A stretch of 49,599 nt of DNA from Fidelibacterota bacterium (GTDB lineage Bacteria > Fidelibacterota > UBA8477 > JABMPR01). The DNA lies in NCBI GenBank assembly GCA_013202495.1, contig JABMQQ010000181.1, positions 1 to 49,599 of the forward strand. Reading direction: 5' to 3'. Shown here piece by piece: positions 1 to 49,599 of the stretch; the stretch's first letter is position 1; each line of letters starts with the position of its first letter. The translations under genes were made by a program, and so were the position numbers. The notes under the pieces are model-generated. The model had not been told where the DNA came from. It ran no database searches and was given only the letters and a program-made list of their open reading frames with translations.

Positions 1-248
1 GGTAAATCAGCAGGATTACGTTCGCTGATCATTTTTACGGTGTCATTTGCATTATGCAATACATCACCTTCTAAATGAACGGTTGCGTCCCCAAAACCAC
101 CCATGACAGTATCATATTTAAGCAGATAAACCAGAGCTTCACGCTCGAACAGATCATTGATGGCGACGACGTTGATGTCTTTACGTTTATCTAAAATACG
201 AAATACGGAACGACCGATACGACCGAATCCATTAATTGCTACTCTCAT
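1..248 (-). CDS. gap: Glyceraldehyde-3-phosphate dehydrogenase, N-terminal part (cut by window edge)
   Basis: Translation from the ATG at 248 gives 82 residues that run off the window edge. They begin MRVAINGFGRIGRSVFR, the NAD-binding Rossmann start of class I GAPDH, followed by the typical VVAINDL strand and a LLKYDTVMGGF segment. The enzyme oxidises glyceraldehyde-3-phosphate with NAD(P) and phosphate in glycolysis, or runs in reverse in gluconeogenesis. The catalytic Cys and His lie beyond the edge and cannot be checked. The start codon overlaps the stop of the upstream GAPDH paralogue (ATGA, 4 bp), so the two are probably translationally coupled. The family call is firm; whether it is the NAD or NADP type cannot be told. 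Confidence 0.93.
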   Translation of the reverse strand, partial: MRVAINGFGRIGRSVFRILDKRKDINVVAINDLFEREALVYLLKYDTVMGGFGDATVHLEGDVLHNANDTVKMISERNPADL

Positions 249-1261
249 GCAGCACCTCCTTCTACCCCGAGCTTACCATAAGCAAGTGCTAGATCGACTA
301 GACGTCCTGCCTGGCCAAGACTGTTATCATACCAACTCAGAGTCTTCACCATTCGTATACTTGATTTCATAGTACCCTTGGTATCAAAAAGCAAGGAGTG
401 GGCATTGCCTATTACATCACTTGATACGATTGGATCTTCTGTAATTTCAACATATCCAGCCAATGATTCTGCGGCTTTGCGCATGGCATCATTAACCTCT
501 TCAGCTGTGGTCTCACCTTTGGTAAGGACACAGGTCAGATCGAGAAGTGATCCCATTGGTACAGGAACATTCAATGCTGATCCTTCAATTTTACCTTTAA
601 AGCGAGGTAAAATATGTTCCATCCAATAGGGGCTGATGTTGACATTTGGAATGATGTTTTCAGCAGCTGAACGACTACGTCTGAAATCTGATGAAGCAGT
701 GTCACGCAATGGCTGATCACTGGTGTAGGCATGGATTGTAGTCATCATAGCATATTCGATACCAAATGCCTTGTCCAGAATATCCAGCATCAAAGCCAGG
801 GCATTTGTAGTAGCAGATGCGGCAGATACAAGTTTGTCGCTTGCTTTAATTGTTTCATCATTTACACCCATGACGATCACACGATCAATATCATCCTGTG
901 GGAGCGAACCGAGAATAACACGTTTGGCTCCTGAATCCAGGTGAGCCTGCATGCTTTCACGTGTGCGGTATTTATGGGTTGAGTCAATTACGATATCAAC
1001 ATCAAAAGCGTCCCATGGAACATCTTTTGGTGCTACACCATGGATGAGACGAGCCTTCTGATCGCCGACAACAAGATAATTCCCCTCAAGCTGTGCGTCT
1101 ACTGGATCTCTTCCATCGTTTTTTAGCAAATAGTGGAGGATATCGGAGCGACCAATATCACTAATTGCTACAACTTCCATTTCAGGCTGGTTTAAGCTTA
1201 AGCGATAGACATCTCTACCGATCTCGCCAAATCCCATCAGCCCGACTCTAATCTTACTCAT
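245..1261 (-). CDS. GAPDH paralogue lacking the catalytic cysteine (probable pseudoenzyme)
   Basis: The 338-residue protein has GAPDH length and fold signatures: Rossmann GFGEIGR near residue 11, a TTIHAYTSDQ segment carrying the catalytic-base histidine (His177), SAAENIIP near 198 and SWYDN near the C-terminus. The active-site loop, normally S-C-T-T-N, reads SAASATTNAL (residues 146-155), so the nucleophilic Cys is Ala150 (codon at 812-814, GCT). The phosphate-binding Arg of the usual RVPTP segment is also replaced (LNVPVP, Asn231). Ordinary GAPDH catalysis should therefore be impossible, while NAD binding and tetramer contacts look intact. A good SD (GGAGG, 8 nt before ATG 1261) supports the start. 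It overlaps gap by 4 bp and follows a TrmB-type regulator. A regulatory or hetero-oligomeric role is inferred. The frame is intact, so it is not a decayed gene. Confidence 0.88.
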   Translation of the reverse strand: MSKIRVGLMGFGEIGRDVYRLSLNQPEMEVVAISDIGRSDILHYLLKNDGRDPVDAQLEGNYLVVGDQKARLIHGVAPKDVPWDAFDVDIVIDSTHKYRTRESMQAHLDSGAKRVILGSLPQDDIDRVIVMGVNDETIKASDKLVSAASATTNALALMLDILDKAFGIEYAMMTTIHAYTSDQPLRDTASSDFRRSRSAAENIIPNVNISPYWMEHILPRFKGKIEGSALNVPVPMGSLLDLTCVLTKGETTAEEVNDAMRKAAESLAGYVEITEDPIVSSDVIGNAHSLLFDTKGTMKSSIRMVKTLSWYDNSLGQAGRLVDLALAYGKLGVEGGAA

Positions 1262-1331
1262 AGAACGTGCCTCCGTTTCGATCCCTATTCAAGAGGGAGC
1301 GATTGTTAAAGGTTATATATATTTTCAATGA

Positions 1332-2165
1332 TCAATTCTTCTTCAGGTGTATAATTGCTTCGTGATCTTCACTTAAAAGATCATCCAAATTGTGTATCTC
1401 TCCGTGGAGCATATCCGTGATTACAGGATTCATATCAAGCTCGTAACGCTGCCCAAAAAGAGTGAGATCCAGGATGATATAATTTAGAGCTATTGCAACA
1501 ATGGCCGAATTCCTGGTCCAGGCAACTTTATTGGTAGGTAGCATTTCCACGCCACCCAGGAGGGAAGAATCATGATCAACCACCAATAAAATTTTGCTAC
1601 TCCACACATCCTCCAGACGACGACTATCCAGGTTGTAAGCGAACACTGTCCCAACATCAGTGGGAAGATCACAGAAGGAAAAAATGACAATATTGACACC
1701 GCGTTTTTCAGCTGCGATGAGATCGCTGTGGAGCTTATTGTACTCAGTGAGCCAGATTGACAGATAAACAGATTTTTCAGCATTTTTGATCATGTGTCTT
1801 GCACGATCAATCATACTGTCATATCCACGAATATTCCAGAGATCACCTACTTCCAGGTCAGTGTTAACATTTTTTAGTGAATCTTTAAGTGTATCCAAAT
1901 TGGTAGTGAAGTTGTTCTCCAAAACATCGAATAGGTGATCCGGGGGTAGCGGGATATATCGAGTAGGGTTTGAATCCACACAACTCACCATGCCTGTACT
2001 TTCCAGGCGTTTTAGGATCTCATAAATCGCCGACCGCGGAATACCCGACTTGCCGCTAATCTCATATCCAGTAGCTGGATTATTCTGTAAAAGGCTGAGA
2101 TAAGTTTTAGCTTCGTTGGATGTAAATCCGAATGACTTGAGGGCAGGAAGTAGCTTTTCATTCAT
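1332..2165 (-). CDS. TrmB-family sugar-responsive transcriptional regulator
   Basis: The 277-residue protein opens with a winged helix-turn-helix (about residues 1-75: GFTSNEAKTYLSLL, then SGIPRSAIYEILKRLESTGM) typical of TrmB. The C-terminal part (from about residue 105) resembles the TrmB effector domain of the PLD-like fold. TrmB proteins bind sugars and control transport, glycolytic or gluconeogenic genes, best known in archaea. The gene lies 70 bp upstream of the GAPDH paralogue on the same strand, so the glyceraldehyde-phosphate pair is its most likely target. That gap contains an AT-rich stretch that could hold a promoter. Divergent to it starts an RND permease gene. The family call is strong; effector and target are inferred. 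Confidence 0.8.
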   Translation of the reverse strand: MNEKLLPALKSFGFTSNEAKTYLSLLQNNPATGYEISGKSGIPRSAIYEILKRLESTGMVSCVDSNPTRYIPLPPDHLFDVLENNFTTNLDTLKDSLKNVNTDLEVGDLWNIRGYDSMIDRARHMIKNAEKSVYLSIWLTEYNKLHSDLIAAEKRGVNIVIFSFCDLPTDVGTVFAYNLDSRRLEDVWSSKILLVVDHDSSLLGGVEMLPTNKVAWTRNSAIVAIALNYIILDLTLFGQRYELDMNPVITDMLHGEIHNLDDLLSEDHEAIIHLKKN

Positions 2166-2313
2166 TAGCGTGTCTCACTTCTTAGTTACGCTTAATATAT
2201 CCTCCAATTAAGGCGTGCATAGCACTTTTTAAATGCATAAAATAATTTCTTCAAAAAAGCTGAAAGGTTCGTTTCCCTTTCATCAGACTTAGCAACACAA
2301 TACATTGCCGGCC

Positions 2314-4587
2314 ATGAAAAAATTCACCACCCTCATCACACACTATCCCAAGACCATCATATTTATAAATCTTCTAGTTATCACACTTTTATCTCTTCCT
2401 ATATATAGAATCCACATCAACCCTGATCTGCAGGCTTTAATTCCAGCTAATGATCCAGATGTCCTCCGCATGGAAGAACTTGAAGTAGAATTTGGCGGAT
2501 TAGATGTCATTTTGATCAGCTACCATGCTGATGATGTATTTGCTGGAGAAGGTCTTGAGATGATTGATAATCTGACCTACGATCTGGAAGCCCTACCCCA
2601 AATTGATCATATCATCAGTCTGACCAATTACGAAGCTATCCTCAGCGACGATGAATCCATGACGGTGGATAAATTCATACAAGAAATTCCAGGGAGTCAA
2701 ACTGAGAGTGATTCACTGGCCCAAAGAGCCATTGCAGATCCTATGCTGGGTCGACTAATTGTTTCTGATGATCGTGAGTATACCGCCATCATCATCTATT
2801 CGCATCCAGATGCTGATGAAGTCACTACAGTGGCTGCTATACAGACTGTTCTACTTCCTTATCAAAAAGAGAATCATGATCTGAGATTGGGTGGCATGCC
2901 GGTCATTAGAGCTCAGATATCAGATGATATTGCTCACGACACCCGCACATTCATTCCTGCCGGCATGGTGCTGATAGCTTTTCTGCTGTATTTCAGTTTC
3001 CGTTCCCGCCGTGGAGTGGCTCTGCCCCTCCTGGTTGTTTTATTATCGATTATGGGCACCTTGGGACTCATGGCCTGGCTTGGACTCATGTTGTCTGTGA
3101 TTTCCAGTATTATGCCCATCATGCTTATTGCAATAGCCAGTGCCTACGGTATTCATATCATTACTCGTTATTTTGAAGATTGTGCAGAGTTGCCCGATGA
3201 TACAGACAATAAAGAAATTGTAACCAGTGTCATCGAGCATATGATGCGGCCTCTGTTTCTGGCTGGTCTTACCACAGTGATTGGGTTTTTATCTTTGCTC
3301 TCCCACATTTTGCCAGCCTCCAGAGAGGTGGGCGTATTGACTGCCTTTGGTGTCGTGCTTGCTTTTGGCATATCAATTACCTTTATCCCTGCAGTGTTGG
3401 TCCTGACCAAAAAACCAAGTTCAGAGAGACAAAATAAAAATACAGCAAATAGATTACTCTCAAGGATATTGGTAAGCATGGGACGACTGGTTTTCCATCA
3501 TCGTAATATCATATTCGCAACATTTGCTTTGATTACCATTGTCGCAGCCATCGGCATTCCTAAAGTCGAGTTAGATAGTAATCCCCTCAATTATTATGGC
3601 CCAGAATCCAACGTCCGAGTAATCAACAATATCATAGAAGATCACTTTGGTGGAAGTACGACCATGTCGGTTGTGGTTGAGGGAGACATAAAATCCCCTG
3701 ATGTGTTGAATCAGGTGGATCAAATTCAAAAATTTCTTGAAGGTCGCGAGGGAGTCGGCTACACGCTTGCCATAACAGATTTTGTAAAACTCATGAATCA
3801 GTCAATGAATGGTGGAGACCCCGCCTATTATACAATTCCAGATTCCCGTCAACTGGTATCTCAATACCTGTTATTGTACTCCTGGGAATCCAGCGATGGA
3901 TATTTGGATTCTTATGTGGATTATGACTATCGGACTGCTCAAATTGTGATTCGTCTTAATACCATGGATGTGTATTACATGGTGGATCTCCAGGAAGAAC
4001 TAAATCAATTCCTCAACAAGAACATCCACGTAGACAATCAGCCCAAGAGTGAGGGTTATGCTGTGCTGCTGGGGAACTTGATGCCCATGATGGTGAAAGG
4101 ACAAATACGGAGTCTCGTACTATCGGTAATTTTTGCAGCCCTGGTGACGGGTCTTGTTTTTAGATCATTGTCAGCGGCTCTTATCAGTGCTATGCCCCTG
4201 GCATTTGCCATCGCAGGTGTCTTCGGTTTGATGGGGTTCTTGGGGATTTATTTGAATACTGCGACATCCATGCTTAGCTCAATTATGATTGGTATTGGGA
4301 TTGATTATACGATTCACTTTTTGTTCCGCTTCAGAACAGAAATCCGCAAAGGGCTCAGCGATGAAGAGGCCATTGTTAAAACTTTAAGTACCACCGGCCA
4401 GGGTATCATTATTAATGGATTTTCAGTCATGATGGGATTTGCAGTGTGCATGCTATCCACCTTTATCCCCATATATTTCTTTGGCTGGCTGATCTCAGTC
4501 TCCATTTTCATGTGTTTAATTGCCGCTTTGACTTTGCTGCCGCTGGTGCTGATTCTTACCCGTCCAAAATTCATATTCAATAGATAA
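2314..4587 (+). CDS. RND superfamily (MMPL/HAE3-type) permease 1
   Basis: This permease of about 757 residues has the duplicated RND layout: one N-terminal TM helix, a periplasmic domain (about 35-210), five TM helices (about 215-370), then the same plan again with the second periplasmic domain at about 420-590 and TM helices to the end. TM10 carries GIGIDYTIHF (Asp near residue 664), the proton-relay position of MMPL proteins. The equivalent TM4 site reads ASAYGIH (near 278) and has no Asp. I chose ATG 2314 (MKKFTTL) over TTG 2305, which would add only three residues; no clear SD precedes either. HAE3/MMPL permeases move lipids or hydrophobic compounds. It starts a plus-strand cluster with a second permease, a LolA-like protein and an outer-membrane barrel, which suggests lipid traffic. 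Confidence 0.85.
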   Translation: MKKFTTLITHYPKTIIFINLLVITLLSLPIYRIHINPDLQALIPANDPDVLRMEELEVEFGGLDVILISYHADDVFAGEGLEMIDNLTYDLEALPQIDHIISLTNYEAILSDDESMTVDKFIQEIPGSQTESDSLAQRAIADPMLGRLIVSDDREYTAIIIYSHPDADEVTTVAAIQTVLLPYQKENHDLRLGGMPVIRAQISDDIAHDTRTFIPAGMVLIAFLLYFSFRSRRGVALPLLVVLLSIMGTLGLMAWLGLMLSVISSIMPIMLIAIASAYGIHIITRYFEDCAELPDDTDNKEIVTSVIEHMMRPLFLAGLTTVIGFLSLLSHILPASREVGVLTAFGVVLAFGISITFIPAVLVLTKKPSSERQNKNTANRLLSRILVSMGRLVFHHRNIIFATFALITIVAAIGIPKVELDSNPLNYYGPESNVRVINNIIEDHFGGSTTMSVVVEGDIKSPDVLNQVDQIQKFLEGREGVGYTLAITDFVKLMNQSMNGGDPAYYTIPDSRQLVSQYLLLYSWESSDGYLDSYVDYDYRTAQIVIRLNTMDVYYMVDLQEELNQFLNKNIHVDNQPKSEGYAVLLGNLMPMMVKGQIRSLVLSVIFAALVTGLVFRSLSAALISAMPLAFAIAGVFGLMGFLGIYLNTATSMLSSIMIGIGIDYTIHFLFRFRTEIRKGLSDEEAIVKTLSTTGQGIIINGFSVMMGFAVCMLSTFIPIYFFGWLISVSIFMCLIAALTLLPLVLILTRPKFIFNR

Positions 4588-4623
4588 ACTCTGTAAACTT
4601 ACTTGCATAGAAAATGATTTTAC

Positions 4624-4701
4624 GTCACCCCGAGCGGAGTCGAGGGGTACAGCCTCTTTTGTAGGCAATTATTATTATCCCTCGACTCCGCTCGGGATGA
4701 C
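4624..4701. repeat. Dispersed inverted-repeat element, copy 1
   Basis: Two 23-nt arms (4624-4646 and 4679-4701) are inverted complements of each other with one mismatch, separated by 32 nt. Their shared core is CCGAGCGGAGTCGAGGG. The same arm sequence recurs in inverted pairs at 34420-34538. The element sits between the first permease gene and the TetR gene. It has no poly-T tail, so it is not a plain intrinsic terminator. It looks like a small intergenic palindromic repeat of the kind scattered through many FCB-group genomes. Confidence 0.85.
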
Positions 4702-4768
4702 ACTCGTATGATTATATCTTCAGAAATTCTCCTTGCAAGTATTCCATCATTAGCTACATTGGAAACGC

Positions 4769-5398
4769 ATGATACAAAATTCGTTTCCATCGCCCCCCGA
4801 CACAAGTACCCCAGAAGGTCCTATTTTGGAGCATGGTCTAAACCTCATTTTCCGAGATGGTGTTAAGGGATTCACTGTAGAGACTTTGGCCAAAGACTTG
4901 GCCATGAGCAAAAAGACTATCTATAAATTCTTTCCCTCAAAGGAAGTCCTCCTGGGAAGAATTTTCCAATACATTTCCATCATCATAGCAACCAAATTTC
5001 AAAGTATTCTTAAACTGGATATCAATCCCCTCGACAAATTTGAAACGGCTATTGATGAAATTGTGAAAACAATTAATCGAGTATCTATCTCCAGAGTTGG
5101 CGAGCTAAAAGTGCGATACCCACATATTTGGAGGGAGATTGAAGAATTCAGGTTGGCCAGGCGTGAAGATTTTCTAACCATTTTCAAGGAGGCTCAAGAT
5201 CAGGGATACGTGAGAGAAAAAGTTGATTTAGAACTAGCCTCCATCATTTTTATGCAAACTGTAAACGATATATTTCAACCAGAATTTTTTCTAAAACACG
5301 ACATTGGGGTCAAAGAAACCATGCTCACATACCGAGAGTTTTTTTTACGAGGGATCATCACTCAAAAAGGTCTAAAACACATAGAGGAAAAAATATGA
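4769..5398 (+). CDS. TetR/AcrR-family transcriptional regulator
   Basis: The 209-residue protein has the TetR N-terminal DNA-binding domain at about residues 18-65: a FTVETLAKDLAMSKKTIYKF helix-turn-helix followed by SKEVLL. The rest is a helical ligand-binding domain with no assignable ligand. The ATG at 4769 has no obvious SD but leaves the usual short arm before the DNA-binding domain. Its stop overlaps the start of permease 2 by 4 bp (ATGA), so regulator and permease are co-transcribed and probably coupled. The usual model is repression of its own operon, relieved by the transported compound. That model is inference. Confidence 0.9.
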   Translation: MIQNSFPSPPDTSTPEGPILEHGLNLIFRDGVKGFTVETLAKDLAMSKKTIYKFFPSKEVLLGRIFQYISIIIATKFQSILKLDINPLDKFETAIDEIVKTINRVSISRVGELKVRYPHIWREIEEFRLARREDFLTIFKEAQDQGYVREKVDLELASIIFMQTVNDIFQPEFFLKHDIGVKETMLTYREFFLRGIITQKGLKHIEEKI

Positions 5399-7695
5399 AA
5401 CAGTGGTTTATCAATCAATCAGTGGATCACCCCAAGCGCAGTATAATTGTCACCATTCTTATTACCCTACTCATGGGCTCAGGGATCCAGCATTTTGTTG
5501 TAGAAGATGACTTCCTGAAAATGTTACCTCAGGATATTGAATCCATGGTAGCACTGAATGAACTCAAGGATGAATTTGGTAGCACTGACCTCATGTTTCT
5601 GGGATTCGGTAAGCGTGGTGTTGACGTTCTGAACACTGAGAATCTGGCAATGCTTTGGGATTTATCCCATGCGCTGGAAGATGTCGATCAGGTCGATGAG
5701 GTCATGTGTATCTCAACCTCTGACAAAATGGAGAGTATTGACGGATTTCTAGAAGTTTCAGCATTACAGGAATACCGTGATTTAGATGAAGAAGAAATTG
5801 CCACCTTACGAAGCTATCTGAACGATAATTCAAAAATCAGAACGAGAAATCTGGGAGAGAATGGTGACTACTTTAATGTGATCATTCGCCCTATCGTCGG
5901 TGTAAAAGGCGATGTCTTAGTGAGTGATATGGAAAAAGTTGTCGCCAAATATCTGACTGAATATGATGTTCACTGGGGAGGACAAGCCTATCTCACTGGT
6001 GCTTTGCCTGTGATGATCCGAAATGATGTCGTGGGTCTCATGAGAATCGGATTGATTGGCATGCTCCTCATCTTGCTTTTTAGCTTAAGAAATGTTTCTG
6101 CAGTAGGTAGCATCTTGGCTACTATCATTCTATCCATGGCATTTATGATGGGGTTCAATGGGTGGATGATCTATCTGACAGAATCAGATAAATTCATGTT
6201 TGGAGTCCTCAATACATCCATGCCCATCATTTTATTGACCATCGCCAACTCCTATGGTGTGCATGTCATTACCAAATTTTTTAGAAAAATGCGAACCAAT
6301 AAGGACCCTCGCGCGGCAGTAGAGGCCAGTCTCAATTCTCTAGTATTACCCATCTTCCTCACAGCATTGACAACGGTTGCGGCTTTTTTATGTATGGTCT
6401 TTGCACCACTGGAACCCCTCATTGGATATGGTTTTTCCATTTCTGCAGGAATCTTATGGGCCTGGATACTATCGACAGTTTTTCTACCCTCCATTCTCGT
6501 TTTGAAAAAATGGAACCCCGATTCTGCAGCAGTCTCTCACCCCAGTCATTTTGAAAGATTTGTTATCGCATTTGGAGAGCAGGTCATCAAACGCCCCAAG
6601 ACTGTTTTAATCGGGGGCGCGGTGGTGGTCATTATCGGAATTGCCGGCTTCTTGAAACTCAATATTGAAGTCAACATGAAAGCATTTTTCAAACCTGGTA
6701 ATCCTATAAGGGAGAGTCTGGAATTCATGGACAATGAAATGACAGGGACCATGGATCTCCAACTACTGATAAATGCCGACCTGCGTTCCCCAGAGGTATT
6801 AAATCAGATGACCAGAATCCAGGAATTCATGGAAGAATATGAGGCTGTAACCCTCTCCATTTCTATTGCGGATGTGATTAAACAAATGCACCGGATGATC
6901 AATGATGATGATCCTGCTTTTGAGACCATTCCTGACACCCGTGAGAAGGTGAACAATTTGTTTACCATGTACTCCATGTCAGGAGATCCAGACGACTTTA
7001 GTTCATTGGTTGATTATGATTACGAAAAAGGTCTGGCTACTTCTATGATGCGGTCCATTTCTACATCAGAAATTGTGGTTTTGGTTGAAGAAATCGAAAC
7101 CTTCCTCCAGCAGGACGATTACAAGGATCTGAACATTACAATCACAGGCCTACTCATCGTGTTCAGGGATCTTGTTGCTTTGATCATTCGTAGCTCATTT
7201 ATCAGTATTTTCGCATCAATCATCATCATCGCTCTGATTGCTGCCTACTTCTTCAAACATTGGCTATGGGGTGTACTGGCGGTGGTACCCCTGAGCTCGG
7301 CTGTGATATTGAACTTTGGTCTTATGGGAATATTTGGTGTTGATCTGAACCACGTGACAGCCCTCCTGTCAGCTATCATCATTGGTGTCGGTGTTGATTT
7401 TGCCATCCATTACATCAGTCAATTTCGAAACCACCTACATACCCATGGATTAGACGGTAATTTGAGTCGGGAAACTATGAGGGATGTGGGCTTCCCCGTT
7501 ATTCTGGATGCAGCTTCCAACATGGCATTTGGTGCCTTATTGTTCTCGGTATTCATACCAATGATGCATATGGGTGGTTTGATGGTCTTTGCCATGGTTT
7601 CAACATCCACTGCTACTCTGACACTTTTAGCAATACTACTTGAGCTGAACAAAAAACGTCTGGCCCGCATTGAAGGTATTGCGGTCCCTGAATAA
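5395..7695 (+). CDS. RND superfamily (MMPL/HAE3-type) permease 2
   Basis: This 766-residue permease has the same duplicated architecture as permease 1: TM1, a periplasmic loop (about 35-205), five TM helices to about 370, TM7 near 400, a second loop, then five TM helices ending near 755. The TM10 motif GVGVDFAIHY holds the relay Asp (near residue 668), while TM4 has IANSYGVHVI (near 286), again without Asp. The two permeases share layout and loop motifs such as DxVxxLxxxM and DYDY, so they are paralogues and may pair. The gene overlaps the TetR regulator by 4 bp and is followed 26 bp later by a LolA-like protein gene with a good SD. Export of a lipid or other hydrophobic substrate is likely; the substrate is unknown. 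Confidence 0.85.
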   Translation: MKQWFINQSVDHPKRSIIVTILITLLMGSGIQHFVVEDDFLKMLPQDIESMVALNELKDEFGSTDLMFLGFGKRGVDVLNTENLAMLWDLSHALEDVDQVDEVMCISTSDKMESIDGFLEVSALQEYRDLDEEEIATLRSYLNDNSKIRTRNLGENGDYFNVIIRPIVGVKGDVLVSDMEKVVAKYLTEYDVHWGGQAYLTGALPVMIRNDVVGLMRIGLIGMLLILLFSLRNVSAVGSILATIILSMAFMMGFNGWMIYLTESDKFMFGVLNTSMPIILLTIANSYGVHVITKFFRKMRTNKDPRAAVEASLNSLVLPIFLTALTTVAAFLCMVFAPLEPLIGYGFSISAGILWAWILSTVFLPSILVLKKWNPDSAAVSHPSHFERFVIAFGEQVIKRPKTVLIGGAVVVIIGIAGFLKLNIEVNMKAFFKPGNPIRESLEFMDNEMTGTMDLQLLINADLRSPEVLNQMTRIQEFMEEYEAVTLSISIADVIKQMHRMINDDDPAFETIPDTREKVNNLFTMYSMSGDPDDFSSLVDYDYEKGLATSMMRSISTSEIVVLVEEIETFLQQDDYKDLNITITGLLIVFRDLVALIIRSSFISIFASIIIIALIAAYFFKHWLWGVLAVVPLSSAVILNFGLMGIFGVDLNHVTALLSAIIIGVGVDFAIHYISQFRNHLHTHGLDGNLSRETMRDVGFPVILDAASNMAFGALLFSVFIPMMHMGGLMVFAMVSTSTATLTLLAILLELNKKRLARIEGIAVPE

Positions 7696-7721
7696 ACTTT
7701 AATCAAAAGAAGGATTTTGAC

Positions 7722-8486
7722 ATGAAAACCATTAGCCCTCACATTTTTACGGCCCTGCTCCTCATGCTCCCCATGATGATATTTGCCGAAACCGGTTATG
7801 AGTTGGCGAAGGCCATGGAAGACAAAACTGCACCCTCAGATATGAAATCGAATATGACCATGACTTTAACCAATAAGCAGGGTAAAACCAGAGAATCTAC
7901 TATTCGCTCCATCACAGCTGATGACAATCGGAAACAAATCATCTGGTTTCTGGCCCCAGCCGATGACAAGGGCGTTGCCTTCCTAAAAATTGAACATGAG
8001 CAAAAAGATGATGAAATGCGTCTCTGGCTGCCAGCGTTTAAAAAGGTCCGACGTATCAGCTCTAAGAAAAAGGCCGATTCCTTTATGGGCTCTGATCTGA
8101 GTTATGAAGATATGACTTCAAGAGAATTGGAAGAATATACCTATGAAATCCTAGGTGAAAAAGTCGTCGATGGAATTGATTGCCATATTCTGGAAAGCAC
8201 TCCCAAAGCGGGTGTTACGCGCACATATAAAAGATTTGTCACTTATGTAAGTAAGGCGGATTTGGTTTCCATTCTGGATGAAGCCTATGATACTCGAGAT
8301 AAACTGCTAAAACGTCGTGTAATGAAATATCGTAAGGATAAAGGCTATGACCTCCCTACTGAGATTTATGTAGAGAATGTCCAGAAAGGTTCCAATACAC
8401 GCCTTGTATTTAGTAGCCAGGAAGTAGATACCGGTGTAAAGGCAGATCTCTTTCAAGAAAAGAATTTAAAACGGATGCCCAAATAA
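7722..8486 (+). CDS. LolA-like periplasmic outer-membrane lipoprotein-sorting protein
   Basis: The 254-residue protein has a signal peptide (about residues 1-22, ending MIFAE). The mature part matches the 'outer membrane lipoprotein-sorting protein' family, a LolA-like half-barrel. Its hallmark block is present: RLWLPAFKKVRRI followed by DSFMGSDLSYEDM (about residues 104-137). SD GAAGGA precedes ATG 7722. In other bacteria this family is regularly encoded next to MMPL permeases and a DUF1302-type barrel, as here. The likely job is to carry a lipid or lipoprotein across the periplasm between permease and outer membrane. That step is inference from fold and context. It is not the housekeeping LolA, which has a different sequence signature. 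Confidence 0.82.
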   Translation: MKTISPHIFTALLLMLPMMIFAETGYELAKAMEDKTAPSDMKSNMTMTLTNKQGKTRESTIRSITADDNRKQIIWFLAPADDKGVAFLKIEHEQKDDEMRLWLPAFKKVRRISSKKKADSFMGSDLSYEDMTSRELEEYTYEILGEKVVDGIDCHILESTPKAGVTRTYKRFVTYVSKADLVSILDEAYDTRDKLLKRRVMKYRKDKGYDLPTEIYVENVQKGSNTRLVFSSQEVDTGVKADLFQEKNLKRMPK

Positions 8487-8525
8487 CTATGCCTCCTTTT
8501 ATTGAAGGACTCTAAGGACCCTGCT

Positions 8526-9851
8526 ATGAAAAAACTGTATCCTATTTTAATAATATTGGGACTTATACCCCTTTCCACCCTTGCTCAGCTCAATATTTCG
8601 GGAGAATTAACTCCCTCTGCTATGCTTCGTTTGAGTGATGGCACTAATATTGACTTACCCTTCCGACCAGGGAATCTTTCCATCGATTATGCCATGGGGG
8701 ATTTCGAATTCAATACCAATACGGCTATCGAAACACGCTGGGAAAATGCTGAATTCTCCTCGGATATGTTCCAATTCAGAGAGGCTTATCTCACCTGGTA
8801 CCCCAGTTTTGGCGAGATCAAACTGGGGAAAATGATTCACGCCTGGGGTGCAGCTGATGGCAACAATCCAACGGACAATCTTTCACCCTATGATTTTTAC
8901 TATATGTTTCTCGCAGGAACCGATAGAAAGATTGGGACCCTCAGTGCCAGCGGGTTAGTGTATGCCGGTGACTTCCAGTTCGAATTGGTAATTCTACCTG
9001 AATTTGTTGAAAATCGTATTCCTTACAATGAACCTGACTTTCCCATTAAAATAGAACTGCCACCAGATGTTGAGATCACAGAGCCTAAAGAGGCTATTGA
9101 AACAGGTGCAAAGGTCAAATATGCCATGGGTATGGGTGATGTTTCCCTATCCCATTTTCAGGGGTATGATCGTTCTATGAGTTCGATAGGAGTTCGAATA
9201 GGTGAGGGAACAGCAGGCACAGCGATTACCATTCATCCACAGCTTGGATACCGTAAAACAAGTATGTATGGTGCAGATTTAGTATTCTTTCCCGGAAATT
9301 GGACAATTCGAGGTGAATTCGCTTACTTCCAGACCAAAACACCCGAGTTCAACCTAGATGCCACCCTCCTGGTCACCGAAGCGAGCTATCTCCAGTCTGT
9401 CGTGCAGCTTGAATATGCTTTTTCAAATGGTTTACAGCTCATGGGGCAGTTTATAAGCACTGATTACGGTGATATTAGCAATGAAATCACACCGGATCTA
9501 ATCTTGGCAACGCTCCCCGATGAGCTCCAACATGGCTTGCTCCAGCAAATGAACAGCATGGAATTCCAAGCGGGAATGGGAACGCCTTTCGCCATGATAG
9601 CTGAAAGATTAGTTATGGTATCCTCAATGTTCGAAACTTTGGACAACACCCTGGAACTTAGTGGCATGCTTATGGTCAACCTCCTCGAAACCGGCTACAT
9701 GGCTAGAATAGGATCCAGCTATTCCATAGTTGAAGGTTTAAGTCTGGATGCTGGAGTGAGTTACTTCATTGGAGGCGATGAAGCGGGCAATAAATTCAAG
9801 AATATGGAAGATTTTTCAAATCTTAACCTTGGACTCAGCTATAGTTTTTAG
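8526..9851 (+). CDS. Outer-membrane beta-barrel protein of the permease cluster (DUF1302-like)
   Basis: The ATG at 8526 has an AAGGA SD 7 nt upstream and gives a clean signal peptide (MKKLYPILIILGLIPLSTLA), so I prefer it to the upstream TTG at 8502. The mature protein of about 420 residues is rich in alternating aromatic/polar strands and ends ...LGLSYSF, a C-terminal Phe typical of outer-membrane barrels. A block FREAYLTWYP followed by LGKMIHAWGAADG and D-N-L-S-P-Y-D resembles the conserved core of DUF1302 outer-membrane proteins, which commonly sit beside RND permeases and LolA-like proteins. At 441 residues it is shorter than most DUF1302 members, so the family link is tentative. It probably forms the outer-membrane end of the cluster's transport path. 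Confidence 0.7.
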   Translation: MKKLYPILIILGLIPLSTLAQLNISGELTPSAMLRLSDGTNIDLPFRPGNLSIDYAMGDFEFNTNTAIETRWENAEFSSDMFQFREAYLTWYPSFGEIKLGKMIHAWGAADGNNPTDNLSPYDFYYMFLAGTDRKIGTLSASGLVYAGDFQFELVILPEFVENRIPYNEPDFPIKIELPPDVEITEPKEAIETGAKVKYAMGMGDVSLSHFQGYDRSMSSIGVRIGEGTAGTAITIHPQLGYRKTSMYGADLVFFPGNWTIRGEFAYFQTKTPEFNLDATLLVTEASYLQSVVQLEYAFSNGLQLMGQFISTDYGDISNEITPDLILATLPDELQHGLLQQMNSMEFQAGMGTPFAMIAERLVMVSSMFETLDNTLELSGMLMVNLLETGYMARIGSSYSIVEGLSLDAGVSYFIGGDEAGNKFKNMEDFSNLNLGLSYSF

Positions 9852-9868
9852 GATATTATCCCTACAAA

Positions 9869-10783
9869 ATGAATAAGTTTGATCGCAAATATAAAAAAAT
9901 CGCCAGGAGAATATCTCCCCTGGATCTAACCAGTAACTTTTCACAAGAAGACCTGAGTTGGGATGATTTTTTTACAGACAGATCCAGCATGAATTCCAGT
10001 TCCCTCTTCCTGGGAAAGTATTCTGAAGATGGCATCAAATTTATTATGGAACGCTTTGGTCTGGATCGGCAGGCTCGACATCTTGGCTTAAGACATCTGG
10101 CAGTTGCTGTGGATACCAGGGATCCCTATCGTCATCGGTTGACCATCTACAATGGACGGCATCGTGACAAAGATCATATCGTCATGGATTTTGTGGCGAA
10201 GTACCAACACCTGGTTCCCAAGGATATAGATGCAGAAAATGAGTATAGCCATCAGTTAAAGGTTTTGATGGTCGAATGGCTTCTGTTACAAAACCCTAAG
10301 GCTGATTTTTCACATCGAAGACGCCCACTTCCAGGACAAAGATATCCGGGTCTCGGGTTGGGAGATCAATTGATGGCTCTGTTTACACTTATGGGTCGTC
10401 ATCTTCAGGTGGATGGGATTATTAATGTACCTGAGTACTTCCACACCGGTCTTATTTTCAGCAAACGCTTTGTCTTCTTAAGCCCAATTGTCCAGGCTCT
10501 AGTCCACCAGGTTGCTCAGGACCTTTGGAAGAAATATCGACTTGCTGTGATTGCCTGGGCCAGTGCCACAGACAGCATCATTAATATTGAGACTGGTAAA
10601 CCGCAAATCTGGGAACCACGTCGACAAATCATTCCTATTCAGAGCCAGTTGAGGCAATATTTTAAATCAGATGAATATGTTGGTGTTGCCCAGCGTGTGA
10701 AGGAAGAAAAAGTCTTCACTCTGGACGAGGAAAAGCTTCGCGAAGCCCTTTCCAAAATGGAACGGCCTCCGTTTCAGTTTTAA
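9869..10783 (+). CDS. Uncharacterised 304-residue protein, GNAT-like motif possible
   Basis: I do not recognise this protein with confidence. It has no signal peptide or TM helix and is rich in His, Arg and aromatic residues, which suggests a cytoplasmic protein. A central block LPGQRYPGLGLGDQLMAL (about residues 154-171) looks like the R-x-x-G-x-G pyrophosphate-binding loop of GNAT acetyltransferases followed by a helix, but the rest of that fold is not obvious. It begins 17 nt after the barrel gene and is the last gene of the plus-strand cluster, so it is probably co-transcribed with the transport genes. It could modify the exported compound; that is speculation. Confidence 0.6.
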   Translation: MNKFDRKYKKIARRISPLDLTSNFSQEDLSWDDFFTDRSSMNSSSLFLGKYSEDGIKFIMERFGLDRQARHLGLRHLAVAVDTRDPYRHRLTIYNGRHRDKDHIVMDFVAKYQHLVPKDIDAENEYSHQLKVLMVEWLLLQNPKADFSHRRRPLPGQRYPGLGLGDQLMALFTLMGRHLQVDGIINVPEYFHTGLIFSKRFVFLSPIVQALVHQVAQDLWKKYRLAVIAWASATDSIINIETGKPQIWEPRRQIIPIQSQLRQYFKSDEYVGVAQRVKEEKVFTLDEEKLREALSKMERPPFQF

Positions 10784-10799
10784 ATCTGCTCTACAATTT

Positions 10800-10976
10800 T
10801 TACGGTAATTTTACCACAGAAGATTCCCATGTGGTCTTCTGGGTTTGGGAGTTGCCTCCCTTGACAACTGTTGGTACAAAATTTACCAACAACATGAATG
10901 TCAGCAGCACCAGCAAAGTCAAAATGACTTGAACTGAGGCATTTTTTCTCTGTCTTTCCCCACGAAATGATTTCAT
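10800..10976 (-). CDS. Small single-TM protein (58 residues) coupled to the TatT-like lipoprotein
   Basis: Reading from the ATG at 10976 gives 58 codons and TAA at 10800. The N-terminus is basic (MKSFRGERQRKNA), one hydrophobic helix spans about residues 15-37 (VQVILTLLVLLTFMLLVNF), and a polar tail of about 20 residues follows. This predicts an inner-membrane protein with the tail outside. Its ATG overlaps the stop of the upstream lipoprotein gene (ATGA at 10973-10976), the same coupling seen in other gene pairs of this window. That overlap and the clean membrane protein are the reasons to call it a gene. The function is unknown. It is too small to be a TRAP DctQ subunit. Confidence 0.6.
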   Translation of the reverse strand: MKSFRGERQRKNASVQVILTLLVLLTFMLLVNFVPTVVKGGNSQTQKTTWESSVVKLP

Positions 10977-11827
10977 AGATTAAACCAGTTTTCCTTTTCT
11001 GCTTTGATCATCAATCTTTCAGCCAGAGCCTTTTCATAGACATTTTCAGGATAATATGACAGGTCTGGGTTCGGTGTTGTAGTTACTACCTTTGTTAAAA
11101 GGCTATAAAAGAGATCTTTATCCTGGGCCAGAGGACAGTAATGTTGAGCCATAAGCGTATAGTTACCCAAATAGTCGGGCGAAATCCGGATCGCTTCATC
11201 AAAGGCTTCACGTATCCCAGTTGTATCGTTCTCTGTTTCTGGATCACGTCCCAATAAAGCACCTTTATATCGGTAGTAAGCACCATTGTAAAAGGTCGAA
11301 TCCAGATCATGAATATGCTCCAGCGTGGTCCAGATAAGCTCCCGTTGTCCCATGCGAATGAGACTACTTTTTGTGGCTAGCCATTGTCCATAATTGGCCA
11401 TTCCCCAATAAAGTGCTTCCAGCGAATTCTTGTCAAGACCACGAACAGCCATACTCTCATCTCCAGTTGAAAACAGCAGATTGCGGTACTCGCTGTTTTG
11501 CTTGAGGACAGTTTGACTGACGCCATAGCCCAGAAGGAATAGACTATCCTGCACCTGTGGAGATTCGGTTAAATATTGGCCGCAAAAATAATAAGCCCTT
11601 GAAAGTTTCGCCCAGAGTTGAATAGACGTTGAATCCGATTCTGAAAGCTGTTGAAAAACTTCCAGAGCGGCTTGCGCGTTTGCCCTATCAGCCCGCAACG
11701 ACCAGAGGCTATCGGCATTTTCAATATTGATTTCTACTGGATCTGGTGAATCAGGCGTGACAGTTATATCAGTTGAAGTGCAAGAGATTAGAATTGCGGA
11801 TAAAAAAATAAAAACAAATTGTCGCAA
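10973..11827 (-). CDS. TatT-like TPR lipoprotein (TRAP-transporter-associated T component)
   Basis: I prefer the TTG start at 11827, which gives a lipoprotein signal peptide (MRQFVFIFLSAILISC) with GGGGAAGG upstream. The ATG at 11899 would add 24 non-signal-like residues. The mature protein is helical. Its second half follows the TatT family pattern: LEALYWGMANYGQWLA, then FYNGAYYRYKGALLGRDP, then LFYSLLTKVV, and a C-terminal KALAERLMIKAEK helix. In Treponema TatT is a trimeric TPR lipoprotein that docks the TRAP substrate-binding protein TatP. No DctP/TatP or DctQM gene occurs in this window, so it is an orphan here. It is followed by the coupled 58-residue protein. It could instead be a generic TPR lipoprotein. 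Confidence 0.65.
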   Translation of the reverse strand: MRQFVFIFLSAILISCTSTDITVTPDSPDPVEINIENADSLWSLRADRANAQAALEVFQQLSESDSTSIQLWAKLSRAYYFCGQYLTESPQVQDSLFLLGYGVSQTVLKQNSEYRNLLFSTGDESMAVRGLDKNSLEALYWGMANYGQWLATKSSLIRMGQRELIWTTLEHIHDLDSTFYNGAYYRYKGALLGRDPETENDTTGIREAFDEAIRISPDYLGNYTLMAQHYCPLAQDKDLFYSLLTKVVTTTPNPDLSYYPENVYEKALAERLMIKAEKENWFNL

Positions 11828-11985
11828 AGCGTCAGAGCCTTCCCCATTCGAGTTATCCCCCCTCCTGAAAATCGGCCAAATATAGCTTGCATGACTCAAC
11901 TATTACAAATGCTGTTTAAGCCAATATCATTTTTTGTTTCAGAGTTATCGAAAATGAAAAGACGAGGTGTTAAACGATGTTTTGC

Positions 11986-14235
11986 CTACTGTTCAAGTAT
12001 CAGTTCGACGAGAATAACCAGGTCCCTTACATCAATTAAGCTATCCTGATTGGTGTCAGCCAGTTCTGCCAGGTCGGCAGCTAGCTCAAGGTTTGATATG
12101 ATTGATTCCAGAAGAAAGACCGCATCAGATACGTTGATTTCGCCGTCCTGAGTAACATCACCCAGGATGAAGCCGGAACCCCATCCTAATACAGCAAAGT
12201 TGTCAACTTGAAATCCATCACCCTCAAAATATGTATCGCTTATCAATTCAAAGGCCAGCATCAGAGAAGATGACTCGCTGAAATTGACTAGCGAGAGTTG
12301 TTCTGCTATCCATACTTGCGTCCCATGATACCCAGGTTCTCCAAGTGGCTGAACCGAACTACCATTTCCAATATCCGTATACTGACCACCCAGGGCAACC
12401 CAGTTTGCACCACCATCATCTGAGGCCAGTACCTGACAAAAGTCCCAGTTGAACTCGATATCCCAACTGGCGTCAAATCGAAGGATTGGATTGCTATACC
12501 CGCGTATATCTAGAGGTGTGTTCAGCACAACTGTGGAAACCGAACTTGGTTCGTAGTAACCAGCAGGAGAATCTGTCATATACTGCTCGCCATCGGGTCC
12601 TGTATCCAGTCCCCAGGTCCCAGAACTCCACATTTGAGTTCCAGCCTCAAAATCGTCAAAAAATATGGTGTCAGGAATACCAACTATCCACTGGAGTGTA
12701 TCCACTTGCGTTTCATATCCGGACATTTCTATGCTCAGTACAAGCTGAGCCACTTCACCATATCGAGAATTAATCTCAAAGCTTAAATCTCCGGTTCCGT
12801 AATCATGAAAATCCTGTGATGCCAGACCTGAGACATCAATTGAACTAAGTGATGGGGTAATGCTACTGTCTGGCGAGTATAAATAAAGGGTGGCAGCTGT
12901 GTTCTCCGAACCTAGCCCCTTGTTCATGACGATAAGCTCACACCCCAACATATCACCAGATTCCAGAGGACCATCTGAGTTAAACTCAAAGTTTTCTACT
13001 TCTATCCAACTCCCCGCACAACCGGCAAGATGAATATTCATATCGATATTGTCCTCAGCCATTTCAAATATCAATTCCGTAGGTGGCCAAAATGCTCCGT
13101 CTGATCCAGCGCCGACTTCTGGTGTGAAATTTATAATTCCCAATTCACCATACATGTAATCAACGGCATCCCCGTTCACCGTATAGCCTACGGTCTCGGT
13201 TCCAGTTCCATACAGATAATCATTTTCTCCCACAAGATCTGGACCCATTTGGGCATATATCTCGTTATCAGGCACGGGTAGCTCAACCGATTCATCATAA
13301 CCGAAGGGCTTTATGAGTAAATTGCCGTAGCTGTGATAGTTGAATATGGTCTTAAAATCATGGGCAAGCACAAAATTACTAACCACTTGTGTTTCTGGTT
13401 CAGAGAAGGGACCAGTTCCTCGGTATGTACCACCGCATGGGTCAGCGCTGGAGCCCTCATCATCAAAGCCCCAATGGAAACCCCAATTTCTATTCAGGTC
13501 GACACCTGGTGAACTGGTACATCCTGGATGTCGATTCTTGCGGTGCAGTCCTCCACCATTTGGATCAGTGAGTTGATTGTAGACATAACCATCTGGATTG
13601 ATTACAGGGACGAACCAAATTTCTCTCTCATTGACTAAATAGGTCATGGTTGGATTCTGGTTGTATCCCTCAGCAAGAGACCAGGCAAAATGCATCAATG
13701 TCATCATGGCAGCCGGCTCACGAGCATGGATGAGAGAATTGTAAAGGACCTGGGGATCACCGTCCGGTAAACCCTGAGCATCAGATATCTTAAAAGCCCA
13801 GATATCCCGTCCTTCATAGCTAAGCCCGATGCTGTGCTTAACGGAGACAATTTCCGGGTAACCCGCATGCAGCGAATCCATACTGGTCACAATCTCATCA
13901 AAAGTTAGATACCCCCCCATACTCCCGTAACCAAGTTCTCGTGACACACCCTGACTTAACCTTGATGCATAATAGGCACTCAGATCAAGGATCAAATCTT
14001 CTGAAGCAAATCCCAGACCTTCAACATTTAACTTTTCGGTCTGATTAACAATAGCATCGACATAAACACCAGGTCGGACATCGAACCCTTCTGGGTCTAG
14101 ACCCAATACCAGCAATTCAGTTATGATCTCATTGGTATCATCTGACCAGATTCTGATTTTATCGTATGTTGCTTGAGCCATCCCGATCTGGAATGAAAAA
14201 AGGAGGACAAGCAGAGAGGTAAATTTTTTATTCAT
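11986..14235 (-). CDS. Secreted M14 zinc carboxypeptidase with C-terminal dockerin
   Basis: The 749-residue protein has a signal peptide (about 1-20), a pro-region, then an M14 metallocarboxypeptidase domain (about 105-405). The zinc ligands are visible: His170 and Glu173 in IHAREP, and His301 in NYHSYG. The catalytic Glu373 lies in FTPEVGAG, and VDLNRNW is the usual substrate-binding Asn-Arg block. Beta-sandwich domains follow. The last 60 residues form a type I dockerin: two calcium loops, D-V-T-Q-D-G-E-I-N-V-S-D and D-T-N-Q-D-S-L-I-D-V-R-D, each followed by a helix. It lacks the T9SS sorting tail seen on other exported proteins here, so the dockerin probably anchors it to a cohesin partner. 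It lies 19 nt after the M1 peptidase gene, in one operon. Confidence 0.9.
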   Translation of the reverse strand: MNKKFTSLLVLLFSFQIGMAQATYDKIRIWSDDTNEIITELLVLGLDPEGFDVRPGVYVDAIVNQTEKLNVEGLGFASEDLILDLSAYYASRLSQGVSRELGYGSMGGYLTFDEIVTSMDSLHAGYPEIVSVKHSIGLSYEGRDIWAFKISDAQGLPDGDPQVLYNSLIHAREPAAMMTLMHFAWSLAEGYNQNPTMTYLVNEREIWFVPVINPDGYVYNQLTDPNGGGLHRKNRHPGCTSSPGVDLNRNWGFHWGFDDEGSSADPCGGTYRGTGPFSEPETQVVSNFVLAHDFKTIFNYHSYGNLLIKPFGYDESVELPVPDNEIYAQMGPDLVGENDYLYGTGTETVGYTVNGDAVDYMYGELGIINFTPEVGAGSDGAFWPPTELIFEMAEDNIDMNIHLAGCAGSWIEVENFEFNSDGPLESGDMLGCELIVMNKGLGSENTAATLYLYSPDSSITPSLSSIDVSGLASQDFHDYGTGDLSFEINSRYGEVAQLVLSIEMSGYETQVDTLQWIVGIPDTIFFDDFEAGTQMWSSGTWGLDTGPDGEQYMTDSPAGYYEPSSVSTVVLNTPLDIRGYSNPILRFDASWDIEFNWDFCQVLASDDGGANWVALGGQYTDIGNGSSVQPLGEPGYHGTQVWIAEQLSLVNFSESSSLMLAFELISDTYFEGDGFQVDNFAVLGWGSGFILGDVTQDGEINVSDAVFLLESIISNLELAADLAELADTNQDSLIDVRDLVILVELILEQ

Positions 14236-14254
14236 TTATGGTTCCATTCAAACA

Positions 14255-17182
14255 TTAATTAGAAATAGTAAATAGCCATTGATTCGAGTCGATTGCGTTG
14301 ACCCATTCAGAATTTTCATACTTTAAAATACTTAGCTCGAATTTCATGTGAAAGGGACGAAACAATGTCGAAATCCAATTTGTGCGTTTCCAGGATGGCT
14401 TATAGTCTAGTGCAAATCCTAAGTCTCCAACATTGCTCCAGTTTTGGGCATCATCAGATATTTGCCCGATATCGAAGAAAATCCCAAGGTCCAGGGCTTC
14501 AGGCATGTGGGGTATGGTTCTAAAAGTCAGGTCCAGGTTGTTGGACCAGATATAATTCATCGGCTGATCCAGGGAGTCAGAATACCCCCTCATACGTCCA
14601 CCACCCTTTAAATAATAATGGGAGCCAATCATTTCGGCATCTTCAATCCCATGAAAAGTACTTGCACCCCGGTCCAGGTAGACAGATCGTAAATCCTGAG
14701 ATGCCACGCGACTCTTGAGGAGGTCCGGGGTACTCTTTGAGTTTGCATGAAAATTTGAGCGATTTTTAAAGTGGAAATATGTAAATTTCTTATTCCAACC
14801 ACTCATGAGACTTACTTGGCTAAAATCCTCACCATAACTCCCAAAGCTTGCCGGAGAATTATGGTAACTCATACTAAATCCATAGTTTCCAGAAAACAAT
14901 ATCTCCTGCAATTCATATTTTAAACCAAGCCTTGTCAGTCCGATTTGGTCCGATGGAGCTACCCCTGCGTGTTTTGCATCAGTAGTTTCAATTTTCAGTG
15001 TTAAAAAGTGGAGTGGGTTCCTCCAGTATTTCTTCGCCCAATTTATTTCATAGGCCAATGAGCTAAAAACCATTGAGCGCCAGATTTTTGCTGTACCTGA
15101 CCAGGTGCCCTGGAAAGGAAGACCGACTTGAAGTTGCCGGAAGCTTAAAGAGACATCAGGGTTACCGGACTCCACATTATAATCAAGGGCCAACTGTGTA
15201 AAATTGCCCGTATTTCTATAGACTCTCTTAATGTTTACACCTAGACCTGGACCGGCAGAGTCGTTATAACCAAAAATTGGTTTCCAGAGATAAAGATTTC
15301 TATCATCGGGGTAGGCATCCCAGCCTTTATAATCATAACGAAAAGCGCGCTTGCGCTGACTATCATTGTTGCGTCGATCGACGTCAAAGAAGGTGTTTTC
15401 CGCATCAAGATAGACTCGAACCGGGCGAAAAGTGGATTCCACAACAATTGTACCGGTTGAGCGATGCCGAAATTCGTTTAGTGGAGCAGAGACAGTCTCA
15501 CCTTCCTTGCTGTAAATAGTTGCTGTGATGGGCACAAACATCCCGCCCATATTATCGACATTTATTTCTGTTGTAAAATGATCCTGATCATGGGTCTCCA
15601 CAGACCAATCGACCAATTTATAGTCCACAAAAGTGGTGGTGCGAAGCCATTGATCAAAGAACCAATCCAATTCTTCGCCGCATCCATCCTCCATGGCTTT
15701 GACGAATCGGTCTTCGTTTACATGCTTTAGTGCCCAGCGAGAGAAGTAAAGCCTCATCCCAGCCAGGAAGCGTTCTTCTCCTAGATAATTTTTCAGCATA
15801 GCCAGCATGATGGAGCCCTTATCATAGGAGTTACTGCTATAAGAACCATAATATGAATAATCGAAGCTCTGGGTTGCCATAGGCTCATTGGCTATAGACA
15901 GGATATATCTAATGGCCGGTTTTAGCTCTGCCTCTTCATACATCTCGCGATGTAAATGATCCGACTCAAATGCTGTGATATAATCGCGGGAAAGTTCATA
16001 TCCATTTTCTGGATAATAATGTTCCATGTACCAGCGAGTTTGAAATGTGGTAAATCCCTCGTCCAGCCATGGATCATCTAATTCATCATTTCCAAAAATT
16101 CCGTAGAACCAATTGTGACCCACTTCATGGACGGCCAATCCTTCACTATCCGTGTAATCCAGAACTATCATGGGGTATTCCATACCACCGGTTCCCAGGG
16201 ATTTTGCGAGAGTTATCTGTGGCCAGGTATACATTCCAAATTTTCCTGACAACCACTCCAGAGACCTCTCTCCCCATTTAACCATGTCTTTTGTCCAGGA
16301 TTCGCCAACTTTAGTAGTAAAAACGGCATGTACATCGATTCCATTCCAGTTCCCATGCTCATAAACAAAATCCTGTGAACATATCCACGCAAAATCATGT
16401 ACATTTTCTGCCAGAAAGCTTACTTGGCGTCGCTCCGTGCTATCCAGACCTGCCAGGTAAGTAGCTCTTTCCTCTTTAAATCCTTCAACCCAATCCTCCC
16501 ATGCTTGTGAGGTATCAACTCTCACAGAATCCCAGCCTGGGTCGCCATCTATGACGACTCCGGTTGCTGCGACTATTTGTGCAGTTGGAATATCCAGGTT
16601 GACGGTATATTTTCCAAACTCACCATAAAACTCTCCCCAATCCCCAAAAGGATCGTCGTGCCATCCATTCTCATCGTAAACCACAAATTTTGGATACCAT
16701 TGTGCAAAATCAAATTGGTTGTCTTCCCACCCAGCACGATCGATATGGGGATGGATAATTGATAACCAGTCCAGTCTGAATGCAAGTGTATCTCCTGGAA
16801 ACAGGAGCTGATGGAGTTCTATTTCTAAAATGGTATCATCTCGAATGAGAAAAGATAGATCTATTGAGTCGCAAACTGCCTTTTGAATAGTGATGCCCGT
16901 CCAGCCCTTTTCATCGACAAATGATTGACCATATCCACTCCATACTTGTTCCGCAATGGTACCCTCATTGAAAGCGTTGGGGTAGACATGCATGAGGATC
17001 TGATCGAGGGTATCTGGAGAATGATTCACATAGAGCAGTTCAGAAGTTGCTTCCAGTGTTTTCTCCTCTGAGTCAAAATATATATCCATATTGTACTCAA
17101 CATATTGCTGCCAATACTCACCTATGAGTGGCATGGTAAGTAGAGTAAATAACAGAATGAGCTGTATGGATTTGCGTCTCAT
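14255..17182 (-). CDS. M1-family aminopeptidase fused to a probable outer-membrane beta-barrel
   Basis: The 975-residue protein has a signal peptide (about 1-20) and an M1 peptidase domain to about residue 600. It shows the GGMEYP substrate motif and zinc site HEVGH (His352, Glu353, His356) with the third ligand Glu375 in LDEGF, so it should be active. From about residue 640 the sequence turns into alternating beta strands rich in Tyr, Phe and Gly, unlike the helical C-terminus of classic M1 enzymes. A GGGRMRGYSDSL segment at about 861-872 resembles the (V/I)RG(F/Y) signature of Omp85 barrels. The last residues (WLFTISN) lack a terminal Phe. I infer a self-anchored peptidase; whether the enzyme faces the periplasm or the outside is unclear. 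The first gene of the M1-M14 pair. Confidence 0.85.
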   Translation of the reverse strand: MRRKSIQLILLFTLLTMPLIGEYWQQYVEYNMDIYFDSEEKTLEATSELLYVNHSPDTLDQILMHVYPNAFNEGTIAEQVWSGYGQSFVDEKGWTGITIQKAVCDSIDLSFLIRDDTILEIELHQLLFPGDTLAFRLDWLSIIHPHIDRAGWEDNQFDFAQWYPKFVVYDENGWHDDPFGDWGEFYGEFGKYTVNLDIPTAQIVAATGVVIDGDPGWDSVRVDTSQAWEDWVEGFKEERATYLAGLDSTERRQVSFLAENVHDFAWICSQDFVYEHGNWNGIDVHAVFTTKVGESWTKDMVKWGERSLEWLSGKFGMYTWPQITLAKSLGTGGMEYPMIVLDYTDSEGLAVHEVGHNWFYGIFGNDELDDPWLDEGFTTFQTRWYMEHYYPENGYELSRDYITAFESDHLHREMYEEAELKPAIRYILSIANEPMATQSFDYSYYGSYSSNSYDKGSIMLAMLKNYLGEERFLAGMRLYFSRWALKHVNEDRFVKAMEDGCGEELDWFFDQWLRTTTFVDYKLVDWSVETHDQDHFTTEINVDNMGGMFVPITATIYSKEGETVSAPLNEFRHRSTGTIVVESTFRPVRVYLDAENTFFDVDRRNNDSQRKRAFRYDYKGWDAYPDDRNLYLWKPIFGYNDSAGPGLGVNIKRVYRNTGNFTQLALDYNVESGNPDVSLSFRQLQVGLPFQGTWSGTAKIWRSMVFSSLAYEINWAKKYWRNPLHFLTLKIETTDAKHAGVAPSDQIGLTRLGLKYELQEILFSGNYGFSMSYHNSPASFGSYGEDFSQVSLMSGWNKKFTYFHFKNRSNFHANSKSTPDLLKSRVASQDLRSVYLDRGASTFHGIEDAEMIGSHYYLKGGGRMRGYSDSLDQPMNYIWSNNLDLTFRTIPHMPEALDLGIFFDIGQISDDAQNWSNVGDLGFALDYKPSWKRTNWISTLFRPFHMKFELSILKYENSEWVNAIDSNQWLFTISN

Positions 17183-17322
17183 AACTATCCCTTGAACATT
17201 AATTAGTCAATAATATGGTATTTAATTCCTGTGATTGATGAATCTATTCAAGACCCACTAGAAGTGTTAGACATAATCAAATAATTTCGCAGGACTGATA
17301 GAAGTAGCCCTGGCTCGTTGAA

Positions 17323-19092
17323 TTACTCAACTAATTTGATATGAAGTTCCTTGAGTTGCTGAGTATCCACCAGCGAGGGAGCTTCATCCATTAATGAAGA
17401 AGCTGAAGTCGTCTTGGGAAATGCGATGACATCACGGATATTCTCTGTACCAGCCAGCAGCATAATCAGGCGATCAAACCCAAAGGCAATCCCGCCATGT
17501 GGTGGTGCGCCATACTTGAAGGCTTTGAGGAGAAATCCAAATCTGGTTTGAGCTTCTTCTTCATCCATACCGATGAGCTCGAACATGCGGCTCTGCATTT
17601 CGCCGGTGTGAATCCTGATGGATCCTCCAGCTACTTCGTAGCCATTGATCACCAGATCATATGCTTGAGCTCTCACATCTCCAGGAGCTGTCTGCATTAA
17701 TTCAACATCTTCGGGATTCGGAGAGGTAAAGGGATGATGCATGGCGATATAGCGTTTGCTATCCTCGTCCCAGTCCAACAAGGGGAAATCCAGCACAAAG
17801 AGTGGTTTGACAACCCCATCTGGGATCAGATTTTCACGTTTAGCCAATTCAATTCGAAGTGCACCCAGCGACTGGAGTGTTCTGGCTTCAGTATCAGACA
17901 CAAAAAACAGGATATCATTGTGTTCCAGCTTAAGGTCATTGATCACTTCAAGCTGTAGTGCTTCGGGGAAAAATTTGCTGATGCCGGCACTGAACGCAGT
18001 TTGATCCATTTTTACAAAGGCCAGACCTTTTAAACCATAATAGGTCCGTAACCATTCGGTGAGACCGTCAGTGGCTTTCCGTGAATACTTATCAGCAGCA
18101 TTCTTCAAGACCAAAGCCTTGACCCGTCCGCCAGCTGCCAGATTGTCTTTGAATACACCGAATTCCGTTTTCTCAGCATAATTGGCGAACTCCACCAGAG
18201 GCAGATCAAAACGAATATCTGGCTTGTCACTTCCATACTTTTCCATGGCATCTTTATATTTCATGGTAGGAAATGTTTCAGGCAAATCGTAATCAAGAAT
18301 GTCCTTAAATATGCCACGAGCAAGACGGGTTGCTACGCCAAGAACATCATCTTGATCCACAAAGGACATTTCTATATCTATCTGGGTGAATTCTGGTTGA
18401 CGATCTGCTCGCAAATCTTCATCCCTGAAACACTTTACGATTTGAAAGTATTTATCAAATCCAGAAATCATGAGCAATTGTTTATAGGTTTGTGGAGATT
18501 GAGGAAGGGCGTAAAATTTGCCCTTGTGAATTCGACTCGGTACCAGGTAATCCCTGGCACCTTCAGGTGTGGATTTCATGAGAACTGGGGTTTCAAACTC
18601 CATAAAGCCTTCTGCATTTAATCTGCTGCGAGCGCTCTGATAGGCTTTGGATCTAATGGCCATCAAGTTCTGCAGCTCAGCAGTACGTAATTCCAGATAG
18701 CGATACTCAAGGCGGAGATCCTCACTGCCACTTTCCCGGTCTGAAACTAGAAATGGCAGGGGTTGTGCCTCGTTCAAAACTTCTAGTTCTGTTGCGACGA
18801 CCTCAATGCTGCCCGTGGGCATATTGGGATTCACATTTCCATCAGGACGGAGTTGGACAGTTCCGCGAACTGCAATCACATCTTCCATACCCAGTCGTTT
18901 GGCCTCAGCAGCAATATCTGCATCAAGATCTGGATTAAAGGTTACCTGTGTTTTGCCATATCGATCACGAAGATCCAGAAAAATAACACCACCATGATCT
19001 CTGTTTTTGGCTATCCATCCATTGAGGATGACTTCCTGGTTAACATTATCTACAGTTAAATCACCACAGGTCACGGTTCTTTTCAGACGCAT
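17323..19092 (-). CDS. aspS: Aspartyl-tRNA synthetase
   Basis: The 589-residue class II synthetase charges tRNA-Asp (or tRNA-Asp and tRNA-Asn if the enzyme is non-discriminating). The OB-fold anticodon-binding domain is at about 1-110. Class II motif 2 appears as FRDEDLRADRQPEFTQID, and motif 3 as GGIAFGFDRLIMLL near the C-terminus. The length and the insert between motifs 2 and 3 fit the bacterial type with a GAD domain. The start is ATG 19092. It lies 140 nt from the M1 peptidase start, so it is probably its own unit. Upstream lies a 350-nt stretch with strong secondary structure, annotated separately. Confidence 0.97.
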   Translation of the reverse strand: MRLKRTVTCGDLTVDNVNQEVILNGWIAKNRDHGGVIFLDLRDRYGKTQVTFNPDLDADIAAEAKRLGMEDVIAVRGTVQLRPDGNVNPNMPTGSIEVVATELEVLNEAQPLPFLVSDRESGSEDLRLEYRYLELRTAELQNLMAIRSKAYQSARSRLNAEGFMEFETPVLMKSTPEGARDYLVPSRIHKGKFYALPQSPQTYKQLLMISGFDKYFQIVKCFRDEDLRADRQPEFTQIDIEMSFVDQDDVLGVATRLARGIFKDILDYDLPETFPTMKYKDAMEKYGSDKPDIRFDLPLVEFANYAEKTEFGVFKDNLAAGGRVKALVLKNAADKYSRKATDGLTEWLRTYYGLKGLAFVKMDQTAFSAGISKFFPEALQLEVINDLKLEHNDILFFVSDTEARTLQSLGALRIELAKRENLIPDGVVKPLFVLDFPLLDWDEDSKRYIAMHHPFTSPNPEDVELMQTAPGDVRAQAYDLVINGYEVAGGSIRIHTGEMQSRMFELIGMDEEEAQTRFGFLLKAFKYGAPPHGGIAFGFDRLIMLLAGTENIRDVIAFPKTTSASSLMDEAPSLVDTQQLKELHIKLVE

Positions 19093-19132
19093 ATTCGCTC
19101 CATAATTTATTGACCCTCACTTGTAAGCCATG

Positions 19133-19370
19133 CCACAGCAGATTCGCGTTCCATAGGTTCAACCTAGAAATCTGTCTTCCCTCTGCATACTGCGAGGTAC
19201 GCTGTGGTTACCCGCCTGGTTTGGGTCAATATCGCGCCGAAGCTACGATTTTTTTTCGTATTTATCCTTGAGCATTGCTCATATACAGCGCAGGCGGATA
19301 AAATCGAGGCAATGTAATGTCCTGTTGGGGGACAGCAATACTTGTCCGCAGGTTCCCTTATATTTTTTTT
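19133..19370. other. Structured non-coding stretch between aspS and a surface-protein gene (possible ncRNA or leader)
   Basis: No convincing ORF fills 19093-19448. Several perfect stems can be read: CCACAGC (19133-19139) with GCTGTGG (19201-19207), enclosing CAGATT/AATCTG (19139-19144 with 19169-19174) and TAGGT/ACCTA (19154-19158 with 19162-19166). Further on CCGCCTG (19212-19218) pairs with CAGGCGG (19291-19297), enclosing TGAGC-ATT-GCTCA and TACGA-T7-TCGTA hairpins; TGTCC/GGACA follows. On the plus strand the block ends in eight T (19363-19370). It could be a small RNA on the plus strand or an aspS leader on the minus strand. It matches no RNA family I can name. Confidence 0.35.
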
Positions 19371-19376
19371 GAGATT

Positions 19377-19420
19377 CTCTTCCTGAGAGGATCACCTAAA
19401 GGAGAGCCTCTCAGGAAGAG
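19377..19420. terminator. Long perfect hairpin after the 1049-residue surface-protein gene
   Basis: A 14-bp perfect stem, CTCTTCCTGAGAGG (19377-19390) with its complement at 19407-19420, encloses a 16-nt loop. It starts 29 nt past the stop codon of the minus-strand gene ending at 19449. On the minus strand no T run follows, so it may act as an RNA end-stabiliser or an imperfect terminator. On the plus strand T5 follows at 19428-19432, which would suit an opposing small RNA. Confidence 0.5.
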
Positions 19421-19448
19421 TCTAAGATTTTTGAGCTGAGTTCGTGGC

Positions 19449-22400
19449 CTACTTCAAAAGTAACATTTTTACTGTCGAAGTATATTTTCCAGCTTGAATC
19501 CTGGCAAAATAGATGCCGGCAGGCAGCATGTCCCCTGATTCATTCCGACCATCCCATATATCAGTATACCTGGCTGGCTGGAGTGTTTCATGGCGGAGGG
19601 TTTTAATCTCCCGGCCCAGGACATCCAGAATAACGAGTTTAACCAAGCTGACCTGAGGCAAAGCAAATTCAATAGAAGTGCTGGGATTGAAGGGATTCGG
19701 AAAATTTTGCTCCAAACTGTAAGCTATGGGTCTCATTGGTCCGTCACCCAGGATGGCTACTGGTCCACACCCCACTGGGAAGGCACCAATATAGCTACCT
19801 GTTGTGGACATCCAGGCACATGGAGAATTCTCAGCCAGCGTGTGTTCCCAGCTCATTGGTTGACAAAATAGCGGGGGGTCAACAATATTTGAGTTGTCCC
19901 AGGAAATAACTGTTGTGCCATTTTGGGTTATGGCATCCAGACCACCTGGGATGCAACTAAAACTGATATCAATATTTGCTTGTGAGGAAGAGGCAGTCTC
20001 GATGATTGACCATTCCCCATCTAAGATTGAATTTTGGATTTCCACGTGGGAGATACCATCTACCCAAAGTTGGGATCCACCAGAATGAAGTGAGTTGAAC
20101 ACAACAGTGCACTGGTTCAGCCTGAGATACGAATCGATGACCACAATTCCACCACCATAGGGACTGGCTACATTCCATGAAATCGCACAACTATCCATTT
20201 CAATCGAAGAGCCATTGGTGATAGCGATGCCTCCTCCACCACCTTCTTCAGAATATGTAGCATTTCCAGTATTATCAAAAATCTGGAGATGTTGAAGTTT
20301 GCTACTTGAGTTGTGAAGATATATGCCACCACCGGAACTTCCACTTTCCAGGTTTGTTTGGGTGGTGTTCGAGATAATATTGCATTTTGATATCGTGGGG
20401 CTGGAATTGATACAGGCAATAGCCCCCCCATGATTGGCCTGGCTACTGCTGAAGGTAAACCCAATTAGTTGGGAAGTCTCAGTTTCTCCAGACTCATAAC
20501 GTATTCCGGAACCAATTGTAGCTCCAATAATAAATGTCAACGCTTCATAACCGTAGTCCGGATCCTGTATAACACGACTCCCCAGAACCATATCGACACC
20601 TGGCATAACTATATTCTCATGGTAAGCACCGACATCCACCATAACCGTATCTCCAGCAACCGCCTGATTGACCGCAAATTGAATGGTGGCATAGGGTTGT
20701 TCACTGGAACCTGTCCCAGTGCTATCATTTCCCGAGATTCGTGAGACATGCAACAAACGGTCGCCAATGGCCTCAATGATGTTAATCCCTCCACCACTGG
20801 CGTCAACATTACTGGCACCGTCATTGATCCTGAGTGAGCGGATCGAAACATCTTGATGACCCAGCTCAGCTTGCAGGGAAATGGAGCATTCCAAATAAAA
20901 TAAATCACCGCTCTCATAGATTAGTTGTGATCCAGCACTCGCTATATATACCCGATCTTCGCTCTGATTCGCTTCTATGAGCCAGTTGTTGTCATACAGA
21001 AGACCAGATCCTGATCTCAGCCCGTGAAAGAGGATATCTTCGTTGAACCCCCCGATACTTACCTCAATCGATGTGAGCCGGAATCCCTGAGTTAAAAATG
21101 CCTGAATGGGCAGTAAAAAAGATGAACCTGCCGGAATAGTTAACTGCGGTAAACCAACAGATAGGAAACCTTCCCCAAGAATATTTATGCCCCCAGACGA
21201 AAACGTCACTGGAGCCGCTTCATTGATATATACTATGGTAGGCACGATTGGTATAAATTGAGGATTCGCATCGCCTGCAACTGTAAACTCCAGCTCGAAA
21301 ATAATTTCATTTCCTGATATTTCCTCAGCTCCTGCTGCAGATATATAAAGGGTACTATCTATAATATTGCTTTCTATCTGCCAGCCATTTTCGCTGAGGG
21401 CTCCAGCAGTCAAGTCCACACCCGTAATCTCATAATCATCAGTAATTGCAGTAAATTGCATGTCAAGCGAGGACAGCGCTTCCTCCAGGGGTGTCTCAAT
21501 GTGGATGGGTAAGCCAATCGTATCACCAGGAAAAATTGAGACACTGTCAACCTTCAAAACGAAAATACTATCCGCTTCCGAAATCCAGGACCAAATGCCG
21601 ATACTGTTGTAGCCAAAATCTCCAACATACATGGTCCTACCATCTGGAGACCAATCTATTCCGCGGCCATTGAAGGTTCCTCCCGCCTGAGGTTCTCCAA
21701 GGGGAACACCAAATTCGCCAAGTTCTGCGCCAGTGACCGGATCATAGATATACCATCTAGATCCATGCTCTACATCGTTGGAGAACTCAATTTGAGTGTT
21801 GGCTGCATATAAATATCCATCTGGTCCCAGGGCAACATCCTCTGCCCAAAGTTCCTGAATATTTGTGGAGTCATCCTGAATAAACCAGCCTCCGATATTT
21901 CCAACCAATTCATGGGGGAAAATCCCAGGAAGGTCGCTATGATAATGTGATATGCCGTCTCCGACCCAGACAGTCCCACAATAAAGATCTTTCCCATCTG
22001 GAGAAACGGCTGCTCCCCTGGAAATATTGGGTCTGGAATCAATGGTAGTCCCTATTATCTCTAAATCACTGGTAAGCATGTAAACAGGGTAATTGCTTGT
22101 TACTCGGCCAACATAAACCCTACCAGTTTCATCCACAGCCGGTTTTCCAATTGAACCACCTTCTGGATACTCAAAAGCTGCCAACAATGCCCCAGTGCTG
22201 GAATTGATTTTGTAAAGGCTACTATTCATGGCATAGAGGATACTGCCATCTGGAGTGGTAGTTATCCCTCGACATCCAGCCACGAGTGGATAGGTACTAT
22301 CCCCCAGAAACAGCACAGATATAGGACTAAATTCAAGGTCTGCCCCGTCAGATGTTTGGATAAATATCTGAAAAATTTCCAGACTATCACCATTCTCATC

Positions 22401-22598
22401 AGGAATCATATCAGTTGGATATCCAAAGACGGAGTGCCATATATTTCCAGACCCGTCTACTGCCACCCCATGAATTCCATGAGAGTTATCAATTTCCAGG
22501 TCGTATTCTACAAAGAGTTCTTCAAATTGCCATTCGTCTCCAAGTAGGGGGCAGGTCCCTAGCAACAGGATTAACAATATACCGCGTAGACTAGTCAT
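19449..22598 (-). CDS. Large T9SS-exported surface protein: propeller, two cohesin-like domains, beta-helix
   Basis: The 1049-residue protein has a signal peptide (about 1-20, ending PLLGDE). Domains in order: a beta-propeller of NHL/SMP-30 style repeats (about 40-335, e.g. AVDGSGNIWH, SPDGRTMYVGDFG); two cohesin-like beta-sandwiches (about 341-440 and 476-580) sharing the motif LYISAAGAEEISG / VYIASAGS; a right-handed beta-helix of the pectate-lyase/DUF1565 type (about 614-905, with SGNDSTGTGSSEQPYATIQ at its start); and a FlgD-like type IX sorting domain (about 956-1049, NFPNPFNPSTSIEF). It is probably attached to or released from the cell surface. It follows the other cohesin-bearing gene by 8 nt and is co-transcribed with it. 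No catalytic residues could be assigned. The cohesin call rests on sequence pattern only. Confidence 0.85.
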   Translation of the reverse strand: MTSLRGILLILLLGTCPLLGDEWQFEELFVEYDLEIDNSHGIHGVAVDGSGNIWHSVFGYPTDMIPDENGDSLEIFQIFIQTSDGADLEFSPISVLFLGDSTYPLVAGCRGITTTPDGSILYAMNSSLYKINSSTGALLAAFEYPEGGSIGKPAVDETGRVYVGRVTSNYPVYMLTSDLEIIGTTIDSRPNISRGAAVSPDGKDLYCGTVWVGDGISHYHSDLPGIFPHELVGNIGGWFIQDDSTNIQELWAEDVALGPDGYLYAANTQIEFSNDVEHGSRWYIYDPVTGAELGEFGVPLGEPQAGGTFNGRGIDWSPDGRTMYVGDFGYNSIGIWSWISEADSIFVLKVDSVSIFPGDTIGLPIHIETPLEEALSSLDMQFTAITDDYEITGVDLTAGALSENGWQIESNIIDSTLYISAAGAEEISGNEIIFELEFTVAGDANPQFIPIVPTIVYINEAAPVTFSSGGINILGEGFLSVGLPQLTIPAGSSFLLPIQAFLTQGFRLTSIEVSIGGFNEDILFHGLRSGSGLLYDNNWLIEANQSEDRVYIASAGSQLIYESGDLFYLECSISLQAELGHQDVSIRSLRINDGASNVDASGGGINIIEAIGDRLLHVSRISGNDSTGTGSSEQPYATIQFAVNQAVAGDTVMVDVGAYHENIVMPGVDMVLGSRVIQDPDYGYEALTFIIGATIGSGIRYESGETETSQLIGFTFSSSQANHGGAIACINSSPTISKCNIISNTTQTNLESGSSGGGIYLHNSSSKLQHLQIFDNTGNATYSEEGGGGGIAITNGSSIEMDSCAISWNVASPYGGGIVVIDSYLRLNQCTVVFNSLHSGGSQLWVDGISHVEIQNSILDGEWSIIETASSSQANIDISFSCIPGGLDAITQNGTTVISWDNSNIVDPPLFCQPMSWEHTLAENSPCAWMSTTGSYIGAFPVGCGPVAILGDGPMRPIAYSLEQNFPNPFNPSTSIEFALPQVSLVKLVILDVLGREIKTLRHETLQPARYTDIWDGRNESGDMLPAGIYFARIQAGKYTSTVKMLLLK

Positions 22599-22606
22599 GA
22601 ATCGTC

Positions 22607-25555
22607 CTAGCGGATGTAAAGCATTTTAATAGCAAATGACTTATGGCCATTATCCACGATGCATAGGTACACCCCTGCTCCTATGTTCCTGGATTTCATC
22701 ATTTCAGGGGACCATTCGAACTGATGCCAGCCTGCTGCTCTCCAGTGGCGACTTTGTTGGTAAACCTGACGACCCGTAATATCAAATATGGCGATGCTCG
22801 TCCAGCCCGCTTCAACCAAACCAAATTTTATTTGAGTACTGGGGTTGAAGGGATTGGGATAGTTCTGCTTTAGCTCAAAACGATGGGGGAAAATAGCATC
22901 AGCACTTGAGGTGGTCCCAAATAGAATAGTCGTTGCAACATTTTCCGCGACATCTCCTTCATTGAGACGATATTTTGCCAGACTTATTTCAGCACCGTCC
23001 TCTATTGGACCATTTACAAAGCTAAAATTCAGAAGGAGAATTTCCTGATCAAAACTGATTGGAACCGTGGAGACCAGCACAACTCTGCTACCATTTTCAC
23101 TGGTACGCTCTTCCAGTGTGAAATGCTCCATGGCTTCCGGGAGTGTGACCTGGTCCAGATTTAGCTGTTCCAAATCATAGCCTAGTTCCAGCTCCATTGA
23201 AAACATATTTTCTACAGATTGTATGATGAGGGGCACCTGGTAATCGCTGTCTAAACCCAGGCTGGGTGAGTCAAAGTCGAGATTACCCGAGGCCAGTAGT
23301 GAAGCGGCTGAAGAATCGACAGGTAGTTCCTCGAGCAGATGGACCAGATATTGGAGAATAATTGAGGCATCTAGAGCAGAGAGACTGCCATCCAGACTTA
23401 CATCCCCATTGGCCGTCTGTTGATCAGTGAGGGTTATATAGCCCACCAGATGTTTCAGAATCAGAGCGGCATCATAAGCTGAAACATATCCAGACAAATT
23501 CACATCACCATATTCAACCGGCGGCCGAATATCCACACCACCATCCACAATATCTAATTCCATCCCATCCACATCAAATAGCGCATGAATAACTTCAATG
23601 GCGGAGAATCCAATATCTGCACCTTCTGGAATACTCAACAGCAGATCAAACAGAATCACCGAGCCAGAAATTTCATCGCTTCCAGCCGCTGCGATACTGA
23701 GTACTCCTACGCTGTCCAAAGCATATTCCAGGCTCCAGGCTCCAGTGGCTACTGGAATCACATCCATGAGTTCAAGGTTCTGGGTAAATCCACTCAGATC
23801 AAGTTCTAAAGAAGTAATAGACGAATCCGGGGGGAGCTCAATGCTGATAGAAAGCCCAATCTCCGTCCCTGGAATACTCTCGGTCGTTGCCACCCTCAAA
23901 GTGGCTGTAGTATCAATTTCAACGATGAGACCAAAATCATAATTCTGGAAATAGATCAGGTTAACATAGTCTTCGGGACCCCCTGGAGGATCAATGGATG
24001 GACGGGAATAATCAGGGATCTCATACATCAATTGGATCTGACCATTCTCCGCAATACGAGTCATATGGGGGAACACCTCATCCACCACACCATCGTTGGT
24101 CATGGTCACATTCTCAGGTTCCGACCAGGAACCACCTCCATCGAGGGAATAGCTGGCTAAAATATTCATATCGGCATAATCCTGACCCAGGTCATTGATT
24201 CCCAGGTGGGTTGTGCTAAAATAGGCGAGATAAAGCGCATCGGGGAAGACCACATCATAGGCTGCACTGAGAACATTGTCTTGCCACGAGGGAGCATCGT
24301 ATGACCACCCCATTTGCATTGATGCGACGAAAGAGATATCCATAATTACAGGACCTGCTTCACCCACAAATGCACTAGATGAACTTGAGAAGTGATAAAT
24401 TCCATTGGCTTCAGAATAATAGGGGTAGACGCCTGCCTCGGCTGAGGGAAGGACAGGTGCCCATACATGAAGTTGACCGTTTGGATCAGATAGAACCTCC
24501 ATATCATAACCGATGAAGGGTGCCCAGATCCCTGGCGAGCCTCCACCGGGATAAATCCATTGATCATTTTCTTCGATATAGACACTATCGGGCATAACAT
24601 CGTCGAAGTAGGCGTTCGAGGCTTCATCTGGAAGATGATACCATCCACTCCATGTGGCCCCATAATCATCTGTTTTTTTTATGAACAGGGTATGATTTTT
24701 TATCTGAACCGGATCAGCCCAATATGCACTGGTCACAAAGTATCCTGTTCCAGCTGCATTGATATCCATCTTGCCATTTGCTATGTAGTTGGCCTCATTT
24801 ACGCTGAGAAAATCTACGGGATTTAGAAGTAGATAGCTGTCAGAGTATTGCAGGGGTGTGCCAGACCAGGGACTGGTCTCAGTGGTCCAGAACAGGTACT
24901 TCGAGTTATTCAGGGACCAATCTGTAGCCATTGTGTTAAAAGTGATATCCCCAGTTTCGTTTTCAGTGACAACCGAATTGACCATCCAATTGTCATGGGC
25001 GAAGGGGTCATTATCCACATCGGACGGGATGCTCCAATCGCTCCCAGTATAGCCCCCGCTATTTACAGCATGATAGGCCCGTCCATCATAGTCGCCCCCA
25101 CCACCTCCGTATTCATTCCAGAAGACAATGGGATAGGTGCTGGTGGCTATTGCAGATGGATAACGTCCAATATCGGCAAGATTGATATTTGAATGAGTCA
25201 TCCATGATTCACCACCATCATTTGAGATTGATGCAGCGATTTGTCCTGAGCCCGCTCCTTCAACATATTGGCGATAGGCCATGACGATCTGATCCCGATT
25301 GAAGGGGTTGGCAGCAATTGTGTTTATTTCTGAAGCGATGAAACTGTAGCCATTTCGTGAGGAGTCCACTACCAAAGCATCTCCTTCCCTCAGACTGGTA
25401 AGGCGAGCTCCTATAGGTGGATCGATATTGACGAGCAGGTTTAATGGTTCAATTCTGTTGATTAATTCGGGTGAAACCACATCAGTTGTGGCAATTGGAC
25501 TAATAGCGAATAGAGAGCCTACCAAAAGCAAACAGATTATAGAATATCGAATCAA
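22607..25555 (-). CDS. Large T9SS-exported protein: sialidase-like propeller, cohesin-dockerin-cohesin
   Basis: The 982-residue protein starts at TTG 25555 (SD AAGGGGGA, 6 nt upstream), giving signal peptide MIRYSIICLLLVGSLFA. The N-terminal half (about 50-540) has Asp-box repeats of the sialidase/BNR propeller (SNDGGESW, TDDYGATW, SLDGGGSW). Then come a cohesin-like domain (about 550-675, with LSIAAAGSDEISG), a type I dockerin (about 681-745; calcium loops D-V-N-L-S-G-Y-V-S-A-Y-D and D-V-S-L-D-G-S-L-S-A-L-D), a second cohesin-like domain (about 755-880), and a type IX sorting tail (about 889-982, NYPNPFNPSTQIKF). Carrying both halves of a cohesin-dockerin pair, it could act as an adaptor scaffold. 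It is the first gene of the two-gene operon. Enzymatic activity is uncertain. Confidence 0.85.
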   Translation of the reverse strand: MIRYSIICLLLVGSLFAISPIATTDVVSPELINRIEPLNLLVNIDPPIGARLTSLREGDALVVDSSRNGYSFIASEINTIAANPFNRDQIVMAYRQYVEGAGSGQIAASISNDGGESWMTHSNINLADIGRYPSAIATSTYPIVFWNEYGGGGGDYDGRAYHAVNSGGYTGSDWSIPSDVDNDPFAHDNWMVNSVVTENETGDITFNTMATDWSLNNSKYLFWTTETSPWSGTPLQYSDSYLLLNPVDFLSVNEANYIANGKMDINAAGTGYFVTSAYWADPVQIKNHTLFIKKTDDYGATWSGWYHLPDEASNAYFDDVMPDSVYIEENDQWIYPGGGSPGIWAPFIGYDMEVLSDPNGQLHVWAPVLPSAEAGVYPYYSEANGIYHFSSSSSAFVGEAGPVIMDISFVASMQMGWSYDAPSWQDNVLSAAYDVVFPDALYLAYFSTTHLGINDLGQDYADMNILASYSLDGGGSWSEPENVTMTNDGVVDEVFPHMTRIAENGQIQLMYEIPDYSRPSIDPPGGPEDYVNLIYFQNYDFGLIVEIDTTATLRVATTESIPGTEIGLSISIELPPDSSITSLELDLSGFTQNLELMDVIPVATGAWSLEYALDSVGVLSIAAAGSDEISGSVILFDLLLSIPEGADIGFSAIEVIHALFDVDGMELDIVDGGVDIRPPVEYGDVNLSGYVSAYDAALILKHLVGYITLTDQQTANGDVSLDGSLSALDASIILQYLVHLLEELPVDSSAASLLASGNLDFDSPSLGLDSDYQVPLIIQSVENMFSMELELGYDLEQLNLDQVTLPEAMEHFTLEERTSENGSRVVLVSTVPISFDQEILLLNFSFVNGPIEDGAEISLAKYRLNEGDVAENVATTILFGTTSSADAIFPHRFELKQNYPNPFNPSTQIKFGLVEAGWTSIAIFDITGRQVYQQSRHWRAAGWHQFEWSPEMMKSRNIGAGVYLCIVDNGHKSFAIKMLYIR

Positions 25556-25670
25556 AATAAATCCCCCTTATTTTTAATAATAATCTTTATTTATTCGTGT
25601 ATTTTAAATTTTTAAACCCTTATATCCACAAAATAAGCTGATTTTCACTAATTTTTCTGACCAAGAAAAT

Positions 25671-26069
25671 TTATTTCCGGCGGAGCCGCTGGATTAGGGG
25701 TAAAACATCTTCTTGTTCTTTTTGGAGGGGTTGGGTCGTGTCCACCCATTGCTGGTCTACTGGCTCGACAGGTGGATCAGGTATTTCTTCCAGCTCTTCA
25801 TCAAGTGCATCTGGCTCAACAACAGCAGGGTCAACAACAGCAGGGTCAACAACATCATTAAACATGCTGCCTTTGCCCAAAATTAGCCAGTTAAAATCGA
25901 GGTCATACTCTTCTGAGAGGGGCACTAGTTTGGTACATTTGATTTCCCGCTCACCCATTTCCCAATAAATGATGGTTCGTTTTCCAAGGCCACAAAGACT
26001 GGCTACTTCCCGCTGAGTAAGTCCAACAGCTGCTCGAAATTCCCTTAATCGCTCTGCTACAGGTGACAT
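25671..26069 (-). CDS. XRE-family helix-turn-helix regulator with acidic/proline tail
   Basis: I chose ATG 26069 (GAGGA just upstream) over TTG 26093, giving 132 residues. The N-terminal 60 residues form a CI/Cro-type helix-turn-helix (LTQREVASLCGLGKRTIIYW) followed by a KLVPLSEEYDLDFNWLILG segment common to phage-type repressors. The C-terminal half is low complexity and acidic, with an imperfect VVDPA repeat and many Pro and Glu. No peptidase or effector domain is visible. It is divergent from the TonB-receptor gene with about 190 bp between their starts, so it could control that gene, itself, or both. No phage genes are nearby. Confidence 0.85.
   Translation of the reverse strand: MSPVAERLREFRAAVGLTQREVASLCGLGKRTIIYWEMGEREIKCTKLVPLSEEYDLDFNWLILGKGSMFNDVVDPAVVDPAVVEPDALDEELEEIPDPPVEPVDQQWVDTTQPLQKEQEDVLPLIQRLRRK
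25816..25855. repeat. 15-bp tandem repeat inside the XRE gene
   Basis: The unit TCAACAACAGCAGGG occurs twice in full (25816-25830 and 25831-25845), then partially to 25855. As a multiple of three it adds or removes five residues (VVDPA) without breaking the frame, so copy number may vary between strains. Confidence 0.9.
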
Positions 26070-26209
26070 GTTTCCTCGATTTTTGAACTGCAATAATATG
26101 CACCCTAAATCCTGCGAACAAAAAAGGAAAATGGGACATATTTGAATTCATTCATGAAAATTTCCTCTTTCAGGAGGTGAGCTCGAGATTAAAACAAATT
26201 GGTCTCTTC

Positions 26210-26226
26210 TTCAACTTAGTGTTGAA
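26210..26226. promoter_or_regulatory. Inverted repeat in the XRE/TonB-receptor intergenic region (candidate operator)
   Basis: TTCAAC and GTTGAA form a perfect 6-bp inverted repeat with a 5-nt spacer, 29 bp before the TonB-receptor start. Its size suits a dimeric helix-turn-helix protein such as the divergent XRE regulator. Binding is inferred from position only. Confidence 0.35.
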
Positions 26227-26255
26227 TCTCAAATGATGATTCCCATATTCGCTGT

Positions 26256-28772
26256 ATGAAAGAACTTCGACTTCTCGTTCAAACAATCCTGTTTCTTTCC
26301 CTGTTTTCTGTGACTCTTGCCAGACAAAACGTGCACGGATTTATTCGCGAAAATGAAACTGGCGAACCTCTACCCTATGCCAATGTTATTCTACCAGAGT
26401 TAAATCGCGGTGCCACATCCAATGTGGAGGGCTATTTTGTCGTCAGTAATCTTCCAGTTGGAACCCATAAACTCATTGTATCCATCATTGGTTATTCCGT
26501 ACATGAACAGACCATTGAATTACCTGCAGACCTCAATCTACGACTAGATATCAGATTGGATCAGTCCATTATTGAAGGCCAGTCAATTGAAGTGAGTGCC
26601 GAGCGGGAAAAATTCAAGGAGTTGGTCAGTACCAGCACGGTGACACTAGACCGTCGAGCTATCGAAGTTGCCCCATCTTTTGTCGAAGCCGATGTCTTTC
26701 GTGCTCTACAGTTGCTCCCTGGAGTCCAATCGCTCAATGATTTTTCCTCCGCTCTTTATGTCCGCGGGTCCACCCCCGATCAGAACCTGATCATGTTGGA
26801 TGGGATCACGGTTTACAATCCCATGCACCTCGGTGGTATTTTTTCAACCTTTAACACAGATGCCATCAAGGAAGCCGAATTCCATGCCGGTGGTTTCCCT
26901 GCTCAATACGGGGGACGTCTCGGATCAATTCTTAATATTGTAAACCGTGAAGGCAATACAGAGGAGTTGACAGGGAGCGCGAATATTTCTCTTATCTCAA
27001 GCAAAGCTCTGATCGAGGGCCCCTTGCCTACCTTTGGTTCCAACTTATTAAAAGGCTCATGGATGGTTGCTGGGCGTCGCACATATTTTGATGTTATTGC
27101 CAATGCTTTTTATAAGCGAATCGTATTGCCACGACTTGATCCAGTTGACCGGATGGATTCACCAAAAAATATTTTTCCATATTATTTTTATGATTTCCAG
27201 GGCAAGGTAAATCTGGATGTGGGAAGCGACCATCGCCTTACCTGGAGCTCATTTTATGGAGATGACGTCTTGAATTGGGACTACCAGGATGACTATTCTT
27301 CAGACGATTGGGAGGATGAAGGTTGGGATGATGGGGATTATTATTATGAGGAAAGTGACAGCAGTGTATTTGATTGGCGTTGGGGAAATTTTACCAATAG
27401 CCTGAGCTGGCGTTGGATAATTTCACCAAAATTGATCGCACGAACCTTTATCGCCAATAGTCGCTTCCGATTTGCTGTAGATTTTGACTTTGCAGATGAG
27501 AGCTACTCTCGAAGTGAGTATGACACTTCCAGCTATCAATCTGCCTTTGGCTTTGATCTATTTGATCGCATCAACGACAATAGCGTTGAATCTAATTTAA
27601 CCTGGCTGGCAAACGATGCTCACAACGTGCTAGCTGGTTTTCAGCATAAAGAGGTACATTTCCAGTTGGGAATGATACTTGGTGCAGAGGAAACCTATAA
27701 CGGTGTAAAAGAGACTTTTCGTGATACCATTATGTGGATGGAATCAAGACCAGCAGAGTCAGCCATATACATCCAGGATAAATGGGAAATGAGTCCACTC
27801 CTTTCCCTACAAACGGGTTTGCGCGTCGCCAGTTATTCTCTACATGACACGACTTATTTTGAACCACGTCTGGGTCTCAAATATTTTCTTTCAGAGAACG
27901 TTTCACTCAAGGGTTCTGTGGGTCGATATCATCAATTTCTGACTGTGGCCAATCCACCCGACGAAAATTTGAGATTTCTGGATATCTGGTTTGGCATTCC
28001 GAAAGACCGGCCAGCTCCCCGATCTGATCACTATATCTTCGGGATCGAATATTTAAGTGATTCTGATATTCTAGTTCGCACCGAGGCCTATTATAAATCA
28101 TTTGACAATCTCCTGACACTCAAACCGACAGATCTCATTGCTGTGAACGAAGAAGATCAATTGATAATTGATCCATTTAATGAATTTTGGGACACAGATG
28201 CCTATGCCCAGGGATTGGAAATTCTGGTAAAAAAACTTTCTGGAAAAGTCCGTGGCTGGGCGGGTTATACCTATGCGCAAACCAAGCGGAAGTATGAGGG
28301 TCAAGATTGGTATTTCCCCAAGTATGACAGAACACATACTCTTAATGTAGTAGCGGATTGGGCTCTCAATGATGCCCTTCACTTTAGTACAGCCATCACG
28401 TATTCCAGTGGAAATCCTTATACAGCAGTCATTGGTAGAACAGAGACCTGGGAAGATCGTGCGTGGGATCTGGACAACTCATGGTTCAACCGAGAGACTT
28501 TTCTCTATGGAGAAAAACATGGAGTGCGCTATCCAGGATATTTCCGGTGGGATGTAAGCTTTAAGAAGCGGAAACCCTTTCTCAGTGGACACCGTGAGTG
28601 GTATTTCCAGATTTTAAATGTGACGAATCACTTAAATGTCTTTAGCTATTTTTATCGCAATGATGGGGGGTACAATTACAGAACCTACGAGAAGGAGAAC
28701 AAAGGTGTGCAGAGACTTGGTATTCCCATGTTTCCATTTTTACCAACATTTGGGGTGAAATTTGAATTCTAG
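26256..28772 (+). CDS. TonB-dependent outer-membrane receptor
   Basis: The 838-residue protein has a signal peptide (about 1-22), a carboxypeptidase-like regulatory domain (about 24-105: GFIRENETGEPLPYANVILP, then GYFVVSNLPVGTHKL), a plug domain (about 115-235, with LQLLPGVQSL and YVRGSTPDQNLIMLDGITVY), and a 22-strand-type barrel to a C-terminal Phe (FGVKFEF). It imports a scarce ligand (siderophore, oligosaccharide or similar) using the TonB-ExbBD system. It resembles the receptors paired with DUF4249 lipoproteins rather than a SusC of a full polysaccharide locus, since no SusD or glycoside hydrolase is present. The DUF4249-like gene follows after 72 nt. The substrate is unknown. Confidence 0.92.
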   Translation: MKELRLLVQTILFLSLFSVTLARQNVHGFIRENETGEPLPYANVILPELNRGATSNVEGYFVVSNLPVGTHKLIVSIIGYSVHEQTIELPADLNLRLDIRLDQSIIEGQSIEVSAEREKFKELVSTSTVTLDRRAIEVAPSFVEADVFRALQLLPGVQSLNDFSSALYVRGSTPDQNLIMLDGITVYNPMHLGGIFSTFNTDAIKEAEFHAGGFPAQYGGRLGSILNIVNREGNTEELTGSANISLISSKALIEGPLPTFGSNLLKGSWMVAGRRTYFDVIANAFYKRIVLPRLDPVDRMDSPKNIFPYYFYDFQGKVNLDVGSDHRLTWSSFYGDDVLNWDYQDDYSSDDWEDEGWDDGDYYYEESDSSVFDWRWGNFTNSLSWRWIISPKLIARTFIANSRFRFAVDFDFADESYSRSEYDTSSYQSAFGFDLFDRINDNSVESNLTWLANDAHNVLAGFQHKEVHFQLGMILGAEETYNGVKETFRDTIMWMESRPAESAIYIQDKWEMSPLLSLQTGLRVASYSLHDTTYFEPRLGLKYFLSENVSLKGSVGRYHQFLTVANPPDENLRFLDIWFGIPKDRPAPRSDHYIFGIEYLSDSDILVRTEAYYKSFDNLLTLKPTDLIAVNEEDQLIIDPFNEFWDTDAYAQGLEILVKKLSGKVRGWAGYTYAQTKRKYEGQDWYFPKYDRTHTLNVVADWALNDALHFSTAITYSSGNPYTAVIGRTETWEDRAWDLDNSWFNRETFLYGEKHGVRYPGYFRWDVSFKKRKPFLSGHREWYFQILNVTNHLNVFSYFYRNDGGYNYRTYEKENKGVQRLGIPMFPFLPTFGVKFEF

Positions 28773-28844
28773 GCTAGCAAATGAAACCACGAATTACGCC
28801 AATTTCACAAAAAGGTTTACAGCAAAGTCTTTACGAGGAATGAA

Positions 28845-29870
28845 ATGACGAAGCAATCTAATCTTGATGCCCACCACAAAATCCTGAAAGTGAGACTGGC
28901 TGGACTACTCCTCATTTTCTTATTTATCACATCCTGCGGTAACTGGGGCTGGGAAGCCATTGACACAGACAATGATGAAAAATTGAATGTATTTGGGCTC
29001 ATCAGTCTGGACGATTCTGTGTCCAGCTTTGTGATCGTCCATAAAACCCTGGATACCGCTGGACCTGATGCGGAAATAGTCGGGTATGACACCATTTATT
29101 ACGAATCTTGGGAATGGTATAATGAAGACACCGGTATGTTCCAGAGGGACACTTTCTGGTACGACCCTCCAGAAATCAGATCCCTGAGTGAATCACTTTA
29201 TATTGTGAAAGATGCTGATGTCACTATTTCTGACGGATCACAGAGTTATTCATTCATCAGGAGTCCCCAAGATCGGAGCGGAGAGAATTACTGGTATCGT
29301 GATATATTTAGTGATTCTGCCCTTTATCTGAACACAGATGGTAGTTTTACACCCCTCCCAAATACAGAATACACACTGACCGTCACAACTCCAGGAGGAC
29401 ATAATCTCACCGGTTCTCTGATGACCCCAGCTCTACCTAGAATTAGAAGCAGCGAATTAGCTGATACCGTTTCAATCAATAGTCTTTTTGATGTGACCTG
29501 GAGCTACGATGGAGATTTTAATACAACTATTACCACTGGAATTGCCTCACAAGATTGGGAGCGACAAGTTTGTGGGATCAACCAGTTTGGCTTGATGGAA
29601 CCAGGAGATACAACCTGGACATCCTCAGTTGATTCATGGTGTCTTGAAGTCAATCAGAGCGAGGATATGGTCTCCCAGATGGGTATCAGGCTGCGATATC
29701 TGGATGAAAATTACTATCGCTACTTCCTATCAAGTGATCCTGAGCTCGAAGCTATTTCTAATTTTCTCATCGGTGAAGGCAATATTGGCACAGCCTATGG
29801 GGTTGAAGGTGGATTTGGTGTATTTGGAGCTATGAGCGCCGATTGGGACAGTCGTTACGCCACACCTTAA
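28845..29870 (+). CDS. DUF4249-like outer-membrane lipoprotein
   Basis: The 341-residue protein begins with a basic arm and a lipoprotein signal peptide ending in the lipobox LFITSC (Cys about residue 30). The ATG at 28845 has SD GAGGA 5 nt upstream; an ATGAAATGA mini-ORF overlaps the SD. The mature protein has the DUF4249 layout: an early NVFGLISLDDSVSSFVIVHKT strand pair, a VKDADVTISDG block, then PNTEYTLTVTTPGGHNLTG. DUF4249 lipoproteins sit next to TonB receptors in Bacteroidota and are thought to act as their surface partner. It ends 1 nt before the stop of the convergent cytochrome gene. Confidence 0.75.
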   Translation: MTKQSNLDAHHKILKVRLAGLLLIFLFITSCGNWGWEAIDTDNDEKLNVFGLISLDDSVSSFVIVHKTLDTAGPDAEIVGYDTIYYESWEWYNEDTGMFQRDTFWYDPPEIRSLSESLYIVKDADVTISDGSQSYSFIRSPQDRSGENYWYRDIFSDSALYLNTDGSFTPLPNTEYTLTVTTPGGHNLTGSLMTPALPRIRSSELADTVSINSLFDVTWSYDGDFNTTITTGIASQDWERQVCGINQFGLMEPGDTTWTSSVDSWCLEVNQSEDMVSQMGIRLRYLDENYYRYFLSSDPELEAISNFLIGEGNIGTAYGVEGGFGVFGAMSADWDSRYATP

Positions 29871-29871
29871 A

Positions 29872-31800
29872 CTACTTCAACAGGACTATTTTAGAATCAG
29901 CGTGTAGCACTATTGGAGAGCCCATCTCTCTGAATTCCACTTGTACCAGATAAATTCCTGCTTCCAGAATCCACCCCTGTGAATCTTTCCCATCCCAGGT
30001 GTACTCCTGTAAACCACTGACCTGATTGATGCTATGGATTTCAGTTACCCGTATACCCTGTATATCAAAGATGCTTAGTTTAATATCTCCATCCTCTGGA
30101 AGTGAAACCTGGATGTTGGTTTCTGGATTAAAGGGATTTGGGTATGCTTGCACCAGCAGCTCAGATTCAGGGGTTTGGATTCTAATCCCACTCGTTGAAA
30201 TAGTATGTCCAACAATTGCGATGGGGATAGGCGACAGATCCATTTGTTCGTAATAAGACTGAAATTCATCAACTTCAGGCAGATCGTATTCAAATAGATC
30301 CTGGGCAAAACGTGGAGCTATGGTCTGATAGTTCATGGTAGCGCTGATGTGATAAGACACATCTGATGTTAGCCCACCTACGCGATAGTGGACTTTATCC
30401 CTCCCTGTACCCTCCTCAAGGCCGTTTTGATTGAAATCGGGGTCCTGGGTCGCTAAACCTGTAATGCTTGTAGAATCCGCTGCTACACCATCTGAGAGAT
30501 ATCCCACAGGAGGGATTCTATTGTCTTTTAGATACCCTGCGATTCTCAGGAGTGTGTAGGTCTTATCACTATTCACATCCCTGGGTATGTTCTGATAAAT
30601 TTGGACCTGATCCTGATCATTGATACTCTGGCGATGTTGTTCGTAGCCTGGATCCAATCCAATAATTTCTCCAGTAGCATCCCAGGCACCGGAATGGAAT
30701 ACAATATTCCCTGATTGATCCTCAACTTTAACCTCTAACCAGGCTCTTCTACTGGGATAGGCCGTCGGAAATTTATGCCCGGAAAGATTTTCAACATCAA
30801 CTTCGATAGTCAATGAATCCGTCATGACATTCCAATCAGTGGTAAGATTTAACCTCACAGATTGTCTCTCTAAAAGTCTCATACTTCTATCGATAGTTGA
30901 ATCAAAATGAGCTTCCGATGCCGTGACTCCCAACTCATCCCCGAAATTTTTCAGCATTTTCAGCATAAACACATTTCCACCCACAAATTCATGTGTATGA
31001 AGTGGGTTACGTGAGCCCAACCACTGTGGCCGATTTGACAATACTATATTTTCTTCGATTGCAGGCATATGACAGGTCTGGCATTCAATGCCCAATTCGG
31101 GATAATCACTATTTAACCACTCCAGATAAGGTACTTGTTCTGGAGCCTCCCCTACTACTTCGCCCTCATCATTCACATAGGGTGTAAAAAGGGTGTGGCA
31201 GGTTGCACACAATTCAGAACTGGAGATGTGAGGACTCATGGTTGGCGTGTAATTCGCCATGGTTGCCATGGGTCCAACAACAGGATTGCTAAAAGGACCA
31301 TAAATAAGTCGGCTATCTTCGATGGTAAAATGACCTGAAAAGCTCTCGCCCTGCCCCAGGTCTTGATCCTGTATCTGGTGACAAACTGCGCAACTCACCC
31401 CATCCATACCAAGGGGACTCTCCAGCATTTCAGCAATCGTATAGTCCGGCTGTCCATCATATCCTGCCTGAGTGTTGCCCATAGGGGCGTGACAACTTGT
31501 ACATTTATCTTCAATAACGCTCTGCAATTGAGGGTTTGAAGCTATTTCTGCCTGCACTTTAGCCTGCCAGAGTGGGTCAGTGGCCGCATTCGCCATCATG
31601 GTGGATCGCCAGTATGTTGTTGGAGACACATCTTTTCCATGGCTGTCGCGTAAGGCCGCTGTATTAGGACCAGCCTGAGTATGGCAAACTGCACAAGAAC
31701 CTGAACCTGAGAACAGCGTGCTGGTTTCTGTTGGTAATGACTGGGCGAATAAACCTGAGACACAGACTGACAGAATGAAGATTTTATTGATCAGATGCAT
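29872..31800 (-). CDS. Pentaheme cytochrome c with type IX secretion sorting tail
   Basis: The 642-residue protein has a signal peptide (MHLINKIFILSVCVSGLFAQ) and five CxxCH heme-binding sites at residues 36-40, 100-104, 137-141, 198-202 and 240-244. These fall in an N-terminal half resembling the cytochrome c554-type multiheme family. A beta-sandwich region (about 290-520) follows. The C-terminal 90 residues are a FlgD-like sorting domain (YPNPFNPETNIQVSLP, then a final KIVLLK). The protein should be loaded with heme in the periplasm and then sent through the outer membrane, ending on the cell surface or outside. No oxidoreductase partner is adjacent. Extracellular electron transfer is possible but unproven; a catalytic role is also possible. 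Confidence 0.88.
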   Translation of the reverse strand: MHLINKIFILSVCVSGLFAQSLPTETSTLFSGSGSCAVCHTQAGPNTAALRDSHGKDVSPTTYWRSTMMANAATDPLWQAKVQAEIASNPQLQSVIEDKCTSCHAPMGNTQAGYDGQPDYTIAEMLESPLGMDGVSCAVCHQIQDQDLGQGESFSGHFTIEDSRLIYGPFSNPVVGPMATMANYTPTMSPHISSSELCATCHTLFTPYVNDEGEVVGEAPEQVPYLEWLNSDYPELGIECQTCHMPAIEENIVLSNRPQWLGSRNPLHTHEFVGGNVFMLKMLKNFGDELGVTASEAHFDSTIDRSMRLLERQSVRLNLTTDWNVMTDSLTIEVDVENLSGHKFPTAYPSRRAWLEVKVEDQSGNIVFHSGAWDATGEIIGLDPGYEQHRQSINDQDQVQIYQNIPRDVNSDKTYTLLRIAGYLKDNRIPPVGYLSDGVAADSTSITGLATQDPDFNQNGLEEGTGRDKVHYRVGGLTSDVSYHISATMNYQTIAPRFAQDLFEYDLPEVDEFQSYYEQMDLSPIPIAIVGHTISTSGIRIQTPESELLVQAYPNPFNPETNIQVSLPEDGDIKLSIFDIQGIRVTEIHSINQVSGLQEYTWDGKDSQGWILEAGIYLVQVEFREMGSPIVLHADSKIVLLK

Positions 31801-31853
31801 ATTCCCTCAATTTTAGATTCTATCTGGCTAAAATAATCCTCCTGGGGGTAATT

Positions 31854-31886
31854 AAAAGCACGAGCCCCAGTAAAACTGGAGCTCGT
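31854..31886 (-). terminator. Rho-independent terminator after the Spy-like gene
   Basis: On the minus strand a 12-nt stem (31875-31886 with 31860-31871, one mismatch, loop of 3) is followed by GC and TTTT (31857-31854). It closes the transcript of the calcium-repeat / barrel / Spy-like operon, 43 nt past the last stop. Confidence 0.85.
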
Positions 31887-31928
31887 ATGCAGGGAGGAAG
31901 TCCTCAAGAAAGGACAACAACTAATGAT

Positions 31929-32408
31929 TTATGGCCTATTTCCTCTTCCAGGACGGTGCCCACGACGACCACCACCCATATCATCATTTCCACCACGAGG
32001 TCCTCTAGGTCCGCGTCGTCCTTCACGGGGTCCAAATTCATGCTGATCAAAAATCAATTGTTGATCTGGTGTCAGCAGAGATCTGATCTGGGTCCGATGC
32101 GCACCCATCAGAGCCTCAGCAGCTGTCCGATTGGCTTCAATCGCCGCTTCAAGTTCGGCAATTCTATCAGCATCGGGATTTTCGCTGTTATTGAGCAGTC
32201 TCAGCTCTTGCTCCAGTGAACGTGTGGTTTGACGAATTTCCTGCATGCCAGGTTGCATGCTCTCACGGAGGGCTGTAATCTGTTGCATCTGTTCGGTTGT
32301 TAAATTCAAGCTTTCATCCCAGGTCATTTGAGAACCACCGCCGCGGCGGCCCTGACCCATTACAATTGTCATAGAAAGTAAAATGAGAATAAATAATGTA
32401 CGTTTCAT
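31929..32408 (-). CDS. Spy/CpxP-like LTxxQ periplasmic protein
   Basis: The 159-residue protein has a signal peptide (about 1-18, ending VMGQ), a helical core with two LTxxQ-type motifs (LTTEQMQQI about 36-44 and LTPDQQLIFDQ about 112-122), and a Gly/Arg-rich tail (GRRGPRGPRGG, GGGRRGHRPGRG). In enterobacteria Spy and CpxP are envelope-stress chaperones or sensors controlled by two-component systems. SD AAGGAG precedes ATG 32408 at 7 nt. It is the last gene of an operon headed by a sigma-54-like promoter, next to a two-component system, which suits a stress or metal-response role. The basic tail is unusual and might bind nucleic acid, polyanion or membrane. Confidence 0.85.
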   Translation of the reverse strand: MKRTLFILILLSMTIVMGQGRRGGGSQMTWDESLNLTTEQMQQITALRESMQPGMQEIRQTTRSLEQELRLLNNSENPDADRIAELEAAIEANRTAAEALMGAHRTQIRSLLTPDQQLIFDQHEFGPREGRRGPRGPRGGNDDMGGGRRGHRPGRGNRP

Positions 32409-32420
32409 GCTACTTCTCCT

Positions 32421-33632
32421 TTAGTTATTAATATTTAGAGTAATTCCATAGTTCATACTCGTATAGTCATACAGGGGATCATTGGAAATATTCTGAGTCC
32501 ATCCTGTATTCACGAGCATTTCAATATCTGAAAACCAGTTACTATGATCCTGACCCAAATCCAGGCTCCAACTCATTTGAACTTTTTGCTTTTTATCTGA
32601 GCGGTCAAAACCAAGATCCTTATAAGCGTCATTCTCAATGACATAGCTCATACCCTCAAAGTCAAATTCATATACAGGAACATCCCTGTATCTTTTTTCA
32701 TCAAAAACATAAATCAACTTTAATTTCTGTCTGGCACCCATTCGATATAATAAGCGCAATGATGCAGAGGGACCTTCACTCCTGAACCTGTCAATAAATG
32801 GGTTATTTAAACCATCCTGTAAGGCCAGGGCACTGGCATCTTCATTGATGAGGGATTGATAATCCAGCCACAATGTTGCACCGAGTTTGGGACCAAGAGC
32901 CTGGCTGAGTCTCAGCTTGGTTTCAAAAAGATAATTATCAGGAATGGAGTCAACTTCGATTGCACGGGTAAACCTGCCTGGAAGTTGATCATCTATTACG
33001 ATCTGTGGCCAAAAGTTTTGATAGGCCAGGGAAGTCCTGAGATTTACTGAGGTCTTTGTATTGAAAGACTGGTTATAGGTAAGATATATCTCATGATCTG
33101 AATTTGAGGCTTCGGTAACCTCCTCAAAGCGATTAAAATTCAAATCATAACCACCAATGAACAGCTGTGAGGCTTTGAGGTAGTATTTCCATTTCAAATA
33201 CATACCAAAACCACTGCTGTTATAATAGCTATAGCTATCATGGAAGCGGTTTAAGTAAGCGAATAGACCAGCAAAGATCTGGTTATCCTTGATATCGAGA
33301 TAGCGAAGTTGAAGACCGAGCTCTGCGTCAGAATTTGAATATTCAGCAAATGGATATATCTGTGAGTGTGAGACATCAATATATGCCCTAGAATTGTCTG
33401 AGAGAATTGAGCTGAGAGAGAATGCATTTGAGCTATAGGAGGCATCGGGAACCAATTTGCTTCCCAATAAATACTCAGCCGTCCCAAATGAATTATCAAA
33501 AGTGTAGGTAAATTCACCAGCAGTTACTGGACTGCCAAACAAAGATAAGCCGCTGATTACAGCTACTAAGATTGCTCTGAAATTGATACGCTCTGGTTTG
33601 CTTATTAACATAGTTTGATTTGAGTTTTTCAT
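32421..33632 (-). CDS. Outer-membrane beta-barrel protein of unknown function
   Basis: The 403-residue protein has a long N-terminal arm before a signal peptide (hydrophobic core about 19-35, ending SPVTAG). A true start at the internal Met8 (MLISKPERI) is possible. The mature part consists of repeated amphipathic strands rich in Tyr, Ser, Asn and Phe (e.g. YLDIKDNQIFAGLFAYLNRF), as in an outer-membrane barrel of about 14-18 strands. It ends YGITLNINN, without the usual terminal Phe. I do not recognise a family. It lies between the calcium-repeat gene (43 nt upstream) and the Spy-like gene (12 nt downstream), so all three are co-expressed. A strong hairpin sits just before its start codon. 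Confidence 0.7.
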   Translation of the reverse strand: MKNSNQTMLISKPERINFRAILVAVISGLSLFGSPVTAGEFTYTFDNSFGTAEYLLGSKLVPDASYSSNAFSLSSILSDNSRAYIDVSHSQIYPFAEYSNSDAELGLQLRYLDIKDNQIFAGLFAYLNRFHDSYSYYNSSGFGMYLKWKYYLKASQLFIGGYDLNFNRFEEVTEASNSDHEIYLTYNQSFNTKTSVNLRTSLAYQNFWPQIVIDDQLPGRFTRAIEVDSIPDNYLFETKLRLSQALGPKLGATLWLDYQSLINEDASALALQDGLNNPFIDRFRSEGPSASLRLLYRMGARQKLKLIYVFDEKRYRDVPVYEFDFEGMSYVIENDAYKDLGFDRSDKKQKVQMSWSLDLGQDHSNWFSDIEMLVNTGWTQNISNDPLYDYTSMNYGITLNINN

Positions 33633-33636
33633 GGAA

Positions 33637-33665
33637 GTTGGGGGAGGAAGATATCCTCCCCCAAC
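33637..33665 (-). promoter_or_regulatory. Intercistronic hairpin abutting the barrel-gene start codon
   Basis: A 12-bp perfect GC-rich stem (33654-33665 with 33637-33648, loop of 5) ends 4 nt before ATG 33632 on the minus strand. No T run follows. It would bury the only SD-like GGAGG upstream of the barrel gene, so it may lower translation of that gene or protect the upstream mRNA. Confidence 0.6.
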
Positions 33666-33675
33666 ATCACATCAA

Positions 33676-34185
33676 TTAGTTGGCGTTATTCACTTTACCA
33701 GTGGACTTTTGGGGAGCAACTGGATCTGGGAGACAATCACCTGACCCAGGACCATTGCCGCCACCAAAACCAGGACGACCACCACCGTGGCCACGCCCAC
33801 CGCCATCTTGTGGTGGTACAAAGTCATCATCGGCATGATTTGGAATACCATCACCATCGTCATCTGGTGCATTATCGTTATATCCATCACCGTCTTCATC
33901 TACGAACCCACCAGCACCGGGACCATTCCCACCACCTTGACCACCTTCTGGTGGTACATAATCTTCATCTGCATAATTGGGAATGCCATCACCATCATCA
34001 TCTGGTGCCAAATCATTGTAACCATCACCATCTTCATCGATGAATTCACCAGGACCGTTACCACCGCCACCGAAATCACCATGACCATTTCCCCACTGAC
34101 CACCCTGGGCATAAACCGGGCTGGCAATTGCGAATAAGCTGATCGCTACTGCCATCATCATCACCGTTAAGAGTTGCTTTTTCAT
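33676..34185 (-). CDS. Secreted calcium-binding (thrombospondin type 3-like) repeat protein
   Basis: The 169-residue protein has a signal peptide (about 1-27, ending PVYAQG) and two near-identical 46-residue units. Each starts DEDGDGYND, then PDDDGDGIPN, then a Gly/Pro/Asn-rich linker (units at about 48-93 and 94-139). The D-x-D-G-D-G loops are calcium-binding motifs as in thrombospondin type 3 repeats and EF-hand-like loops. A Gly-rich tail with one Cys (residue 151) ends the protein. SD AAAGGAGAAA precedes ATG 34185. It is the first gene of the operon behind the sigma-54-like promoter. It may be an extracellular or periplasmic calcium-dependent structural protein; no enzyme domain is present. 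Confidence 0.8.
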   Translation of the reverse strand: MKKQLLTVMMMAVAISLFAIASPVYAQGGQWGNGHGDFGGGGNGPGEFIDEDGDGYNDLAPDDDGDGIPNYADEDYVPPEGGQGGGNGPGAGGFVDEDGDGYNDNAPDDDGDGIPNHADDDFVPPQDGGGRGHGGGRPGFGGGNGPGSGDCLPDPVAPQKSTGKVNNAN

Positions 34186-34237
34186 ATCGTTTCTCCTTTG
34201 TTAAATTTTTCTGCTTCAAAAAAGCTGCCCTCTATAG

Positions 34238-34253
34238 TCCAATCTCTGTGCCA
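34238..34253 (-). promoter_or_regulatory. Sigma-54-type promoter (-24/-12)
   Basis: On the minus strand TGGCAC (34253-34248), five nt, then TTGGA (34242-34238) matches the sigma-54 consensus TGGCAC-N5-TTGCA with the exact spacing and one C-to-G change in the -12 element. Transcription would start near 34227, about 40 nt before ATG 34185. The adjacent response regulator is of the sigma-54-activating class, which supports the call. Confidence 0.65.
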
Positions 34254-34342
34254 GTTACTACCCCTCTCATAACATTGTTATCTATATTACTGTTATTCAT
34301 ACACTTATCGATATTCATGCAATTAATTTGATTATGAATATG

Positions 34343-34379
34343 TTCGACAAAACACGTCGAATTCGACAAAATTGTCGAG
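34343..34379. promoter_or_regulatory. Cluster of TCGA-centred palindromes (candidate NtrC-type activator sites)
   Basis: Within 37 bp lie three overlapping dyads: TTCGACAA (34343-34350), the perfect 12-bp palindrome GTCGAATTCGAC (34356-34367), and TTGTCGA (34372-34378), which forms a dyad with the TCGACAA at 34363-34369. They begin about 90 bp upstream of the sigma-54-like promoter, a usual position for enhancer sites bound by Fis-domain activators. Confidence 0.55.
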
Positions 34380-34419
34380 AAATCACCTATTTAATTATTG
34401 TTAAGAAGATCCTGGGATT

Positions 34420-34538
34420 GTCACCCCGAGCGGAGTCGAGGGGTAACGGACATAGGTATAATTATCCTTTTGTATGACGAGGCTAAATTCAGTTTATGTA
34501 TATAAGGATTGTTATCTCTCGACTCCGCTCGAGATGAC
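34420..34538. repeat. Dispersed inverted-repeat element, copy 2
   Basis: Arms at 34420-34441 and 34517-34538 are inverted complements with two mismatches and a 75-nt spacer. The left arm is identical to the left arm of the element at 4624. It lies between the response-regulator stop (34570) and the activator-site cluster. The spacer differs from that of copy 1, so only the arms are conserved. Confidence 0.85.
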
Positions 34539-34569
34539 AAAGGGTCACACTTTTGGAAAATAAGTAATT

Positions 34570-35901
34570 TTATTTAAGGTTGTACTTCTGAAGTTTATAG
34601 CGGAGAACTCGTTCACTGATTCCAAGTTGTCGAGCACATTCACTCTGATTCCCCTCCGCTTCTTCAAGGGTGTTTTTAATCAGATCAACCTCCAGACCAC
34701 CGACAGAATCCTTAAGCTTCCCTGAGGTGATCTTCTCCTTTGCCTTACTCTTCAGGTTAAGTCCTTCGGCTAAAATCTCAGGTCCCTGACAGAGAAGCAC
34801 GGCGCGTTCGATGAGGTTTCCCAGTTCGCGGACATTCCCCGGGAAGTGATATGCCTCCAAAGCCTCCAGAGCTTTGCTGGAAAGTATCATTTCAGATCGA
34901 CCTTCTCGGGCAGCAAATTTTTCAAAAAAATATTCTGACAATACCTTGATATCATCAGGTCTGCTCCTCAGGGGTGGTATCTCAAGATTTATGACATTTA
35001 ATCGATAATATAGGTCTTCCCTAAACTCTCCAATCTCAATGGCATGGAGCAAATCCACATTGGTGGCTGCTATGACCCTGACATCTGACTTGAAGACCTT
35101 GTTCTCCCCAATTCTCTGGAACTCTCCACTCTGCAAAAAACGTAGGAGTTTGGTCTGCATCTCCAGGGGAAGATCACCAATCTCATCCAGAAAGAGGGTC
35201 CCAGTGTGGGCTTCCTCAAAACGACCCACTCTGGTAGCGGTTGCTCCTGTGAATGCGCCTTTCTCATGTCCGAACAGCTCACTCTCAATAAGATGACTGG
35301 GAAGGGCTGCGCAGTTCACGGCTACCACGGGGTGTTTACCTCGAGGGGAATGCTGATGTATATATTCAGCAAGAACTTCCTTACCTACTCCGGTTTCTCC
35401 CGTTATAAGGACAGTGACCTGACTGTCAGCCACACGCTTTGCCTGTTGGAGTAATCCTAGCATGACTGAATCCCTGGCAAGGAAACCCAGCTCCCCTGAA
35501 TCTTGTTCCAAGGAGATATTGTGTGGATTTTGTGAGGTATGGATGTGATCCTCGATGCCGTTGAGCAGAATTTCAAGCTGATCCAGATCAACGGGTTTGG
35601 TCAAGAAGTCCCAGGCACCAGATTTCATGGCATTTACGGCAATATCCACTGTGCCAAAAGCAGTGATCAGAACCAGAATCACATTGGGATGGCGTGACTT
35701 TACTTCTTTTAACAGATCAGCACCTGTCATATAAGGCATTTTATAATCAGACAAAACAATGTCAACTGGATGCTTATACATATGAGCCAGCGCAGTTTGA
35801 GCAGACTCGGCTGTACTCACATCATATCCAATTTTCTTTAGAAATCCAGCGAGAGACTCCCGTTGGAGTTGTTCATCATCGACGATCAGTATTCTGGTCA
35901 T
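34570..35901 (-). CDS. NtrC/AtoC-type sigma-54-dependent response regulator
   Basis: The 443-residue protein has a receiver domain (1-120; acidic Asp8/Asp9, phospho-acceptor Asp52 in LSDYKMP), an AAA+ domain (about 140-375) with Walker A GETGVGKE (168-175), the sigma-54 contact loop GAFTGA (215-220) and Walker B TLFLDEIG, and a C-terminal Fis helix-turn-helix (NQSECARQLGISERVLRYKL). On phosphorylation such proteins form a ring that remodels RNA polymerase-sigma-54. Its ATG overlaps the histidine-kinase stop by 4 bp. The next operon downstream on the same strand has a sigma-54-like promoter with upstream dyads, so it is the natural target. Confidence 0.95.
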   Translation of the reverse strand: MTRILIVDDEQLQRESLAGFLKKIGYDVSTAESAQTALAHMYKHPVDIVLSDYKMPYMTGADLLKEVKSRHPNVILVLITAFGTVDIAVNAMKSGAWDFLTKPVDLDQLEILLNGIEDHIHTSQNPHNISLEQDSGELGFLARDSVMLGLLQQAKRVADSQVTVLITGETGVGKEVLAEYIHQHSPRGKHPVVAVNCAALPSHLIESELFGHEKGAFTGATATRVGRFEEAHTGTLFLDEIGDLPLEMQTKLLRFLQSGEFQRIGENKVFKSDVRVIAATNVDLLHAIEIGEFREDLYYRLNVINLEIPPLRSRPDDIKVLSEYFFEKFAAREGRSEMILSSKALEALEAYHFPGNVRELGNLIERAVLLCQGPEILAEGLNLKSKAKEKITSGKLKDSVGGLEVDLIKNTLEEAEGNQSECARQLGISERVLRYKLQKYNLK

Positions 35902-37613
35902 TGTGTCACCGGCAATTCTATTTCGAAAGTTGTCCCTTCACCAGGATGACTCGTCACTTCAATCGTCCCATGGTGGTCTGCGATTATTTTATGGGTCAAT
36001 GCCAGGCCCACACCAGTACCCATATCCTTGGTTGTATAATACAAATCAAAAATGCGACTGAGTTGATCCTCAGCAATTCCGGCTCCAGAGTCAATGATCT
36101 TTACGATTATCATATCACCCTTTTTCTGACCCTCCAGATTGATGCTCGCTCCAGATTCACAGGCGTCCAAAGCGTTTCGAACCAGATTGGATATTGCCTG
36201 TCTCAAATATTCTGCATCTGCATCAAATTGGAGCGTACTGGCCTGCACTGTCAGGGATATGTGTTGTTCCATGGCTTCTGATTTATACAAATCCTGGATG
36301 CTGTTTAAAAACTGCATCAGATCGAGAGTTGAGAAATTGAGGGAGGTCGGTCTGGTATACTCCAGGAAATCTTGGAGAGATTCATTTATGCGCGATATTT
36401 CTGAGACCATGGTGCCAGTGAGCGATTCATATTCCTGCTGATCTTCACCAGTTGAAAATTCGCGTTTCAGCCGCTGCGCCACAATTCCAATGGCATTGAG
36501 TGGATTACGTATTTCATGGGCCACACCAGCTGCAAGCTCTCCCACCGCCGCCTGCTTCTCTCGCAGTCGATTCAATTTCTCCAGCCTATAAACTTCTGCT
36601 TCTATCCGCTTCTTCTCCTCTTCCAGCAATGCTGAATTTTGTCGAGCCAGTAAAAATATAAGAAGCACAAAGGCGAGCAGAGTAAAGAGGGTGGTACGAA
36701 TGAGAATTTGATAGACGATTTGACCTTTTAGACTCAAGAGGGTATCCGCTTTAAATCCAATACGCACTTCCCCCAGACTTGAGTTAAAAAATACAGGACG
36801 AACCACTTCCAGCAGACTGGTGTCTCCTTTGGAAACCTCAAAGAGGATATCAGCAAGGGGCTTGCGGGTCCAGGTATCGTCAATCTTTTCCCCAGACTTT
36901 GAAACATAGTATGGCTCACGGTCATCCAGCGCCAACTTCAGATATTGCAAGCCATTTACATGTAAAAGGTCTTCCAGGGCAGATTCCATGGCGGTGAGAT
37001 ATTTAAAATTTTGCTCAGCCTCCATTGACAACTGACAGGTGATTACACCACCCCTTTCTCTGGGGATAGCTACCAAAAATTGATCTTCAATACTGTCAGT
37101 GGGGGTGACAGGGTCCGCCTTTTGATCAACCCCGACAATGAGTAGTTCAGTTTTCCTGGATAAAATCGGCTGTAGCTGATTTTGGAGCCACGTATTGTCC
37201 TGGTCTATTTCAGCCGGGGTATTTGTTTTTGAAGCTGTTTTATAGCCGACATCCTTTTTCCCATTACTATCATAGGTGGAGATATCCATGATAGTTTCAT
37301 CATTCACCCATTCGTCCAGGTCACTTCTTGATAGCTCCTGTTCTTTATCTATATGGTTCAAGATACTGAGCATATCGATGGCTCTATCGATATAGGATTG
37401 CTTTAACTCCTCTGTGAGATAGGCTTGACCACTGCCACTCTGCGCAATCACTGCGGCGGTCATGGCAGATTGATCCTGAATGAGCTGCAAAACGTCACGA
37501 TACCTGGATTGATATTCTAGATAACTGGATAAAATAAGTAGGGTGAGAACAACAACGTATAATCCGATATACCAAGGATTTAGTTTTAAGATGTTTTTTA
37601 CAGCTCTCAGCAA
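35898..37613 (-). CDS. Membrane-bound sensor histidine kinase
   Basis: The 571-residue kinase starts at TTG 37613 (GGGGA 5 nt upstream). TM1 is at about 15-33, a periplasmic sensor domain of about 240 residues follows, and TM2 is at about 285-310. After a short coiled coil comes the HisKA H-box AHEIRNPLNAIG (His366), then the ATPase domain with N-box NLVRNALDA, G1 DSGAGIAED and G2 GTGVGLALTH. It phosphorylates the coupled NtrC-type regulator. The sensor domain resembles a Cache-type fold but its ligand cannot be told. Context (Spy-like, barrel and calcium-repeat genes downstream) suggests an envelope or metal signal. Confidence 0.93.
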   Translation of the reverse strand: MLRAVKNILKLNPWYIGLYVVVLTLLILSSYLEYQSRYRDVLQLIQDQSAMTAAVIAQSGSGQAYLTEELKQSYIDRAIDMLSILNHIDKEQELSRSDLDEWVNDETIMDISTYDSNGKKDVGYKTASKTNTPAEIDQDNTWLQNQLQPILSRKTELLIVGVDQKADPVTPTDSIEDQFLVAIPRERGGVITCQLSMEAEQNFKYLTAMESALEDLLHVNGLQYLKLALDDREPYYVSKSGEKIDDTWTRKPLADILFEVSKGDTSLLEVVRPVFFNSSLGEVRIGFKADTLLSLKGQIVYQILIRTTLFTLLAFVLLIFLLARQNSALLEEEKKRIEAEVYRLEKLNRLREKQAAVGELAAGVAHEIRNPLNAIGIVAQRLKREFSTGEDQQEYESLTGTMVSEISRINESLQDFLEYTRPTSLNFSTLDLMQFLNSIQDLYKSEAMEQHISLTVQASTLQFDADAEYLRQAISNLVRNALDACESGASINLEGQKKGDMIIVKIIDSGAGIAEDQLSRIFDLYYTTKDMGTGVGLALTHKIIADHHGTIEVTSHPGEGTTFEIELPVTQ

Positions 37614-37720
37614 GTCGTTCCCCTATCACTTCGTTTTAACTGGATTGAAAAATAAATGGAGTTGGAGGAAGACCTAAATAAATCTGAAAATATGAATCTG
37701 GTATAAGAAGGTGATGAAAT

Positions 37721-37763
37721 AAAAAAAGCCCCGGACCCTTCGATAAACTCAGGGGCCGAGGCT
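37721..37763 (-). terminator. Rho-independent terminator of the ATP synthase operon
   Basis: On the minus strand a 13-bp GC-rich stem with two mismatches (37751-37763 with 37727-37739) is followed by seven T (37727-37721). It begins 23 nt after the atpC stop. Its loop side contains CCCTTCGATAAACTCAGGG, resembling a dispersed palindromic repeat found in many bacterial genomes. Confidence 0.88.
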
Positions 37764-37785
37764 TTAAATATTAATGTAAGCAGAT

Positions 37786-38193
37786 TTATTTCTTTTCAGC
37801 AACCTTTAGTCGATTCATGGAACGCTCTAGAGCTCGAAGTGCTCTCAGTTCGTCCTCCATCTCATCTTTTTTGCGATTGAGGTGTTCCTTAGCCCGATCA
37901 TATGCTTTTTGTGCACGGTTCAAGTCAATACCCCCCTTAGGCTCAGCTGATTCTACCAGTAGCTGTACACCGTTCCTGGTGATTTCTGCAAATCCTTTGG
38001 CGGAGGCATAGGTCTTCTCTACAGAACCCTTGACAACTTTGATTTCACCGATAGCCAAAGCCATAATCGACTCAGTATGCCCTGCCAGGACACCGAATGC
38101 ACCATCTGCACCAGGAGCGCGGACGTAATCTACTTCGCCCTCATCATACACTTTGGTAGGTGTAATGATTTCTAGATGAAATTGTGCGGCCAT
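37786..38193 (-). CDS. atpC: F1Fo ATP synthase epsilon subunit
   Basis: The 135-residue protein has the epsilon N-terminal beta-sandwich (FHLEIITPTKVYDEGEVDYV, then DGAFGVLAGHTESIMAL) and a C-terminal two-helix region (RAQKAYDRAKEHL and onward) that can inhibit ATP hydrolysis. It is the central-stalk subunit that joins gamma to the c-ring. It is the last gene of the atp operon, 6 nt after atpD, followed by a strong terminator. Confidence 0.96.
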   Translation of the reverse strand: MAAQFHLEIITPTKVYDEGEVDYVRAPGADGAFGVLAGHTESIMALAIGEIKVVKGSVEKTYASAKGFAEITRNGVQLLVESAEPKGGIDLNRAQKAYDRAKEHLNRKKDEMEDELRALRALERSMNRLKVAEKK

Positions 38194-38199
38194 TATTAA

Positions 38200-40462
<2,263 letters not shown>

Positions 40463-40469
40463 AGCGATC

Positions 40470-42005
40470 CTAGGCTACGAAGCCTTTAACAAAGTCCGAA
40501 ACCGCCTTGTTCAAAGCGGCATCAATCTCATCAGTCAGCTTGCCCTCAGTTGCAATCCTCTTTAGGAGATCTGAATTGGTGGCTTCCATATTGCTTAGGA
40601 ATTCACTTTCAAACCGTCTCACATCTGCAGGATCAATGTCATCCAGAAAACCTCTCGAGGCAGCATAGAAAATGGCAATCTGCTTTTCCACAACCATGGG
40701 AACAAACTGATTCTGCTTCAATACTTCATAGAGAATTTTTCCCCGGGTCAGCTGTTTTTGAGTTTCAGCATCCAGGTCAGAACCAAACTGGGCAAAAGCC
40801 GCCAGTTCACGATATTGGGCCAAATCAAGTCTCATTCCACCGGCAACCTTTTTCATGGCAGCGATCTGGGCATTTCCACCTACACGAGATACTGATATAC
40901 CCACGTTTAAAGCGGGACGTTGTCCACTATTGAAAAGATCCGTTTCCAAAAAGATTTGACCATCGGTAATGGAGATCACATTGGTAGGGATATAGGCAGA
41001 TACATCACCCATTTGTGTTTCAATGATGGGCAGAGCTGTGAGTGAACCACCACCTAACTCTTTGTTCAATTTTGAAGAACGTTCCAGTAGGCGACTATGG
41101 AGATAGAATACATCTCCTGGATAGGCTTCACGACCTGGAGGTCTTCTCAGTAGCAAAGACATCTGGCGGTATGCAACTGCATGCTTTGACAGATCATCAT
41201 AGATAATTAGAGCATGTTTGCCGTTATCACGAAAATATTCACCAATTGAAGCACCGGTGTAGGGTGCGAGAAATTGTAGGGGGGCAGGATCAGAGGCGTT
41301 TGCAGCTACAACGGTTGTATATTCCATGGCACCCTGAGCTTCAAGCTCAGCTACCACTCGGGCAACCGTTGAGGCTTTCTGGCCGATGGCTACATAAATA
41401 CAATATACTGGATCATCGGGTGAGTCTGCACTATGGGTGTATTTTTGATTTACAATGGTATCTAGAGCAACTGCGGTTTTACCAGTCTGACCATCACCAA
41501 TAATCAATTCACGCTGGCCGCGACCAATGGGAATCATACTATCGATGGCTTTGATACCCGTCTGCAGAGGCTCATTTACAGGACTTCTGGCCAACACACC
41601 CAGAGCTTTGCGTTCGACGGGATAGAGTTTTTCGGCCTTAATCTCGCCCTTGCCATCCATTGGAACGCCAATTGGGCTTAACACGCGTCCGATTACAGCA
41701 TCACCAACTGCAACTGAAACAACCTTTCCTGTTCGCTTGGCCTGATCCCCCTCTTTTACAAGAGAGGTATTACCAAATAGAACCAGTCCGACTTCGTCCT
41801 CTTCCAGGTTCATTGCCATACCAACAACACCGTTGGGGAGCTCAATCAGCTCAGAGGCCATAACATTTTCCAGTCCACTAACGCGGGCAATACCGTCACC
41901 AACCATGATGACTTCACCAATCTCGGCCACATCAATGGAGAGATCTAATTTGCCCAGTTCTTCCTGGAGTAATTTTGTAATTTCTTCTGTTCGAATATCT
42001 GTCAT
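40470..42005 (-). CDS. atpA: F1Fo ATP synthase alpha subunit
   Basis: The 511-residue subunit has Walker [16 protein letters not shown] (about residue 170), the [16 protein letters not shown] segment, [20 protein letters not shown], and the arginine-finger segment [16 protein letters not shown]-like (here [17 protein letters not shown]). It alternates with beta in the F1 head and holds the non-catalytic nucleotide sites. It lies 15 nt after atpH. Confidence 0.98.
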
Positions 42006-42020
42006 ATTCTTGTCTTTCCT

Positions 42021-42557
42021 TTAGGACTGAATCAGTGCTTGTCTGATACGTGCTATTTTACTGGAGAGCGAGGCATCCAAAATGGTATTGCCAACTCGTA
42101 ATGTTAAACCACCTAGAATATCCTGATTTACTTCAGCTGTAAAATCAGCTTTCGAGGATGTGACCGCTTGGACAGCCTGGTGGATGCCTTGAATCGTTGC
42201 ATCCGATAATTTGGTGGTACTGACGGCATGCACCTTTACCTGATCGCTGCGAGTGTAAAAGGCAGTTTCCAGGCCATGCATGATCATGCCCAACAATTTC
42301 ATATCCCTCTCTTCACCCAACTGGGCAATAAAAGCCTGGTTGATTGGGTGCAAGTCGGGAAATACTTTGCCAAGTAGTTGAATTTTGACAGTGGCTTCAA
42401 CTTTGGTTGAGGCCAAAAATGCTTTCAGTGCCGGTTCACGCCGATAACTGCCATAGAAAGACTTCATTGAGCGATAGACTGGCTCAAGAGCGTCCTTCTT
42501 CTCAGCAATATTTAGAAGCAGGTTGGCGTACTGGCGACTTTTTGCTGATGTGCGCAT
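42021..42557 (-). CDS. atpH: F1Fo ATP synthase delta subunit
   Basis: The 178-residue protein matches the delta/OSCP family: an N-terminal helical bundle (SRQYANLLLNIAEKKDALEP) and a C-terminal LGGLTLRVGNTILDASLSSK motif. It links the b-stalk to the top of F1. Its ATG shares one base with the atpF stop (TAATG), so translation is coupled. Confidence 0.94.
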   Translation of the reverse strand: MRTSAKSRQYANLLLNIAEKKDALEPVYRSMKSFYGSYRREPALKAFLASTKVEATVKIQLLGKVFPDLHPINQAFIAQLGEERDMKLLGMIMHGLETAFYTRSDQVKVHAVSTTKLSDATIQGIHQAVQAVTSSKADFTAEVNQDILGGLTLRVGNTILDASLSSKIARIRQALIQS

Positions 42558-43051
42558 TAATTCTTTCCGTAATCCTTGAGAGCGTCTTCGATGAGACGTT
42601 CATTGTCTTCCAGAGTAAGTGATTTTGCGATAATTTTTTCAGCAGCAGCCATTGAAATATCTACAATCTGAGTACGGATTTCAGCAATCGCTTTGTCGCG
42701 TTCGGCGACAATCTGAACTTCAGCCTGTTTCAGAATTCCTGCAGATTTATCCTGAGCTTCATTGAGAATATCAGCTTTCATCCGCTCTGCGGTTTCTTTA
42801 CCGGTAGCCACAATGTTTTGGGCTTCTTGTCGAGCTTTGGCTACCATCGCTTCATATTCACCGGCTACTTTATCAGCTTCTTTACGAGCTGCTTCAGCTT
42901 CCTCAAGTGATTCACGAATGAAATTTTCGCGATTTTCCAGCGCCTTAATCATAGGTTTCCAGGCTTTGGCTCCCAGGATCACCAACACAATAATGAAGGT
43001 GATCCAGGTCCAATACATTAAACCGGTATCAAAATTAAGTAGGTTTTCCAT
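42557..43051 (-). CDS. atpF: F1Fo ATP synthase b subunit
   Basis: The 164-residue protein has one N-terminal TM helix (about 10-28, MYWTWITFIIVLVILGAKAW) and a long charged coiled coil rich in Ala, Glu and Lys, which is the b-subunit plan. Only one b gene is present, so the peripheral stalk is probably a homodimer. It is followed by atpH with a one-base overlap. Confidence 0.95.
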   Translation of the reverse strand: MENLLNFDTGLMYWTWITFIIVLVILGAKAWKPMIKALENRENFIRESLEEAEAARKEADKVAGEYEAMVAKARQEAQNIVATGKETAERMKADILNEAQDKSAGILKQAEVQIVAERDKAIAEIRTQIVDISMAAAEKIIAKSLTLEDNERLIEDALKDYGKN

Positions 43052-43082
43052 AATTCCTCCGAAGGAGTATTCTTAAACCTTA

Positions 43083-43301
43083 TTACTTAATTGCAACAAG
43101 TAGCGTTACTACTAAACCGATAATGGCAACCCCTTCCAAGAGGAAGAGAGGTAAGTTTACAGCGCCAGTGATGCTGGAGGCAGCTTCAGGCTGACGTGCG
43201 ATACCAGCAGCAGCTGCTGCAGCTAATTTTCCGATTCCTAGTCCAGCACCAATTACGATCATTCCTGCACCAATAGCGGCACCTAGATAAGCAAATTCCA
43301 T
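43083..43301 (-). CDS. atpE: F1Fo ATP synthase c subunit
   Basis: The 72-residue hairpin protein has two TM helices joined by the conserved loop ARQPEA. The ion-binding carboxylate is the Glu in LFLLEGVAI of helix 2. The helix-1 Gln and the Ser/Thr after the Glu that mark sodium-binding c-rings are absent (Ile and Gly instead), so proton coupling is likely. It stands 139 nt after atpB, the largest gap in the operon; I see no gene there. Confidence 0.96.
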   Translation of the reverse strand: MEFAYLGAAIGAGMIVIGAGLGIGKLAAAAAAGIARQPEAASSITGAVNLPLFLLEGVAIIGLVVTLLVAIK

Positions 43302-43440
43302 TTTAAAACTCCTTGTTGTGTGTTTCTATCTTTGCTATCTCATAGCCACAAACATGTCTCATATCCCTGAACTGAGTAAGAGCTTTCCGAGCATAGTTGA
43401 TAGAAGGTTTATATTTTGTGTTGTAAAAGTTCAATAAAAA

Positions 43441-44259
43441 TCAATGATTCGGGTGAATTGATTGGCCAATGAAGACTGAGGAGAGTAGGGTAAATACGTA
43501 GGCCTGTACGATACTTACTATAATTTCTAAAAATGTAATACCGACGTTCAAAGCTACTGAACCAATGCCGATATAAATATTATGCAAAATAAAAATAGGT
43601 GCAAAGATAGCCAACATGGCGATATGTCCAGCAGTCATGTTAGCCGCAAGTCTCATGGTCAATGCAAAAGGGCGAACGAACATGCTCATTATTTCAATGG
43701 GGATGAGGATGATCAAAACAGCTTTAGGTACATCGCCTGGCACCATATTCTTCCAATGCTTAAAAAAGCCATGTTCCATAATTCCCGCAATAATGATGGC
43801 GAAAAAAGTGATGACAGCCAGTGCCGCGGTCATATTGAAATTTCCAGTGGCCGTAGTACCACCATGACCATGATTGATATAATTGAATATGGGCATGAGA
43901 CCGAGAAAGTTCATGGTCAGTATTAAAAAGAAAAAGGACAGCACAAGAGGTCCCCATTTTAAGACATGATCCTTCCCAACGGTAGGAATGAGAATGCCTG
44001 TTCGGACAAAATCTACTACAAACTCAAAGGCATTGGAAAATCCACTGGGGATGGGTCTTTCTTCACTACGATATTTTCGGGATGCATATAGAGCAACCGT
44101 AACTAATAATCCTGCAGCAATCCAGAGCATGATAACATGTTTAGTTATTGAAAGATCAACACCGAAAAGTTCAAAATGGATCATCACGTCACTATTAGCG
44201 ACATGCTCAATGATCTTATCCCCGATGTTTGTACTGGTTCCTTGGCCGTGTTCAGCCAT
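43441..44259 (-). CDS. atpB: F1Fo ATP synthase a subunit
   Basis: The 272-residue membrane protein has a long N-terminal arm and about five TM helices. The essential Arg lies in the helix ALTMRLAANMTAGH, and the C-terminal helix VSIVQAYVFTLLSSVFIGQ is typical. It forms the two proton half-channels beside the c-ring. Its ATG shares one base with the stop of the atpI-like gene (TAATG). Confidence 0.95.
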   Translation of the reverse strand: MAEHGQGTSTNIGDKIIEHVANSDVMIHFELFGVDLSITKHVIMLWIAAGLLVTVALYASRKYRSEERPIPSGFSNAFEFVVDFVRTGILIPTVGKDHVLKWGPLVLSFFFLILTMNFLGLMPIFNYINHGHGGTTATGNFNMTAALAVITFFAIIIAGIMEHGFFKHWKNMVPGDVPKAVLIILIPIEIMSMFVRPFALTMRLAANMTAGHIAMLAIFAPIFILHNIYIGIGSVALNVGITFLEIIVSIVQAYVFTLLSSVFIGQSIHPNH

Positions 44260-44651
44260 TAAGAATTCTCCCCTTTTGCAGGTCCGTTATCTGCCATAAA
44301 AAGCGGCCAATAATAAGCTTCGACCCCATGCCACGCAAGAAAGTTTATGAGTAATATTACAATAAATGTCACATTGTCCATAGTGCCTGATTTTATTAGA
44401 ATTACGATCCATATTGCGAGCATAATAACCTTCGCAAAGAAGCCAATAATATTGATTTTTTGAAGTTGTTGAGCATCATGAATTTTGTTTTTATCAACCC
44501 AAAAAAGTATCACCCCACTAATGACTACTGGCAAAAAGGCTCCTGCTAATGCAGACTTGATCAAATCAAATTGATTCGTAAAGGCGAATGCGGCTATTAC
44601 TATACTATTTAGCACTAAAGCAGCAAGTCCTATAACCTGCCAAGGCTTCAC
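44259..44651 (-). CDS. atpI: ATP synthase protein I-like membrane protein
   Basis: The 130-residue protein starts with GTG at 44651 and has four predicted TM helices (about 8-25, 35-52, 68-88, 96-112). Sequence similarity to AtpI families is weak by eye. The call rests mostly on four helices, size and position between atpZ and atpB. AtpI helps assemble the c-ring or transport magnesium in some bacteria. It overlaps both neighbours by one base (TAGTG, TAATG). Confidence 0.65.
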   Translation of the reverse strand: MKPWQVIGLAALVLNSIVIAAFAFTNQFDLIKSALAGAFLPVVISGVILFWVDKNKIHDAQQLQKINIIGFFAKVIMLAIWIVILIKSGTMDNVTFIVILLINFLAWHGVEAYYWPLFMADNGPAKGENS

Positions 44652-44851
44652 TACTCATCGCCCTTTACATAGATGCTTTTATATAATTCATACATTCCAA
44701 TAACTACACCCAGCAATGCTCCAGTGAGCACCCCATACTGAGGCCAGCCAAATTTTTCATCGATAAAATACCCGATAGCACCAAGACCCAAGACACTGCC
44801 GGTCATGGTTGAGGCCGCTGCCATATACTTGCCGGAGCCGTCAGATTTCAA
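44651..44851 (-). CDS. atpZ: AtpZ/AtpI-family small membrane protein
   Basis: The 66-residue protein starts at TTG 44851 and has two TM helices around a conserved GYFIDEKFGWPQYGVLTGAL segment, the hallmark of the AtpZ (putative F0F1-ATPase subunit) family. AtpZ with AtpI is proposed to be a c-ring assembly factor or divalent-cation channel. It lies 6 nt after the bactofilin gene and overlaps the next gene by one base, so it begins the ATP synthase gene block. Confidence 0.82.
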   Translation of the reverse strand: MKSDGSGKYMAAASTMTGSVLGLGAIGYFIDEKFGWPQYGVLTGALLGVVIGMYELYKSIYVKGDE

Positions 44852-44857
44852 GTGCTG

Positions 44858-45235
44858 CTAAATCTCTTCGCCGAGGGCTTCAAATTCATCAGAAGTGGAA
44901 GTTTCAGGAACCATGGAACTGCGACCATGGAAAACGGCCCCATCCTCAATGATAAGCCTGGTAGCAATAACATCGCCCTTCAGTCGTCCGGCTTTCCCCA
45001 GGGCTACTTTTCCCTTCACTTCTATATTGCCACCCACAATACCACCAATGATAGCGTAATCCCCTTTTATGCCACCCTTAACAACACCAGATTCTGAAAC
45101 AGTAACAAAACCTGAGGCTTCAATACTGCCATCCACGGTTCCATTTATATGAGCACTACCATTGATATTCATATCTCCAGAAATGTGAGTCCCCCGCCCG
45201 ACAATAGTTTCTATGCGATGTATTCGATTGGCCAT
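44858..45235 (-). CDS. Bactofilin
   Basis: I chose ATG 45235 (SD AAGGA 8 nt upstream) rather than ATG 45274, which would lie inside the preceding gene; this gives 125 residues. The protein is the bactofilin beta-helix: short repeats such as GTHISGDMNINGSAHINGTV and VKGGIKGDYAIIGGIVGG, with Gly and Val/Ile every few residues, flanked by short termini. Bactofilins polymerise without nucleotide and position cell-wall enzymes. The M23 peptidase gene ends 1 nt before this ATG, which matches the known bactofilin-M23 partnership in cell shape. Confidence 0.92.
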   Translation of the reverse strand: MANRIHRIETIVGRGTHISGDMNINGSAHINGTVDGSIEASGFVTVSESGVVKGGIKGDYAIIGGIVGGNIEVKGKVALGKAGRLKGDVIATRLIIEDGAVFHGRSSMVPETSTSDEFEALGEEI

Positions 45236-45236
45236 T

Positions 45237-46034
45237 CTAATATTCCTTCTCAACAGCTGGAGAGCTCGTTTCATTCAGCTCAGTGATAAATGTAGCAGGA
45301 TCAAGTGGTACACCTTTGTACCAGATCTCAAAATGAAGATGAGCCCCATCAGAAATACCTGTATTGCCCATGATGGCAATGGGTTCTGCACGATCTACAA
45401 CCTGTCGCTGTGTCACCAGATTTTGTTCATTGTGACCATATACGGTGAGGTAACCGTTTCCATGATCAATAATAATGGTATTCCCAAAACGATAGGTCCA
45501 ATCTGAGAAAATGACATACCCTCGACCGGCTGCCTTCACAACCCTATCCTCAATAGAGGATAAATCTAGTCCAAGATGGTCCTGACTAAAAAGCCCTTCC
45601 CTGACTTGAAATCCAGCGTTCACAAAACCCTTGATAGGTAAATAGGTAGGCAAATCATCTAACAAGCCCATGGTTTCAAATGGGGAGAGTTCCCAATTGT
45701 CCTCAAAAGCATTGCTATCCCCTGCATCTGCACGAAGGTTATAATGGCTCCCCAGTGTGCTTTCAATAAAGTGATTTATCTCATCAATGCGTTTGGCATT
45801 TTTCAACAAACCGGCAACTTCCTGTCTTTCACTAAGGAGATAATCATTCTCTCGCTTAATGTCCCGATATTCCAGTGCTTTGGGCAAATAATAGGTCGAA
45901 AATAGAATGATGACGGCGAGCAAACCAAGAATGAACAATTTCAGGATATTGACAGTTACCGCTGTAATTGAATAGGATCTGCCATTGGTTTCATTATCCG
46001 GTAGGATGAGTATGGTATATTTTTCGTGCTTCAT
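45237..46034 (-). CDS. M23 (LytM) peptidoglycan endopeptidase, membrane-anchored
   Basis: The 265-residue protein has an N-terminal TM helix (about 28-50), a coiled coil (about 55-95), and a LytM domain (about 135-255). Zinc ligands are present: His153 and Asp157 in DHLGLD, and His234 in AHLHFE (His232 catalytic), with His201 in YGHN. It should be active and cut peptidoglycan cross-links in the periplasm. It is paired with the downstream bactofilin, which probably localises it to set cell shape. Confidence 0.93.
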   Translation of the reverse strand: MKHEKYTILILPDNETNGRSYSITAVTVNILKLFILGLLAVIILFSTYYLPKALEYRDIKRENDYLLSERQEVAGLLKNAKRIDEINHFIESTLGSHYNLRADAGDSNAFEDNWELSPFETMGLLDDLPTYLPIKGFVNAGFQVREGLFSQDHLGLDLSSIEDRVVKAAGRGYVIFSDWTYRFGNTIIIDHGNGYLTVYGHNEQNLVTQRQVVDRAEPIAIMGNTGISDGAHLHFEIWYKGVPLDPATFITELNETSSPAVEKEY

Positions 46035-46088
46035 GATTTCTTGTTTCTGCCTATTCCTGTTAGTGGGGAGTGTTCCGGATACAGATTG

Positions 46089-46982
46089 CTATTTTTTTAG
46101 AGACTCGAACAATTCCAGTAACCGCTCAAGATCTTCATCACCAAAATACTCAACTTCAATGATCCCCTTTTTGGGACCAGCCTTTATCTGTACACGGGTT
46201 CCCAGAACCGTCATGAGGGCTTCTTCACTGCGAGTTAAAAAAACTGACTTTTTGGGGGGAGTTTTCTTCTTTTTTGCTGAAACAGGCGTCTTTTCCTTGA
46301 GCTTTTTGACATAATTTTCAGTTTCGCGAACGCTCATGTTCTTCCTGCGAACCTGATGGAAGATGTGAATCATTTCTTTTTCTGAATCGAGCCCCAGAAG
46401 TGCTCTGGCATGACCAGCTGATATGACGAGGTTTTTTAAAGCAATCTTAATTTCTGCCGGCAACTTCAAGAGGCGCATGGCGTTGGTGACAGCCGCTCGG
46501 CTCTTACCAATATTACTGGCAATTTCCTCGTGTGAAAGGTCGTATTTCTCGGATAGAAGTGAGTAAGCTTCAGCCTCTTCAAGGGGATTCAGATTATCCC
46601 TCTGTAAATTTTCAATCAGCGCTAATTCCATCATATCCACATCTTTGTCCACCACAAGAATGTGAATTGGAATTGTCTCTAAACCCAGTGCCTGGCAAGC
46701 TCTCAGACGCCTTTCACCGGCGATGAGTTCATATTCACCGTTGACTTCGCGGACCGTGATGGGCTGTATCAGACCTTTGGATTTAATAGATGCTTTTAAA
46801 TCTTCAAAAGCCTGGACCGCCTTTTCTGAATCAAAATCTTTTCTGGGTTGAAATGGATTTGGTCGAATATCGTTGGGAGAAGCTGTGAGTGAGGAAATAG
46901 ATGACTCTTCAGGTGCACCCAGGGATTCAAGAATTGCATCCAGACCCCGTCCCAGTCTTTTAGGGACTTCAGGCATTTTCAA
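46089..46982 (-). CDS. parB: Chromosome-partitioning protein ParB
   Basis: The 297-residue protein has the N-terminal KRLGRGLDAIL patch (ParA contact), the CTP-binding ParB/Srx domain with GERRLRAC (89-96), the helix-turn-helix LSHEEIASNIGKSRAAVTNAMRL, and a C-terminal dimer domain after a Lys/Pro-rich linker. It loads at parS sites and spreads. It overlaps parA by 14 bp. I saw no obvious parS palindrome in the window. Confidence 0.96.
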   Translation of the reverse strand: MKMPEVPKRLGRGLDAILESLGAPEESSISSLTASPNDIRPNPFQPRKDFDSEKAVQAFEDLKASIKSKGLIQPITVREVNGEYELIAGERRLRACQALGLETIPIHILVVDKDVDMMELALIENLQRDNLNPLEEAEAYSLLSEKYDLSHEEIASNIGKSRAAVTNAMRLLKLPAEIKIALKNLVISAGHARALLGLDSEKEMIHIFHQVRRKNMSVRETENYVKKLKEKTPVSAKKKKTPPKKSVFLTRSEEALMTVLGTRVQIKAGPKKGIIEVEYFGDEDLERLLELFESLKK

Positions 46983-47730
46983 GCACCTCTTCTACCAGAT
47001 TCATATAATTGGCAGCACCAACAGAATTAGCATCATACAGCATAATGGGTTTTCCATAACTCGGCGATTCACTCAAGCGAACATTTCGGTTGATGTAGGT
47101 CTTGTAAACTCGCTCTTTAAAATAGGTTTTCACCTCTTCAACAACCTGCTTACTCAAATTGAGTCGACTATCATACATGGTCATCAGGACACCTTCAATA
47201 ACAAGCGCCTTGTTTATTGTCTTTTGAACGCGGCGCACCGTATTCAATAACTGACCCAGGCCCTCAAGAGCATAATATTCACACTGTATTGGAATCAAAA
47301 TGGAGTGCGCGGCTGTAAGTGCATTTAGTGTCAGAAGACCCAGTGAGGGCGGACAATCAATAATGATAAAATCATAATTCTCTTCAATTCCTGCTACCGC
47401 CTCTTTCAGAATACGTTCTCGGGCGATGGCCGAAACCAATTCAACTTCTGCACCAACCAATGATGGACTGGAAGGTACGAGGTCCAGGAATGGCAATTCA
47501 CATTTATGCATAATATCTGGAATAGCCGCCTGATTAAGCAGCACTTGATAGATACTCTGACCATCCACTCGTACGGGGTGTCCAAGTCCAGCAGTAGAGT
47601 TTGACTGGGGGTCTAAATCGATAAGCAGGGTCTTTTTCTCAGTCACAGCCAAACCTGCAGCCAAGTTGACTGATGTCGTCGTTTTCCCCACACCCCCCTT
47701 TTGATTCACGATGGCTATAATTTTTGCCAT
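46969..47730 (-). CDS. parA: Chromosome-partitioning ATPase ParA (Soj)
   Basis: The 253-residue ATPase has the deviant Walker A KGGVGKTT (11-18), LLIDLDPQSNSTAGLG, and Walker B FIIIDCPPSLGLLTLNAL. The size and the absence of an N-terminal helix-turn-helix fit the chromosomal type Ib/Soj class. It drives origin segregation with ParB. It heads an unbroken run of minus-strand genes through the atp operon. Confidence 0.97.
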   Translation of the reverse strand: MAKIIAIVNQKGGVGKTTTSVNLAAGLAVTEKKTLLIDLDPQSNSTAGLGHPVRVDGQSIYQVLLNQAAIPDIMHKCELPFLDLVPSSPSLVGAEVELVSAIARERILKEAVAGIEENYDFIIIDCPPSLGLLTLNALTAAHSILIPIQCEYYALEGLGQLLNTVRRVQKTINKALVIEGVLMTMYDSRLNLSKQVVEEVKTYFKERVYKTYINRNVRLSESPSYGKPIMLYDANSVGAANYMNLVEEVLENA

Positions 47731-47819
47731 AAGATACTGTTTTTTAAAGACCTTTGCTAATTATGTTCAGGCTTTGAATATAGTTGACCTGTATCCCAAA
47801 AACAACGTGTAGCTGAGTG

Positions 47820-48722
47820 TCAATCTGCATTAGAATTGAAAACCCGCTTCCGCAATATTTCAGGCAAGGAAACTGAGAGAATAATTATCACCGCACCTGT
47901 TAAAGCAGAACTTGATAGTTCTTCTCCCAGGAGTACCCAACCCCAGATACTGGCTAAAATTGGAATGAGGAAAGTAGTATAGCTCATTTTTACAATTGTG
48001 ACTCGATTAAGCAACCAGAAATACATGGTAAATCCAAGGGCGGAACCAATAATTGCGAGATATGCTGTGGCTCCCATTGTGACAATATTTAATTCCACAC
48101 GCTGCCAGGACTCAACAAACAGACCTGTGATAAGTAATAGAGTTGCTCCTATGAGCATTGCAGAGGCATTCGCAGCTACTGGATCAAGATTTTTTCCTTC
48201 CCGTTTGTACAATACATTGGGATATGCTGCTGCCAGGATGGAAAGCAGGATGACAACCATACCCTTCGCTGTCTGGGGATCAAAGTCTGCCCCCCTGAGA
48301 TCAAAAATAAAGAGGGTGCCTATGATTGCGCCAACCAGACTGAATATGCTTGATGCATTAATTTTTTCATTCACCAGCATCCGATGAGCGAACACAGCTA
48401 TCATCACAGGTAAAGTCGCCCAGAGGATTGAAGTGATATTGCTATCAACGAATTGCATCCCCCAGTACGTGAGGCCATATCCAAAAAAGAAGTTACCTAT
48501 CCCGAGGGCCAAAATGATATGTCTATCTTCCCGTCGCGGCAAAATCGGTTGTTTGCGCCATTTCTGCAGCAGGAACAGAACCAGACCTGCCAGGAAGAAC
48601 CGAATAGACGCCATTAGAAATGGCGTATCACCGACACTCACTTTGATGGCAATCCAGGTGGTGCCCCAGATCAGGACGAGAGTAATGTATAAGAAGGGAA
48701 CGATATAGGATGTCATTTTCAC
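47820..48722 (-). CDS. EamA-family (DMT) permease
   Basis: The 300-residue protein has ten predicted TM helices in two EamA repeats. Typical sequence includes an N-terminal LVLIWGTTWIAIKVSVGDTP and a second-half LAIIGSALGFTMYFWLLN with PILASIWGWVLLGE. The family exports or takes up small metabolites such as amino acids or sugars; the substrate cannot be told. It stands alone, 89 nt from parA. Confidence 0.92.
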   Translation of the reverse strand: MKMTSYIVPFLYITLVLIWGTTWIAIKVSVGDTPFLMASIRFFLAGLVLFLLQKWRKQPILPRREDRHIILALGIGNFFFGYGLTYWGMQFVDSNITSILWATLPVMIAVFAHRMLVNEKINASSIFSLVGAIIGTLFIFDLRGADFDPQTAKGMVVILLSILAAAYPNVLYKREGKNLDPVAANASAMLIGATLLLITGLFVESWQRVELNIVTMGATAYLAIIGSALGFTMYFWLLNRVTIVKMSYTTFLIPILASIWGWVLLGEELSSSALTGAVIIILSVSLPEILRKRVFNSNAD

Positions 48723-49110
48723 GCGGAGAAATTAGCGTGGTTCTTTCTTTTGACTATGTAAATGTTTGGACCCACCAAGATTTGCGAGTGGTTTCTCATT
48801 CAAAAGATTCAGCCTTTCCAAATTTGGGAAGAGCTCCCCTTGTATTCAACTTTATGCGAAGACTTCCACTTCAGGGATAATGAGTTTTGTGTTTTTCTGT
48901 AATAAGATTCCCAGAATATTTTGGTGCGTTTGATGATGTGACGAAAAACTTCATATCTCGTCCGAATATCCCAAAGCCTTACTGACAAGGGCTTATATGC
49001 ACTTTTTATTTATTACCTGTTATTATTAACTCCTATTAATAAACACTACTAATACTATGTGCTTTTAATATTTCTCACTCATTTCGGCATGTATATCGCA
49101 AAGCTATATT
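48723..49110. other. Intergenic region between EamA and MerR genes
   Basis: No ORF or RNA gene is evident. The EamA promoter (minus strand) and the MerR promoter (plus strand) must both lie here. A weak hairpin AAGCC-TT / AAGGGCTT occurs near 48973-48993, and the last 100 nt are strongly AT-rich. A perfect palindrome at the MerR end is listed separately. Confidence 0.5.
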
Positions 49111-49121
49111 TTGAAATATAG
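49104..49121. promoter_or_regulatory. Perfect palindrome just upstream of the MerR gene (candidate operator)
   Basis: CTATATTT-TG-AAATATAG is an 18-nt perfect inverted repeat ending 7 nt before ATG 49129. The position suits autoregulation by the MerR-type protein. It covers the expected SD position, where no SD is seen. Confidence 0.4.
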
Positions 49122-49128
49122 ATTAATT

Positions 49129-49593
49129 ATGAATGCAACAGACATAAAAGAGCGCCTCTCAGACAAAACCAGACCGGTATTCGCCATTGGTGTAGCTGCC
49201 GACCTGGTGGGCGTTTCTGTCCACACCTTGCGGATGTACGAGACTGAAGGTCTGATTATTCCACAGCGTACAAAATCCAAACGTCGACTCTATTCCCAGA
49301 CAGATATCGAAAGGCTTCAATGCATTCGCGTCATGATCGAAGATCGTGGGTTCAATCTGGCAGGGATTAAAGGGATGATGTCCATGGCTCCCTGTTGGGA
49401 GATCAAAGGTTGCAGTGAGACAGATCGTGCCTCCTGTGATGCATACAAATCATCATTAGAACCGTGTTGGATGGTAAAGTCGAAGACTTCTGTATGTCAG
49501 GACGAAGCATGTTCTGAATGCCCGGTTTATCGAGATGTAACGACCTGTCACAACATGAAATCCTATTTACAAGAACATTGGAAGAACGCATGA
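49129..49593 (+). CDS. MerR-family regulator with duplicated Cys-Trp tail
   Basis: I prefer ATG 49129 (MNATDIKERL) over TTG 49111, giving 154 residues. The MerR helix-turn-helix is at about 16-85 (FAIGVAADLVGVSVHTLRMY, then SKRRLYSQTDIERL). Instead of the usual long coiled coil it has a cysteine-rich tail with eight Cys (89, 95, 103, 113, 123, 128, 131, 140) in two units that each begin CW and end C-x-x-Y or C-x-V-Y, like the 'two-CW' metal-binding motif. A metal or redox signal is likely. It could also be classed as HspR-like by its N-terminus. Its stop overlaps a further ATG by 4 bp. Confidence 0.85.
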   Translation: MNATDIKERLSDKTRPVFAIGVAADLVGVSVHTLRMYETEGLIIPQRTKSKRRLYSQTDIERLQCIRVMIEDRGFNLAGIKGMMSMAPCWEIKGCSETDRASCDAYKSSLEPCWMVKSKTSVCQDEACSECPVYRDVTTCHNMKSYLQEHWKNA

Positions 49594-49599
49594 GTACTA
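49590..49599 (+). CDS. Possible start of the next gene (cut by window edge)
   Basis: ATGAGTACTA begins in the ATGA overlap with the MerR stop, the same coupling seen at several gene pairs in this window. Only three codons are visible, so the product is unknown. Confidence 0.3.

Follow-up and report, generated by a model that had tools for sequence, protein, structure and literature searches.

The window analysed here, a stretch of 49,599 nucleotides from an uncultured marine bacterium, encodes a GAPDH-fold protein that lacks the catalytic Cys150 and the phosphate-binding Arg231 and is joined to a gap gene immediately downstream. The same two-gene pair is found across about ten bacterial phyla, which suggests that the disabled copy, called the ghost in what follows, probably belongs with the working GAPDH as an inbuilt partner, regulatory or structural.

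The initial annotation had read positions 245-1261 as an intact paralogue of GAPDH length, and the reading frame is indeed real, although the strand, left unstated there, is the minus strand (Table 1). The Pfam domains Gp_dh_N (9e-20) and Gp_dh_C (1.4e-44) span the protein from end to end, and it is about 42% identical to Bacillus GAPDH. The residues that had been singled out can all be read in the window: the catalytic loop, SNASCTTNC in GAPDH, has become SAASATTNA, with alanine in place of Cys150; the region of residue 231, MAFRVPTP in GAPDH, has become SALNVPVP, with asparagine in place of Arg231; and His177 is kept in the motif HAYTSDQ. The stretch PTTTGAAR, which belongs to the Pi site of GAPDH, reads PNVNISPY in the ghost, and the C-terminus, ...LALAYGKLGVEGGAA, is without a Cys-bearing tail. 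The strong Shine-Dalgarno sequence and the four-nucleotide overlap (ATGA) between the ghost stop and the gap start were likewise found as described.

Table 1. The ghost-gap locus and the adjoining regulator gene, by position in the window.
Feature	Position	Strand	Remarks
Canonical type I gap, 5' part	1..248	minus	ATG at 248-246; contig edge cuts the gene
Ghost, GAPDH-fold putative pseudo-subunit (Cys150 to Ala, Arg231 to Asn)	245..1261	minus	338 codons, intact; ATG at 1261-1259, stop TGA at 247-245
Shine-Dalgarno sequence of gap, AAGGAGG	255..261	minus	within the last ghost codons
Codon of residue 231 (Asn), site of the substrate-phosphate-binding Arg	569..571	minus (complement)	family-defining change
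Codon of residue 150, GCT (Ala), site of the catalytic Cys	812..814	minus (complement)	
Shine-Dalgarno sequence of the ghost, GGAGG	1270..1274	minus	8 nt before the ATG
TrmB-family (sugar-sensing) transcription regulator	1332..2165	minus	directly upstream of the ghost

The downstream gene had been called a normal gap gene. Its start is present, but only the first 82 codons lie in the window, where the catalytic residues are unreadable. The intact gap of a relative (L002, 500-1501) scores 439.8 bits against a cut-off of 367.2 for TIGR01534, the NCBIfam type I GAPDH equivalog. A second gap fragment is present in the same assembly on contig C255 (G000:C255; L031 3-992). It is 91% identical to window positions 1-248, with 21 mismatches in 236 nt, its contig starts close to the ghost-gap junction, and the catalytic residues are present in it. 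This fragment probably comes from a strain variant or a co-binned relative, and the source assembly may mix two strains. End fragments similar to it occur in two other genomes (G015:C33 and G018:C18).

Within the genus the ghost is under strong purifying selection. It is present in 16 same-genus genomes, that of the window included, at 84-100% identity, and gap follows it in all 16 wherever the contig continues. By the NG86 method its dN/dS within the genus is 0.040, with a range of 0.023-0.054, close to the 0.031 of gap and the 0.039 of the TrmB gene. Codon 150 appears as GCT, GCC, GCA or GCG across the species of the genus and specifies alanine every time. The initial annotation had named close relatives with Cys150, or a dN/dS near 1, as signs that would speak against it; all close relatives carry Ala150 and Asn231, and the ratio is about 0.04. 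Its central claim of a maintained, co-translated dead paralogue is thus supported by conservation, by the low dN/dS and by the constant adjacency to gap.

That the ghost always stands next to gap is borne out by the wider family. A canonical gap follows immediately, on the strand of the ghost, after 150 of the 152 distinct full-length ghosts, and the two without a visible partner are both at contig edges; most of these loci were fetched by ghost matches, the partner not being a criterion, and some actinobacterial loci were fetched via the partner. Every one of the 150 partners has Cys150 and Arg231, and gap upstream of the ghost was seen in none of the 152. The gap start is at most 10 nt from the ghost stop in 142 of the 150 pairs, with an exact 4-nt overlap in 84. 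In several genomes no GAPDH homologue was found other than the ghost and its partner, and carriers among the Bacteroidota and gammaproteobacteria have additional gap genes. A conserved wider operon was considered and rejected: the neighbours vary between phyla, and the constant unit is the ghost-gap pair alone.

The reach of the family was assessed by profile (A1) searches of genomes, and it comprises the Neomarinimicrobiota and nine further phyla, as named by record titles, which can be wrong for metagenome bins. Profile matches of at least 400 bits were obtained in 119 of 245 Neomarinimicrobiota genomes. In the order to which Parahaliea belongs, 15 of the 146 genomes sampled have the ghost, and Parahaliea aestuarii S2-26, a named strain, carries it; it also occurs in a minority of Acidobacteriota. 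Of 148 genomes sampled from an Acidimicrobiia group that includes Actinomarina, several dozen gave adjacent double matches. The Bacteroidia sample gave one carrier in 198, the seed genome itself, and several more Bacteroidota MAGs matched elsewhere. By record title, ghosts are also present in Planctomycetota, Myxococcota, Krumholzibacteriota, Eiseniibacteriota and Latescibacterota. The idea of a plasmid-borne pair was rejected, the best plasmid matches listed being ordinary gap genes alone, at most 43% identical.

The pattern of residues kept and lost bears on what the ghost may do. In GAPDH structures the Ps site, for the substrate phosphate, is formed by Arg195, Arg231 and Thr179, and the Pi site, for a second phosphate, by Ser148, Thr208 and the backbone of 208-210 (PMC9287727). 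The window ghost has asparagine at 231 in the Ps site and is without the Thr208-Gly209-Ala210 of the Pi site. Given the loss of the nucleophile, of Arg231 and of the Pi-site Gly209, GAPDH chemistry is not expected of this protein, and we regard it as presumably non-catalytic for the GAPDH reaction. Across the family, residue 231 is the sole column at which ghosts and partners are each conserved but for different amino acids (Arg in 100% of partners; Asn in 92% of ghosts, Thr in 5%, also Cys and Asp), the lack of Arg231 having itself served as the class criterion for ghosts. Cys or Asp at 231 was read in L270 and L273 (Acidobacteriota) and in L282-L286; the last five also have Phe150 and Arg for His177 and are the most degenerate ghosts. 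The residues for dinucleotide binding are retained (G10 98%, G12 99%, G15 92%, R16 99%), as are the adenine-ribose acid at position 35 (D 93%, E 6%), T95 (96%), S149 (99%), T151 (93%), H177 (94%), R194, R197 and N202 of the S-loop, D187 and D282. Eroded positions include N6 (Met in 76%), N313 (73%), E314 and R195 (70%). The NAD pocket thus keeps its adenosine half and the S-loop its core; both phosphate sites and the nucleophile are eroded.

Among the three options raised by the initial annotation, namely a regulatory subunit in mixed tetramers, an NAD(H) or metabolite sensor, and a new reaction without covalent catalysis, we favour a combination of the first two. With moderate confidence we propose for the ghost the role of a non-catalytic subunit that binds NAD(H) or adenine nucleotides and regulates or stabilises a mixed GAPDH oligomer formed with its downstream twin; the physical association, its stoichiometry, the ligand and the direction of the effect are what we infer. 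Translational coupling would let the two products arise in near-equal amounts at one place, and they would join, by way of the conserved GAPDH interfaces, in one mixed oligomer, of two plus two subunits for instance. The ghost would respond to NAD(H) or adenine nucleotides through the adenosine half of its NAD pocket and would tune the active subunit, much as HisZ and the non-catalytic subunits of NAD-isocitrate dehydrogenase tune the enzymes to which they belong. The fixed, coupled pairing, the single old origin (see below), the dN/dS of 0.040 and the fact that the pair is often the sole GAPDH all agree with this proposal, as does the conservation of the adenosine half and of the interface columns. 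With the P, R and Q interface ranges described for a bacterial GAPDH (PMC5119734) mapped approximately, by offset, onto the ghosts, conservation is 0.53 in these columns versus 0.41 elsewhere, and 0.62 in the S-loop. The gene context fits as well: in a same-genus relative (L032) the order is TrmB, ghost, gap, GH57 glucanotransferase and carbohydrate phosphorylase, and in this genus the pair probably belongs to a TrmB-controlled sugar or glycogen-breakdown unit. Elsewhere the setting of the pair, where recognisable, is often glycolytic, with PFK 3' of it in L095 and PGK in L143. However, a ghost homotetramer would equally predict interface conservation, and operon pairing by itself can mean shared regulation. 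The contact between ghost and gap is itself deduced: mutual information between ghost and partner is enriched at interface columns (25% versus 9%), but the enrichment persists when partners are swapped among relatives, indicating phylogeny rather than contact, and covariation was therefore dropped as evidence. The conserved His177 and Ser149 also leave room for another chemistry or ligand.

One alternative is that the ghost acts as a free-standing sensor or moonlighting homo-oligomer, binding NAD(H) or a phosphorylated metabolite, signalling to other targets, the TrmB regulator or RNA for instance, and sharing the operon with gap for co-expression only. The conserved adenosine half and tetramer core would suit this role, and so would the TrmB gene that adjoins the ghost in this genus. 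However, this adjacency is narrow: outside the genus it is limited to a genome of the same family and to one other family of Neomarinimicrobiota, and it is gap alone that is kept across ten phyla, in fixed order and mostly overlapping. We therefore consider a free-standing sensor rather unlikely. Elsewhere the setting of the pair, where recognisable, is often glycolytic, with PFK 3' of it in L095 and PGK in L143.

Beyond the TrmB gene, the plus strand of the window at 2305-9851 encodes two MMPL/RND-type transporters around a 209-aa ORF, then a LolA_like protein and another ORF. The 209-aa ORF gave no Pfam match at 1e-8 and is TetR-like by eye, and no Pfam match was found for the last ORF. Together they resemble an envelope lipid/efflux operon that is transcribed away from the TrmB gene. 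A secreted M14-carboxypeptidase-like protein is encoded on the minus strand at 11986-14235, and its C-terminus (GDVTQDGEINVSDAVFLLESII...) looks, by eye only, like a dockerin-type repeat.

A second alternative is a new reaction that dispenses with Cys150 and Arg231, such as that of a dehydrogenase or isomerase with an unphosphorylated substrate, the gene being kept beside gap through a shared pathway. The intact Rossmann domain would fit, as would the frequent His177 and Ser149 and the combination of Cys150 with Asn231 in some basal ghosts. However, residue 150 is highly variable in the family (Ser, Ala, Asn, Cys, Pro, Gly, Val, Phe or Ile), His177 is replaced by Arg or Lys in some lineages (Arg in five Acidobacteriota ghosts), Asn313 and Asn6 vary, and so does position 209, where Gly is not among the listed commonest residues. 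Asn231 and His177 aside, no replacement catalytic set is conserved. Since the site residues degenerate differently by lineage, we regard a conserved new reaction as quite unlikely. The known subfamilies were rejected as well: the ghost scores 238 against 539 and 236.5 against 530.6 for the D-erythrose-4-phosphate dehydrogenase models (NF010058/TIGR01532), and it is under the cut-offs for the ArsJ-associated GAPDH and the other NCBIfam GAPDH subfamilies. It also falls short of the type I equivalog TIGR01534, with 294.6 against 367.2, a model that passes the partner and fails most ghosts tested.

The ghost might also be an assembly or stability factor that, being translated first, templates the co-translational dimerisation of GAPDH or protects it, with no later regulation. 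The AF2 model of the ghost (pLDDT 89, pTM 0.88) has the GAPDH subunit fold, and its best PDB matches are all GAPDH, 1gd1 with a TM of 0.90. The S-loop (184-201) is of low confidence in the monomer models of both the ghost and the active partner, which, with the upstream position of the ghost in 150 of 150 mostly overlapping pairs, would be in keeping with help in assembly. The low confidence was rejected as a sign of partner dependence, because the active partner, run as a matched control, gave the identical picture and the effect is thus not ghost-specific. Moreover, a pure assembly role leaves the retained adenosine half of the NAD site unexplained, and typical GAPDHs need no help to assemble, so that this explanation seems very unlikely. 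Finally, a recent pseudogene, decay, or a sequencing or assembly artefact, as might be suspected from the contig edge that ends the window inside the pair and from the second, 91%-identical gap fragment in the assembly, is practically negligible, being ruled out by intact copies in 15 further same-genus genomes, a dN/dS of 0.04, the use of all four Ala codons and a family that extends over ten phyla.

The ghosts are an ancient, monophyletic family of GAPDH paralogues. In a tree built with columns 150 and 231 removed, they form one side of a branch with an SH-aLRT support of 100. The same groups recur in both subtrees, that of the ghosts and that of the partners, a pattern to be expected if the two genes descend and move between genomes as one unit. 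Cys150 is still present in 10 of 93 representative ghosts, or 11% of the family when weighted; all ten are basal, about 44% identical, and without Arg231. The basal position of these ghosts indicates that Arg231 was lost first and the nucleophile later. The presence of Cys150 changes five times on the best rooted ghost tree, with at least two changes forced by starred branches. Thus, Cys150 was lost after Arg231, probably several times over, and the family hallmark is the loss of Arg231 rather than that of Cys150. A different GAPDH-like protein, encoded at 3563-4567 of L044 (G023:C7, Neomarinimicrobiota family f3) in a genome without the ghost-gap pair, has Gly for the catalytic Cys (NASGTTN) and keeps Arg231, which may mark a second, independent disappearance of the nucleophile. 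The residues were read in the G023 copy alone; similar second matches exist in G029, G034 and G038, which likewise lack the pair. The family f7 genomes G027, G045, G051 and others (0.9-1.0 Mb, 96-98% complete) gave no match to type I GAPDH, and these small Neomarinimicrobiota may lack the GAPDH step of glycolysis or use a different enzyme for it.

Compared with type I phosphorylating GAPDH (gapA/gap; TIGR01534), the ghost is alike in length, fold, Rossmann motif, His177 and S-loop core, and its mean identity to its own partner is 41%, but it is without Cys150, Arg231 and Gly209, all of which type I GAPDH has. GapB of chloroplasts is an active subunit of green-lineage origin with a CP12-like C-terminal extension. 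Like GapA and GapB, where one subunit adds regulation, ghost and gap are two homologous genes; unlike GapB, the ghost lacks the catalytic residues and such an extension, which was not found in the window ghost. The same residue has been changed in engineered GAPDH mutants (C149S 1nq5; C150A 7c5j; C150A+H177A 7c5m), which keep the GAPDH fold and are in some cases NAD-bound; those are laboratory products, whereas the ghost is natural, conserved and marked by an additional family-wide change of Arg231. Regulatory subunits of NAD-isocitrate dehydrogenase, HisZ of HisG/HisZ and trypanosomatid prozymes are all pseudoenzyme subunits paired with an active paralogue. With these the ghost shares an old duplication, one dead partner and joint maintenance, in its case as an operon, and it shows both the strict genomic partnership with the active paralogue and the loss of catalytic residues under purifying selection that would characterise a regulatory subunit. 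In contrast, those systems belong to other enzyme families and have a demonstrated complex and allostery, which for the ghost-gap pair are predicted. Pseudoenzyme subunits beside active paralogues are therefore already known, and so are mixed GAPDH tetramers in plants, the chloroplast A2B2 enzyme of spinach (2PKQ) being an example (PMC3728087). A bacterial GAPDH pseudo-subunit was not described in the literature searched, in which subscription journals were poorly covered, and a conserved dead GAPDH beside an active one in bacteria may tentatively be taken as new.

Few enzymes have been studied as thoroughly as GAPDH, and its bacterial form is usually regarded as a homotetramer. If a non-catalytic subunit is indeed what the ghost provides, glycolytic GAPDH in many bacteria might be a hetero-oligomer of catalytic and dead subunits in which the dead site serves as an allosteric sensor of adenine nucleotides or NAD(H), a generalisation that we offer only as a possibility. 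Many ghosts pass as a second GAPDH by Pfam alone, and flux models of these lineages may therefore count an inactive protein as an enzyme. Since the named strain P. aestuarii has a ghost, the idea is testable, and the ghosts offer a natural evolutionary series for the origin of a pseudoenzyme. A dead paralogue co-translated with a GAPDH that is often the only one of the cell suggests an overlooked control of central metabolism, and bacterial GAPDH would then resemble NAD-isocitrate dehydrogenase as a regulated enzyme of two kinds of subunit.

Follow-up and report, generated by a model that had tools for sequence, protein, structure and literature searches.

An M1 zinc peptidase joined to a predicted Omp85-type outer-membrane barrel in a Fidelibacterota bacterium

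The window analyzed here, a stretch of 49,599 nucleotides from a Fidelibacterota bacterium, encodes at positions 14255–17182 of the minus strand a protein of 975 amino acids in which a complete M1 zinc peptidase (residues ~22–606) is joined to a predicted 16-strand Omp85-type β-barrel, an architecture supported by structural modeling. This is also the domain reading of the first-pass annotation, an intact M1 peptidase followed by an Omp85-like barrel, and structure prediction, fold search, profile–profile comparison and both motifs of the Omp85 lid lock agree with it. The open reading frame is real and complete, and relatives have orthologues that are equally long; its coordinates hold as first given and its strand is minus, the plus-strand frame of the same interval being full of stops. 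The best explanation, and one that has somewhat more than an even chance of being correct, is that the protein is an outer-membrane-tethered periplasmic M1 zinc aminopeptidase. The Omp85 barrel has been viewed as machinery that assembles or exports proteins, and the patatin-Omp85 protein PlpD opened the idea that it might also carry enzymes. Here, a widespread metallopeptidase fusion lacking POTRA domains keeps the lid-lock residues nearly invariant though the client-binding domain is absent, and for this reason the purpose of the lid lock (insertion activity versus barrel stability) becomes directly testable. Both Pfam and NCBIfam detect only the M1 half of the protein, so that its outer-membrane half is invisible to the two libraries.

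The Peptidase Half

All features of the fusion gene are given with their minus-strand coordinates in the window. The N-terminal segment (residues ~1–21, MRRKSIQLILLFTLLTMPLIG, 17120–17182 (-)) reads as a signal peptide without a lipobox cysteine; in the orthologues the hydrophobic N-terminus is kept and its sequence is variable. The N-terminal and catalytic domains of the M1 peptidase follow at residues 22–512 (15647–17119 (-)), as assigned with Pfam and with phmmer against the PDB. The Pfam Peptidase_M1 model (PF01433) matches residues 345–512 with an E value of 5.4e-22 (score 78.9 bits, cut-off 27.7), the nearest solved proteins by sequence in the phmmer search are M1 aminopeptidases, and the NCBIfam models for M1 aminopeptidases match far under their cut-offs. 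The HEXXH(X18)E zinc site of peptidase family M1 is present, as motif position and homologue alignment indicate, in the form of HEVGH at residues 352–356 (16115–16129 (-)) and of the third zinc ligand Glu375, within WLDEG (16058–16060 (-)); the intact zinc site noticed in the first reading is thus where it was placed, with its ligands kept in 101 of 101 homologues. The catalytic Tyr453 of the YxKG motif (15824–15826 (-)) is found in the same 101 sequences. Since H352, E353, H356, E375, and Y453 are invariant across these homologues, barrel-bearing and barrel-less, the enzyme is very probably active. Where M1 enzymes have the exopeptidase motif GxMEN, the protein has GGMEY (residues 332–336; 16175–16189 (-)), of which GMEY (333–336) is present in all 101 homologues and Gly332 in 99. 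The amine-binding glutamate is kept, and the asparagine is a tyrosine in every homologue. We infer aminopeptidase activity, as well as the substrate proposed below, from these residues, and exopeptidase specificity is putative given GGMEY rather than GxMEN.

The peptidase ends in an Ig-like β-sandwich, the domain III of M1 enzymes (residues 516–606; 15365–15637 (-)), for which AlphaFold2 (AF2) predicts six strands and no helix. This domain sits where other Omp85 proteins have POTRA domains and joins the barrel directly, with only about 20 residues between it and barrel strand 1 in the model. No Pfam match to a POTRA domain was obtained in the window protein, and a POTRA domain at residues 516–606 was considered and rejected, the region being all-β and Ig-like in the AF2 model.

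The Barrel and Its Relationship to Omp85

The C-terminal part had been described as some 335 residues of predicted strands, and its last ~346 residues (629–974; 14261–15298 (-)) are now modeled as a 16-strand Omp85-type barrel, on the evidence of AF2, fold search and profile–profile comparison. The AF2 run covered residues 516–975 with 26 sequences (the window and related loci) and returned, with a pLDDT of 81 and a pTM of 0.76, the Ig-like sandwich followed by 16 barrel strands, which is the predicted strand number that the first-pass annotation had hoped to see. A run with the single full-length sequence reached a pLDDT of 31 and its model was not usable. In a fold search of the AF2 model against the PDB, 78 matches were found at E 0.001, and all of the 50 listed are Omp85 proteins (TamA, BamA, and Sam50). 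The TM-scores to the solved barrels are modest (0.36–0.44 by query and up to 0.55 by target) and the rmsd is 8–12 Å in most matches; therefore, the shape of the barrel is uncertain. The alternation of hydrophobicity between the inner and outer faces of the strands was equalled in 0 of 5000 shuffles with the family profile (p 0.009 with the single sequence).

Homology to Omp85 has been approached with a profile, named A2, built from the aligned barrels of 31 long family members (mean column identity 31%), which was compared with a profile of PF01103 barrels taken from the phylum's own genomes, with FadL and reversed profiles as controls. The A2 profile matches Omp85 with a probability of 96.8% and an E value of 2.4e-10 over 286 collinear columns. 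The controls gave no match, with E values of 0.84 for FadL and of 0.33 and 0.66 for the reversed profiles, and a FadL-type barrel has been rejected on the first of these values. Six columns of A2 are invariant, and four of them (G860, R865, F902, and G922) fall at or beside the signature positions of Omp85, which excludes a chance resemblance. The profile of the window genus alone matches Omp85 weakly (E 1.2e-3) and is linked to the remaining family members at E 1.2e-23, so that the link between this genus and Omp85 runs via the wider family. The search with Omp85 models proposed in the first-pass annotation has given a divided answer: the window protein alone lies below Pfam detection, and 2 of the 31 barrels reach the Pfam Omp85 model (best E 9.8e-7). 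An hmmsearch of the A2 profile against PDB sequences found no chain, and Omp85 is reached only through profile–profile and fold comparison.

Loop 6, Strand 13, and the Lid Lock

In Omp85 proteins, the (V/I)RG(Y/F) motif at the tip of loop 6 is bridged by its arginine to the aspartate of (F/G)xDxG on strand 13, and in TamA and BamA a glycine of strand 14 accommodates the phenylalanine of the latter motif (PMC4490367). The window protein has counterparts of all three elements. An extended loop 6 of 62 residues (815–876; 14555–14740 (-)) lies between strands 11 and 12 of the AF2 model and contains RMRGY (residues 863–867; 14582–14596 (-)), the lid half of the lock, placed by AF2 and alignment. 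The lock half is FFDIG (residues 902–906; 14465–14479 (-)), an FxDxG motif on strand 13 placed in the same way, and a DLG sequence (residues 920–922; 14417–14425 (-)) lies on strand 14. The likeness of RMRGY to the Omp85 lid motif had been recognized in the first reading, and its place in loop 6 and invariant arginine bear this out; on the other hand, the span then given, 864–867, is that of MRGY, and the FxDxG partner was overlooked. R865 is conserved in 37 of 37 close-clade homologues and is followed by G/A and Y/F/W, whereas the first letter of the motif, at the V/I position, is methionine in the window protein and leucine in most members. In the same clade D904 is conserved in 36 of 37 sequences and F902 in all 37, and in the long forms from Bacteroidota the lid-lock positions hold Arg or Lys in 12 of 12 cases and Asp in 12 of 12. 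G922 is present in every barrel-bearing homologue and is probably the counterpart of the strand-14 glycine of TamA and BamA. The strand-13 motif is thus, by its sequence, of the TamA/BamA type (FxDxG), as opposed to the GxDxG of the FhaC translocase.

The distance from the arginine to the aspartate is 38–39 residues in most members, versus 39–45 in the majority of the phylum's ordinary Omp85 proteins. An RGY arising by chance was rejected, the arginine being invariant and the loop and spacing canonical. An initial hhalign alignment matched the loop-6 motif of Omp85 to a site some 40 residues ahead of RMRGY; the AF2 strand order and this spacing speak instead for an insertion that precedes RGY in the family's loop 6. 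Loop 6 around RGY is modeled with a pLDDT of 42–64, so the R865–D904 salt bridge of the lid lock is putative. Both lid-lock residues have been lost in Roseithermus and in an uncultured relative (loci L073 and L099), where Arg is replaced by Val and Asp by Gly; the M1-barrel frames of this pair are much longer (1602 and 1273 aa, respectively, from stop to stop).

Distribution and Evolution

Relatives were found in 55 of the 100 genomes searched within the phylum, and an alignment query returned relatives in many genomes of the FCB group. The fusion is present in Neomarinimicrobiota, Gemmatimonadota, Krumholzibacteriota, Kryptonia, Rhodothermota, and Bacteroidota. In the long forms of the last phylum the barrel is homologous to A2 (E 3e-10). 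Other Bacteroidota, such as Dyadobacter and Tenacibaculum, have barrel-less M1 peptidases of about 620 aa that share the homologous M1 and Ig-like domains and the same catalytic residues; they stop at the Ig-like domain, where the barrel of the window protein starts, and have probably lost the barrel. A quick-method tree of the M1 domain, with 103 rows, groups all 47 of the sampled barrel-less ingroup rows into a single clade (98), which is nested with sequences that bear the barrel, from Rhodothermota, Kryptonia, and others. The outgroup branches are very long and therefore the root is not firmly placed. Since the sampled barrel-less homologues make a single nested clade, the simplest reading of the sequences is that the fusion is probably old and that the barrel was lost once, in the barrel-less clade. 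Another observation concerns the culturable bacterium Phaeodactylibacter xiamenensis, in which two M1-barrel genes are arranged in tandem (locus L088, 2993–5968 and 5962–9024).

Comparison with Other Omp85 Proteins

The closest known plan is that of PlpD of Pseudomonas aeruginosa, a patatin-Omp85 protein that, like the window protein, consists of a signal peptide, an N-terminal hydrolase and a C-terminal 16-strand Omp85 barrel. PlpD is a patatin lipase whereas the window protein is an M1 zinc peptidase, and in the latter, unlike in PlpD, the enzyme is connected to the barrel without an intervening POTRA domain. Type Vd (patatin-Omp85) proteins combine patatin, POTRA and barrel; in the window protein an M1 domain and no POTRA domain were found. 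Thus, the analogy with patatin-Omp85 drawn in the first-pass annotation stands for the order of enzyme and barrel, but the POTRA domain is absent and the export of PlpD has itself been revised. TamA and BamA share with the window protein the 16-strand barrel, (V/I)RG(Y/F) in loop 6, FxDxG on strand 13 and the strand-14 glycine; they have POTRA domains where it has the peptidase, and they lack the long insertion before RGY. Ten Omp85 subfamilies have been listed, none of them described with an M1 peptidase (Heinz and Lithgow, 2014; PMC4104836). Among them, the ‘Metallo’ subfamily is likewise an enzyme domain on an Omp85 barrel and one of the non-POTRA architectures, with a domain (PF00149) that is called a metalloprotease in that paper (PMC4104836). 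The window protein differs from it in carrying, instead of PF00149, a true M1 metallopeptidase (PF01433). We take PF00149 to be the calcineurin-like metallophosphoesterase family of Pfam. In WD40-Omp85 proteins, too, the Omp85 barrel bears an N-terminal domain other than POTRA, although this domain is a β-propeller and no enzyme. Searches for an M1 peptidase or aminopeptidase together with Omp85, Bac_surface_Ag or a 16-stranded barrel returned nothing relevant in the literature covered, subscription papers lying outside it. Enzyme-Omp85 fusions as such are already known, and what appears to be new here is a fusion with a different enzyme and no POTRA domain.

Topology and Possible Function

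The even number of strands (16) brings both ends of the barrel to one side, and the peptidase, coming before strand 1, lies across the barrel from loop 6. In solved Omp85 proteins this loop points outward, and the peptidase is therefore expected in the periplasm, which we consider its most likely location on the basis of the model. In the preferred mechanism, the signal peptide would take the precursor into the periplasm and BAM would insert the C-terminal barrel into the outer membrane. With the barrel in place, the M1 and Ig-like domains would stay on its periplasmic side, attached at its N-terminal end in place of POTRA. Held at the outer membrane in this way, the M1 domain would trim N-terminal residues of proteins or peptides there, and the secreted M14 carboxypeptidase of the adjacent gene would probably work beside it. 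The barrel would serve mainly as an anchor or gate and not as an active insertase. This agrees with the ‘self-anchored’ half of the description first given, which fits the predicted 16-strand outer-membrane barrel.

The other half, ‘self-exporting’, fares differently. It would require the barrel to bring its own M1 domain out to the cell surface, the in-cis mode of type V secretion that was initially suggested for patatin-Omp85, and is supported by the shared plan of an enzyme N-terminal to an Omp85 barrel. Surface and secreted peptidases are common in this bacterial group, which also speaks for it. However, the peptidase lies opposite to loop 6, the strand-13 motif is the FxDxG of TamA and BamA and not the GxDxG of the FhaC translocase, and the stretch between the Ig-like domain and strand 1 is short (~20 residues). 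A folded enzyme of about 65 kDa, moreover, would be unable to traverse a 16-strand pore. For PlpD itself, the initial report of secretion was revised when the patatin domain proved to be periplasmic (PMC11116518). Self-export is thus improbable. Even less probable, to the point of being nearly dismissed, is an ordinary periplasmic M1 peptidase anchored by a generic β-barrel unrelated to Omp85; the failure of the fusion protein's own sequence to reach Pfam Omp85, and of the A2 profile to find a PDB chain, would fit it, but profile–profile comparison, fold search and the presence of both signature motifs in their canonical topological places argue against it.

Alternatively, the barrel could be an active insertase whose M1 domain processes or clears clients, in a role in outer-membrane quality control or assembly like that of BepA with BAM. 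Speaking for this role, the two motifs of the lid lock and the glycine of strand 14 are under strong constraint, Arg and Asp have been lost together in the Roseithermus-type pair, and most of the Omp85 proteins studied act on other proteins (PMC11116518). Against this, there is no POTRA domain for client binding, the M1 enzymes characterized so far are exopeptidases, a large Bacteroidota clade has apparently dropped the barrel and yet kept the peptidase, and the genome already encodes BamA-like, TamA-like, WD40-type and N-terminus-less Omp85 proteins. We regard this role as rather unlikely, if less so than self-export. A broader proposal is that M1-Omp85 proteins constitute a subfamily of their own, the eleventh of Omp85, and that it is ancestral to the FCB group. 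The peptidase would here take the place of POTRA and, functionally coupled to a barrel that works as an insertase, would process the N-termini of outer-membrane or surface proteins, or clear such proteins, at the mouth of the barrel; this is a speculative and, on balance, doubtful extension.

Genomic Context

The tethered peptidase thus favored is encoded between two genes that are kept beside it in most genomes of the genus, in the order aspS, fusion gene, M14 gene. Upstream is aspartyl-tRNA synthetase (aspS, named from sequence; 17323–19092 (-)), a neighbor kept throughout the genus; 19 bp downstream is the M14 zinc carboxypeptidase (11986–14235 (-); Pfam PF00246, 1.1e-61), whose C-terminus has a MAM-like match and a weak dockerin match. 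An M14 gene also directly follows the fusion in two genomes from another family of the same taxonomic order (~50% identity). The M14 gene is adjoined by a match to the TRAP transporter T-component (TAtT, PF16811) at 10973–11899 (-). At two other loci (L017 and L018) no M14 gene stands beside the fusion gene, and there a TAtT (PF16811) gene is found directly beside the M1 gene. Two large secreted proteins are encoded further upstream, one with a weak cohesin match (19449–22598 (-)) and one with a clear dockerin domain (22607–25555 (-)), both with weak matches to Por/T9SS-like C-terminal tails. The region 19449–25555 may hold a non-cellulosomal cohesin–dockerin set, possibly including the M14 enzyme. 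On the plus strand, 7722–9851 (+) encodes a LolA-like outer-membrane lipoprotein-sorting protein and then a β-barrel-like protein. Finally, the WD40-type protein of the same genome (L118, contig 97) has a WD40/PD40 β-propeller on its Omp85 barrel and represents a second non-POTRA architecture.

Follow-up and report, generated by a model that had tools for sequence, protein, structure and literature searches.

A pentaheme cytochrome c with a type IX secretion tail in Neomarinimicrobiota and other phyla

Multiheme cytochromes and the sorting tails of the type IX secretion system (T9SS) are each known, and it is their combination, kept across phyla, that is new. Multiheme cytochromes are known to reach the outside of Gram-negative cells through lipoprotein export, type II secretion or porin conduits. 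The protein described here is encoded by a marine bacterium of a little-studied phylum, on a stretch of DNA of 49,599 nucleotides analysed as a whole (the window); the nearest named relatives of the host are Candidatus Neomarinimicrobiota MAGs (95% identity). The body of the protein belongs to the pentaheme cytochrome c552/PHC family, its C-terminus is a T9SS type A tail, the genome holds the T9SS core genes, and the same fusion recurs in relatives, restricted, with one exception, to genomes bearing SprA. On balance, we regard it as probable that a c552/PHC member has been turned into T9SS cargo; it would most likely work at the surface, oxidizing or reducing metal or metalloid ions or another small substrate.

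In the open-access literature, searched through titles and the starts of abstracts, with subscription papers and preprints outside its scope, no description of a T9SS-borne multiheme cytochrome was found, nor any paper joining a multiheme cytochrome with type IX secretion. The available text of a survey of outer-membrane multiheme cytochromes contains none of the terms 'type IX', 'secretion' and 'sorting' (PMC11475568). A 2023 review of T9SS effectors, in its available part, restricts CTD proteins to the Bacteroidota and does not use the word 'cytochrome' (PMC10202324); in contrast to that restriction, SprA gives strong matches in Neomarinimicrobiota, Calditrichota and KSB1.

The gene and its surroundings are listed in Table 1. 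An earlier note had placed five CxxCH sites and a C-terminal sorting tail on one protein, and this holds exactly to the base. Shuffling of the protein's own residues rules out a chance origin of the five motifs, as three or more were reached in 0 of 200,000 shuffles. The C-terminus scores 30.6 bits with TIGR04183 (cut-off 23) and 38.3 bits with FlgD_ig PF13860 (cut-off 27), and the score with PF18962 falls slightly short of the cut-off of 27 in the protein scan (25.6 bits) but exceeds it in the whole-genome search (28.4 bits). An HMM built from the genome's other 148 tails recognizes the protein with an E-value of 1.2e-27. In the predicted structure, model residues 541-641 match the CTD of PorU (6za2; Z 10.7 over 96 residues, rmsd 2.6). 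The model has a mean pLDDT of 75.2, falling below 50 around residues 136-195 (the heme 3 region), and starts at residue 2, so that protein numbers are model numbers plus one. Of the 'FlgD-like sorting domain' named in the note, the sorting domain stands, as a type A tail over the TIGR04183 cut-off, and the FlgD likeness comes down to the Ig-like fold; an identity as a FlgD protein proper was rejected, this fold being all that is held in common.

Table 1. Features of the cytochrome gene and its neighbours in the window
Feature	Position	Strand	Remark
Pentaheme cytochrome c with T9SS type A tail, 642 aa	29872..31800	-	ATG 31800, stop 29872
Sec-type signal peptide, residues 1-20 (...VSGLFAQ)	31741..31800	-	By eye from translation
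Heme motif 1, CAVCH, residues 36-40	31681..31695	-	
Heme motif 2, CTSCH, residues 100-104	31489..31503	-	
Heme motif 3, CAVCH, residues 137-141	31378..31392	-	
Heme motif 4, CATCH, residues 198-202	31195..31209	-	
Heme motif 5, CQTCH, residues 240-244	31069..31083	-	
Beta-rich Ig-like domain, c552/PHC family, ~residues 313-534	30199..30864	-	Model strands
T9SS type A sorting tail, ~residues 541-642	29875..30180	-	HMMs and structure match
Terminator-like stem, 13 pairs, between LTXXQ and cytochrome genes	31859..31887	-	Consensus match only
LTXXQ/Metal_resist (Spy/CpxP-like) periplasmic protein	31929..32408	-	Neighbour kept in genus
Outer-membrane beta-barrel, 16 long strands predicted	32421..33632	-	Conserved neighbour
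Asp/Gly-rich secreted protein, no Pfam match	33676..34185	-	Conserved neighbour
Sigma-54-dependent response regulator	34570..35901	-	Conserved neighbour
Sensor histidine kinase	35898..37613	-	

The host assembly (3.95 Mb, 86% complete) was searched for the translocon, and SprA (728.1 bits, together with its neighbour in frame), PorU (674.3 bits) and several PorV proteins (up to 203.6 bits) are all over their curated cut-offs. Since these core genes are present, the outcome that the earlier note had named as refuting it, their absence, does not apply. Cytochrome c assembly proteins are also encoded, three of them over cut-off. The GldM/PorM motor (TIGR03517) gave 0 matches in this genome and was matched in one of the 19 genomes searched; as two genomes with SprA above 1,500 bits (G458 and G502) are likewise without a match, the model may be narrow or another motor may be in use. 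SprA is strong in Neomarinimicrobiota and Calditrichota and the GldM model finds nothing there, and T9SS outside the Bacteroidota may therefore run on another or a very divergent motor.

All frames behind the 149 T9SS tail matches of the genome were fetched, and the window protein, with its five CxxCH sites, is the only multiheme protein among them: 147 have no such site and one has a single site. This last, a 951-residue tailed protein (G000:C230:35740-35976 and upstream), carries its CxxCH near the mature N-terminus and is perhaps a monoheme surface cytochrome. Elsewhere in the genome, contig C8 (L120:671-11230) holds genes with 11, 11, 12 and 4 heme motifs, with a tailed 958-residue protein among them; one 11-heme protein is in part DmsE-like (75 bits, cut-off 192) and one, also with 11 hemes, is fused to a cytochrome b part resembling formate dehydrogenase gamma (64 bits, cut-off 116). 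In the window itself, positions 19449-25555 encode two adjoining proteins with T9SS tails, possibly a surface pair: a dockerin type I domain is found in one, and cohesin is weakly matched by the other (23.0 bits, cut-off 24.1).

The family of the cytochrome body was assigned by profile and by fold. A search of solved structures with a profile built on 27 relatives gave a single protein, cytochrome c552 of Thermochromatium tepidum (5ze8, E 1.1e-15), and the predicted model matches the same entry with a Z of 18.5 over 331 residues, the next row reaching only 12.2. The two proteins share a beta domain C-terminal to five CxxCH hemes; 5ze8 covers model residues 25-533 of the window protein only, and in the aligned WxxxMxA segment its counterpart of the window protein's Met69 is a histidine. 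The ExtKL/PHC proteins of Geobacter and cable bacteria likewise combine a pentaheme part with an Ig-like domain, and match the window protein weakly through NF040886, the ExtKL equivalog model, with 24.7 bits against a cut-off of 250, on which ground ExtKL proper was rejected; the available parts of PMC11976967 and PMC5877670 mention no T9SS tail on these proteins, whereas the window protein has one. PHC, ExtKL, c552 and AvECN are linked in the available part of PMC11976967. Weak domain similarity also extends to the OmcA/MtrC type, like the window protein a surface multiheme cytochrome by prediction; the window protein differs in having five hemes and a different predicted signal for reaching the surface, and OmcA/MtrC decaheme proper was rejected (TIGR03507, 16.1 against 209.3 bits). 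With the T9SS type A cargo of Bacteroidota the protein shares the type A CTD and, in its genome, SprA, PorU and PorV; unlike that cargo, it is multiheme and its host lies outside the Bacteroidota.

The earlier note had proposed a search of relatives for the same fusion, and this search was productive, with the tail found in several phyla. Membership was defined by three CxxCH plus the motif GH[KSN][FIL]P in a frame of more than 350 residues, giving 67 proteins, after leaving out L032 (contig end), L036, L038, L039 and L203 (outside the definition) and the repeats L146-L151, L153, L154, L176 and L205-L207; contig ends truncate L156 and L183. The tail HMM recognizes 39 of the 67 at E below 1e-3 and one marginally (L204, E 0.01), and 27 are without a tail. 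Tailed members come from Neomarinimicrobiota (11), Calditrichota (11 of 11), KSB1 (2), the Melioribacter phylum group (14) and one further source, and tail-less ones from Chloroflexota (4), Armatimonadota-type genomes (6), the Melioribacter group (13), Neomarinimicrobiota (3) and KSB1 (1). Family matches occur in 25 of 395 genomes of the Melioribacter group and in 11 of 40 of the Calditrichota group; the tailed Melioribacter relative is from a Melioribacter MAG, not from M. roseus itself. For the window's own phylum the search alignment (A2) contained the tail, and because of this tails flooded the search, so only its full-length or near-full-length orthologues, in 12 of 245 genomes, were used. 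On a tree of 66 rows, with L204 left out and L197 scored as tail-less, the tail state changes at least six times; one of the six is due to L197, which sits on a long branch and has an extension as long as a tail but unrecognized by the HMM. In one genome (G577, L216:7410-10994) two family members stand in tandem, one tailed (L178) and one tail-less (L202), a possible outer and periplasmic pair.

Tails and translocon were then compared genome by genome. Tailed members are found in 38 genomes, 36 of which were tested for SprA (G255 and G259 were left out), and SprA is over cut-off in 35; the single exception is a Melioribacter MAG (G013) with a tailed member and no SprA match. Conversely, SprA gave no match in the four Chloroflexota genomes with tail-less members and none over cut-off in the six Armatimonadota-type ones, and the genome of the tail-less L037 (G029) has two SprA fragments, both below cut-off. 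On the other hand, SprA is encoded in 11 genomes with tail-less members that, judged by eye, seem anchored in a membrane, and in five further genomes with tail-less members (G312, G210, G577, G026 and G027). In the wide Bacteroidota group, 13 of the 28 members are tail-less although SprA is present in their genomes. The tail thus accompanies SprA, and SprA does not need the tail. Judged by eye, the tail-less L023-L025, L034, L035 and L037 have a lipobox and the tail-less Armatimonadota members a fibronectin-like extension; in addition, a Neomarinimicrobiota orthologue (L157, G210:C6) ends in a dockerin-like repeat and has no tail. That the same body carries different anchors in different lineages suggests that its placement in the envelope matters.

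Heme ligands were taken from conservation alone because the model is weak around residues 136-195. In an alignment of 64 rows, leaving out the three most distant members, the only invariant histidines outside the CxxCH motifs are His270 and His342; among the 54 nearer rows His389 never varies, and His191 is present in 45 of 64. Met69 occurs in 62 of 64 rows and Met178 in all 54 nearer ones, and at the position aligned with Met69 the distant L034, L035 and L037 have the histidine seen in c552. With five hemes and three conserved candidate histidines, two hemes are probably His/Met, otherwise ligated or open. Read in this way, a heme enzyme without full bis-histidine ligation would be at least as likely as a plain wire, and the ligand pattern leans towards an enzyme over extracellular electron transfer. 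This conservation-based reading agrees with the published view of PHCs, which the available part of PMC11976967 groups as potentially catalytic, with pentacoordinated hemes. In three Dehalococcoidales relatives, an in-frame TGA directly follows the fourth CxxCH (CGTCH-U-VTTPC; L023:6511-6513, L024:5134-5136 and L025:2080-2082), with the reading frame open on both sides, and makes selenocysteine a candidate residue of these pentaheme cytochromes, in parallel to ExtKL. All three have a stem 3' of the TGA, but its stability does not exceed that of shuffled sequences (z -0.30 to 0.00).

Gene order is kept in four loci of the genus (L009, L010, L012 and L013), running kinase, sigma-54 regulator, Asp-rich protein, barrel, LTXXQ/Metal_resist protein, cytochrome; it is partial in L011, where the contig is cut, and is found in L014 without a recognized Asp-rich gene. 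All six genus loci also have a TonB-dependent receptor and a DUF4249 protein facing the cytochrome locus. Outside the genus, the regulator also stands beside the KSB1 relative L020 (45% identity) and in G341 (48%, with the kinase), and a barrel homologue adjoins the KSB1 relative. Co-transcription of the cytochrome with the LTXXQ and barrel genes was considered; a terminator-like stem intervenes, and the cytochrome gene may form its own transcription unit. Metal-related genes were noted in a scan of metal-looking neighbours, which is not an enrichment test, in five of 15 fetched regions with tailed or dockerin-bearing members and in L015. G670 has an RND pump accompanied by a P-II protein (CusA/CzcA model, 1162 bits, cut-off 701) and, by Pfam, a P-type ATPase. 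By Pfam alone, RND pumps also occur in G058 and G210 and a P-type ATPase in G692; the P-type ATPase of G703 matches a heavy-metal model (631 bits, cut-off 346), and L015 has FeoB and an iron-dependent repressor beside it. Metal neighbours are missing from most loci.

For the window protein we infer heme loading, export, surface location and substrate from these comparisons. The N-terminal signal peptide would direct Sec export, and in the periplasm the five hemes would be covalently attached before folding. Heme attachment ahead of export is the expected order, and every step of the route is drawn from established T9SS knowledge. The C-terminal beta-sandwich would then be recognized by the T9SS, the protein would pass through SprA with PorV, and PorU would remove the tail, leaving the protein attached to the cell surface or released. 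At the surface, catalysis would rely on at least one heme that lacks bis-histidine ligation, and redox partners would give or take the electrons. Export by the T9SS as such we consider highly likely, and action on metal or metalloid ions, taken by itself, is the likeliest single role, at somewhat less than an even chance. The earlier note had further suggested a route 'without porin-cytochrome conduits'; this finds no support, because the T9SS moves the protein and not electrons, and a protein outside must still exchange electrons with something. The genome, moreover, has many other multiheme proteins, the 11-heme DmsE-like one included.

That the tail is present on a protein that stays in the periplasm, or that this Ig-like domain is ordinary adhesion material, would fit the undetected GldM and the tail-less members in SprA-bearing genomes. 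Such a reading is improbable given a tail that exceeds the sorting-model cut-off and matches the genome's 148 others, the presence of SprA, PorU and PorV, and a distribution in which all Calditrichota members found are tailed and the Chloroflexota ones are not. If exported, the protein might instead serve extracellular electron transfer at the surface, either as a terminal reductase or as part of a wire, supplied by a conduit that is encoded elsewhere in the genome. The genome has 694 CxxCH-coding matches against 123 for a reversed-pattern control, and beside the relative L018 stand genes with 5, 13 and 17 heme motifs, of which the 17-motif gene has an N-terminus of NapC/NirT type. Among PHC kin, ExtKL belongs to a cluster linked to extracellular electron transfer and c552 has been related to archaeal cytochrome nanowires (PMC11976967, available part), and ExtKL is more abundant with Fe(III) (PMC5877670, available part). 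The window cytochrome, however, has few conserved distal histidines and no adjoining multiheme gene. Among the listed frames of window positions 26000-36000 there is no second multiheme frame, so that a shared operon with a second cytochrome finds no support there, and the barrel two genes upstream is predicted with about 16 strands (pLDDT 68). The MtrB barrel is larger, with 26 strands; the fold search with the neighbouring barrel returned two-partner-secretion and porin-type barrels and no MtrB-type entry among the matches listed, an absence that speaks neither way. A role in extracellular electron transfer appears rather unlikely, and ranks next after the metal reading.

An enzyme detoxifying a non-metal substrate, such as peroxide or a sulfur or nitrogen compound, would suit the possible open heme sites and the role in sulfur metabolism suggested for T. 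tepidum c552 (quoted in the available part of PMC11976967). We hold it to be unlikely, as no sulfur or nitrogen enzyme gene is recognized beside the cytochrome in the window and the recognized neighbours point to metals. A surface oxidoreductase exported by the T9SS is the reading we hold most likely.

The pairing of pentaheme body and tail across phyla suggests a surface redox enzyme that is placed by type IX secretion. A broader view, which we put forward as doubtful, is that the FCB group has, in pentaheme cytochromes exported by the T9SS, a second and widespread means of making the cell surface electroactive or metal-transforming; they would be matured in the periplasm, passed through SprA and fixed outside. 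If this were true, an exported cytochrome may pair with a periplasmic tail-less twin, as the tandem in G577 would allow, or may assemble like its nanowire-forming archaeal kin.
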